DNA of 64,000 bases from Pagrus major (taxonomy: Eukaryota > Chordata > Actinopteri > Spariformes > Sparidae). A program made the position numbers and the translations under genes. The stretch is from the NCBI RefSeq assembly GCF_040436345.1, contig NC_133230.1, forward strand, positions 19,974,197 to 20,038,196. Direction: 5' to 3'. The notes beneath the pieces were generated by a model. That model saw only the letters and a list, made by a program, of their open reading frames with translations. It ran no database searches and had not been told where the DNA came from. This document shows, piece after piece, positions 1-64,000 of this stretch. Numbering within the stretch: the first letter of the stretch is position 1; every line of letters begins with the position of its first letter.

Positions 1-95
1 TTTTTACATTTTTATAGACTAGATGATTAATAGTGAAAATAACCTGCAGATTAATCGATACTAAAAAAAACTGTTGGTTGCAGCTCTACCTAATT
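1..95 (+). repeat. End fragment of a GGCTGCAACTAA-type teleost MITE
   Basis: The stretch contains TTTTTATAGACTAGATGATTAATAG, followed by GATTAATCGATA and GGTTGCAGCTCTA. It matches the terminal part of the same family seen at 14178, 22790, 30199 and 60133. It lies in an orc3 intron and continues past the window edge. Confidence 0.5.
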
Positions 96-139
96 GCAAA
101 TGTAAAATAATTTACACTAACTGAGCTTCATGGTCCCAC

Positions 140-1741
140 CTTTGTTTTTGTATTGTACCAATTGCAGAGCGTACTGAGGGAGCAGTGCACACTCTTGTGG
201 AGCGTGCCGGTCTGCTCAGCCTCCTCCTCTTCCTCATCATCTACAGTCACAACAGTGCCCATCAACCTCTCCAGGACCCTCTTCATCAAATGCTTCAATG
301 CTGAAATGATAAAGTGGACAATATAAAGACTTAATAGCACAAATTGCTCTGGGGGTACGTGATAAAGTAATTATCAGGCCACTACCCATTAAAACTCCAA
401 GATACAAAGAGACGATTGTCTTTAAGTATTCAAATCCCTTACCTCCACACTCTTTGGCTTGAACAGAGGCCACATGAGGGGTGACAGACTGCTGGAGCAG
501 TTCAGACAAACTCTGGAAGGTCATGTCATGGTCTGGGACATTCACACCTATGGAGGATGTATGACACCATAACGGTTTAGGCTTTGAGAAACCCTGAATA
601 GCAAGACTGTAAATAAAGAGAGATGACTTTTCTTTTCTTGGCTAGTAGCACAGAGCAGCAGAAAGACTGATGAAAACATTAAATATCACACTTTTTTATG
701 AGCGTTAGGTTTTTTTTCTCTTTCATGTCAGCTCACTGTCAGAGAGAAGAGAATGAGCTTGTGCAAATATATCAACACTGCAGAAAATAAGCAGTGAAAT
801 AATTCCAAATATTCACAATCAATATATATTGACATATCAGTATTTTTGATAGCACTGTTACCAACATACCGAGCACAAGAGCCGCTGTGGGAATCTCGCT
901 GGCCCTCATCTGTGATGCCCAATCGCTGTCTTGGCGAGTGGACGAGCACTTCCTCGTGAAGTCCAGCAAACTGTCCAAGATTTTCCTGTTGAGGTCATCC
1001 TGTAAAACCTTACAGACAGGAAAGACATTGTCATTAAAGGTTTTTATTAAAAAAAATAAAATCCATTCATTGTTTGTGAGACCATGTTCACAGTTAATAC
1101 TGTTTACTGCCTCCTTACGAATACATGGTTTCAGAGGGTTTTGTTTACAATAATGCACTGTCAACGTTGAATGGTGAAACCTGTTTTGGCTTTGCTTTTG
1201 TATTATAGATGGCCACTAACAGGCCTAGGATAGCTCCAAAACACATCATGTTTAATGATGACACCATCATTAGATAACAACACAACAACATCTGCTCTTA
1301 CCTCTGTGTCCGATTTAATTTTGTCCCATAGATCTTGACAAAGCTTGAATCGCTTTTCACTGTTCTCAGCACCTTCACAGCCATGGCTGAAGTGATCCTC
1401 TGTGGAGGAATGGCATCACAGTGAGACTAACTGAGGACATTTCAAGTCAGCTGACTGACAGCTCATTTACAGCTGCTGTGGATACTCTGTTGTAAACATT
1501 ATCACAACTCACCCAAACTGAGCGTCTTTTTCTTCTTCGCACTTGGCTTGAAAACAAAACAGCCCTGAAATATCAACAGTAATACGTTACAAACAGTACC
1601 CGTTAACTTTACACAGACGCTTAACTTCGAAGTGGCCATGTTGTTTCACGACTTTCCCAATCTCAGGTTGGTTTCATGAGGTTCATAAGGTTGAATAACG
1701 GGAGAATATCACATTACCTTTGACACAGAGGAAGTAGACAT
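140..1741 (-). CDS. orc3: Origin recognition complex subunit 3, N-terminal part (gene cut by window edge)
   Basis: ORC3 is a subunit of the six-protein complex that marks replication origins in the nucleus and loads the MCM helicase. Six coding exons are visible: 1718-1741, 1513-1564, 1302-1399, 870-999, 443-547 and 140-300. All have GT-AG borders and compatible phases. The protein starts MSTSSVSKG followed by [12 protein letters not shown], matching the human ORC3 start. Later stretches [20 protein letters not shown] and an acidic run near [11 protein letters not shown] also match the family. The acidic run is typical of the linker in the ORC3 AAA-like region. About 190 residues are seen, out of roughly 710 expected; the remaining exons lie beyond position 1. 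The neighbour znf292 is on the same strand. Identity is from remembered homology, and the frame joins are internally consistent. Confidence 0.93.
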
Positions 1742-3194
1742 GTCAGCAGTCGCTACACGTAACGATACTTCTGTATTCAGGATACTTCAGTCAGGGATTT
1801 GTGCCTGTTTAAAGGCTAATTATTTGTTTAAAATGTTCCTTGTGCAGCGCCTTACAAAGCAGCTACTACTTCCCGCCAGAGTGACGTTTACGGAAGTGGT
1901 TGTGTTCAGGTCAGGTTTGGTTAGGCATGTTCATAAATGTTCATAAACATTTTAAGCTATCCGGTTTGATAAAATACATCAACTATCATAAACATGTGTA
2001 AAAGAAAAGCCATGTTAAAGTTTTTTAACTTCCGTTATGTTTCTTTACATTACCATTCTCTCCTGTTTTATCCGCGGTGGAATTTGTCAACATTGCTGAT
2101 CTTGAACACCCTCCGTTAATATTCATGTGCACAAATGACATGCGTAGGAAAATGCTCCCTAACGCTGAAGTTATGATCATCGGTGTTGTTTAATGCACCC
2201 TAAAGTCACACTGGAGTAAAAGTAAAGATATCTTGTTAAATTATTTTTCTTTGGTAAAAGTGAAAGTCATTATTTGAGTAAAAGTCTTAAAGCATCTGAT
2301 ATCAAATGCACTTAAGTATCAAAAGGCATTTTCTGGCTATAAATGTGCTTGGTTTAAAAAAAAGTACAACTAAATTGTACATATATTTACATGTGTGTGT
2401 ATACTGTATATTTTGTATCAACTGATTAGCCGCCTGGTTGATTATCGGATTGGATATATAGATAAAAAAATAAATCATTTAGATATGTTCTGATGCAGCA
2501 TGCAATCTGCACAGTAACTAGCAACTAAAGTCATCAAATAATAGTAATGTGTAGAATGTACAATATTTGTCTCCAAAATGGAGTGGAGGTATGAAGTAGT
2601 AGAAAATGGAAATATTCAAGTAAAGTACAAGTATCTCAAATTGTACTCAAGTACAGTACTTGAGTAAATGAGCAGTTACATTATATCACTGATGATAATA
2701 TTCAACAGTAGTATTTTAAGTAGTAGTTTATATAATGGTATTAGCTTTGAACCTTCAAATGACTGTAATGTTTAATTTGTATTTGTTTAGTAATCTATGT
2801 GGCATGTTTAATATTTATCTATATCTCTCCAGTGTCAATGGATATTCTAATATTGCTCTGACAAAAACAGGGACCTGGTCATGACTTTATTCAGCCCTTT
2901 TTAAAAATATTTACTGTCTTTAATTTGCATTCATACCATAGGCTCCTGTTTGGAGTGTATGCTGAAACCTGAATTTCAACTGAAGCTAGACTGCTGGAGA
3001 AAGTTACAAAAAGATAGGTGTAATTTTTTGTGAAAAGAAACTTTGCAGACAAGAAGATTAATTTAAGTAATCTTGCTGTCGTGTTTCATCATAAATTTAG
3101 CAATGGTATAACATGCTGGCCATTATATGTCTACCTTCTATCCGAAATTGAACACAAAAAGAAAAGGACAATAGTTTACAAAAACCAGTATCAT
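1742..3194. other. Intergenic DNA upstream of orc3 and downstream of znf292
   Basis: The first few hundred bases form the presumed orc3 promoter and 5' flank; no clear TATA box is seen. Most of the rest is a transposon-derived repeat, listed separately, in AT-rich DNA. Short open frames here have no recognisable domain or splice context. I see no gene. Confidence 0.6.
2205..2690. repeat. Teleost non-autonomous DNA transposon (AAGTA-rich family, probably hAT-like)
   Basis: The left end carries many GTAAAAGT and GAGTAAAAGT words. The right end reads AAGTAAAGTACAAGTATCTC then ACTCAAGTACAGTACTTGAG. This pattern, with interior CAGTAACTAGCAACTAAAG, matches a very common fish MITE recalled from other genomes. 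The copy is old, and its edges are approximate. Family assignment to hAT is from memory. Confidence 0.55.
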
Positions 3195-3200
3195 TTTATT
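3195..3200 (-). terminator. Candidate polyadenylation signal of znf292
   Basis: AATAAA is read on the minus strand, about 405 bp downstream of the znf292 stop codon. It is the clearest canonical signal in the expected place. Sequence 3201-3605 would then be the 3' UTR. Confidence 0.45.
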
Positions 3201-3605
3201 GAACACTTTGTGGAAGACATGTAAATATTACAGATAGGTCTACTAGTGTTGAAAAAGGATGAAATAAATACAAACAGAACTTGAAATCCCATAGGGATAT
3301 ATAAAAACATTGTTTTTCTTTAAAAGTCTCCATTTAGCAAAAGAAAAAAAACATCTTCAGTACTAAGCATAAATACAAACATGTTTCTAAAATCTATGCC
3401 CTATAGATTACCTGGTTATTATAGCTAACATACATACTTAAAATCATCCAAGACAATATTTCATTAAGTACAAAATAGGCCATATCATCGTTTACTGTGA
3501 CCATGACTGTTATCAGTTGGAAATCTGATGCATTAACAAACAAACCATTCTGCAGCATAACTTCTCAAATCCTGAGTGAGATTGAGTTGAACACAAAATA
3601 GTGGG

Positions 3606-6600
3606 CTATGATCCGCTATAAAGCCACTTTTTTATTATGACTATGGGCCTCATGTCTTGTAGCTGCTTTAGCAAAAGATCAGCACCGTCTGAAAATGTTT
3701 TATCAATGACAATCTTGACATTGTTAGCTGATTTGAGATTCAGGGGATTTCTGAAGTCTACCAGATTTTCACAACCAGTTATTTTGCTTTTCATTGCAGA
3801 TTTCTGTTTGTGAGTTTGTTGTCTTTTGGACGGCAGTTCAGCACTAGATTTGTCATTTAATTTGCGCTTGGAAGTCTGTGTTGACTCTGAGGTTTCCAAG
3901 AACTTAAGAAAAGAGTCCTCAAGTCCTAAAGGCTTGAAAGACCCTGACGTAACCCCGTCGTCACGTTGTTCTTGGGCTGTCGGTGTACCAGGATTTGAGT
4001 TCTCTCTGGAACTGTTAACAGTCGTACGATTCCTAAGGGTCTGCATCCTCTCTGGACAAGCTGGTGTAGGATGTGCAGGTTTTCTGGGACGGCCTCTTTT
4101 AGTCCCCCCTTCTGTCCCAGTGGAAGCTTGAGATTCTGCACTATCGTCATTGGACAGTTTGCTGTCTTCTTGGCCTATTCGATCCACCAGCTCATCTGTT
4201 TTCTCGTCACTGGGCTTTTCGCCTTCTTCTGGCTCGGTCTCCTCAGACGATGAGCTTGACGCCCCCTCTGATTTGTTGGAGTCTTTGAATCTGGCACGCG
4301 GGTACTTTTTGCAGAAAATGAACTGGCTCCTCTGGTCTTCAATGTATCTTTCTGTGAGGCCATGAGTGGTGTAATGCTTAAATATACTTCTCTCAGCCCG
4401 CTCCACTGCATCACAGCCTATTATCATGCATGGGTACTGCAGGGTGGACTTCTTGGTGCACATGGCTGATGCCTCCTCGTGGGATTTTAGTGTAGGCTTT
4501 CCAAAACTAGTCCAGTGTTCAATGGACTTCCCATCTTTCTTTTTAGTGTTTTTCTTCTTCATTTTGAATTTACTTTCCACATTCTCTTTCCCATTAGTAA
4601 CAGCCACGAACAGCCCTACTGATTTAGTCCGTCTTCCGTCACTTGTTTTAGGGTCATAAACGTATTCATGCTTTTTTATCAGGTGACGCAGGAGGTTCGA
4701 TTTTGTAGTGTAAACACGGTCGCATCCATCATACTCACACTTAAAAGTTGGATCAACTGAGCCGCTCTCAGAGATGGCGATTTCCTTGTGGAAATTCTTA
4801 ATGTGCTCGATGTACTTTTCCACGTTGTTGAAGGGGAGCGCGCACTCTGGCCGATCACAGTTGAAAGTCCCTATGGTCATACTGGCCATCATTGCGGTGG
4901 CTTTGTCACGGCTAAACTTGTGAAGTAAGAGGTAATGCTGCACTAACCTTGTGATTCCCATGAACACCCTTGAGCAGTCTTTCACTTGACACCTGACCTC
5001 ATGATCTTTGCTTATACTCTGAATGCTCTCCTGTACAGGTTTAACAGGAGTCTTTTCAGGCTCAGGTTCAGGTTTACTGGGGGGCAGGGCTGCCTGATGC
5101 ATGGCCCTGTAATGAAGGATCAAATTGTGCTGGATGGTGAATGCGGCAGTGCACCCTTCATGAACACAGCGATATGGTCTATATGGACTGTAGGCGTCTG
5201 TTTCACACATTTTGAGACTCAACCTTTTCTGAGATTTGTCTTTCTTATGGAGCTCATCCTTCGTTGGTGTGTTTTTGGAGCTGCTAGGTTTCTCTGGGGA
5301 GGATGAAGCAGATGCAGAAGCGGGGCTGGACTTTGGCTCTTTGACTTTGCTTAATGATGCATCTGACCGTCCTTGCTGCTCTATTGCTTTGCCAACCGGA
5401 CTGAGATTCTCTTGTATTTCTGTTTTTTTATTTCTGGATTTGAGTTTCACATCTGGACTCTTATTTACAACGGCCACTTTAGGCCGCTCTGGGGTTTTAT
5501 CATGATCTGATGGTGCCAACTCACCAAATGACCTATCAGTCAAATAGCTGGGAGGTGATGGTAGTTGTGTAACAGTTGATGCGTCAGGAATGAAGCCCTG
5601 TGTAACTGAATCTCCTGGTGAGGTGATCTGAGGAACCTCTGGATTGTTCTCATTGTCTGTCTGAGGTGCAATTGCAATGTCAAGCGGTTCTTGTTTTATA
5701 GAAGTTAACACCATGGCAGATTGTGTTGTGTGACTGCTGTTGGCATCAGTGGGTGCACGGCTAACAGGCGTATTATCTTTGTTAAGCCTAAATGCACGCC
5801 TGTTTCGAGCACTGATCCTTAGCTTCTGAATCTCTGCCTTTGACAATCGATGCACTTTTTCATAGTGAATTCTCAAACCTGTCGTTCTTGTGAATGTTTT
5901 GGGGCAAATCTGACAAGGATATGGAGACAGTTTGGATGGGGTTCTTTTAAGTTCTTCTATCATCTCATTAGAGTAATCGTGCATTTTAGTCAAGTGTCTG
6001 AATAATGCCTCCTTTGTCATGAATGAGTATTCACAGTCATCCTGGTCACATTTAAAAGGTTTGGGTACCTTTTCAGAGGGCTTGTCATCACTTTTACTCA
6101 GTAATTTACTTTTTTCAATCTCAGGGGCTGGAACACAATGACTGACATTTTGCTCTAACGAAAGAGCGCTCCGCATCTTCTCTTGTGCAGCCTCAATCAA
6201 ATCAAGCCTTTGAAAGGCATGTGAGATTTCCATCAAGTGATCCTCCTGATAAGGTACAGCGAGGGCTGGATTAGCCAACTCTACTGCCTTGTCTTGCTGG
6301 TTTTCAGGGGTAATGGACATTGAGTTTGAAAAGTCCATTATATTTGTATTTTGGGGCTCTTGTTTCAACACCATGGGTGAAGTCAAAGTGGTCAAGCTAC
6401 AAGATTCCTGTGAGAAATCACCATTTGACATGTTGAATACTCCAACGTTATTGTCAGGGACATGGGGGTCATTAAGAAAATCAAGAAAAGATGTTGGCAG
6501 GTCAGCCGTTAGGTCTATTTCATCTACAGGCCTGCACTGTGAGCGTTTCGACAAGTGACCCCCAAGAGACTTGGTGCTTGTGAACTCTCTGAAGCATCTC

Positions 6601-9600
6601 CTGCAGATGACCTTGCCATCTTTAATGATGGCTGGCCATTTGGTTCGCTTGCTCAGCCTGCTGCGTTTTCCTTTCTGCATTTCAGGGTCACTAGCCTTTT
6701 CCTCTACGGCGTCAGCCTCACAGTCAGCATTCGGACAGCCCTCTTCATAAGGAAAGTCTGTCTGAGTGACACTTGGTGGACTGAGCATGCCATCAACAGA
6801 GTTGTCCATAGGCTCATAACCAGGAGTGGACATATTCTCTCTTTTAATGATGTCGTGTGAAGGTTTTAATGCAATCTGGGCTTCTGGGGTCAGACATTTA
6901 ATGGGAATATCAACTGATGAGCCTTGAGTATGACAGGAGTTTTCTCGCTGATCATATGGAGTGTGGTAACCTCCTTCAGGGAGGCTGTCAATTGTTGACA
7001 GACTGTTTCCATTATCCAACTGACTTGTCATACTTGGACTAATTTTTCTCACATCTACAGTATCTCCACTGCCCTCTGGATGCATTAGTCCATACTGATG
7101 CCCTCCATTATGTATTTGCCCTCCGTTGTCAAGCATCAGAGAGCTTGACACATACTGGGACATCAAACTTGAATCTGAAGGAGCGTGTGACGTAGTGGGA
7201 CCATGCATAGCTGCCATCGAATGATCTCTGTCAGATGGGACAGACGCCGTGGTTTGATAAGGGTCTGCCTGCCATTGAGGATAGCTGCGAGATGGGTACT
7301 CATTCATGTTGAAGGCTTCTGGATAGCAGTTATTTACTGGAGGTGAAGACCATGACTGGGACACGTCTGACTGCATCATTCCGCTGGGATTATTTGGGCT
7401 TCCCCATGAAGGGTAGTGTGTGGGGTTCACCATTGGCGTGATAGGCACAGGCTCCATTGATCCAGGATAACACTGGGCAGGTGAGGTCGAACATCCCGTT
7501 TGGTAATCCATTTGCTGCATCCCCTGTTTGTTGCATAGTACTCCAGGCTGATTTGACTGCCTGTTCCACACATTCTGAGACGGACTGGGTGAAGCTGGCC
7601 CACTTGGTGCCTTTTTTGCTGTAATTTTGGCCACTTTGTTATATTTCTTTGCCAATTTCCAGTCTTCAAATATTTCAGGGTGTTGCTTCTTCACATGCCT
7701 AGACAGACTTTTGTTTGTACTGTACGCCCTAGTACAGTCACTATATGGGCAGCAATGCAGATTCTCTTCGTTTCCAGCAGTTACAGCAGGCGTGCTGGAA
7801 GGATATCCTTGCAGCGAAGAGGGAATTTCTGTCTTGATTTGACTTGGAGAAATTATTTGTGTAATCGCTTTGGGAGTTTCATTGCCTTGGACGTTATCAA
7901 GAACCTCTCCCTGTTGACCTGCCACAGGATTTGTGTCACTGGGTACAGGATATACTGGAGGGATTTCACCTTGCCCGACCACATTCGGGGGAGCGTGAGG
8001 AGCCTCAGGTGCTGGTGTCACATCAGCTGGTGCTGGAGTGGGGTTTGTCAGAGGAGTATAGCATTGCTCTGGTTCTTGTATTTCAAGCTCTCCTGCAGAA
8101 TTCAGCATGCTTTCAATCGAGTGTTTCACTCTCACAGGAACAGCATCTTTAGCAACCTCTGGTAATGTGCTTGGTGATGTGTTTGCCTTGGACGCCTCCA
8201 TCATATATGCATCTGTATCAATCATTTCAAGGCTCGGGGTGCTCTCCAATGGTGGTTGTACTTTTGGAGTGACAGGAGGGTTTTGGTTTGTGATGGGCAA
8301 ACTCTTTACTGCATCATTTGTACTATGATTCTCTTGGTGAGACAGGAATTGAGACTGTGAGTAGAATATTTTGCCACAATTATCAGTTTGGCAGGTGTAG
8401 GTAAGGTAATGCTGAGCCTCATGATCATACAACAAGTAGGCCTCACTGAAAACTTGGCCACAGTTAGGGAACATGCACTGGGCCTTAAATTCAGGATGTG
8501 TTTTTCTATGCATGAGAAGCTCAGAATTGGAGTTAAAGTTGGCCTTGCAATCCAACTGTATGCAGATGTATGGTTTGCTGCCACAATGCATCTGCAAATG
8601 ATCATTAAGATGTCTTACGTTAACAAACTGCCGTCTGCAGTACTGACACACCACCTTCTGTTTTTGTATCTCTAAAAACCTCATGGCCTCTTCGTCATCC
8701 TTATGAGATCTGACATGAGCCATGAGGTTTCGGAAAAATTTGAAAGCCTTGGAACAGTTTTTGACGGGACAGAAACAGTCTTGACTTATGTGTGTGTCAG
8801 ATGTAGTTTGTTCTATCTTAACAGGAGAGGCCAATTGTTCGCCAATTTGGGGTTCAATCTTAACGGGACTAATGCTCATCTTGGCAGCAACTTTTGTATT
8901 TTTTGATGGACTTTTAGGCGACTGAGGTGGTTTGGTTACCTTCCTAGCAGCTTTCATTGCAGCTAGTCTCTCCTTGCAAGATTGCTTTACATGTGATGCT
9001 ACATGTGGCTCTAAAACCTCCCTACTTTCAAAACTGTCAGCACAAATAGGACAAAGATACACTCCATCTTTGAAATGCTTCTGTGCGTGGCGAACTATTC
9101 TGTGACCCAGGAACTCCTTGTCGCACAAAACACAATACTGCATGTAGGCTCGCCAATTTCTGAACCGAGCAGACACAAAACCTTGCTCCCGAAGTTTTTT
9201 AGCCTCTCTGTTTTTTTCTCTTTCATCTGTGATTTCATTGAGTTCATTTGTAGTGGTTAACAGAAAATCCTCCAGGTCTCTGTATTCAGGGAGTTTTCCA
9301 AGTGCACTTTCCACCTCCTGTTCGTCTGTGTCATTGAGTGTGTCAATAGATGACACAATAGCTGCCTCCTCGCCCATCAGTGCCAAGCAGTTGCGTTTCA
9401 GTGTTTTCCAGTCCCAGAACTCTGGATCAAAAGGCCACTGTGTCTTCAAGGCCAGCAGTAACTCGCAGCGTAAAGAATTGGGCACTGGTAGGCTTCCGTC
9501 CTCCTCGGGCTTTTGGTCAGGTTCGTTGTACAGTGACTCCACAGCATAATACGAGTCAATGGTAGGCTGGAGGAGGAACTCTGTCAGCTGGCATGCACGC

Positions 9601-12600
9601 TTAACTTCTAGATCAGTTGGCAAGAGGCAGGAAATAGTCTTGCAGATGGTAGACTTGCTATCCTTGTGGTCACTGGTGGTCATTTTCAGAGCTTGAATGC
9701 ACATTTCCACGCACACTGGAAGCCCCACCTCTCCAACCTACAGAAATAAACAAACATAAATGCCAAAGACTTGACTTTAAGATCCCTTTAACAGATGCAG
9801 TATCCTAAGAGTCTGAGTCATTCTTTGTGTGAATGGTTATGAGCAATTGTTCTGCCACAAATCTGTGGACTATTTTTCTTACCTCATTTTGGATTACTTT
9901 GATTAGAAACAGAATATGACAGACGCTTCTACAGAGGAGAGCCATCTCTTTGCTGTGTCCAAGAAATGCATCAGCTGACGACTCTAAACGCATGAGTAAC
10001 TTACTCCAGAACAGTGTGAGTTCCCTGGAAAACATCACAAACACAACTGTTAAAAAAAAACTCACCAATATTTTTATTACTGTTAAATCATTGAATACCC
10101 ATCACATTATAATATGTCTTGCTTTGTCGGAACAGCAGTCCAAAGACCAAAAAACACTCATCTTAAAGCCTTTTCACATCAAGCATAGATTTTTGTCCAA
10201 AAAAATCAGGGCTAAAAATGGTAGACGGCACCACAGATAATTTGCACCGGACCTGGTGTGCCTTGTTGTCATGCAGAAAAATCATACACGGATTTTCTGT
10301 ATGACAACTAGGCACCACATTTTCGCATCCAATGGTGTGAAACTGCTTTCACTATAATATGAGACAAGGAGAAGCAGCTAATTCACACATCTGACAACTT
10401 GGAACCATCAAATATTTGATACGTTGTCTTAAAGAAACGATGTAAATGATAAATCAATTATCAAAGCAGTTTAGAAATAAGTAAAGTGACTGATTGTTGC
10501 AGTTTTATTTGTACACATATTCCGATTACACAAATTAAAGATGTACTTGCACAGTTTTAAGTAGACCGTTGCTGTTGCGGTTATGGCTTGTAGAGAGCAA
10601 ACCATTTATACTCATTCATTCACAGTCGGTCTACAGTCCCTCAAGTATTAAGCTATTAGGAGACATGAACCTTCAAACACACACACACTCAGAGTCAGCA
10701 TCTGCAACACTGCTCAACAGTGACGGTATCTCTGCGAACTTTGTGTTTATTGCAGAGATTGCTTCACCCAATTGCATAATTAATCATTTCCATGACCACT
10801 GTATTCCTGAGGGTAATTTTTCAAGTGTTTTAAGAGTATTTATCTGACACAAACAGCAACACTCACCAGGCACAATAAACATCTCCTTGGAGAAGCTGTC
10901 GCTTGAGAAAGGCAGAGCACAGGGAGAGAGCTCCTTTCTCATCTCCCTCTGACTCAAGGTTGCAGATCATTTCAAGAGCATCTTTACAGTCTATTGACGC
11001 AATCTATTATGGAGAGAGAGATAGAGAGAAATAAAGCCACAGTCAATTTAAATGAAATTAAATAACTATCTGACACACTGTTCGGACCTTTTTATTGTTA
11101 AAAACTCAAATAAGTAATGAGTGACTAATGGGTTTTGCCGTTAGATTCAATTTCAGTTCATTTTCAGTCCGATAGTCTATTTGTTTAATATAAAAACACC
11201 TTCAAACATATTTTTTTTCTATTTCCTGTCGTATTATTGGGTAATTTGCAGGGTTAAAGATGTAAGAACTGTAATAGGTACATTATCAAGTGTTAGATGT
11301 GATGACTTTGTGTGCACTTGGCACTCTGTCATTTCTTACCTCTTCCATTAGCTGCTCCTGACTTTTTGTCATGCAGATGCAAACCAAGTAGGTTTGTTTG
11401 AAGTTTCCTTTTCCTTCATATCCCGGATACTCTGAGCATATCTTTGCAAGGACAGCAGCTTTATCGACATTGTCCACTTTGATTAGGTGCTTTATTCTCA
11501 TGTTCAGAAGTGTGGGACCTTCCAACTCAAGAAACTCGTGAACTAAGGAACAAAAAGGAGAAGACAGAGACAAAAGATAAGAAACTGCATACACACACTG
11601 AATAATTATAATCTCATGCAGTTACAACTATACAAGTTAGGAACAAGTGAGAACTAACCTTGCTCAGTTTGCGGGATTTGATTGGACATGATGCTGCTTA
11701 GTGTGGTGTTGGACCAAACGCCATCCTCCTGTGCCAGAACTGAGAGCAGGCAAAGCTGTGTGCTCCCACTTTCTTGCAAAAGGCTGTGTGCCAACTGCAA
11801 CAGAAGATAAATAAATATGTAGTAAATAAATTACTAAAACCTCAATGTGTCATGCTTTTAATGTTAATAGTCATTTACAGTCAAGAGTCTAAAGTAATTG
11901 TTATAACAATTGTTATGTTACTTGAAGGAATTTGTGTCACCATTCAATGGTTTACATTTCTCAAAAAAGCAGCAATTAACAGAGCATTACCTAAAATGAA
12001 CCTACAGATCCAAACATTTAGCTCATTTATTTTCATTACGTTACAACAATGAGCCGAACCAAATGCATTCTAACAACTAAAACAGCTTTTCTTTGCTTAT
12101 CGCTGCAGAGATAAGCCTCAGAAAAAGTCTCCTAACAGCACGGGGGATACTGACCTTCATGGAGGACTGAAACTCCTCCCATAAGGCACCAGGGACATGC
12201 TGGGGCAGTAAGAGCAGCAGCTCCGCACAGCTCCTGCGAATCCAACACAGTCATTTGTTAAAGCCACATTTAGGTCAAGGATGTGTACACGCTACACAAA
12301 ATAAGGGGAGCATGAAATGTGCTGCTGTGAAGCCAGAGTGGGATTTTTGAATATAGTAAAGACAGAGGTGTAAATCAGAAGCTGATTTAGTCACTGTTGT
12401 TTTTTTATATGTAAAGACAAAAGCTCAGAATAGCTAGATCAGTAACTGTGATCAATAATTAATTAAATTACATCCTTGACAGTGATAACTGTTGCCTCTG
12501 ATTCCCTTCATTTTGTGTATGCACTGCACCTCCGCGTGCAGCTCATCCCAAATATGTCGAAGCTCCCCAAGAGGTAGCCTACATTTCTGTTCTGTATTAC

Positions 12601-15600
12601 AGCCTCGAGGACTTTGCCTCCACAACTGCTTCAAGAGCACATTGTGCGAATAGCTGAAGTGCTCCTGAATACTGTTTGCAGCATATTTCCAAACTTTTCA
12701 TATCTAAATTTCCTCTGGGATTTGGATGTGGTTTTTTTTTTTTTATTCTTATTGTCAAATATTGTGCATCTTTCATGTAATATCTAAAGGGATCACTGTC
12801 AGCCAAACCGAACGACACCAGTGGGACAGTAGAGCAAACTTTGCAAAAGCAAACCTGTAACCCTCTCTTTGCCACTTCAACTAATACAGGAAAGCTTAGA
12901 CTTAAACTGGACGTTTGCCAATTTTAAATAGATGCAACTGAACAATGGTAAACTTATCTCTCTTATTTTGCTTGCACCCAGAGCCCCCGATAAATGATGC
13001 AAAAAGCGGCACATTGTGTATTTTAGGGCTGTTTTATCAACTACAGATTGTACTTCTGCATTTTTTCAAGCCTACATCCACGGACACAAAAATTACAGTC
13101 GGATCGAGAGAGAGAGACACTTGAGTGAGGGGGTCCCACTAAACTCTGATCAAACTGTGTACACTAGGCAGCCCTGATAAGCTATAAACTCAGAATCTGT
13201 TACTACACTGTCTATTTCTCGTCAAAAATGTTTTCAATAACATATTTTATCATACTTTTTATCTGCAATAAAGAAAGATTGAGAAAGTGGCCTCAGTATC
13301 GCCTCTTGTTTTGTTAAAACGAATGCTGAAGAATCTCTGACTGTAAAACGTGGCAGTGCTGATCAAATATGAACCCAATCCTGTTTGTTGTTTATTTCTC
13401 AACTATGTGTTTTCAGGAATCCACCTTGCTGTTTCCTGTTTCAAAACCAACACCAAGCCAAAGCCAATAACCGCCCTTGAAGTGTGCCACACATCACTCT
13501 CAGTGCCTTCTGGTTATTGTACGTTGTGTTTTTTCTTTTGAGCAAAAGGGAACACTATAGCTCTTTTCCTGTGTTTTATCTGATCATGTTGCACCAATTG
13601 CAAACATATCTACACTTTTCTACTGCATTGACAGCCCAGTTTTATGCAAGGGCCATCTTTCCAGCGGTGAAATTCTTCTTTAGTTTAAGCATTATATTTC
13701 TGTCATTTTTGTGTAACATTAATACAAGTCGAGTTAATAATAAAGACACCGTTTGAAAAAATTTTAATATATGGGCCTATGTATAATATTCAATAATGAA
13801 TTTTACAGGACTTTGAGAGATCTTCTCTGCAGTGTGTTTCTACTCACAGTGCTAACTTTTCAAGTAGGAGTGGCGCGTTTTCACATTCGGAGGAGAGACA
13901 GGAGGCGGCCTTAGCAAAGCTGAGGATGGCCACAGTGTAGACCTCCAGCAAAGGCAGTGGATCCTCGTCAGTTTTCCAACGGCCAGCATGTTCCACAAGG
14001 ACCTGGAAAACATTAAAAGGTTACAATAAGAATTAACTCACTCTCAGACTGATTTATTTTAAGGCAGACAAAGTTGAGCTGATGCTAAAAATGACAGACT
14101 GCTGTGGAAAAAATAAAAATCTAAGATTTAATCACTGATATCTAGTCTTTCATTAAGCAAAAATGAAAAAAAATGTTTCTAGCCTCTCAAACTTGAGGAT
14201 TCGCTGCTTTTCTCTAATTTAAATAAATGTAAGTTGAATTTTGGGTTTTAGGGCAACTGTCTGGATAAAACAACCAATTTGGAGACATCAGCCTCGACAC
14301 TGGGAGACTGCAATAGGTCGTTAATATAGAGCGGCACGATATGTAGTTTCAGCATCAATATCGCAATATGTGCATGCGCAACAGGCTGTCTGTGTCAAGT
14401 AAGACAAATTAACTCAAGTACTTAATGCTAAAAACTTTTTTGCTGCTTGGCACAAAACTAAAACTCGCATGTTTCTCATTTTCCATGACTAATCTACAAG
14501 AGAAGTCAGTCTTATATTGCATACTGAGTTTGTTGCTTGTGAGCTTGTGCATTCTGGTTGTTTGAAATGTTTTAATGCACTCCCTTTGTTAAATCACCCA
14601 TCATTACTGAATAATTCTTTCCAAATAGAGCTATTAAAGGAAATTTAGATATTTTTTCATATTACAATACAAACCGCAGAAAACCAAACTACTGCAACGT
14701 CAGTTTTTTCCCAATATCGTGCAGCCGTAACTTTGTATTTATAGACCCGAAAATAACTGATAGATTAATCGATAATGAAAATGATAATGTCGCCTTTATC
14801 GATAATATAAGCCGAGCAAATTTTGATCATGGTAGCAAAAAGACCAAATATAGACTTTGTCATCATAGAGGCTATAGAGAGGTGGAGTCACGCCCCTTCC
14901 GCTGGACAACCAGGGGGCCTTATTTTAGAAAAAAAATATGTATGGTAGTGACATTTTTTGATTCAGTTTGCATTGTGTCATGAATTACACATCATTTGCA
15001 TACTCGTTATACAAGTTTTTCTCTTTTAACACTCATCAAAACCTGTTAGAGTTGGTCCCGTGTATTAGTAAGCTCACAAAACTGACTAACTTATCTTTGG
15101 CAAAGCTGCAGCTGTCAGTATGACCAGATTTATTCTGATTTTATACCTTTTCTAACACTTTTTTTCTGAGCTGAGGTGACGGCCATGTTGGTGTTGGTGA
15201 CGTATAATGAGCGAGACGAGGTAGCTCACTGAGCAATTATACACAAAACTATATTTTACTATCTTTGCAACAAACTGACAACAAACTACAAAAATAATTG
15301 CAATATAATAGATGCAAGTTGAGAAAGTCATTTCTCAACTTGCATCTATTATATTGCAATTTCTTTTTTTTTTTAATTGACCAACATCATATGTGTACTT
15401 CATGGCACAATTCAAACAGGATTATAAATCACAAATTAAAAGTAGAATATTTTTCCGAAATAAGGTCCAATGGGGAAAACTACACTAGGGGCGGGACTTT
15501 TCCTCTATAAAGAAAATCAAACATGTTTAGTGAGAAAAAGAGATTTTTATTCCTGCGTACTAGGACTGAAAGATGTGATAGTAATTTAGCATGCATTTAT

Positions 15601-17129
15601 ACAGTGAAACTTTAAGCTTTCTGGGTGCTCCACAGTTAATCTTTTTCAGCGAAGAAAGAAAAATCTCATCAAGGATGAGAAAAATAAATTTGTATAAATA
15701 TTAACCATGTTATTACACACTGATTACAAAATTCAGTCAAGATGTGGACACCAAACAAAGCACCAAAGTTATGCAGCTCTGTACAAAAAAAAGAAAGAAA
15801 GAAAGAGAAAAAAAAAAGAAAGCTCCCTCTTTTTTTCTTTTCACTCAGCTCAAGTGACGCCTAACCTTCATCTCTGAAAAGTCCCTCCATTTCTTCCACA
15901 CACACACAATGTTCACGCAGATCCATTTCACCCCGAGTGACTTTTATTATTCCTGCAGTTATTTTCTGATGAGATAAATCTCCATCAGGACTTCATCTGC
16001 ACACAACCACAGCATTCAGTCCGAGGCTCGTCCCATTTTTTCCCCCCACAAATAACTTTAAAGTTGAATGAATCGCTCTCAGCCGTGAGATAAACACAAA
16101 CCAACAACTCGCACTGTAATTTGGTGCAATCATCGCGGTGTGAGACTGATATCAGGTAAAAACGGAGACCTCGCGTGAAATTTACGTGGTCAGGGCACAT
16201 TAATGAGGAGGATGTGTAATGGAGTCAGTGACCACTGCTGCCACACTTTCCCTTTTTTAAATCTCAGCCAGCTGCAGACAGATCGCTTGTTGTAACATTG
16301 ACATCAATTCAACATCTTTTCGCCGCCGCTGACTATGTGGCTGTAATAAACATCTCCGCTGATGATGTGGTGAGCTGGATTAATTAGTGCACAAGGCCTG
16401 GGCTAGCACCTTGGAAAAATCATTGATCTTTCCGTTACGATAGAGCAGCTTCACAAAAGTAACCCCTTTTTACACCAAGCTAAAACTTAAACCAGCATGG
16501 AGATGCAGTGTTATAACGTCTGAATTGTATTTTCTACGAGGGGCACAACCATATAATTCAGTGGCTATCAATGCAATCGCTCTGTAAAATCTCGCTAACG
16601 TAGCTATCCATTTTTTGCACAGCATGACCACTGCACAGGACAGGGGGACCCTGCATAACAGCTAGCAACATCCATCTGCTATTAGCTATCTGGCCTGGAA
16701 AATACGAGTAACACAAGCACGGCGCGCGCACATTTGCGTGACTTCTCCCCGCGTGGTTAGTCAGACTTTGCACATAAGTGCATGCCAGAGGCAAACATCA
16801 TTGTGGGAAAGGCTGAAAACCACGGAGGAGTTTTTTTCCCCATCTTGAAATGCCAGGCAGCTAGCTAGGCAGCTAGCTCCTTAGCTACATTGTTGTAGCA
16901 AACGTAGACGCGCATCCTCGGCCAGGAAGCCAGAGGGGCTGCAGGCTGCCCGGGATGAGCAGCAGGAGGACGGGCTAACCTGGCAAAACTCCTGGCAGAA
17001 ATGCAGCGAGGCTTCCAACGGAGACTGCGAGCTCTCTTTCAAAGCTGTGGTCAAACCCTGGAACCGCTCTCGGAGCTCCTCGATAGCTTTCCGTGTGTCA
17101 TATTCCTTCTCTGTCTCCCCCTCCGCCAT
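3606..17129 (-). CDS. znf292: Zinc finger protein 292
   Basis: This is a large nuclear multi-C2H2 zinc finger protein, a presumed DNA-binding transcription factor. Eight coding exons are inferred: 16980-17129, 14?-range exon 13848-14002, 12155-12233, 11659-11794, 11340-11542, 10867-11003, 9883-10024 and 3606-9737. All splice in frame and predict about 2,377 residues, against about 2,720 in human. The start MAEGETEKEYDTRKAIEEL resembles the family N-terminus. Exons 2-7 encode the conserved helical region (for example LPQHVPGALWEEFQSS and WELTLFW). The last exon, 6.1 kb, encodes all the fingers: about 16 C2H2-like motifs, beginning near YCVLCDKEF and ending near YPCMIIGC. An AT-hook-like KRGRPRKP follows. 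Several fingers have unusual spacing, and one has a terminal Cys in place of His. Paralogue (a or b) cannot be told from the window. Confidence 0.95.
10166..10352. repeat. Short MITE-like element in znf292 intron 7
   Basis: The ends AAAGCCTTTTCACATC and, inverted, GTGAAAGCAGTTTCACACC form imperfect terminal inverted repeats. An internal palindrome around TTGTCATGCAGAAAAATC and GATTTTCTGTATGACAA adds a second stem. The length, about 190 bp, and the absence of coding capacity fit a non-autonomous DNA transposon. The family is not recognised. Confidence 0.4.
12234..13847. other. znf292 intron 2, no feature recognised
   Basis: This is the 1.6-kb intron between coding exons 2 and 3. It is AT-rich, with short chance open frames and a short GA run near 13107. 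I see no exon-like conserved segment or clear repeat. Confidence 0.5.
14178..14810. repeat. GGCTGCAACTAA-type MITE interrupted by a second element
   Basis: The left part, from about 14178 (CTCTCAAACTTGAGGATT) to about 14325, and the right part, from about 14736 to 14810 (GATAGATTAATCGATAATG), are the two halves of one element. The family is the one at 22790, 30199 and 60133. The halves are separated by an unrelated element of about 400 bp (14326-14735), so this is a nested insertion in znf292 intron 1. Confidence 0.5.
14326..14735. repeat. CACGATAT-type MITE nested in an older MITE
   Basis: The ends are GAGCGGCACGATATG and, inverted, ACGGCTGCACGATATTG, giving terminal inverted repeats of roughly 15 bp. 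The left end also carries internal words such as AATATCGCAATATG. This is a common fish non-autonomous DNA transposon of about 410 bp, probably hAT-like. It splits the older element around it. Confidence 0.55.
14865..15515. repeat. MITE with roughly 50-bp terminal inverted repeats and a central hairpin
   Basis: The left end (CTATAGAGAGGTGGAGTCAC, then GCCCCTTCCGCTGG) is the approximate reverse complement of the right end (CCAATGGGG ... GGGGCGGGACTTTTCCTCTATAAAG). The element is about 650 bp, is non-coding and lies in znf292 intron 1. A perfect 31-bp palindrome sits inside it and is listed separately. Confidence 0.55.
15296..15361. repeat. Perfect 31-bp inverted repeat with a 4-nt loop
   Basis: The left arm is 15296-15326 and the right arm 15331-15361. 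They are exact reverse complements, separated by GTCA. The arm begins AATTGCAATATAATAG and ends GTTGAGAAA. The structure is inside the surrounding MITE and could fold as DNA cruciform or RNA hairpin. Confidence 0.95.
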
Positions 17130-17231
17130 CTTCACAACAATCACGACCGCGTACGCACAGATGTTACGCTGCCAGACTCGCACCCGCACGCGCACGCAGG
17201 GGGGTGGGGAAGGGTGAGCACACCGTGTGCT

Positions 17232-17232
<1 letters not shown>

Positions 17233-17265
<33 letters not shown>
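17233..17265. repeat. (CA)n microsatellite
   Basis: About 16 CA units lie just upstream of the znf292 start codon, within its likely promoter or 5' UTR region. Confidence 0.95.
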
Positions 17266-17267
<2 letters not shown>

Positions 17268-17525
17268 CTGATGTCAACAAAGCATCCATGACCTTACAGT
17301 GACAGAAAATCACACTCCGCATACAGGGCTGGACGTGAGATGTTTGCTTCATGAGCTGATCGCAGGATGGCTGGATGTCCCCTGAACACACCATCCATCC
17401 ACAGATACTGCAGGTCAGACATGACCTCCAGGCAGCAGACATGTGACTCAAGTCATTTGGTCCAAGTATCAAGCTGGTTCCCAGTCATTTTTGTCTTGTG
17501 CAGGTCAGGTCTACTCCAGTCCTTA

Positions 17526-17695
17526 GTTAAAGGATAAGCTCACCCAAAAATGAAAATTCAGCCATTTTCCTCTCACCCCCATGCCAGTGGAAAGCAGTGG
17601 CGGACAGAGTACTGAACATCTGTACTCAAGCAGGCTACCAGAACAGTTACATTACTGAAATATTACTCAGTTACAAGTAAAACTACTGGTTTTGA

Positions 17696-17727
<32 letters not shown>

Positions 17728-18410
17728 AAACCTCCATGCAGCTCGTCCAGCGAAATCCAAGTCCCTGAAAGCCCCAAGATCCACAATTGATTTGAAAAGC
17801 TGAAATCTTCACCGCAGCTGCTGAGTTAAAAGCACACACCTCATCTGAAGTGAGTGCACCCTGCGTCAAAGGTGATAATAACATCTTTTCAAACCAATTT
17901 GAGATCTTATCTCTGCTGTATTTCCACAAGATGAGATTTTCCTGTCCTTCTTGTTCCTCCACACGGCTCAGAGTACATGTCATCTCCAGCATCATCCCTA
18001 ATTCAGTGTGACACTTCAGTATGGCAGATGTTCACTGACAGGCGTTAGACAGCTGATTATTCATCTGGCCTCAAAGGCAACATGTAACTGAGCATGTTAG
18101 TTCATAAGAGGAGTAAAACTGTTATTATGTTTTGTAAATTATGAAAAGTATAATATAACTTTAAAAGATAGGGGCTGAAATAACCTACTGTATGGTCCTT
18201 GCTACATTATGATGTGTGCAACAGTGTGAAGTGTGATGATTTATATTGTATATTTCTTATTCCTTTACGCAAATAAGCTGATAACCTACTTTTCTTTACA
18301 TCACTCCAAATTGGGAATTAATATGCATTTTATAAGCATTTAATTTCAGTATAATCTAAGTTCTGGAGCTGGAGACTACTTCATTTTTGTGTGAACTTAT
18401 CCTTTAATTA
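17526..18410. repeat. Rearranged copy of a CACCCAAAAATGAAAATTCAG-type MITE
   Basis: The left end GGATAAGCTCACCCAAAAATG and the right end, ending TTTTTGTGTGAACTTATCC, are inverted terminal repeats. They are of the same type as the better preserved copy at 28942-29564. The interior shares the words CATGCAGCTCGTCCAG, AATCCAAGTC and TTGATTTGAAAAG. An AAGTA-type fragment (17588-17690) and an expanded (GAAA)n tract interrupt it. The copy lies between cga and znf292. Confidence 0.6.
17694..17730. repeat. (GAAA)n microsatellite
   Basis: About nine GAAA units lie inside the rearranged MITE between znf292 and cga. Confidence 0.9.
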
Positions 18411-18736
18411 AGCAGACACATTTTGTCCAAAGCAACTTACTTTATACACTGGGATTGTTTGACTCCAAACAATCCCAGTGGAAGACACATTCATGGCAAC
18501 ACGACATCTTGGTGCACATTTTAATTGCTTTTCAATCTACAGTTAATCCTATACATCTATCAATGCACAAAATGTAGGCTAATTACACATTACAGACACA
18601 GACACAGACAATACAAAAATATTATCTGGCAACACAAGAACACACATTTTAAAACAGAGAAGAGCTCCTGCATATTTAAAGAAACACGTTTTGTTGCCAA
18701 GCTGAGTGCTGCAGAATTGTCTCCAGTTCCCATCTG

Positions 18737-20458
18737 TCATATCTTATGAAAATAGCAGGTGCTGCAGTGGCAGTCTGTGTGGTTTCTCACCCTTATGCCG
18801 GCCACCTCTGTCTGAAAGAGGAGCAGAGGAGTAGAAAGACACAAGAGTCAATATTAACAAAGTCACATCAATCTATAGCAGCAAACATGTATTATCAAAT
18901 GCTTTGCAGTAGTTTGAGGTGTCAACATGTCTGCACTTCTAAGCACTTTTGAACTAAACAGAAAACAGAATTGAAATAATTACACAGTGGTAAAATAATA
19001 ATTACAAGTAAAAGTACTACAAAAAGTAAAAGTACAGAAGTATTATCAGCTAAATGTACATAAGATAAGATATAACTTTATTTATCCAGAGAGAAAATAG
19101 TGCAAATTATCACATTATCACATATCACATTTACAGTTTAACATGAAAAGATTCCTTCCTGTTGCACTTTCAGCTGATCAGGGACAAAATCCACTGACTT
19201 TGATTTGAACCATTATGTATATTCAAAAGTTCATCTGAAGTTATTATAAGGCTGCAGCAGATTTATAGTTAATCAAATCAAGTGTTTTTCGTCCGACACT
19301 ACAGTCTTTTTAGTCTGAAATTCGTGATAAGTGATAAGATTGTAACAAAAAGTGGGAATTTTGTATTAAAAAGACTGTAACTCTGATGAAGAATGCAACT
19401 GAGCAAAGGTGAATTAATGGGTAAATAAATACTACAAACTACAACTACATAATAGTTATTATTTCGGTCTTTACAATTTTAACAACTTGCAATAATTTAA
19501 TTCGCATAGAAACTAATTAAATATATAAGATAAATGACAAAAAGGCTTTGAACTAAACATTGAGAACGGGAGAAATACTGTCCCCCATTCGTCTGAAGCA
19601 GGTAGCTGGGAATTTTAAACTAATCTGACCATAAGATTAAAACTAAAGATCTATAAAATATCATTTTCACTATTGATTTTCTTGGTTAGTCAACATAAAG
19701 TCTGTAATTTCCTGCCAATTCCGCTGATTTCTTCAAGACTGATTTCTTCTTTTATTTGTTGGTTTGTTTGTTTTATAGATCTTTTTCTGTTTTTCTGTCA
19801 GTTACCGTGAGCAATACTAGTGACAGATGGGAGCGAAGGGGATGCAACAAGAGAATCTGGATGGATTTAAACCAGCAACGTGGATCTTTAGGTTATCAGG
19901 ACAATCCCTTTAAGATTCATTTCAACCTTACCGTGACCTCTTCAGTGTGTAGTAAGTTCACAGTATTTAAAGAAAAGTTTGCCAGACGTGTCTTTTGTCT
20001 GTACCTCATAGCTGTGCTTTGCGACGCAGCACGTAGCCTCCGAGGTGATGTTCTTTGGGATCGTCATCGTCTTCATGGCCTTGAGAGGTGTTGGGTACGC
20101 TCTGGAGAAGCAGCAGCCCATGCACTGATAGACCGGACGATCCCTCGAGAAAACACTGTTCTTTCTCAGCGTGCACTCCTCACAGCCCACTGGAGAAAGA
20201 CAATACAGGATTTATCACCAAAATCAAAAACTACCGATCACGGACAGCTTGTGATATAGTGCCAGAGCACATTTGAGGTTAAAGGCACAGTGTGCGGTCT
20301 TTGTGAATGGAGACACTCACATTAAAGTTACATTTCAACAATCAATTTGTGTCACACATCTTACTGTTTGATAAGTCAGTGTTGGGGTAAGAATCAGCTA
20401 CATAAAGGAGAAAAGACAAGAGAAGAAGAGACAGTCCAGCAGATTTCACCGAGCCCAT
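18737..20458 (-). CDS. cga: Glycoprotein hormone alpha subunit (common alpha of FSH, LH and TSH)
   Basis: This is the secreted alpha chain that pairs with the beta subunits of the gonadotropins and thyrotropin in pituitary cells. Three coding exons are inferred: 20365-20458, 20005-20189 and 18737-18805, in frame, giving 115 residues. A signal peptide ([19 protein letters not shown]) precedes the mature chain at about YPNTDLSN. All ten cystine-knot cysteines are present: GCEEC, QCMGCC, ATCC and DCHCSTC. Two N-glycosylation sites, KNIT and RNHT, are kept, and the C-terminus is YFHKI as in other vertebrates. The acceptor of the last exon is fixed by the required VAGIRVRNH frame. A 5' non-coding exon lies upstream, since an acceptor (TTTTTAG) directly precedes the 5' UTR at about 20480. 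In human CGA also adjoins ZNF292. Confidence 0.96.
18990..19130. repeat. AAGTA-type MITE fragment followed by a LINE-like 3' tail
   Basis: ACAAGTAAAAGTACTAC and AAGTAAAAGTACAGAAGTATT match the AAGTA-rich family at 2205-2690. Immediately after comes AAGATAAGATATAACTTTATTTATCC, a sequence type often seen at the 3' ends of fish LINEs. Both assignments are from memory. The fragment lies in the third cga intron. Confidence 0.4.
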
Positions 20459-20611
20459 CGTGGTTGCAGTAGTTACCTAAAAATACAGAGAGGAAAATGA
20501 AAATGCTCAATCAAAAATCTGTTGGATCAAAGCACGAGTAAGTCAGACAGAAACAGAGTACTACCATGTTAAGAGAAAGTACCCTCTTCATTGTGCCTAT
20601 GCGCCAGGGTG

Positions 20612-20623
20612 GCCTTTTATCAA
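20612..20623 (-). promoter_or_regulatory. Candidate TATA-like element of cga
   Basis: The minus strand reads TTGATAAAAGG, about 155-165 bp upstream of the start codon. It lies just beyond the presumed 5' non-coding exon, where alpha-subunit genes carry a TATA box. A TGACG half-site lies further upstream near 20676 and could be a cAMP-response half element. Confidence 0.4.
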
Positions 20624-21264
20624 GGAATTCAGCATCGCTCTGGGTCGATTTACGCCCGCCGCCTCCCTCAGTCTGTGACGACTTCCCGGATTAAGTGAAA
20701 CCTACCAACCTTATCAATGATCTCACTGACTCACTAGCCACTTCGCAACCTTTCCCATAATCCCTTTAAAGCACAAAATGATAATTGCAAACAATGGAAA
20801 GTCAAAACACACTTTAATCATCTTCCATCCTGGCTATGGATGCTGCATTTAATCCCTGATGGGTTTTTGTTACTTAGTAACTGGGTGGTTGTTATCATTT
20901 GTCGTGTCATAGCAATGGAAGGGTCAATAGTTTGTGCTGTTCTTGAGTATTTACTGCAGAAAGAACATCTGTAGGCTGTAAGTGGCCTTAGACTGTTCTT
21001 GAACAATAAGGTGTCATGAAATATCACTTTTTACTGCAATTTCTTCACTCCAGCAGTCACAAACTTTTTGAAACACATATTCAATATGCTTAATATTCTT
21101 CAACATTTAGAATTCAAGACTTTAAGATGTTTTCCATGACATTGAAATGTGTGTCATTTTTGTTTCCTTGTGTGTGTGTTTTATAGGTGTTTTCTGGTCT
21201 TGTGTTGTCATTTGTACGGAAGCCCTAAAGGGCCATGCATTCATACATTTTATTTCCTCTGTTT

Positions 21265-22690
21265 TCCCGTGATAATGAGTTAATTTCATTTGTTTTCTCG
21301 AGATCTCGAGTTATTATCTCGAAATAACAACTGCCATTTTCCCGAGATAACAGGATAATTTTCTCGAGATCTCAAGATAACGAAACTTTGTTTTCCCAAG
21401 ATAACAATATAATTAATTCGAGATCTTGAGAAAACAAAACGATAGTGTAGTATATTAAATCATTGCAGGAAACATCATTCAGTGTAGCAATGTCAGAGGA
21501 GCAGGAGCATATCGATCACTGCGTCACATATCTTTTCAATCAAGGCCTGACACAGGCTGAAATAGCATTATGCCTTGCTATTACAGAGAATATACACATT
21601 AGTGTGGTAATCTAAAAAGGCTTCAGCTGTATCGGCGGCGCAATCTAAGTGAGCCTGATGTCGTCGTTAACTACATAGCTGACCAGCTACGAGGTCCCGG
21701 GCATCTCCATAATCTCAGGCCTATCATATCACAGTCATTATCCCAAGATCTCGAATTAATTATATCGTTATCTTGGGAAAACAAAGTTTTGTTATCTCAA
21801 GATCTCGAGAAAATGATCCCGTTATCTCTGGAAAACGGCAGTTGTTATTTCGAGATAATAACTCGAGATCTGGAATTAATTATATCGTTATCTCGGGAAA
21901 ACAAAGTTTTGTTATCTCGAGATCTCGAGAAAAATGATCCCGTTATCTCGGGAAAACGGCAGTTGTTATTTCGAGATAATAACTCGAGATCTCGAATTAA
22001 TTATATCGTTATCTCGGGAAAACAAAATTTTGTTATCTCGAGAAAAATGATCCCGTTATCTCGGGAAAACGGCAGTTGTTATTTCGAGATAATAACTCGA
22101 GATCTCGAATTAATTATATCGTTATCTCGGGAAAACAAAATTTTGTTATCTCGAGATCTCGAGAAAAATGATCCCGTTATCTCGGGAAAACGGCAGTTGT
22201 TATTTCGAGATAATAACTCGAGATCTCGAATTAATTATATCGTTATCTCGGGAAAACAAAATTTCGTTATCTCGAGATCTCGAGAAAAATGATCCCGTTA
22301 TCTCGGGAAAACGGCAGTTGTTATTTCGAGATAATAACTCGGGATCTCGAATTAATTATATCGTTATCTCTGGAAAACAAAGTTTCGTTATCTCGAGATC
22401 TCGGGAAAACAATGTTTCGTTATCTCGAGATCTCGAGATCTCGAGATCTCGAATTAATTATATCGTTATCTCGGGAAAACAAAGTTTCGTTATCTCAAGA
22501 TCTCGAGAAAAATGATCCCGTTATCTCGGGAAAACAGTAGTTGTTATTTCAAGATAATAACTCGAGATCTCAAATTAATTATATCGTTATCTCTGGAAAA
22601 CAAAGCTTTGTTATCTCGAGATCTCGAGAAAATGATACCGTTATCTTGGGAAAATGGCAGTTGTTATTTTGAGATAATAATATCTGAGTG
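21265..22690. mobile_element. Fold-back DNA transposon with a tandem 121-bp terminal array
   Basis: One inverted unit (about 21300-21440) faces eight direct units on the right. Units are marked by ATTAATTATATCG starting at 21755, 21875, 21996, 22109, 22230, 22351, 22453 and 22574. Spacing is mostly 120-121 bp, with one 113-bp and one 102-bp unit. Each unit is built from short palindromes such as CTCGAGATCTCGAG and from repeated TTATCTCG(G)GAAAAC words. Between the arms lies a decayed transposase segment (21491-21720). Units are near-identical, pointing to recent expansion or homogenisation. The asymmetry of one against eight units resembles Foldback-type elements. The transposon superfamily is uncertain. 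Confidence 0.75.
21491..21720 (+). pseudogene. Transposase N-terminal fragment (DDE integrase-like, possibly IS3EU family)
   Basis: An open segment starts MSEEQEHIDHCVTYLFNQG and continues with GLTQAEIALCLAI, a helix-turn-helix-like stretch. A second segment in another frame contains LQLYRRRNLSEPD and DQLRGPGHLHNLRPI. Together they resemble the N-terminal part of a large family of fish transposase-derived proteins with an integrase-like catalytic domain. The catalytic domain is absent, and the reading frame shifts at about 21608. The fragment marks the element as a deletion derivative of an autonomous DNA transposon. Superfamily naming is from memory and tentative. Confidence 0.5.
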
Positions 22691-22789
22691 AGAACAAAAG
22701 GCTTTTGAGCCTTGGCAGAGGTATGCGCTCTACTGAGTGCTATTCTATTTATTTATGTACTTATTTTAAAGGGGTAAAAAAGCCAAACA

Positions 22790-23030
22790 TTCTGTGGTTC
22801 CAACTTCTCAAACATGAGGATTTGCTGCTTTTCTTTGTCATATAAAATACAACATTAATTGAATGTCGTTGGCTTTTGGACTCTTTGTCAAACAAAAGAA
22901 GACATTTTTGGATATAAACTGAGGCTCTGGGAAATTGTAATGATGATTGTCTCACTATTTTTTTTACTATTTTAAATACTGAACAATCAATTAATGGGAG
23001 AAAAATCTGCATACTAATCATAAAGAAATC
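22790..23030. repeat. GGCTGCAACTAA-type MITE, partial copy
   Basis: CTTCTCAAACATGAGGATTTG, then CTGCTTTTCTTTGTCATAT and GGCTCTGGGAAATTGTAATG, match the family in an order seen in many fish genomes. The tail (AACAATCAATTAATGG) is eroded. The copy lies directly after the fold-back array. Confidence 0.5.
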
Positions 23031-26000
23031 ATAATGCAGATTAAAGTTGGGTATTGTACATATATTAATGCAAATACAGTCTTGCAATGCATATTGGTGT
23101 CATGTATCAGACCTGTGATTTATGTACTCCACGTCTCGATAGCTTTAAAAATATCACACTTATCACACACTTACTAAAATATATTAATGATAATTATTAT
23201 AAAACTAGCCTAACTTAAATAAAACATGACACAAATTATTTATTTTGGTTGAATTCTTTTTACCCGTAATTTTACACTGTTTATTGAGCAATAAACTCAT
23301 TTCAGAGGCTCCAGTGGCTCCTTCAGAACTGGAGGATGTGATGGATGGAAGAAGCTATGAATAAATGGAGAGATATCGGATAGCTGTTAGCAAGTATCCA
23401 TCTGTCCACCTCCAACATCTGAAATGTCAAGGATGAATATGAATTCATTTTGTATTTCATTTGTCTGTTTACTTAATCGCCCATGTCCCGTGTCCTTGGT
23501 TGTGCTGGTGATAAATCCTTGGCATGAGGCTCGTAAATCAGAAAGTGAGGCTGACATGATGTTTAAATCATGGTGATGGGTAAAAGGTTTTTATTTTTTC
23601 TTTAATTAATTAATACACTGTCAATCCTATAATAAATGGTAGTAGTTGTCATACTTGCTGATAAGACTGATATGAACGGCTCACGCATATTTGTGCTTTT
23701 GTTTTGGCTATGTGTCATTTTCTTGACATCATACAAAATCCCCTTTTTTATTTTTAAGCATAAATATATATTCTCAAATATCAACTGAGGAACGTCACAT
23801 TTCTGAAGATCTCACAGCTTTTTAATCATATCATGCTTATTTGTCTGGAAATCTCATGTAACATCAGGCTTCTGGCAGCAGTGTCGAGAATAACTGCTAA
23901 CAAAAAGGCAACCAAAGAATTAGTTTGGGGACATGTGCCCCTCCCTCCATGTCTGAAATCTCTTCTCTAGCTGCTTCACAGCCTCCTGATTTTGTGTTCT
24001 GCAGGTCGCTCCGACTCCTTTTGTAAGTTACTTTGATCTGGCTGGATGAGGATGAGGATGTGAACCACAGAGATGTGGAAAGCTGCAGGATTAGAGTAAA
24101 CAGCGTTATTTACATGGTCGTGCTCGATGAAACACGAGTCAGATATATTCTCAGTGGTTCTGGTGTCAACACTGTTGTTGTCGAGGAGAAGGCACAGGAG
24201 ACATGGTGAGGTTAGCAGGCCAGGCCCAGGTGCTCTGAACGGCATCACCAAGATAACCACAATAGTATATAACTTATTGTTGTTTTATGCACTTATTTAT
24301 TAGCTATGTTCTTTATTATGTACTAGGTTTCTCCATTTATCTCTACTTATTCTGTTCTTGTGCTTAGACATTGGTACAAGAATAGCAAAGAGGAATAGTG
24401 AAGAGCAGAGGTTTTGCAAAGATGTTCAGGAGGAGGGTTATTTTTGCTTTGGTTGATGAACACACAGACACTCTCTCCACACGGTGGCACGAGAGATCTG
24501 TAATACAGGAACAATAGCAGCTCTTATCTCATTCAAAAGTTTACAGTGGAGCTAAAAATGTGGCTCTGCTGGACTTCATCATATTGTAGGAAACAAAGCA
24601 TCACTGGAAACAAAGCAGACATTGTCAAAGACAGACATAAACATAAAGCCATAATGTTTTCATAAGAATTCATATCTAAAATGGTCAGATTAAAGAAAAC
24701 AACAAATACATACCACTGTAAATGGTTGATAATATGGAAACTGGGGATATTATATTTAGTCTGCATTGAAGAGGCAATTTAATGTCAATATAGACCTTGT
24801 TCACTTCTCAAACTCAGAAGGTTTACGTTGTAATATGTCAAACATTACCAATCAAATACTTACATCTTAGATCATGGAGCCCTTTTTACTTGTTAAGTTC
24901 TTCAAACAAATGTTTTGGCCTTTTGGAAAAATGACCAGAGACGTTGTCGTCCCATAAATATTTGGTACTTTAATATTCAAATAAAAAAGAATTGTTTATA
25001 TTACATGCAATGCATTCATGATGACAAATAGCAGCTCTGCGTATGCCTGTTGTTGACATCCATTGAACCAGCAGAGCAGCCGACAGGCCGCGTGCACTGA
25101 ATGAACATCATGTATGACGGGCTGGATGCTGTGGGAGTGATTATCATGGGTCTGCTCATTAAATATTTGTGGTGTAGAAATAAAATGGAAACTACTGGCT
25201 GTCTGGAGCAGTTGGAAAAATACAGCTAAAAACTTTGAACTGCTTTCTTGAGAATATAAACATAAACTTGCAAACACAGTATGCAAACTGTAAACTGAAG
25301 TGAATGCAGATCCAATAAAGGATGGGCTGCAGCAAGCATGTGTCAATATGCAGAGAGAGATATGAAATGTACCAGCTGTTCTGCCTTCTTCAGACAAAGT
25401 GTAAGAAATTTGTCTCATTTTTTTAATGTTATATATAACAGATATAGGTAGGGCATATTAATTGACAAGAGCTATCAAAATAAACTGGAAAAACCTTCGA
25501 TACACAGTGAAATACTACAACTAATCTACTCAAAACTATGAAAACCAGTGTACCAAAAGGTAAAACAGTGACACCTGGTGGGCAGAGTAGAGAAGCACAT
25601 ATGGACGACGGCTGACTAAACATAAAATTATTACATTTCTCAAAGCATCACATTCCTGCAGAAGTCAATATAACAAATGAATTGCCTTCTTGTCTTCCTT
25701 TTCAGCACCTTTGTTGCTAAACATGCAAAACACCACATGTGACTCTGAGAGCAGGGAGGAAAATCTCTGCAGCTCTGCATTAGTCACGTGACAGGGCGCG
25801 ATACGAGCTATTACAAAATGGCGCCCAAAAAGTTACATTAAAAGATCGTCAAAACTTATATTAAACTATTATAAACGGCACGAAACAGCTGGATCACATG
25901 GTGGCATCAACAGCGGACAATATGCACCAAAGGCTACAACGTAAAGGGCTCAATTTTTCATAGTAAATGATAAAATAGTGCAGCAGAGCTTCTCCACACA

Positions 26001-26566
26001 ACTTCCCCTCAGGAGCAGCACAAAAAACAAGCACAGTGAGGGGCAGAGGGGAAATCCAGGAGCACAACAAAGTCATATCCACAGGAGACGTTAATGTAAA
26101 ATAACAGTGAATTAGAATAAATCATTGACAAAAAATTCACAAAAACTCAATCATTTAAATGCAATATACAATTCTCAAATACAAATTGAACTTGAGGCTT
26201 AATAATAAAGTGCATTTTTAACTTATAAATAAAAACTAATAAAGACCACAACAGAACAGACAGGGCCTCATTTTTGACAGTCATAAGACATAAAAACTGT
26301 AAAAGGGGCACAATGTAACAATTTGTAAGTTGCTTAAATGTGTTATATATTTCTGTTTTCAAATATTTTGTATCATAATTTTCTATGACAAATTAAGGCT
26401 ACTCTTCCTCTTATGTGTATTTTAATCTGTTGTCGTTTGCCCTACAGGTTGGGATAATAGCAGTTTGGTGAGACCCACTGCAATGTAAGTACTTATTAAA
26501 GTAGCCAAAAATATCTCATAAGGCATTTTAAGGGGACTTAATGCTACCAAAATAATACTCCAGAGG

Positions 26567-26705
26567 CATGTACTACGAAGCAGGATTTGGTAACTTCTGG
26601 TTTAACCCTGGGCTTTCTGGGCTACAAAGGTTGTTCACGTCTTACCGTGCATCTTTTTGCACCATTTCCTCATCAGGGGGGAAACAGGAGTCCCAATTTC
26701 ATACT
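26567..26705. repeat. TACTACGAAGC-type teleost repeat fragment
   Basis: GGCATGTACTACGAAGCAGG, followed by GGTTTAACCCTGGGC and CTGGGCTAC, matches a repeat end recalled from many fish genomes. The full element cannot be delimited here. Confidence 0.35.
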
Positions 26706-27899
26706 ACATAGTAATCTTATAGCCTGTGTTGTCAAAGTATGCTGTTAATTTACAATGAATCATATACTTGCTCATTTGTTTGTGACAGAAATGATAAAAT
26801 ATAAGTACCAAAGCACATCCATCACACTGCAAACTTGGAACGCTGCTACCAATAAAAATATTGTTTTTTTTACATACTTACTGGTTAAAGTATACTTATT
26901 GCTCCTCCTGTGTGAACACACGTACTCTATGTAGTACATAATGAAGTTTGGCAGTGGAATGACCTCAGTCACCTCGAGCCCTGTATATACCCAGGTGTAA
27001 CTGTTTTGTCACCTACAACAGACAAAGCCGACCTGTTTTAGGAACCCAAAATCATCAAGCGTAAGTGGGATTTTATTTTGTCTTGTGAAGTCTCAAGTAC
27101 CTTAGTATTCAAAGCTTTTGCACCATTTGTCCCGCAAGTTGACTCATAACTAATAAGTGAAGTTGAAAGGAAAGAATCGAGCAGATATGGGGGGTCATTA
27201 ATGTTTCTGAGTGTCAGTGATCCAGGATAATAAATGTGTAAATGATGTGCACAGACTTTATTTTAAAGTACTGTGGTATTTGAAGCTGTGCGGCTCACTT
27301 CTGCATGTGGCAGCCTGCCATGATCTGCCAGTCAAACTAAAGGTTGGCTACCATAGTTAATTCTAGCAGGGCTCGTGTTAAATATAAATAAGTTGTTCCT
27401 CAGCTACACCGAAGTGACACAATATATATCTAGTTATACTGTATATAACCCCTAACAAACAAACTCTTCCACACACAGGTTTATGAAAATAAATTGGAAA
27501 AAATCCAGATCATAATCCAGTGAGAGAAGTGTGTGACCACAGTCCCACAGATGGTCTGTGTCTTCTATAATAGCCAGAAATGTGGATGTTGGTTGAGGGG
27601 TTTGGGACGGCTGCAATAAGAAAGATGATTTTTCCAAAAAAATGTCTTAATTTAGGTCATAAATGATGTTGAAAAGGTCTTTGAAACATTTAAATAAAGT
27701 ATCTACCTGCAGAAACCTTAAATAAGCAAAACTGTCGGTTGAATTTTTCGGGAAAAAAACTGAAATAAAGTCATTTTTCTTCATCTTTGCACTACGCCAC
27801 CAAACTACACTGTCGGGTTGGTAAAATAAAACAGAAAGTGGTCAAAGATGTTTCGGGGGATATCAGATTGACACCTTTCGGGGAGCACCTGAATGCAGC

Positions 27900-28165
27900 A
27901 TTTGTCACGGCTGAGATCATCCGCTCAGCCCGGAGCATGCGCAGTAGACGGAGGTCTGGGAGTGTCTGAGCGGCTCGTTGGACGTGAATCCAACCCGCAG
28001 TCAGTGAACCCAGGAGCATCTGCATGAACAATGAACCGGCTGACTTGGGAGGGAATGATTTGAGACGAACATGGAGCGGATGTGTGAGGAGTGCCGGGGT
28101 GATGGGAGAGTACCGCAGCTGTGATTTGCGGGATTCCTGGGGCGTGAATGACCTCTAACGGTACA
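27900..28165 (+). promoter_or_regulatory. Likely vash1 promoter and 5' non-coding exon
   Basis: This is a locally GC- and CpG-richer segment in otherwise AT-rich DNA, 550-800 bp upstream of the vash1 start. It contains GAGCATGCGCAGT, close to the NRF1 consensus. CTAACGGTACAGG near 28157 could hold a donor. The transcription start and any 5' exon borders are inferences. Confidence 0.35.
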
Positions 28166-28708
28166 GGGAATTAGTAATTTCTAATACTTTGTTGTCTGCA
28201 CAGTCAATCCTCTTACAGACTGTGGTAGCGTTACACTGGCGGGATTGTTGATGAACTTTCACAGATAGTCATTAAAATAGGCTGCATATCTGAACCTTAG
28301 TGTCTTAATTTATCTATTTACATTAATGTGTGATTATTGGCTGGCCTGTGGTCCACTAGATTTAACCAAAGTGCTGAATACTTGCAGCAAAATCAGTCTT
28401 TATCTTATTTTATTTTCTTAAAATTGTACATCACTTGTGATATCATTGGTTCACCAGCTGCTTCAACCACAGAGGTGAGTTTTTAACCACAGCAGATCAC
28501 CTTTAGATTTTTAGTCCACCCACAGCTCTGGCTTTTGTTTTGAGACACTGGTGGCAGAAGCTGCTGGGTGTCATGCGTTGGCCATCTGTTGTGGAAACCT
28601 ACTTAAGCCTGCAAGCAGATTAACCAGCGAAAGGATCCAAAGCACCAGTCAGTCAGGACGTTCCTGTGTCGGCTTCCTGGTGGAGGAGGAGGAGGAGGAG
28701 GAGCAGGG

Positions 28709-31700
28709 ATGCTGAGGGCCACCGTGGGCTCGGTGCTGGAGAGAGACGAGGAGCAGGAGGATGAAGCTGAAGAAGAGCTGAGGGATGGAGGGGTGCCTTT
28801 CTACGTGAACAGAGGAGGCCTCCCGGTGGATGAGGAAACTTGGGAGAGGATGTGGCGCCATGTGGCTCGAATACACCCCAATGGTGAAGCTTTTGGGAAG
28901 GAGATCCGGGTTGCCACAGACCTGCCCAAGGTAAAAGTGTATTAAAGGATGAGTTCATCGAAAAATGAAAATGTAGTTATCTTTTAACCCCCATGCCGAT
29001 GGAAAGTCTAGTGAAGTTTCGTAGTCCACAACACATTTCTGGAGCTTCAGAGCTAAGCAACGCTGCGGTGTTTTTCCAAATAACTGAAGTAGATGGGGAC
29101 TTGTTTTAAAACAACTGAAGGAAAACATAAAATGACGCCATACAGCTTGTCTGCTGTAATCCAAGTCTCCGGAAGACCCGAGATCACAAATAGTTTTGAA
29201 GAGACGTTATTTAAAGCTTTAATCTTCAATGTCGTCGCTAACCTAAAAGCATTGGCGCACACCTCCATCTGAAGCGGCGCATGAGCTCCACCGCACCTCG
29301 AGTTTGTAAATAAAGTCTTTTTAAATCAATTTTCAATCTCTGGGCTTTTGGAGACATGGATTATGCCAGGCAAGCTGTATGGAGACATTTTATGTTTAAT
29401 TTTTTGTAGTTTTTTAAAAACAAGTCCCCATCTACTTCAGTTGTTTAGGAGAATGCCGCAACACTGTTTTGCTGTGAAGCTCCAGAAATGTTTATTTGTA
29501 CTACGAAACTTTAGGGTGTGTAGATAATGACTGAATTTTCATTTTTGGGTGAACTTTGCCTTTAAAAGCTGCAGCTGATTATTCATGACACGGGTGAACT
29601 TCACATAATGCCTGTGAAAGTTACACATAGTGGAGAGGCAATTAACACCCATGTGTCGAGGGAAAATGTTGCATCACAGTGTTACTATGCAGTCCCACAT
29701 GACAAGTAAACGATTATTTGTGTTCATCAGTTCTTTGCCCAATTTCACCCCAGTATTAAAACACAGGGCTTGTTTTGGTCACGGTACATTTGAATGCTGC
29801 AGATGAAGAAGAGTGGTGCTTAACACTCATTCCTCATGGGAGCTGTTAAAGAGCAATTAAGATATCTCTTGGCTTTAGCTATACTGGATAGAAAAGTGCA
29901 TAGAGGGCACACAGGACTACATTCTCCAGATGCAATGACTGTTGGGATTGTATAATGGTAATGCAGTTGTTTGGATGCTCTGTCCCACAGATTCCAATAC
30001 CGAGCGTGCCTACATACCAACCTACCACCCCTATCCCACAGCGCCTGGAAGCCATACAGAAGTACATCAGGGATTTGCAGTATCCTTTGACTTAAGTTGG
30101 TACCACAGTGGACTTGAAGCGGCAATTATTTGTCTTGTACAGTTGGAGTGATATATTTAACACACTGATCTTACTCAAATTCATGTAAGATGTAAAGTAG
30201 GGCTGCAACTAACGATTACTTTCACTGTCGATGAATCTGCCAGTTATTTTCTCGTTATTGTTTGGTCTACAGATTGTCTTGTTGTGTCCACATCCCAAAG
30301 ATATTCAGTATACTGCCATAGATGATTAAGTAAACCAGAAAATATTCACAGTTAAGAAGTTTTTTTCCTTAAAAAATGACTCAAATTGAACTGCCAACTC
30401 TTTTGATAGACAACTTTTTGATTTATCGCAGCTCTATTGTCAAAATTAATGCTTACAAACTACCTTTACTAATCCTACTGACCGACTGTTTTGCCACACT
30501 TTGATAAATATGGGCCAAACATCCGAAAGTAGGCCACTCTAGATTCTATATTAAGCTAGATATCCAGTCAGAGCTGAGATTCATCCATAATTAACCGTCA
30601 ACCTATGAATATCACAACGCTTTAAGTGCTCGTCTCTCCACCCCACTGCATTCATCAGAGTATTCTCCCTGTTATTGTATGTCCTTGACTGTCTCCTACA
30701 GGTACAATCACACGGGAACACAGTTTTTTGAAATAAAGAAGAGCCGGCCTCTAACTGCGTAAGCACATTTTATTTTCCCTCATCCTAGACTGATCATCAG
30801 TGATGGACTCGCTGACGCCGGATGTCTGTGACAGCGTTGGTTGATTTCTCGTGGTTTAGCATGTGCTGCTGATGCTTGTGGATCATCTGTTTCTGTGGGC
30901 TCTCTGAGTTGAAATTAATGTCAAGTAGAGGAGGACTGGAAGACAGTTTTCCTGACCTCGCTTTATTAGATTTGGTAGCACAAATTTTATTTCCCTGGCT
31001 CATGGAAAATGTTATTTGTATGGTTAACCAGTGTTACTGTGTTATTCTCTTGTTCAATTGTACTGCACAGGTTGATGGACATTGCTAAAGAGATGACACG
31101 GGAAGCTCTGCCAATTAAATGCCTGGAGGCGGTGATCCTGGGGATGTATCCTTACAGCAGCAGATGCTTTATATGTTTTGATATCTTTGAGTTGTGTTGT
31201 TGTGGCAATGACTGTAGAGATGAACAGCTATTATTCACATGTTTTTCCAAATTTTGCTCAAGACTCTCGAGTTAGATTTCAAATTTCCTTGACCCACCTT
31301 TGCAGTTACCTCACCAACAACATGCCAGGTGTGGAGCGCTTCCCCCTCAGCTTTCAGTCTCAGTTCTCAGGGAACCACTTCCACCATATCGTGCTCGGAG
31401 TCCACAGCGGGGGACGCTTTGGCGCGCTGGGCATCAGCCGGAGGGAGGACCTCATGTTCAAGCCCCTGGAGCTCCGGACACTGATGGACTTGGTGCAAGA
31501 GTTTGACGGAGCCTACAGGGGCTACTGGCACACCCTGCGCAAGGTCAGGATCGGCCAGTACGTGTCGCACGACCCTCACAGCGTGGAGCAGATAGAGTGG
31601 AAACATTCGATACTAGACTTGGACAAGCTGACCAAGGAGGAGCTACGGAAGGAGCTGGAGAGGCACACTCGAGACATGAGGCTAAAGGTACGTTTTCAGG

Positions 31701-33458
31701 CTCATATGTTTATACGTATGCTATAGGTGAGAATTGACCACCTGTTTGATTAATACTCCTACAAATAGAGGCAGCATATCACCAAGGTATGTGCTAACTG
31801 CTGCTAACTGTATTCTTAATGTTAAAAAGTCATTATTTTTCTCATACTGTCCTTTGCTGCAGCACCTCTATTCACCCTCTGTCTGAATGCTCCGTTTAAG
31901 CGCCTGTCTCTTTAAGGCCACCCTCACAAAAAGCCCAGTCTGCTGTGATTGGTCAACTCTCACAGGCCTGAGCAGGCACCTCCCACCACATGAGCTCTAA
32001 AGTGTTTTTTCAACCACGGCTATGCTGTGGGCACAGCTGAGGGCGGCGACTGTATCGCTGTTTAAAGGCACAGTTTTGAATATGAGCTGTAGGTGTTTCT
32101 CTGTGGATTGAGCAGTTTGATACCTTCACAGCAGTTTTACAGCAATTTGACCTGCTTTGTAATCAAAAAGGACATAGAAATCTAGTTTATTGCCAATATG
32201 GGACCTTTAAAGTCTCATTTTCCTGCTGACACAAGCTGATGCAGCTCTTGCAGATCCGAAGACAATAAGGAAAAACAATTTGTCCTCAGCAGAAGGACTG
32301 CCAGTGTGAACTGCTTTATTAGATTTCTGTTGACGTGCTGTGTCTTCATGTGCAGTGACACGGAGCTGACCTGCTATTTGAGGAGCCATTTCTCTCAAAT
32401 GATGCCCTCTCATCACCTCTCATGCTATCATAATGAAGGCAGCCTTGATGCTGAGCTCTGTGTATAATAAAACCAATGTGATGGCTTGACTCTGCTCTGC
32501 GGTGCTTCATGCATCGCTGGCTCAATCCGTCAATAGGTGATCTTTTACAGTGAGCGCTCAGCACAATCACATTAGAAATACAGGGAGATATCATACACTG
32601 ACACTGGGCCTCGGCATGAGTATAGTTTACTCTCCCATGTTTTAAAGGAGACCTATTTTTTTTTCCCTTTAGTATTTTTCACGTTTTTTGTGCATGCTAA
32701 AAGGTCAAATCCAACGGAAGCTACCCCTGAAACCCCTCTTCAGTAGTACATCACACTTGTGCCTAGCAGCTAGTTTGGCAATTGATTTAGCACACCTGCT
32801 CTGTTTTGGTAAGCAGTGCTGGGTCAGGCATGCGTAAGCTGACCAACCAGAGGAGACTGGGGCCTTAAAGAGACAGGCGCTAAAACCAGAGTGTTTCAGA
32901 CAGAGGGGGGGGGGGGTATGAGAAAACTGATGTGTTATTTGAGCATTAAAGCATGTAAACCTGTTCTAGTAGTAACCCAAAATACAATTATGAACCTGAA
33001 AATGAGCATAATATGTCTCCTTTAAAGTGACTTAGATTCTGATGTGTGAATTGTTTTTGCAGATAGGAAAGGCTGCACCGCCCTCTCCCACCAAAGACAG
33101 GAGGAACAGCATGGGTTCACCCCTCAGAGGACCGAGCAGCCCCATACGCAGGATCAGCCGTGTTGAGAGACGGTATGATTAATCATGTGCTCCAGATAAA
33201 TTGGCTCTTCACTAAAAATACGTGCATTAAAGCCACTGACGTGAATTTTCTTTAGTCACGGGGCAATTTTTGGGACTACAGATGTCTCATGATCTAAGGA
33301 GAAGTACTTTTTTGAATTAGTCACAGTTTCCTTCTGATGTGAATACAACTCATTGTCTCGTCTCCTGTTTTGTTTTTTGTTGCAGTCCCTCCGGAGAGAA
33401 GAAGGTTTTGGAGCAAAAATCGACTGCAGACATAAACGGATACCAGATTCGAGTCTGA
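28709..33458 (+). CDS. vash1: Vasohibin-1, tubulin tyrosine carboxypeptidase
   Basis: Vasohibin, with the small partner SVBP, removes the C-terminal tyrosine of alpha-tubulin. VASH1 is also known as an endothelial angiogenesis inhibitor. Seven coding exons are inferred: 28709-28930, 29991-30079, 30702-30758, 31071-31145, 31306-31687, 33063-33172 and 33386-33458, giving 335 residues. The transglutaminase-like protease core shows the catalytic Cys in LPIKCLEAVILG, the His in GNHFHHIVLGV and the Ser region GALGISRRED. The basic tail (PSPTKDRRNSMGSP) ends NGYQIRV. LRDGGVPFYVNRGGLPVD and SRPLT followed by LMDIAKEM are VASH1-like, not VASH2-like. The chosen Met gives an N-terminus about 30 residues shorter than human, so an upstream start or exon cannot be excluded. 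The gene is tail to tail with angel1. Confidence 0.95.
28942..29564. repeat. Complete MITE of the CAAAAATGAAAATTCAG family in vash1 intron 1
   Basis: The left end (AAAGGATGAGTTCATCGAAAA, ATGAAAATGTAG) is the imperfect reverse complement of the right end (GAATTTTCATTTTTGGGTGA, ACTTTGCCTTTAA). The interior is itself a long imperfect palindrome: CATTTCTGGAGCTTC, ACTGAAGTAGATGGGG and GCCATACAGCTTGTC on the left recur inverted on the right. It is about 620 bp and non-coding. Confidence 0.75.
30199..30440 (+). repeat. GGCTGCAACTAA-type MITE in vash1 intron 2
   Basis: It starts AGGGCTGCAACTAACGATTA and ends near ATTTATCGCAGCTCTA. The interior is CAAAGATATTCAGTATACTG and GAAAATATTCACAGTTAAG. It is a nearly full-length, slightly shortened copy; the best comparison in the window is 60133-60453. 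Confidence 0.7.
31755..32215 (+). repeat. Truncated TTAAAGGAGAC-family repeat in vash1 intron 5, first copy
   Basis: ACAAATAGAGGCAGCATATC and GCTAACTGCTGCTAACTG are followed by CTGCAGCACCTCTATTCAC and GCGCCTGTCTCTTTAAGGCC. The copy ends at about GGGACCTTTAAAG. It shares inverted segments with the copy at 32645-33030. The first 70 bp resemble the fragment at 50150-50225. Confidence 0.5.
32645..33030 (-). repeat. TTAAAGGAGAC-family MITE in vash1 intron 5, second copy
   Basis: The ends TTTAAAGGAGACC and CATAATATGTCTCCTTTAAA are inverted repeats. The interior contains GGCCTTAAAGAGACAGGCGC, the reverse complement of a segment in the copy at 31755-32215, and a run of 12 G at 32905-32916. This is a teleost non-autonomous element known from many genomes. 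Confidence 0.65.
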
Positions 33459-34728
33459 GGATGTGTTTAAGCTTGCTTGTAAAGTCTAAAGGTACCACAC
33501 TCTTGTTTCATGGGGCCATTGATCAATCCTTTGTACACACATTGGCCTATTCACAGGATGCAATGTTGAATAGGTCACCAGCAACTTCTTCTCTCAAAAC
33601 AAACGCCTCATTCAGCTTCCCTGTGTCTGTGTTCTTAGAGGCATTGCCTGGAGCTGCACTGTGGATAGTAATTGGTGCTGGCAACATTCCCACATTATAA
33701 AAAGGGGTCATATGTGCAGTACTTTGTAAAGATTTTTAAATAGTTGCAGAGTTTTGCTAACTCAACCCAGCGAGAAATATGACTCCACGCACTGGGCAAG
33801 GCTACCACTCAATGTTAATGTGCTACTGGTTTTATTCTGTTCAACGAAAGCTCTTAAGGCTCGTCTGCAATCTGTATCGTCGTACTGTAAGTGTGCAAAT
33901 ACATGTAATGTGATTTTAAATCCACTTAGGCTCTGCTGGGCAGCAACTGCTTGTGTAGTGACTAGTTTGCAAACCACTACCCTCGTGCCTTGTATGAGAA
34001 TTCAAAGAAAAAGACTTTTTATAGACGACCTGTCATTGCATAAGTAAACACAAAGCAGTGTAATCTCTTCTCTTCCGAAACATTGAAAATGAATGAAATC
34101 AATTTTGAGCAACAGTTCCTTGACACCTAATATTTAGATGCTAGTACGTTTAGCATGCAATTTACATCACTGAGACTGAATATGGGATTGAATACACAAT
34201 ATACAGAAGTGTATTCAAGAGTATTCAGGCATCTGTTCAGTGGTAATAGGAGAAGAAGATATGGAAATGACTCATGCCAACGCAGCTGACTGATCCTATC
34301 TGCATTTAATGTAGATGTAAAGTAATGACAAGTCAGTTTATATGTACTGTATAACTGCTCTGCTTACCTTGTTTCTAGCTTTTATTTGTAGCAACTAAAT
34401 TCAATATTTCACTTGCCTTAAGTGGTGTCTAAGAAACTGACGTCAGTATAAGGTGTAAAGAAGTTTTTTTAACAGCACTTTTATCCGCATTTTGTATTTT
34501 ATTTTTTTTTAAATCGGAAATTCTGTCGTTTTATACTTCCTTCAGTGTTGGTGATCAGCAGTGGACCTCTTAATATTTACTACACACCGTTTTGAATATG
34601 TTCCCACAGCAATCATTTTAATGTGTACAGTACTGTAGGTGTTGTCCATTTTCATTCCAGTGCACTGTCTGTAACACAACTGTTTTGTACCAAACAGACT
34701 GTTGATTTACAGGATCACAATAAAGGCT

Positions 34729-34734
34729 CACTTG
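34729..34734 (+). terminator. Polyadenylation signal of vash1
   Basis: AATAAA, about 1.27 kb after the vash1 stop codon, is followed by a T-rich stretch. It fits a long 3' UTR covering 33459 to about 34755. No other gene lies in that interval. Confidence 0.6.
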
Positions 34735-34835
34735 AATTGTGGCGAAACCATTTTGTTTTCTTATTCATTCAATGTTGTGATAATAGGGCGTTTTAATATA
34801 TGTATGGTCATGTGTTTTATTACCTTGCCCTTATT

Positions 34836-35117
34836 TAAAAGGTACACTTTGTAGTTTTGGAGAAGAAATTCAAACTCAGAATTTTAATATTTACAATATT
34901 AATGAGGTAGTAATACAAACTCAGAAATACTTATTTTTTCCAATAAACAAGCTGTTCTCAGAGGAAAATAAGGTCCCCAGAACAGTGTTTGAAGCCAGAA
35001 AGGTGGCAGGATCTGCCACATACAAACAAAGTAAAAGTCAGTTCGTTTATTTAGCTTGTTTAGGCAAAAAAACCCTGATTAAAATATCTTCCCCAAAACT
35101 ACATAGTGAACCTTTAA
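34836..35117. repeat. MITE with about 24-bp terminal inverted repeats
   Basis: The left end AAAGGTACACTTTGTAGTTTTGG and the right end CCAAAACTACATAGTGAACCTTT are near-perfect reverse complements. The element is about 280 bp, non-coding, and lies between vash1 and angel1. Confidence 0.75.
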
Positions 35118-35769
35118 GCTGTCTAAAGCCAAACAAATTCCAGAAATTCTGTGGTTAATCATTAGCTATGCTGTAACACACTGTCAGGCAAGGGATGGCG
35201 CCAGTTTTTTTTCAACCTGTAGTTCAAACTAAGCACAGTGTCCTCAGCTCAAGGGCAGTTTTTGGCACCAAGGCAAATAATGACGAGAGCTGAGATCTCT
35301 TAACACCAACAACTCCATACAAGGGAAGAATGGGCCTCTGTGTGCAGCAAAACAGTGAATTAAAACACTCGAGTGGGACAGCTTCAACATGTTCCTTCCT
35401 TAAATCTCACATTATGTCAAACTCTCTCAGCCGCTGAAATGGAAAAACTATGCTGACAAGCCTCACGTTGTTTGCCATTAATATTCCATTCATCATACTG
35501 TTTAGGCGTGGCCAGCGTTTGCTGCAGTCATATAAGTAATAGCTGTAGTGTGCTGGCAGCCTGTGGGCTTTTCTCATGATCAGGGATTCTGCTGTTTAAT
35601 GGATCCCCAAGTGGATGGATGCAAGTCCACCTTTCGGGCACAGCCATCAGCTAATACGGCTTAATGGCTGCTGCATTCAATGAAAAACAGGCTGCAAGGA
35701 AGCACTTTCATGCACAGGCCAGTAATGTACCTCCAAAAGTCAAGTTACAGTGTGCTAGTGTAAAACCAC
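35118..35769. other. Intergenic stretch between vash1 and angel1, nothing recognised
   Basis: This is AT-balanced, unique-looking sequence between two MITEs. I see no exon, conserved motif or RNA gene. Confidence 0.45.
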
Positions 35770-36362
35770 ATGTGTGAGAAAGAGTGAAGTGAGCTCCTTG
35801 AGTTCTGGAGATATCGGCCGTAGAGATGTCTGCTTTCTCTCAAATATACTGACATGTACAAGATGGCACTCGACTTGTGCTCAAAGTGCCAAAAAATAAA
35901 TTTGAGAAAAACTCAACAGCAATGTCTCTTTCCAAAAAACATGACCTGGTTACTCAAGATGATCCACAGACCTTGTAGGAACTATTTTCTGTCCATATCA
36001 CTGTGCAGAAGGAAGCGTGAATCTACTCATAATGAGAGGCTAGATAACTAACCTGCTTCTGAGCGATGATACGGAAAGAAAACAGTTCCTAAACGGATGA
36101 CAACAAGGTTTTGAGTAACCACATTGTGATTTCAGGCAAGAGACATTGCTATTGAATTTTTAAAATGTATTATTGTTGCTGCTTTGAGCACCAGACATTG
36201 AGTGCCATCTTATTCCATTATATTTGAGAAGCCAGACATCTCCACGGCCGATATCTCCAAAACTCGGCAACTCACACCAAAACAACCTAGATGGATAAAT
36301 GGCACTTCAGGCAAGAGGGAAAATATGTATCTGTGATATGGGGGCGAAATGTACCTTTAAAA
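35770..36362. repeat. MITE with long (about 80 bp) inverted repeats, GATATCGGCCGTAGAGATGTC family
   Basis: The left arm GGAGATATCGGCCGTAGAGA, TGTCTGC and GATGGCACTCGACTTG matches, inverted, the right arm CACTTGAG-like CATTGAGTGCCATC, CCAGACATCTCC and ACGGCCGATATCTCC. The interior includes CATGACCTGGTTACTCAAGA. The tail CTAGATGGATAAATGGCACT to about GTACCTTTA also belongs to this abundant fish element. Confidence 0.75.
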
Positions 36363-37042
36363 CAAGGGTTTGTTAATGTTGTAGCAGTTCCCGTGGTGAA
36401 TCATGAAGAGATAGAGGTTATGATAAACACATTCCTGTCCTCCCTCCCAGTAGATTCCAGATGTCAAACACTTTGTCTACCAGTGTTTGGAAGATGGAGA
36501 AACAGAAGGCATAATGACCTACTTGGGGAAAAAAACCTACTGACCTAATTCATTTACTTGGATGCATTTGATGCCACAGGGTGTGTAAAGACACGCACAA
36601 TCTGATTCATCTATACGTTCAAGTTTTCTACCCGTGGATGATTGTACTACACACCAAATATTTCTACATAGGACTACCACAAGAATGAGTGAGGAGCGAG
36701 TGGAAGACTGACGGGAATCCCCTCGCAGACATTCTACAGCCCGCACAACACAAAGCTCTTACTGAGCCCCATCATGCATGAACACTCAACTATCTACATG
36801 AATTATTCATGCATGCATCAACCAGACACACCCACATACACAGAGACATCTTTGCCCTGACAAACTGAGTGGCTCAGTGTAGTAGGATGAGGAGGGGCAC
36901 AGCAAACATTCAGGTCACTATCTCAGCGCTAGATCAGGCAGGATACACAAGGAGCCAGACACCAACTGGAGGATTTAGTGCTGGTGGATGCATTTAACTG
37001 TGCTACATTATAAATCCAGGAAAAGAGCTACACACTCCGAAG

Positions 37043-37441
37043 TAGGGCTGGCTGATATGGCCTTAGTACAGTATTGCAATATTTTAATAATAACAATAAT
37101 AATAATAATAATAAATGCTGAGCCTGGGCAACAAAAATCAAATTTCAAAATATTTTTGGTCAAATGCCTTGATTTAGATAATGCGACAATATTTATGTGA
37201 GGACTACTGGCACTTTGAAAAAACTCAGAGATTTTTTATAGATAATCGTCATCATAATGTGGAAATAATGACTAAGTGGGTAAAAAGGCAAGTAGCAGAA
37301 CAAATAGAACAGTCTGGTAAGTTCAGGAAATTACATCACTTCATCACATCATTGTTATGCAGCCTTCAAAACCAGGAAAATGCAACACTTAGGTCTCAAA
37401 TCACGAGAACAATATAATATCACCTTATTGCCCAGCCCTAC
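37043..37441. repeat. GGGCTGGGCGATAT-type MITE with (AAT)n
   Basis: The left end GTAGGGCTGGCTGATATGG and the right end AATATCACCTTATTGCCCAGCCCTAC form terminal inverted repeats. An (AAT)n tract lies at about 37084-37113. The element is about 400 bp and non-coding, and lies upstream (plus-strand sense) of the angel1 3' end. Confidence 0.7.
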
Positions 37442-37521
37442 TGAGGCCTTTGTAACTTTGTGCTTTCTGTAATGTGTTAAAGAGCAAACATCACAAAAGA
37501 GCCACAAATTAATGGAAAATA

Positions 37522-37527
37522 TTTATT
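37522..37527 (-). terminator. Candidate polyadenylation signal of angel1
   Basis: AATAAA on the minus strand, about 400 bp beyond the angel1 stop codon, fits a short 3' UTR. Confidence 0.5.
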
Positions 37528-37920
37528 CAATATTTTCACCATCTGAAAAAATAGAAGTGACTCAGAAATGTAGTCAGAAGTCAATCAAATGTAATTCTCA
37601 TTTGAAAATTAACTTTAAAATAAATTAACAGCAAAATGAACAGGTCAGTGTGTTGTCACGCCAGTAAGAGTTAAAGCAATCACTGCCTCCATTTTTTTTT
37701 AAATGAACTATTGCATCACCATAACTCATCATAAAAACACATGGAAAAAGACTGAATATAATAAATTAGAAAACTATGATCCTGTGATGCCAGGAGTGAA
37801 CCATGCCTAATGGTATTCACACTAACAAAAACCAAATGTGTACAGAGCAAGACCTGAATCACTTGAACAGAGAGATGCTTATTCTCTGACATCTCTTTTC
37901 GGTTCAACCAGTCTTTTCCA

Positions 37921-40900
37921 TTACGGGACGTTCAGTTCCAGCTGGAATTTGGCCAGAAGACTGAGATGGTCGGAGGGGAATATGTCATTGGGAAGGCCCC
38001 TCATTGACCACAAGACATCCTCTGATAGGAGGGAGAGGGAACCAATCAGCTTCAGCCCCTCACTCACAAAGTCACCATCACCTGAAAAAAACAACAAAAC
38101 AAATAAGTTATCTACAGTAGCTGCAACACTGTCGTTCGCGTCATGCCTTCGTACCTTTATCAGCAGCGAGTAAGATGCGTCTTGGGGTGTAGAAGATGTA
38201 GTCGACGGTGGCTCCGGCTTCAGAGTGCAGGGTCGTGACCTCTGGATTGCCAGAGCCTGGAAGAATGTGTTGGTAGACCGACTCCAGGTCTAACCGATGA
38301 GTGATAGTGTGTCTGAACCTGTGACACAAAATATTACTTCATCTCAATTCCACCTCATCCTTCACTCCACATTTTTATATCATGTTGTTTTGCACTTTAT
38401 ACAATTATTTGTGTGAATGTGTGATAGGTGACACAAAATAGCTGAAAGATGATGGCAAGCTGATCTTTTATCATACGTCTGATTTCCCTTTGAGGCATCT
38501 GTGCATAAAAAAAGAAAGATGAACCAGATATTCAGACCAATACAAGAGAACAACTACAAGTGATGTTGTGGTTTTTATATTTGAACACTGTACCTGGTGT
38601 GCTGTCAGTCACGCCTGGAATCAGCTCCAAGTCCAGAGGACGGACACATGCAGCTGGACAGAAGCGCAGCTGCAGCATGAAGTCATGCCCGTACTGAGAC
38701 TTCCCTACAGAAGAAGAACAAATGTATCATAGGAAGTGAGTGAGGAAATGAAACACAAATAACTGACATTCATTCCTTGGATAAAAATGACAAAAATAAC
38801 ATTAGGTACACAGCATGCTACAACTTCTCAACAGTGACCTCGTTTCTGACTCGGGCTCTTCATTTCCTCCTCGACAGTCGTGTACTGGCAGTTGTCAGTG
38901 ATTTCCAGACAGCTGGGCCACAGGGGAGCAAACAGTCTGTGACAGTGGGCTTTGTCTGACAGGTCCTCTTGACCCGATACCTGTTGGAGATGAATGAAAA
39001 CATACATGGTTACAGAGGTAACTCTTGCAAGGTTGGTGGCAGAAGACAAGAAAAAAAGAACCTAGACAGTCATTCGGGAGAAGGTAGTCGGCTTGTTCTG
39101 ATACCAGTATCAGAAATGCCACCAATACAGCCTAAAATGCCAAATTAGGTATCGGTGAGTACACAAGTCTATGAAACGATATGGTACCATGTAGTTTATT
39201 ATCCCTGAAACTGTATGCAAGTTAACAGATTTACAATCAGCCTCACCATCCACGCTGGTAGACCCTGGTAGTAGAGCTCCCCGGTGGTGATCAGCTGGTA
39301 CAGAGGCGTGTAGGGGAGCGAGTTAAAATCCCCACACATTATGAGGTTACAGTGCTCGCCTTTGGCCTTACAGGACTTGACCACTTTGTCAATTTCTGCC
39401 AGCAGTATGGCCAGCTGAGCCAGCTTCACATCACCCCTCCTGGGATTAAAGAGCAGGTGGGTGTTGGCCACGCAGAGGGGCGGGCCCATTGCCTTGACCT
39501 CTGACCCCCGAGTGACCGCTGGCCGAAGCAACACAACAATGCCCACGTTGTGCCGGTCCAGCAGCTCCGTCTCAGGCCTGAAGAACTCCAGCGGGGTGAC
39601 GGATACCTCAGAGAAGCGACTACTGCGATAGCAGGTGGCACAGCCGTCTGTTTTGGTTCCTGTACGGCGCTTGTACACACAGGTGTAGCCTGAAGCGACA
39701 ACATATGGAACAACATTAACACAACATGTAACGTCCCTTTCATAAGATCCTCCAAAATCACTGTTCCACAGAATTATCTCAGATGACCTACCCATCTGAG
39801 ACAGGACTGGACACAGCTGTTCATAGTAGTGGTTCTCCTGAACCTCTTGGAGACACAGAATCTACACACAGGACATAAATGACATATTACTGGAGACTGC
39901 AGATACAAAATGTAGCTGGTTTCAAAAAACAAACAAATAAACAGTACATTTGACTCACATCTGGTGCCCATTTCAGTATTTCCTCCAGCAGCAGGCTGCA
40001 GCGGTAGCTCCAGTCCAGCACCTCCAGGGGGCAGTGTGTGTACAGCTCCTGGTTGGCCTCCAGCAAGTCATCTGCAAGGATGTTGTAGGACATAACAGTG
40101 AAGTCCATCGAGGCCTTTGTGAACGGGATGGGTATCAGGGCAGGCTCTGCTGCAGAGGCACTCTCATCCATGTCCTCCCACACTCTCCACATTACTGGGT
40201 GAATAACAAACACATCCATATGAGCCCATGCAACAGCTGGATATTAAACTACTGTTGAGTTTAAGACAAATTTCACTACAGAGGAATTATTACTACTGTA
40301 AAGAGGTTCAGATCCTCACCTTCAAAGGGCACTGCTGGCTCTATAGGGGGATAATAGCTCATTGCAGGAAATTGCCACGGTGGGCACTGCACTTCCTCTG
40401 CCAGACCAGGTCCTGCAGGAAAGTGCCATCCTGTTTGTGTAACCCTGCTGAGATTAAAGTGGATTTGACTGTCGGAGAGAAGGGAGGTAAATGACAGCTC
40501 AGAGCTTTCCCCACCATGCATCTCATCCGCAGAGATAGCGACATATTCATCCCAGAACTCGGTTAGTTCAGTCGAGGTTTCAGTCATCGACTCTTCCACA
40601 CTTGGTATCTGTATTTGTTGCTGTACTTGACCGCTGGTTTCTTGTATGCTGGGCTCAGCTGGAGTGAGTGACTCTTCTGAGTTTGGTATCCCTTCATTTT
40701 TTAGCACTGGATCGGTGGTAACTTTAGCACTGTCCTCCATTTGCATGCACTCTAATTGTGCCCCAAGTCCTCTCTCTGGATTAGTGTCCTCAGTTGGACA
40801 AATGAGTCCACCCTCTGCGCTTTGCATCATATGCAACATCTCATGGTGATTTGTCATTTCTGCGTCCTCTTCCTTGGGAACTTCTTCTTGGGGTCCATTA

Positions 40901-42078
40901 CTGGTCCCTGCTTCTTTCTCCTTCACTGCAGGTTGCACCTCGCTCATCTTTGAAGCAGCCTCATTCTCCGTGTCTCCATGCAGGACAGCCAGCAGCTGTT
41001 CCTTGTCTGCGTCTTCCTTTTCTGGTCTTGGTTCTTTCATCCTTTCTTTCGTTTCTCCCGTCGTCCCACTGCTCGGGCTGAGCCACTGGTCCAACAGGCT
41101 TGTCTGAGACTGGATGAGCCCTCTGGTTGTGACAGCACCACCATCCCACACTGCCGTGCCATTAACCACTGCAGGAGGGAGATCCTTCTTTGAGGCCTCT
41201 GGAAGACAAGATTAGAGTCCGTAAACAGTGTACGCTTACACTAAGCTGAAACAGTCAACTTTTTAGCTTGTGTCATTGAGTTTGCCGAACTGATTACAAC
41301 CAGTGTTAAATATGTGACATATAAATCTTGTCTTTGTATTAGAGTATTGTATAAAGGACAGCATACAAGGGAACACAAAAAACACTGTTACATTACACAA
41401 AGATATTCAGCAAAATACACATGTTGAGGGTTGTTATTAGATTCAGAGACTGGTTTTATATAATGTTCAACATCTTTCAGGAAAATAAATAAATGACGTT
41501 TTTTTATAACTCAATTTACATTTATAAATAAAAAAAAATGTGGCCAATAGAATTAAATCTTCTTTTCTTTGGTTACTAAAAAAAAACCAAAACGAAACAA
41601 AAAAAACACACATGCTCCCACAACAAAGTAAATGGCGTCTTACTGAATGTAAACTACGCAGCAAAGAAAAAAAACAAACAGGTGCAAGCAAACACCGGCT
41701 CCCAAGAGCTAAAATTAGAAATGGCTAAAGTGCACCAACGTTATGAGTCATACATGTTTGTTTTACACAAAGGGGGAAATATTATTTCACACTTTACAAC
41801 GACATGAAACACACACGAGCCTGTGGTGAAAGTTTGACTCCCGACCCAAACACACCACACGTGTGAAGACAAACGGCTCAGTCAGCAGCGACCTACATCC
41901 AGCGTTAGCCACCATTAGCTCGAGCCATACGCACACATAGTTCTCACTTAGCCAAAAGTTGCTCGGCCGAACATGAGGCTTTCACACACGGACACCTTTG
42001 CAATAATTTACCTGAGGGTCGAAAGGCCAGGTACCGTGATATCGGGTACAGCGCGTAAAATAACAGGCTGCCAATCAT
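37921..42078 (-). CDS. angel1: ANGEL homologue 1, endonuclease/exonuclease/phosphatase-fold protein of the CCR4 (nocturnin) family
   Basis: ANGEL1 is related to the CCR4 deadenylases and is reported to bind the cap-binding protein eIF4E. Its relative ANGEL2 acts on RNA 2',3'-cyclic phosphates. Ten coding exons are inferred: 42012-42078, 40320-41198, 39959-40194, 39792-39861, 39247-39689, 38839-38980, 38594-38704, 38477-38498 (22 nt), 38155-38318 and 37921-38081. All join in frame to about 764 residues, against about 670 in human. The N-terminus MIGSLLFYALYPISRYLAF is hydrophobic. A long acidic, low-complexity region follows, rich in Glu, Ser and Thr. The catalytic fold shows MSYNILADDL, LCLQEVQENHY, YKRRTGTKTDGCA, CGDFNSLP, GATVDYIF and FPSDHLSL, so the metal-binding and catalytic residues appear intact. 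Confidence 0.93.
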
Positions 42079-42812
42079 GCTTCTTGATGTCGTCTGCGCA
42101 TGTGCGTCCCGAGGTTGGTAGCGGTGGTGTGAGCGAGAAGGTTAGGGGTCAAGTCATAAGTCAAAGGTGGGGTTTCCTCATGTAGGTGTTGTGTTTTTTC
42201 AATGTCTTAATCTGATAGAAAATAAAATACATCATCCTATAAAATATGATAATATGAAAATGGGCAAACATCCTATGAAATGCTATTTTACTTCAACTAT
42301 ATCATCACACGCTGCCTGTATCATGCTGTACTCACAGTTTTGCTTGGATTCAGATTCAGGCAACTTTATTAATCCCACAGCTTGCCTTGCATACTTACTA
42401 AAACAAAAAATAAAATAAATACATTAAAAATAAAATGAAATATGCCAAGGAGTTCAGTGGAATAAAGTGATCTTTAATAAATAGAAGATGTTAATAGTTT
42501 GATCATCAATTCATAAAATAGAATTTAAAAAAATTGCAGAGCAGTTAGTTTTACAAGGAGGAAAAAAAACATAATGATGGACGGTAACAGAGAGTTACCA
42601 CACTGAGGCATACATTGTTAATGTCACTACACATGACACGTTACCTGATGGGTAGAATTACCTGTTGACCAGCAAGGGCCTATTTCATTTCACAGTGCCA
42701 GCCCACACAGAATGCACAGGAATGAATGAACAAGAAGTGCCTCGAAGAATGTTTCCCCTGTGCGTCAGGGAAATGGTTTCAAAGAGGACATAGGCTCTGA
42801 CAGCAGGAAGCA
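42079..42812. promoter_or_regulatory. Shared intergenic region between divergent angel1 and lrrc74a
   Basis: The start codons of angel1 (minus) and lrrc74a (plus) are 734 bp apart, head to head. The first 100 bp next to angel1 are CpG-richer (TCTGCGCATGTGCGTCC, NRF1-like). A fragment ending CAGGCAACTTTATTAATCCC (about 42345-42400) resembles a fish LINE 3' tail. A bidirectional promoter is possible, but no start sites can be set. Confidence 0.4.
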
Positions 42813-46856
<4,044 letters not shown>

Positions 46857-46934
46857 AGAAGAACTCAAGTGATTGTCAAAAATGTTTATCTTTTTGCCTG
46901 ACACTGTTGAATGTGACACACATTTACTAATTAA

Positions 46935-46940
46935 AATAAA
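46935..46940 (+). terminator. Polyadenylation signal of lrrc74a
   Basis: AATAAA lies about 80 bp after the stop codon, giving a very short 3' UTR before the olfactomedin genes. Confidence 0.65.
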
Positions 46941-47212
46941 GATTTTAATCATTTATCTCGCTTCTAATTTCTAAACATGCCAAATGCACCCCTCAGTTTG
47001 TGACTGATGGGTCATTTTGGGACACAAAGCATTTCATAACACTTGGGAACTCTGTCAGATGGTGGACACACCCATCAGTTCTTCTTTCAAACATTGATGG
47101 ATCATTTTAAACATCCGGGTGTTTCATTTCTGTTTGCTGAAGATAACATTACATGTATATAACCCCCCAAAGCTCCAGCTCTCTCAATCAGAACGACTCT
47201 GACTGCATCAGA

Positions 47213-49109
47213 ATGATCGGCGCGCTGTGTTTCTTCGCACTGCTGAGCTCCGCGATGGCCTGGGGGGTATGTATGGCTCGACTGATTCATCTATATTCTT
47301 TGAGGTTGTAGAGGTCAGCTAATCTACTGTAAAGTATGTTCGTGTGACCTCTTTGTTTTTCAGCATGTGGGCCTGTGGAGCGAGGGGAGGAATGAGACAG
47401 GGGGAGGTGGAGGTGGAAGCGGGGACAGGTGCACTTGTGATGCCTTCCTGCCCAGTTCTACCTTTCCTATCAAAGACCTGGTGGAAGTGGAGCAGACAGC
47501 TATGGAGATTTCCCAAAAACTGGAGCTGGAGATGGGCAAGGTAGTCTTAGAAGCATGTGCAATAGATGATGACACATTTCTATGGGGCGCTGGATGTAAA
47601 AAAATGTTTTACTGTAGTTTTTAAACTGATATATTTTCAATGTTTAACTCATTTTCCTCACATTTGAGACATAAATGTTTTTTTTACATTTGGTGCCCCA
47701 TACATTTCAAACAGACAAAACAATCTATAAAATGTTTTTTGTATCTGATTTTTTTCAGCTGGAAGAGTATGAGACCAAGCTGACATCTTACGCAGAAAAG
47801 ATAATAAAGTTGACAGTCGAAATTGAAAAAATGGAGAAGAACCCTGATGATTACAGTGAGGCTGACATAAGTGAGATAAAGGTGGAGATTAAACAAGTGG
47901 AGGCTCTGATTAATGAGCTGCAGCTCTCCATCAAAGTCTCCACCACCGTCTTCGAGTCTCTGCATGTACAGGTAAAGTCCTGCTGATGGCGGTCGCCGCA
48001 TCAATCATACACATAATGCAAATCAAAACCCACGTGTTTCCTCTCAGATCACAGTCATGGTGGAGACCCTGAACAGGCTGGAGAAGACCTACGACAGGAA
48101 TCTGGTCCTGGTGACCCGTCGGGAGTACATCAAGGTGCAGCTGCAGCTAGAGGAGTGTGAGCGACGCCACCAGGAGCTTTTTTACCCCAACATTGGTAAG
48201 CTCATTCACACTGATATCCACATTTAAATCTAAGCTCTCTCTGCAGTCACTTAACAGTTGTTTTCCTCTCTTTCTACAGGGTCTTGTGCACACACAGGTA
48301 TAGTCAAGCTTGGCAAGCCATTTGTAAGCCATCTGAATGCTGATCTTAGTACTGGCAAAATATACGGAGGCTGGGGGAAAGATTCAAAGCCCATTCCTGA
48401 CAGAAAATCTATGTACTGGTACTCTGGGTACACTAGTCCCTCCATTGTTGACATTAAGTTCTACACTAACTACAAGAACCTAATTTTGAGAGAACACTTC
48501 GATCATCGAAGCTTAAGCAGTAGCTGGTATGGCAAAGGGAACAATTTCATCATCCGTGACAACACTCTGTACTATCAGATCAACAATCCATTTGGGTTGG
48601 CCAAACTGAATTTCACCACCTCAAAGCATGAGTCCAGGGTGATTCCCAAGGCTAGCTCCAGATTCTCCTATTCGAACTCACCCTATCAGAACTTTGACTT
48701 TGCCGCTGATGAAACTGGCCTGTGGGTGACCTATGCTTCAGAGGAGTCCAGTGGCCGGATTATCCTGGCTAAAATAGACGAGCCTTCTTTTGGGGTTGAA
48801 GAGGAATGGCAGACTAGCGTCTATAAACCAGGAGTGAGCAATGCTTTCATGGTGTGCGGCGTTCTTTATGTGCTCAGAACAGTTGATATCCACACTGAAG
48901 AGATATTTTACAAGTTTGACACCAAAACCAAACAAGAGAGCTACATCAGTATTCAATTTGAGAGGTTTTGGGAAAAGTATTCCAACCTGGACTACAATCC
49001 CACTGACCAGAAGCTCTACATGTACAATGATGGCTACTATGTGACCTACCATCTGTGGTTTAACCACACAGCTGAAGCCACTGTGGAACCACCACTTGTC
49101 CTGAGCTAA
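47213..49109 (+). CDS. Olfactomedin-4-like secreted glycoprotein, copy 1
   Basis: The product is a secreted protein with a coiled coil and a C-terminal olfactomedin beta-propeller. Five coding exons are inferred: 47213-47266, 47364-47540, 47759-47971, 48048-48195 and 48280-49109, giving about 473 residues. A signal peptide (MIGALCFFALLSSAMAWG) comes first. A Gly-rich stretch and CTCDAFLPSSTFP follow, then a heptad-rich segment (residues about 55-200). The olfactomedin domain runs from about GSCAHTGIVKL to the end. Its marks are [40 protein letters not shown] and the ending [19 protein letters not shown]. Family features suggest extracellular matrix or mucosal secretion. Which OLFM4-like paralogue this is cannot be told here. 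The downstream copy has the same exon plan. AATAAA at 49214-49219 probably ends the mRNA. Confidence 0.9.
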
Positions 49110-49213
49110 ATCAGTATTTGTTAATACTGAAGTATCACAATCTATCAAATGAAGCATATCTTTCACTGCATCTTGCATGCTTATGTAGTGCATCCTTTAT
49201 CCTCCTTCTTTCT

Positions 49214-49219
49214 AATAAA
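49214..49219 (+). terminator. Polyadenylation signal of olfactomedin-like copy 1
   Basis: TCTAATAAATG lies about 105 bp after the stop codon. Confidence 0.6.
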
Positions 49220-49539
49220 TGATCTCAAGCATTACAAAAGTGTCAAGTGTGTCATTGTCCAAAAGCTCGTGAACAGACTGCATTATTTTCTAATCATTCA
49301 GTATAGCTGCTGTCATTTCACCACATTCCCTCTCACCATCCCTTCATTCTCATTCAATATTTCATTTAGTTTGTCAAGGACGACACAATAAAATGCCTCT
49401 ATGTCTGCAACAGTGATGTTATCAAGCCTCCATACAGCCTGTGGAACTATAGCAGGGACAGCAGCGTTCATACAGATGAATGACAAACTAAATGATATTA
49501 AATATTTGAAAAAATAAACAATGTGTCTCATGAACATGT

Positions 49540-49690
49540 TGAGCTATTATGAGCAGCCAGAACAGCTTTAATGCACCTTGGCATAAATTTGTTATGTCTC
49601 TAGAAGTCTACTGGAAGGATGAAACACCTTTCAAAACATATTTCAACATATTCAGTAAAGCATTTTGAGAAGCAAACATTTTACATTGTA
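49540..49690. repeat. Fragment of a common teleost interspersed repeat
   Basis: CAGAACAGCTTTAATGCACC, TTGGCATAAATTTG and CTACTGGAAGGATGAAACACC match a repeat recalled from many fish introns. Edges and class are uncertain. It sits between the two olfactomedin copies. Confidence 0.4.
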
Positions 49691-50104
49691 GACGAATAGC
49701 CGAATGTTACTAATGACAGGAATAAAAAAAATAAAAAAAGACACAGGTAACATCTTCGTAAGATCTTCCAGAGAGCCAGCATCTACATTGGGGCAGGCAC
49801 ACCTAAATGTAATCAATTACCTGCACCTGTGCTTTTCCTGCCACGACATGTCAAAATGTGTGCTGTTAAAGGGTCGCGTTATAATGACTGTGAACCACAT
49901 CTTATAAGTCACACCACTGACCTCTCATACCCTGTTTAGAAGCATCTGCACTCATCATGCATCATATTTTCGTTCCAATTATCGCTGTACATAGAAGCGG
50001 ATTAAGAGGAACCTGCAGGGATATATGTGTAAAATTTGGAGATGGATTACAAACAATCATTGCTTTTCCCACACTACTTTTTGTTTTCATGATTATTGCA
50101 CTCT

Positions 50105-50345
50105 TTTGCAAATTTATAAAAGTGCAATTTGTAAGAATTTGCAACCTGTGGCTAACAAATAGGGGCAATATCACCAGAGCAGGCTGCCTGCTAACTGCCG
50201 CCAACTCTATTCTGTTTAATGACTGTAGTTACTGTTAGCTTGTTAGCTGTACAGCTAGCTGGGCAGAGCTGGTGTTTGCAACGTTAACACAGTAGCTTTG
50301 GACCACAGGGAGAAAGAGGTTTCCAGGCATGGGGCTAGCTAGTTA
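50105..50345. repeat. Repeat fragment related to the vash1 intron 5 element
   Basis: ACAAATAGGGGCAATATCAC, CAGAGCAGGCTGC and TAACTGCCGCCAACTCTATTC correspond to 31755-31830. The following GCTAGCT-rich stretch (TTAGCTTGTTAGCTGTACAG, GGGGCTAGCTAGTTAGC) is a common fish low-complexity pattern. Confidence 0.4.
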
Positions 50346-51159
50346 GCAAGGTTATTTTAGTAAATATCTCTGCAAAACAATACATAGACATCTTTGATAT
50401 AATGTCGAAACTCTTATATTTCACATTCTGTTAAACAAACACAAACGTAAGTTTTTATGTTTGTTTTTCATATCAGAGGTTAAATTTTACAACGTTACGT
50501 TTATAACTGTCACACCTGCACACTTCTTTCTCTACAAATGTATCTTTTCCTTCAGTGTTGCTACTGAAGTGAGTAAAACATTGCCATGTACTGCACAGTG
50601 ACTTCCTGGGGTTTGAGTCAGCATTTCACTCCAAAGATTTTCCCCTGTGGCACAATATCTCCTTCTCATGAAACACTTTGTTACAAGTCACATGCATAAG
50701 ATTATGCAATTAACCATGTGGGTGGGGAAGCAATTCAAAGACACAATTTGATTCTTTCATTCACAGTACACTGAGAATTTACTATCTGGATTAGATTAGA
50801 TTTCATTAAGTTATAACAGCCTGAAACACAGTGTCTGACTGGGCATATGATGACATCATTCTACCATATAACACATGCAACACTTAGCTAACAGGACATA
50901 ACCATAATGAGGTGCTCACTACATGTGGCATTTTTCTCATCCACACCCCATGTTCACATCAGAGCTGACGTGGTGGCTTCCTCAGAGGATATTGTGAGCA
51001 AACAAGGATGAAGAATAGCATACAAGGATGAAGAATACCTATGACGAGGTGATAACTATGAGAAGAGACAAGGTGTCCATGATGATGTGATAAGAAATGT
51101 CTTTAAAAGCCCTCTGACCAGGCTACCAAGGAGACACTTGAGTAGAAAACTGAGACACG

Positions 51160-52899
51160 ATGCTGCCAATTCTGCTGCTGCTTCTACCAGCCCTCAGTCC
51201 TGCTTCGGCCTGGACTGTAAGTGACCCATATTTCCTATTATAATATGCATCGGTCATTTATTTTAATTGACATTAATGGTGTTTTTTTCAGCCAGTGGAG
51301 GACTGGGAGTCGGGCAATGTGACTGCATCAGTGGGTGAGTCAGGTCAGTGCGTTTGTCATGTGTATCTGCCTGACACCATCTTTCCTGCCGACCGGGTTG
51401 AGCACATGCAACAAGTCAGCAAAGATCTGATACTGGAAGTGGAAATTCAAATGAACAAGGTGCATTTTGACCTAATAATAATGAAAGTCTGAACTATTTC
51501 ACAGCTTTTATACATCAACACATAAATTTTTGGTGTGATCATTATGCTGATCATGTGTTTTCACTCTCTCAGATGGAGACCTATGAGGGTAAGTTGGAGG
51601 TCCACCTGAAGGAGCTTTCAGACCTGACTGCGAGAGTGGCCATGCTGGAGACCAGTGCTGACAGTTACATCAAACTGGACTTTGAGTTGCTCAGGATTGA
51701 GCTCAGAGAGTTTGAAGCTCTGGTGACCCAGCTCAAAGACTCCCTCAACTCCTCCTCGCCCATGTTTGACAGCCTGTACACTGAGGTGGAAGAGATGATT
51801 TTCTACTTACAAATAACGTGACTTTCTTCACAGTTAGAATAATAGATTCGACTTTGATTTATGTGTTTATTCCCAGATCCGCAACATGACCCTCATTGTG
51901 AACCAACTGGAGAGTTTTGACAAGAGCAACCTGGAAGTGATCCGCATTGAGTTCACTAAGCTGCAGAGGAAGCTGGAGGAGTGCCAGACAGAGCAGGAGG
52001 TCATCAAGCCAGATATTGGTAAGAAAGCTTGTCAGAAGTTTTTTGGATAATGGTCTAAAAATCAGCTATCGCCAGCCAGTCTCAACATTTTTTTTTTCTG
52101 TCCAGGCAACTGCAATCACACAGGAATCATGAACATCAGCAGACCAATGGTGATCCAAGTGAATGCTGATTTGGCTGCAGGTTATACATATGGAGGCTGG
52201 GGTAAAGACTCCAAACCTCTTCGAGGCTCTGAATCAATGTACTGGTACAGTGCATACAGCGGTGCCAATCTGCGTTACTTCTACTTGTACTCTAACTATG
52301 AAAACCTACTTCGGAGGTCTGCATTCAAGTCCCACCAAATGGCGTCAGGGTGGATCGGGACCGGTAACAATTACATTGTTCACAATAACGCTGTATATTA
52401 CCAGATCAACTCACCTTTCAGTATGGCCAAACTGAACCTGACCACCTCCGGTTATGTCTACAGAGTGATCCCAGCTGCCAGTTCAAGGTTCTCGTACAGT
52501 TACTCAGCGAATCAGAACTTGGACTTTGCAGCTGATGAAAATGGCTTGTGGGTAATGTATGCCTCAGAGGAGAGCAAAGGTAAAATGGTCATTGCTAAAA
52601 TAGATCCAAAATCTTTCGGCATTGAGGACGAGTGGAACACCAATGTGTTCAAACAGTTGGCAGGGAATGCTTTCATGGCCTGTGGAGTCATGTATGTAAC
52701 CAGGTCAGTGGATCTGACCACGGAGGAGATCTACTACGCGTTCGACACAAGGACCAACGAGGAGAAACACCTCAACATCCGCTTTCCCAAGTTCCAGGAG
52801 ACGTACACCAACCTGGACTACAACCCCACTGATCAGAAGCTCTACATGTACAACAACGGCTACTACGTGTCCTACAATGTGAAGTTTAACAAAGAATGA
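51160..52899 (+). CDS. Olfactomedin-4-like secreted glycoprotein, copy 2
   Basis: This is a tandem paralogue of the gene at 47213-49109. Coding exons are 51160-51216, 51292-51459, 51573-51785, 51877-52018 and 52106-52899, giving about 457 residues. The signal peptide is [19 protein letters not shown] cysteine pair ([14 protein letters not shown]) aligns with CTCDAFLPSSTFP of copy 1. The coiled-coil exon is the same length as in copy 1 (213 nt). The olfactomedin domain starts GNCNHTGIM and carries [30 protein letters not shown] and [19 protein letters not shown]. Shared exon lengths and phases show a local duplication. The two proteins differ at many sites, so the duplication is not recent. 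Potential N-glycosylation sites include NVT near the N-terminus and NHT and NLT in the domain. Confidence 0.9.
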
Positions 52900-53006
52900 T
52901 CCCTTCTCTTCATGATCCGCCGTATTGTGATTGATACGATTGATCTGTATTTACTCACTTTGTCACTGGAGCTCTGTTATGCTCGGTAAGGCTATGTATT
53001 TTCCTT

Positions 53007-53012
53007 AATAAA
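53007..53012 (+). terminator. Polyadenylation signal of olfactomedin-like copy 2
   Basis: CTTAATAAAATC lies about 108 bp after the stop codon. Confidence 0.6.
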
Positions 53013-53039
53013 ATCAAACTGAAGCATTCAAATTGTGCA

Positions 53040-54690
53040 AGTTGCTTGATTTTATATGTATATAAGTAATGCTATTGAAAAATGACTGATACATACAGTA
53101 CGGGAAAAGTGTGTGATTAAAAATGTATCTTGTTCCAGATAATGAAATGAAAGTTCTGTTCTACCAGTGAAGTGGTTATTATTGAAAAAGATATATACAC
53201 AAAAACTAGCTGATAGCATTTGTTGGCCTCAAATTACTTGTGTGCAGTCTGGCTTTAGGAAAGGTTACATTTTCCGAGTAAATACTCTGGATCGTGTTTG
53301 GTGAGTTTGTAAGCCACTTGTCATTTCACCACATTTTGGCACTCAGCATCATAAAACTGGGTGGGAGCCTCTTCCTATTTTTGCATCACATGAGGGACTT
53401 TCATGTACTGTAGCATGAGAAAAAATGAAAGAGAGAGAGAGTTCAGGTTCAGTGTCATGGCAGCATTGTCAGAATATATAGAGAGCAGTTCCTATTTTCA
53501 TACTGAGGATTTGTCAATGACATAAATTAAACTTCTCAGAGGAGCAAACCAAATTATAAAACTGCAGTAATCCCTAGATAATTTGTTTAATATACACAGC
53601 TGCACTGATCTCAAGGATGCAAATAAAATTATTATGTGTGTGCAATGATGTCACATGCCTTAGCTGGGCTGATAGGAAGTGCAAAATCCAGCAGTCCACT
53701 CATCTAACATTGTCCTCCTATAACAGTGTTTGACTCATTTTGGACAGTTTGAAAACAAATAATCAAAACTTGATAAAGCAGAACCAGAGATATCTTCCAA
53801 AACCTTATGCCTACATTACCCACAATGCAATTTAGCCACTGAGTGACATCACTGGAGGCAATATATCAGATTACATGCAGCTTCCTCTGGAGCCACAAAA
53901 GGCTTTATACCACCTTTACTTTACTCACTTCACTCACATATGCAGCAGTAGTGTGAACACACTTTAATGTGTACAACTGGTGGAGTTAACCTTTAACAAT
54001 AACTATAATAACTGTGAAGAAATGCATGTACTGTATGTATACTATATAGAAAATTAAAAGTTTCTTGTGGCAAATTTAAGTTAAAGTGTGCAAAATAAGA
54101 AATATGACTGAATGAACATTTGATAAAGGGCGTAAAGTAATTGTAAACCTCTGTGATAAATCAGACCCCTCCCTTTCCCCTTGTGCTTTTTGGAAAAGGT
54201 TAAAGCTCCCCCTTCCTCCCTCCCCTCCTTTTACCCATCCTGCTCCTTACTGTAGCTTCCACCCCCTCCCTGTAAACCAGCCCTCCCTTGGGGACGACGA
54301 CTCTCCTCTGTGCTCCGGTTGGAGCCTGGCTCCATCTGGTACTGAGCGCCAGGAGCCAGCAGATTATGGATTCTGGGCAGGGTGATCCTCTTTTCACAGT
54401 GGATGGGTCACATCAAAGATATACTATAATTCATAATCATTTTGTAAATTGAGCATAGTTCACGTGGGATTTGTCGATAGCTGACACTAATAATAATAAT
54501 AAAAAAAACAAACTATAAAATCCATTTTGGAAGTAGAAGTCAGGGTTGAAAATGGCCTTCAGTCAGTGCACACAAAAACAGTACTGTCCCTTTAAGGATG
54601 AGAGGGGGGGAAGTAGGAGCCTCGCGTGAAATGGTACCCTGGAGTGACATCATGCTCGGCCAATCAGCAGCCTCGCCTGAGCTCTCTCCT
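53040..54690. other. Intergenic DNA between olfactomedin copy 2 and rps6kl1
   Basis: There is no gene. A repeat-like stretch at about 53790-53910 (CATTACCCACAATGCAATTTAG, then GAGTGACATCACTGG) recalls a fish interspersed element. A pyrimidine-rich C/T tract (54165-54260) precedes the probable rps6kl1 promoter. Confidence 0.45.
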
Positions 54691-55640
54691 CCTCCCCCTT
54701 TCTCCTGCTGGGATGAGCGTTCAGGCTGCTGGAGACACGGACTGCTGCTGCTGATGATGCTGCTGCTGCTGCTGCTGGGGCGGAGGGTCCAGGGCATGCT
54801 CGCCTCACATCAGGTACACTGTGTATTTGAGCACGTACCGCCTGTGTTATATGCTTCATATTCATGTATTTACCGTGATTACTAGCTCATTGGATATATG
54901 AGTGCATGTTGGGGAGATGACGGAGGATGGAGATGGAGGAGACTGAGGATGGCTTTGTGTGTTTCATAACACTCCTTAGAGGATGTCGCCTCCATGACTG
55001 TAGCAAGGATGGGGTGTGATGTTTGTGTTTCTGTCTTTAGCCGAAAATAAACGAGATTTCACATCAGTGGGAGGTTTTCCAGTGAACATTAGCATTCATT
55101 GTGTGGCTGGTAATGCATTTGTATAATGTGACAAAGATTAATTGCATGATAAGAGGGATTTTAAAAATTCTTGTCAGCAAAAAAAATGTATTTGCCCCTG
55201 GGAAATAATCCATTGCATGTGATTTGAATAAGTGTGTGGGTTGTTCTGCAGTGTAGCACACATAGATGCTTTTTTTTGTAGGAGAATATAGTAAGATGTG
55301 GGTGTTGTCACCTACTCCAGTGTCATCTTTAGCTTTCCACCATCCTGTAGGGATTACCGGCTTCTTAATTTACCTGAGACACACGACAATGTGCCTCAGC
55401 GCTCTGAGTCATCCCCCTGTCATTTTTGCAACTCTCCTTCTTTCCATTCATCAGAAATAGTAGGCAGTAGCTTGTACTCACTTCCTGTCCTGGTCAGGAG
55501 TTTAACTCTTTGTTCATCCTGCTCGCTCAGATGATCATGCTCCTGAGCCATGGAGTCACCGGGGGCAGACACGCACTGAGCTCAGTGGCAACATATAGAG
55601 ATGTGTCCTGCTATTAAAGACAGCAGGGAGCAAAGGTGAG
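54690..55640 (+). promoter_or_regulatory. Probable rps6kl1 promoter and 5' non-coding exons
   Basis: A CTG-rich, GC-richer segment ends CACATCAG with a donor GTACAC at 54814. A second possible exon ends GAGCAAAG with donor GTGAGTC at about 55636. Both precede the coding exon, whose acceptor is CTCAG at about 55783. The short Leu-rich open frame at 54729-54813 could encode a hydrophobic peptide but is more likely 5' UTR. Exon use is inferred. Confidence 0.35.
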
Positions 55641-55820
55641 TCTTTAAAAAGCCAGAGAGCTGCAGTTATGATTCAGATTCACTTTCTGTTTCTAATTTTA
55701 TGAAGCTTGTTCACACCTCTACAGTCTGCCATACGCAGCTGAATCCACAGTTGAAAAATCTAACATGTTACGCTGTTCTCAGGCCCATCTGGTCCTTGAC
55801 GGGTCCCAAACAAGGCAGCG

Positions 55821-58800
55821 ATGGCGAAAAGAGATTACCTGGTGGAGGCGGCCAAGCAGATCCGCATGGCCCTGGACAGCGAGGTCAATGAGGACTATGA
55901 GGCAGCTTTCAGTTACTATAAGAATGGGGTGGACCTGCTCCTGAATGGCGTTCAGTGTAAGTTGTCATTTAAGGTCTTTCGCACAAGTATTAATGGATCT
56001 GTGACACAGCGAATGGGGAATTTCAAAAGGCGTGTTTGCACAAGACATGTGATAGGAACATGAGGACCAGAATAAAAACAGGAAGCCACAAAGCAAAGGT
56101 TAAAGACAGATCCCTTTCCTGGCAAGTCATTTTCCCCCAGTGTCAAAAGATATCTCTGGGTGTTACCAATTCTTACACTAGATAAAGACCAAGGTTTAGA
56201 TTAGGTTACAGCTACAGCATTTTTCTCATTTTATTGGTGTTTAACTGTTTTACAGTGGACCCAAACAAGGAGCGTCGGGAGGCAGTGAAGAGGAAGACAA
56301 CACAGTATCTTAAGAGAGCTGAAGAGATCTTCATCACACATCTGCAGGATAACCTCGGGAAGGGAAGCTCTCATTTAGGGGTAAGACGATCAGCCTTTGC
56401 TATAGCAAATGATGACAAGCTCAAGGAAAATGTCCTGATGTCTCTTTCCCGATGGTTTGACGCTTACAATTGTTGAATTTCTGTTTCAAACCATGGTCTC
56501 TCCAATGGCAGCATGGTTTCGCGCTTACAGTTGTTGAAATGCAGTCCTGAACTGTGGTCTCTCACTTCTTTACGTTGCAACTTAACGTTTCTCTATGTTC
56601 ATCAGAACAAGCACGACTAGAAATGATCTCACTGTCTTGTTAAAAACCTCTGGTTTTCAGCTGCAAATTGTCCCGTGTCGTTTAATATATCCAGTGGTTT
56701 GACGCTTACAAATGTTGAAACATCTCGCTTGTCACACCACCACATCCCCTACTCCTTCGGACATGAAAGCCAGCTCATATATATATCTGTAATCTGAACA
56801 CGATATGACGCGTGCTGTAGAAATGTTGATTTGATGTGATGTGAAATGTGCAAATTTAATGTATACATGGTTTGCAGAAACATACAATGCCAACATTTTA
56901 TTCTGGGGACTGGGCTGTGCAGATGAAACATTTATCGCCTGTCTGTCTCGCACTGAGCCTCATTCATCTCAGATATTGTGGGACAAACGCATTTCTTGCT
57001 TGCCATCTGCTGCATTGTCGCCGTCGCTGATATCCTGTCTGTGGCTTTCACCACCAGGGTTACAGCAGTCTGAGATTCCGTCCAATCAGACACTTGAGTT
57101 CGCCTGTGGAGGACCTGGAGATGTGTAAGGTGGTTGGAGTGACTGATAAGGTAAGCTGTGTGTTTCAGTGCCAGCGTTGGCTTTGTGTATTGATGCTGTT
57201 TGTTGGATCGGAAGCCTGAAGATGTTTATTTTTCATTCCAAAGGTCCTGATTGTCCAAAGTATGGTCAATAAGGAGACGTTTGTTGTTAAGGTGAGTATT
57301 CAGTTTTCTTTGACATGATACAGAGGTGCAGTCCAGAGTAAACGGGGAGCTATGGGCATTGCTATTTATTATTATAAAGACAGCAACAACTATCCACTGA
57401 CAGCAGAAATGATTTGGGGGTTGCCATCTGGCAGCCAGCTAGTCCTTGTATTGTGTGGCAGGCCAGTCGATGGGAGCTCTCTCCATCCTGTCTCCCTGAG
57501 TATCATCCAGCATTGATCTGCCTGAAAGCTCTCACCCTTTTAGCCAGCGCAAGACAGTGCACCTCAAATTTCAGTGGCCAGAGGGAGAATGTAACAGACA
57601 GGCGCTGATCTCTACAGGGGCAACCCAAGCAGTAGCTGGTGTTTATTTTAACCATGACTGATTTAGACACACAAAAGCACATGCATTTCCTCTAACCCTA
57701 ACCCTAATGAGATCAGTCGTTATGTGTTCTTGCAGAGTCTGGTGAAGTCGAGCTGGGAGAGCAGGGACCAGCCAACCATCATTCCTCAGGGGGTGCCATA
57801 CATGGTTAAGCTACTAAGATATTACGTCAGCGAGGATGCCGTGTATCTGCATCTTGAGCATGTCAAAGGTGAGCTGTCAACAGCTGCTCTGTTCTCAACT
57901 GACCATATTAACACAGTGGCCATTTTCCTCTGATGCCGTGCTCAGGGTAGGAAGCTTGAATGCTGGGATATTTTGAACTAGAAGCTCAAGTACATTTTGC
58001 ATTAGCTTGCCAGTAGTTTTTTTAAGTAGAGAAGGTTTTTTGGCTATTTTTTGTGTTGTTAACTACTGAAACAAGGAATTTTGGGCCATAAACGATAAGG
58101 AGAACTTGGATATACGTATATGCTTTTAATTAGTCACAAGTATCAGAATTTCTATTTGCTAACAAATGTTTACTTGGGCACTTTTGGCAATTAATTAAAT
58201 TGAGTGACACTGGTGTTTCTTCCCCTGTTGTCTTAGGTGGGAGGCTCTTCTCCAAGCTGCACAAGCTGAGAAACGAGAAGGCCAAGGAACACCCAGAATG
58301 TCTCACTTCTGGCCAGCACAACATCAAGATGAAGACCAGCTACACCTCACCCACAATCAGCACAGACTACCAGCACAACAGCCGAGGGAGCACAGGAGTG
58401 ATTCCACAGAAGTTGACCGATGAGAGCCCAGATACGGACTTCCCCACCTCGTGGGACGAGACTCAGCAGCGACTGGAGAGCTGCGGGACTCACTCCTACA
58501 TTGAGGAGACGGGCTGTCTCCAGAACACACGCTCCGCCGCATCATTTTATACCAAGCTCGATCGGCTAACTCTGCATTCTGGCTCGACGAGGACACAGCT
58601 CAACACCCGCATCCACCCACCAGCTCCCAGTTTGTGTTTGCACTCCAGTGAAACTCAGGAACAGCCTGCTCTTCCTCTCTCTTGTGCCCGTGTCAATCTG
58701 GCTCTCAATGTCATGTCAGAGATCCATACAGAACAGAAAGCCGGATTGGGATTGACGGAGTGCAGCTCTGAGTTCGAAGAGGCTTGGAAAGCTGCCGATC

Positions 58801-60821
58801 GAGCACAAAACTGTGAGAAAATAAACCCCTATGCAGTGACTGACAGTCTTTCACATAGCACGCTCGGACAAACGGAACCTCATACAAGTCAGACCTCATT
58901 TCTAAAAGCAGGATCACCAAACAGTGAAAATAATGGTTTGAGTTCGTCCCCTGCCATTTTGCATCTTCCTCTCCATTGCCAAACCCAGATCCGTGGCAGG
59001 GCATCATGGGATACCAGTGGCTCTCACCAAGGATCTGTTTTGAGCGGCACCTCTGCTGCAGACATGGTCACAGACTCAAAGCAGGACAAAAGCAGTCCAG
59101 ACACAGAGGAAAGAAATGGGATGGTAGTCATCAGGAGCACAGACAGAGCAGTATTTTCTGACCACACTGACACAAGGACCACCTCAGAAACCTCCTGGCC
59201 TTCCTCTGCTTCCCTCTGCCACAGTATTGCAGCAAAACAGGGGACATTTTCAGGGGTCGCCCTGGCAAGAGACGGCGTAGAGGAGGCCTGTGAACTGAGT
59301 CCTCGAGAGAAGGTGGCACCCGCAAAATCTTTTGTGAGCTGGTTCTCCTCTGGAGCCCCACCTCACAGGAAGAGAGAGGACACGGATGCTGTCGTTAAAT
59401 CAGAGGGATCTGTGGGGCAGGGAGAAGACCAGATCATAGAGGTGGACGGCTGGTGCCACCTGCCTCGGATCCCTGTCAAGTCCTCCCCGACAGATAAGGC
59501 CATGCAGACCTTCTGGGGGCTTCCCGAGGCAGAGGTGCGTGTGTGGGGGGCTCAGATCCTGCTGGCCCTGGAGAGTCTGCATCAGCAAGGCATCCTGTGT
59601 CGAGACCTCAACCCTAGAAACGTTCTGCTCACCAGCAACGGTGAGTTCATCAAATACCTGTAAAAGACGGCACCTGGAAAACCGCAGTACTTTTGTTTCT
59701 TGATCGGATGTTTTAATGTTTTTTTACAGGAAAGGTGTGTTTGACATTTTTCGGCCAGTGGAGTGAAGTTCAGTCAGAGATTTGCTCCAGAGCCATGGAA
59801 CAGATGTACTGTGCTCCAGGTGAAAATGTGCTTCACTGTTAGCTGGAACCAGGAGATGTTCCTGGGTGTAACCTGCCACCTAGTGGCAAGATTCAGCTGG
59901 TCCACCTTATTCTGAATATCAGGCCAAAGACTGCACATTGTATGGGAATAAATATTGTGTATGATTGCAACTTTACTCACCTCATTGTATGTTTTAGAAA
60001 TTGGGGGCGTGTCCAGGGCTACAGAGGCGTGTGATTGGTGGAGTCTTGGGGCCTTGTTGTTTGAACTCCTAACTGGAATGGTAAGCCAAGGCACAGCAGG
60101 CACGTTCAGTCTCATAGAGTAAATTCTGCAAAAGGCCTGCAACTAACAATTTTTTTCACTGTCGATCAATCTATTGATTATTTTCTTGATTTATTGATCA
60201 GTTGTTTGGTCTGTTAAGATTGTGTATAATGTCAATCAGCGTTTCTAAAAGGCAGAGATGCCCAAAGATATTCAGTTTACTGTCATAGAGGAGCAAAGAA
60301 TCCTGAAAATATTCACATTTAAGAAGCTGAATCAGAATACTGACTTTTTTGCATGTAAACTAACTCAAACCAGTTAATCATTTATCAAAATAGTTGACAT
60401 TTAATTTAATAGTTGACAACTAATCAACTAAGCGATAAATCGTTGCAGCTCTAGTCTAAAACTTGGTCATTGGTTCACTGTTTCTCACTCACCGTGTTCA
60501 CTGTGCCTCCAGCCACTGTGGCAGCTCCATCCAGCAGGAATCCACTCCCACACCCAGCTGCTCATCCCCGACCACCTGAGCACCGCAGCTGCGTCTCTGC
60601 TCACTGAGGTCAGATTTAAGGCTTGAAACACCCACATCGGTAAAAAAAATATAAAGTTTGATGTCATTTCATCTTACAGTATCTCCACTCTCCATTATGC
60701 TGCTCCACAGTTGCTTCAGTTTGATGCTGGCTATCGCCTGGGCTCTGGAGGCGGAGGAGTGAGTGACATCAAGTGTCATCCCTTCTTCAGCAGCGTCTCC
60801 TGGAAAGCTCTGAGCTGCTAG
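55821..60821 (+). CDS. rps6kl1: Ribosomal protein S6 kinase-like 1 (MIT domain plus kinase-like domain)
   Basis: This is a kinase-like protein with a microtubule-interacting and trafficking (MIT) domain. Ten coding exons are inferred: 55821-55956, 56256-56380, 57058-57150, 57244-57291, 57736-57868, 58237-59640, 59730-59819, 59998-60080, 60513-60608 and 60711-60821, giving about 772 residues. The start is fixed by an in-frame upstream TGA and matches the family ([18 protein letters not shown]). The MIT domain spans residues about 1-75. The kinase N-lobe follows, with the ATP lysine in ETFVVKSL and the hinge region [14 protein letters not shown]. One 1.4-kb exon encodes a Ser-rich insert of over 400 residues between the lobes. 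The C-lobe has [11 protein letters not shown] in place of HRD, and TFFG in place of DFG, so the Mg-binding Asp is missing. [18 protein letters not shown] and HPFFSSVSW complete it. Human is about 549 residues. The gene is tail to tail with dlst. Confidence 0.94.
56448..56725. repeat. Degenerate roughly 61-bp tandem repeat in rps6kl1 intron 2
   Basis: TGGTTTGACGCTTACAATTG at about 56453, TGGTTTCGCGCTTACAGTTG at about 56514 and TGGTTTGACGCTTACAAATG at about 56697 share a core. The first two are 61 bp apart and remain alignable through CATGGTCTCTC and TGTGGTCTCTC. The third is about 183 bp further, which is three periods. Confidence 0.6.
60133..60453 (+). repeat. GGCTGCAACTAA-type MITE in rps6kl1 intron 8, near full length
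   Basis: It begins GGCCTGCAACTAACAATTT and ends GATAAATCGTTGCAGCTCTAG, giving inverted ends. The interior shows CAAAGATATTCAGTTTACTG, TCATAGAGGAG and AATATTCACATTTAAGAAGC. This is the best preserved of the copies of this family in the window. Confidence 0.75.
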
Positions 60822-60971
60822 CAGGTTGCAGCTGCTGCGCCCCTCATCTCTCTGTGCTGCATGGGAAGTGAAGCTGAACCTGAATCTGAGCATCCTCGTG
60901 TGGCCAGAACGGATGCAGCACCAGATCCTGGTTTCCCTTTGCGTTTTGTGCTTCCCAAAGAAAAATCTCAC

Positions 60972-60977
60972 AATAAA
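60972..60977 (+). terminator. Polyadenylation signal of rps6kl1
   Basis: CACAATAAAAAC lies about 150 bp after the stop codon. Confidence 0.6.
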
Positions 60978-60989
60978 AACTGAAAAATG

Positions 60990-61755
60990 ACAAAACCAAT
61001 GAACAGTGTCCCTTCAAAACATGACACAATGTATGTTATTATTATACTATTATATATATTATTTCGACTTCTGACAACAAAAGATGTTTGGACAGACTGC
61101 CATAAAATATTGTAGAAAAACAAGGATATTAGGCAATAAATTGTTACTTCTTCTCTATCTCTGGCACTGTTGAGGCCTTTGTCTTTGTTATAATTGATCA
61201 ACAGGCTGTACGTATGGCTCCAAAGATGTCTGAGACCATTAACAGTTTATCACTGTAGATGTAAAGTGAGGGGATATGAACCCCACACCTGAAATGATTT
61301 CAAATCTTCGACACCTACAGTAGCATCAAGTACATCCCACCTGAATCAAATGTTGTCATGACAAACTGAGTCATAAGGCTCAGTCCTGTTGAGTAAGACA
61401 ACTTTTCTTCTTAAGATTAGCATGAAACCCAAAGGTGGAAATCCATAGGGTAGTAATACGTTTTTAATGGTATTCGTTGTCAGCCAATATTCTACAATGT
61501 ACTTGCATACAAACAGGTGACGAGTTCAAGAAAATAACACAATAGATGAAAGGAGAAAAATGCTCACATTCAGGTGTACTGCATGATAAGCAGATGAGAC
61601 TTAGACTACTAACTTACTGTATTGTTGGTTTTATTTTAATCTGTGACCCATCAATGCATTATATTTGGATGAAATACCTTTCAGGCTGGGTCCAGTGACC
61701 TAGACTGTCAATATGGAAAAAAAAAAACACAACCAAAAACCACAGTCGAGTAATG
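60990..61755. other. Interval between rps6kl1 and dlst 3' ends
   Basis: This is AT-rich DNA between two convergent genes. I see no exon, RNA gene or clear repeat. Confidence 0.45.
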
Positions 61756-61760
61756 CAGCT

Positions 61761-61766
61761 TTTATT
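61761..61766 (-). terminator. Polyadenylation signal of dlst
   Basis: AATAAA on the minus strand lies about 530 bp after the dlst stop codon, giving a 3' UTR of about 61745-62295. Confidence 0.6.
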
Positions 61767-62295
61767 CTTTAAAACTTTCTTTTTCTTAAATAGTCTTTCT
61801 TACACAGCATATCGAGCTTTTTGTGAAACAGATGGCATAAATTCAGAGGTTTTCTTTACTTTGGACATTTTAGAATAGTGTTTCTTGGTTTCTGGCCCAA
61901 TATGTGCTCATTGTTCTTCTCTCAACCAAAATAAAATGATACTATTCAGTTTATCTATATTTGCAATTCATCTCGCAATAGGTTGAAAATGTTTCAATTG
62001 TATGTAGAAAATGACATATGGCCCACATGAGTAATATCCTGTTTTGATCTAAAGACCAGCACCACAGAAACCCAAGACCCTAACATTTCCCCACAACAGA
62101 ACCAAATCTTTTACCACTCCCAGCCTTACAAACGTCCATCACACAACCCAACCGTTCCCAAAAAATCCTTTTTTTCCCCCTAGTTAACCAATACAACAAA
62201 ATACACAACTGCAGTTACGGTAATGTTCATCAGGTGAGTACAGCCACGGTTTGTGTAGGGTGGTTTGTTTGGTTGGGCCTGGAGTTCACGAGGGT

Positions 62296-63924
62296 TCACA
62301 TGTCAAGGAGCAGCACCCTGGGGTCCTCCACAACCGACTTGATCTTGCGCAGGAAAGTGACGGCCTCTCTTCCATCGATCAAGCGATGGTCGTACGTCAG
62401 GGCAACGTACATCATGGGACGGATCTCCACCTGAACAAGAGAAAATTGCTTAGTCCAAATTCAAATGCACTGAATGGAGATGGTAAAATATTAACTTGAT
62501 TTCATATAAGTATATCATACATCTGTACACCATATTTTCATGCTACATTTGTTTTAAATTATTTAGTTTTACACTTGTCAGCTTGGAAAATACAGGCCAA
62601 GTGTACATCTCCTTGTGATGTGCTCAACTAGGATATTAAGAATATTTTCCTGTGGACACAGGATTGTTACCAAGAAAAAGAACTAGTGTCAAACAAATTA
62701 TAGAAAACTGCTGACTGTCACTGGGTGTGGATTTTTTATTGACGGAGTCAATAAATGTAAAATTAGAAATAGTCACACCAGTGAACACTTAATAACTGGC
62801 AAACAGAAGGATAATGTACGATCGAGATTTTCTAAACCAAGCCCCACTCTTATTTTATTTACTTTTATTTTCTTTGTGCATTTTGTGATTTTAGTCCACT
62901 GGGTTTTTAAAACTGGGGTCTGGAGACCAACAGGGGCCCTTGAATGGACTGTAGGGAGAATGGAGTATTAGGATTTTTATCTTATATTTTGGGAGGTCTG
63001 AGCGACAAAAGGGATGGCGGTTTTACTTAATTTTTAATTCATAGTGATCCCAGACTTATTTTTTTTAATCTTCAAACTTTAAAATAAAAAAAATTATTCA
63101 GAGGGAAGTCCTCAAGACAAAATCGTCAAAAATTGGGGGTCTGTGATCTAGTAAGCATCTATTGTGGGCATCCTTGACTTGAAAAATTTTGGAAACTTTG
63201 GATCTAAGCGCTAATATTTTTGTCGTCGACAACAACTTTATCAATTATTCTTTGATCTACTGAAGATATTATTCAATTAGATGTGACCATTCTATTGCTA
63301 AATGTTTCTTCTTATTTTTGTACACAATCATGTATTTGCATGTTTAACGATGAGGTAACAAACCTTGCCACCGACTGCAACAGGCCTGTCAAAGATGCCA
63401 TGCATGCCTAAAATAGCAGACTGTGGTGGATTGATTATCGGTGTGCCGAACATGGACCCGAACACGCCACCGTTGCTGATGGTGAAGGTCCCTCCGTCCA
63501 TGTCCTCAACAGCCAGCTCATTCTTACGGGCCTACAGACACACATCAACATTAACTATCAATCACATCATAAGGAAATAGCAAGACCAGAACCTTGAACA
63601 ACAATCATAACATAACAACACTACATAATGCTTAAAATGCGTCACTATATGAAAAATATTACCTTTTCGCCCAACAAACTGATGGCCTTCTCAATATCGG
63701 CAAAATTCATTCCCTCCACACTTCGAATTACAGGAACCACCAGACCCTGTGAGAGAAGTCATATTACTGAATTTTCTGCCCTGCACATTAGAGACGAGTG
63801 GGCTTTAAAGCACTTAGACTTGGCGTTACAATATAATGCACTTCTCTAACCTTTGGCGTGGCCACAGCCACACTGATGTCGACGTAGTCCCTGTACACAA
63901 TCTCTTTGGTTGTGTCATCAATTA
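62296..63924 (-). CDS. dlst: Dihydrolipoamide S-succinyltransferase (E2 of 2-oxoglutarate dehydrogenase), C-terminal exons
   Basis: DLST forms the mitochondrial core of the 2-oxoglutarate dehydrogenase complex and transfers succinyl groups from lipoamide to CoA in the TCA cycle. The last four coding exons are seen: 63851-63924, 63663-63746, 63364-63531 and 62296-62430, in frame. They cover about 153 residues of the catalytic acyltransferase domain. Its signatures are [71 protein letters not shown] and the active-site [12 protein letters not shown]. The protein ends [10 protein letters not shown]. The lipoyl domain and N-terminal exons lie beyond the right edge. In human DLST and RPS6KL1 are also neighbours. 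Confidence 0.96.
62431..63363. other. dlst last intron, no feature recognised
   Basis: This is a 0.9-kb AT-rich intron. I see no conserved block or recognisable repeat. Confidence 0.5.
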
Positions 63925-64000
63925 CTGAAAATAAAGAGAAAGCATTAAGATTTTACACGGAAAAAATATGTATACAGAAACTATAAATCTTCACTACACT

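Follow-up and report, generated by a model that had tools for sequence, protein, structure and literature searches.

The repeat locus described here lies in a 64,000-bp stretch of the Pagrus major genome (C16:19974197-20038196, hereafter the window) and is one copy of a large MITE family with recurrent arm growth, not the single exceptional fold-back element proposed in an earlier sequence-only reading of the same DNA. The copy, at 21215-22680, is a damaged member of this abundant family of elements of about 756 bp. We put the probability at roughly 0.7 that it is a MITE copy of IS3EU/GingerRoot-like type and that amplification of its right arm took place in situ, and slippage or unequal exchange between the joints of that arm would be the most likely mechanism of the array.

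Structure of the Window Copy

A TRF search of the window gave a tandem array with a period of 121 bp at 21746-22409 (score 1181) and a composite tandem repeat at 21746-22680 (score 1360), compared with a best score of 75 away from the element. The motif ATTAATTATATCG was found in eight copies on the plus strand, at steps of 120, 121, 113, 121, 121, 102 and 121 bp, five of the seven being 120-121 bp. The eight direct repeats noticed earlier are therefore real, with the correction that the right arm as assembled consists of seven complete AB units and a truncated one of 102 bp; in one of the complete units, R3, 8 bp are missing at the middle joint. The inverted unit on the far side of the transposase fragment was also confirmed: 21298-21434 is an inverted copy of 21738-21874, 92% complementary to it at a separation of 303 bp. 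The element had been thought to start at 21265; the terminal TACGGAAGCCC places its start at 21215. The parts are as follows.

21209..21214, no strand: CATTTG, presumed left copy of the TSD (6 bp; right copy lost), directly 5' of TACGGAAG; proposed from the 6-bp TSDs of sibling copies.
21215..21310, minus strand: left terminus T, 96 bp, starting with TACGGAAGCCCTAAAGGGCCATG; the same terminus is present at sibling loci.
21311..21430, minus strand: left-arm unit, module B then module A, inverted relative to the array (module parse, unit alignment).
21441..21736, plus strand: MITE core with a transposase N-terminal fragment, ATG at 21490, frame broken here and open in the sibling L025.
21737..21861, plus strand: inner right-arm unit R1, with the original border to the core (unit alignment).
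21862..22337, plus strand: R2-R5, near-identical at 97.5-100% (unit alignment).
22338..22439, plus strand: R6a, truncated, 102 bp, with a 3' end of 8-bp repeats of the joint palindrome (TRF, unit alignment).
22440..22680, plus strand: R6b and R7, the outermost unit R7 being the array end, with no right terminus past 22680 (unit alignment, terminus scan).

The left arm and core are kept, and a right terminus matching the left one was not found anywhere in the window using exact 10-12-mers. The array end at 22680 is the exact start point expected for the outer joint. Because the right terminus is lost, the window copy is probably immobile as it stands.

Each unit had been described as palindromic in itself. 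This does not apply to whole units, which contain palindromes of 12-28 bp. A single strand of one unit folds better than 200 of 200 shuffles (z -3.68), and the corresponding values were -3.64 for the left unit, -1.49 for the terminus and -1.01 for the core control. Both the 8-bp repeats at 22422-22452 and the 8-bp deletion in R3 sit on joints, and R6a includes a 32-bp step for which the joint spacing does not account.

The MITE Family

A search of the 785.9-Mb, 25-contig assembly with the element gave 779 candidate places, the best 40 of which were scored, and 39 non-window loci were extracted with flanks. Eight of the 34 loci L014-L047, with parts extra or missing, were set aside beforehand, and a majority consensus of the remaining 26 copies was 756 bp long. 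The canonical layout is T-B-A-core-A-B-T (about 756 bp), each arm comprising the terminus, module B (66 bp) and module A (54 bp) joined by the palindromic word TCGAGATCTCGA. Each normal arm has three copies of this joint; in the consensus right arm they lie at the core border, in the middle of the unit and at the T border, with spacings of 54 bp (A) and 66 bp (B). The 121-bp unit of the sequence-only reading thus holds as a tandem period, although as a unit it is built from two modules, one of 54 bp and one of 66 bp.

Sibling copies mostly start with TACGGAAGCCC and finish with GGGCTTCCGTA. Among the end pairs of L014-L047, 31 of 31 left ends start with TA and 30 of 31 right ends finish with TA, and the window copy agrees with these TA..TA termini at its left end, 21215, its right end being lost. 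Exact 6-bp TSDs flank 43 of 59 end pairs, and 51 of the 59 have at most one mismatch; in the control, 8 of 3422 mismatched pairs were identical. The 59 pairs come from 72 loci, with only TA-bearing ends taken, partnerless ends dropped and the best right end chosen where several were possible; they include a duplicated pair (L060/L061), a place counted twice (L074/L075) and nested ends (L063, L087).

The family consists of short, non-autonomous elements (about 756 bp, with an N-terminal fragment only) with TIRs and many copies, as is typical of MITEs. Its TIRs are also long and internally repetitive, i.e., foldback-like, with growth being one-sided in the window copy. Over the stretch from T to R1, 4 of 568 non-CpG sites (0.70%) and 14 of 79 CpG sites (17.7%) in this copy depart from the family consensus, the ranges for the 26 other copies being 0.45-1.96% and 4.3-15.6%. 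Its ordinary sites suggest an age similar to that of the siblings, but none of the other 26 copies is as CpG-decayed.

In two expanded copies about 81 kb apart, L060 (C4:5058081) and L061 (C4:4977197), the TSD is identical and the layouts match, so they are probably one insertion within a duplicated segment.

Transposase Fragment and Superfamily

The core encodes an N-terminal transposase fragment, and a protein search with it returned at least 150 matches (the best 150 of 941 candidates). The locus L094 on C9 encodes this N-terminus and, downstream of it, the integrase core PF24764 (E 1.6e-20), a domain that we take to belong with IS3EU. The adjoining L095 has the same terminus T at 97.9% identity. 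Since this longer relative carries an integrase-type transposase, the MITE family appears to be IS3EU/GingerRoot-like. The marks of IS3EU are TA..TA termini and usually 6-bp TSDs, and GingerRoot elements are mostly TA..TA (PMC10045372). The family shares with them the termini and the 6-bp TSDs, and the integrase-type transposase of its longer relative may belong to the same lineage; arm arrays are not among the features given in the available part of that account (PMC10045372).

The longer relative as a whole, with the same terminus and an integrase-core transposase, lies in L094-L097 (C9:683900-690500) and is possibly a fragment or a long element; its right end was found neither in L094 nor in the 4.5 kb that follow. 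Searches of Pfam, NCBIfam and PDB with only the N-terminal fragment returned nothing past curated cut-offs or with a meaningful E-value, and a PDB search with the L094 protein gave a single unrelated match (E 0.068).

It should be noted that the module lengths (54 bp for A, 66 bp for B, 120 bp for AB) are each divisible by three and that the frame of the transposase fragment continues through the right arm. In L025 (1029-1499) it reaches 156 aa, and the longer open frames of L093 (215-970, 251 aa) and L092 (260-1165, 301 aa) consist of the N-terminal fragment and, after it, an 18-residue repeat. These long open frames through arm arrays are likely a by-product. L092 and L093 were considered as autonomous copies because of their long open frames and were discarded, as they are in fact 54-bp arrays read in frame. 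Matches of their array frames to the winged-helix domain DUF2582 (25.9 and 25.5 bits, with a Pfam cut-off of 24.2) were treated as a repeat artefact, because the best stretch covers 14 residues inside the repeats and none passes alone.

Junctions and Arrays Across the Genome

In the window array, the repeating junction reads GATAATAACTCGAGATCTCGA and then ATTAATT; three of the six junctions have single changes. Array junctions are hybrids in which the T-side (outer) joint is joined to the core-side (inner) joint. Junctions of three kinds were searched for genome-wide with at most two mismatches, and the reversed-pattern control gave 0 matches for each.

The AB-AB junction had seven matches, six in the window array and one on C13; its pattern misses junctions with an 8-bp longer joint, as in L009. 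The B-B junction gave 60 matches at at least 29 loci, and the A-A junction 135 matches, at at least 38 loci among the 100 of the 135 that were listed. More than one match was found at 13 of 29 B-B loci and 14 of 38 A-A loci among those listed. Where junctions of the listed matches were at most 500 bp apart, the gap was 66 bp for 21 of 29 B-B cases and 54 bp for 44 of 61 A-A cases.

The module order was also parsed at the window and 74 other loci. An 8-bp internal repeat in the joint made fuzzy joint matching too noisy, and unique anchors were used instead, of which the T anchor still misfires inside units. With these anchors, A-A steps were 53-54 bp in 84 of 94 cases, B-B steps 65-66 bp in 20 of 27, and B-A steps 38 bp in 9 of 11, six of the nine being in the window. 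Without T anchors, A-A steps of 53-54 bp made up 91 of 102, and B-B steps of 65-66 bp 24 of 40, with 120-121 bp in six, 75 bp in four and 129 bp in three. The parsed loci were chosen for likeness to the window element, many of them for expansion, and one C10 array gives many A-A steps; the counts do not estimate how frequent expansion is. In the parse without T anchors, the B-A step (38-47 bp) was present six times in the window and once in each of seven other loci, so single AB duplications exist elsewhere, and among the loci parsed a run of AB was seen only in the window.

The largest array seen, on C10, is about 2.6 kb long and composed mostly of A modules, and arrays of 54 bp with about 12 and about 10 copies are located on C2 and C11. 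The 120-bp array of L055 has a different junction, so the joint does not explain every array. Larger tandem duplications that include core or terminus, with periods of about 831 bp and 407 bp, were noted in L091 (C3:10565000-10568800) and L081 (C1:24749800-24754200) and represent one more type of array built from this element.

The check for an ordinary dispersed 121-bp satellite, by which the sequence-only reading could have failed, found none. The (AB) repeat itself falls short of a satellite, with an array of about 0.94 kb and six of the seven AB-AB junctions in the window (joint-length variants are missed by this count, and collapsed arrays are possible). It is extremely improbable that a pre-existing satellite was captured by the MITE or inserted beside it, a route proposed for the tandem repeat of miDNA4 in the account of that element (PMC12628747): the unit here is the arm of canonical copies, and the junction search gave no free (AB)n array.

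Age of the Array

Relative to the family consensus, a T-to-G change is present in each of the seven full right-arm units and absent from the left arm. Seven units at other loci also have it, so it is not private to the window array. An extra A in R2-R5 and R6b creates the 13-mer GAGAAAAATGATC. A scan that left out units too short, such as R6a, detected it in 5 of the 8 units scored in the window and in 0 of 216 elsewhere. The number of CpG sites lost relative to the consensus was 4 of 43 in R2-R5 and 20 of 44 in R1, R6b, R7 and the left unit (Fisher p 2e-4, a descriptive value, the groups having been picked after viewing the alignment). Compared with the edge units, those in the middle are thus younger or more homogenised; CpG decay reflects methylation as well as age. 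Taken together, the T-to-G change common to the right-arm units, the 13-mer of five units and the CpG retention of the inner units indicate recent local growth or homogenisation, in agreement with the earlier view of a young or homogenised array. The suggestion that the locus was caught in the act of becoming a satellite finds partial support; the array, however, is about 0.94 kb long, has lost the right terminus and shows no sign of spread.

R1, R6b and R7 are each slightly closer to a unit elsewhere than to any array unit. The unit tree is weakly resolved, the units being too short to order, and in it the window units do not form a single group. The outer units may therefore have undergone gene conversion or be of mixed origin.

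R3 and R4 are identical over the columns common to both, as might be expected if near-identical units had been mis-stitched and the unit number, or the array itself, were wrong. Such an assembly artefact seems quite improbable, given that private changes distinguish the units, that the locus lies within a 31-Mb contig and that comparable joint-phased arrays exist at other loci.

Proposed Pathway of Array Growth

The data show the anatomy, the family, the founder change common to the right-arm units, the hybrid nature of the junctions and joint-phased periods at many loci. From here on, we infer the following pathway for the window copy, including its order of events and any role of hairpins. 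The outer joint would pair with the inner joint, through replication slippage or unequal exchange, and the intervening 120 bp (A+B) would be duplicated. A single A insertion would then give the 121-bp founder unit, which may have been copied across the central part of the array in further rounds. Loss of the right terminus would have come later or in the same event, with a break where the outer joint starts. The unit lengths, the junctions, the 8-bp indels at joints and the fact that arms grow independently are all explained by slippage or unequal exchange between joints. The strong folding of the units is compatible with hairpin-assisted slippage, without demonstrating it. Leaving the palindrome aside, the joints are direct repeats of 13-18 bp, and this property may suffice by itself; some arrays can be explained by a second direct repeat, CGTTATCTCGGGAAAAC, whose copies lie 54 bp from each other in the consensus.

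A bolder proposal, which we regard as doubtful, makes the palindromic joint itself an active hot spot: cutting or pairing of the joint, by the transposase or where forks stall, would repeatedly give birth to tandem arrays with units of 54, 66 and 120 bp from one arm. If this were true, dozens of independent array births at different stages in one genome would form a natural series for the beginnings of satellites.

The relation of growth to movement was considered using L014, L019 and L024, which have the same +66 form, with 95-96% identity, 1-3 gap positions and different target sites; their TSDs are exact in L019 and one base off in L014 and L024. Since the same form is found at different target sites, modest arm growth would be compatible with movement, or else it recurs identically. 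Some expanded forms, such as these three, appear to move, and growth before insertion at the window site is accordingly possible.

Growth may also have taken place during transposition itself, by aberrant gap repair with template switching between joints, in which case a long-armed copy was inserted and its right end lost later. The like architecture of L014, L019 and L024 at different target sites and the exact TSDs at the longer-armed L055, L071, L073 and L079 would fit such a history. We nevertheless consider it unlikely, as no second long (AB)n copy was seen (the junction match outside the window is single and has two mismatches), and the lower CpG loss in the inner units than in the flanking arm suggests growth or homogenisation after insertion.

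A different explanation is selection on the transposon: extra arm modules would be added putative transposase-binding sites conferring higher mobility, and the window copy would be a dead, overgrown example. This has been argued for Galileo (PMC3573991) and Tetris (PMC4079207), and modestly expanded forms are present at several sites. It is highly improbable here, however, because 22 of the 26 consensus copies are 736-762 bp long with no extra module; the other four have one. Amplification in place remains our preferred reading of the window array, and the earlier proposal that the arm of a DNA transposon had grown into a tandem array beside the N-terminal fragment of a transposase is retained.

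Comparison with Known Systems

The general route from TIR repeats to a satellite is already described, for Tetris, Galileo, Xstir, miDNA4 and Angel, as far as the available parts of these accounts go. In the Galileo F subfamily of Drosophila mojavensis (P superfamily), direct repeats of about 210 bp in the TIR vary in number, the arms are unequal, and the longest TIRs belong to non-autonomous elements (PMC3573991). Variable direct repeats within the TIR and differing arms are thus common to Galileo and the present family. Galileo differs in its P-superfamily transposase and 7-bp flanks, and its description, in the part available, mentions no palindromic joint that would determine several different unit lengths (PMC3573991). 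Tetris of Drosophila virilis is apparently non-autonomous and foldback-like, and its TIR-220 tandem repeats vary by duplication and fed satellite-like arrays (PMC4079207). As reported there, TIR-220 reached arrays of kb size, whereas the long (AB) array here measures about 0.94 kb and was observed at a single locus.

Xstir and miDNA4 of Xenopus and Angel of zebrafish serve as models in which tandem arrays arise from MITEs via stem-loops or short direct repeats (PMC12628747). In the portion of that work available, the repeats correspond to internal sequence or to the whole element, in contrast to the present case, where one arm is repeated and the terminus lost (PMC12628747). The oyster satellites CgiSat35 and CgiSat47 are annotated as IS3EU, so that satellites of this superfamily are already listed; they come from another organism, and arm or joint structure is not given in the available part of the source (PMC8268682). 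Literature searches for the MITE family, its arrays and the terminus string found no report, Repbase being outside their scope.

The kind of event is therefore known, and the value of the present case is the number of parallel cases with one common joint; what is new is that one palindromic joint is associated with three unit lengths and many parallel arrays in one genome. The beginnings of arrays are hard to see, since mature satellites erase their own origin. Here, the canonical arm as ancestor, the founder unit, the joint that was used and several different outcomes can all be seen in one genome, which makes slippage, unequal exchange and transposition-linked repair testable against each other by comparing individuals or species.

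Other Features of the Window

No Rfam family was detected in the window at gathering scores, and scans of viral and prokaryote contigs for exact motifs gave no match, which is what one expects of eukaryote sequence. Genes in the window, a content that fits a vertebrate, are located at 3606-9737 (a frame scanned in part), 31136-31726, 39199-39861, 48255-49109, 52051-52899 and 58134-59663, and comprise an Rlf-like zinc finger, a vasohibin, a member of the endonuclease/exonuclease/phosphatase family, two olfactomedin-domain genes and a kinase-like segment below the Pfam cut-off.
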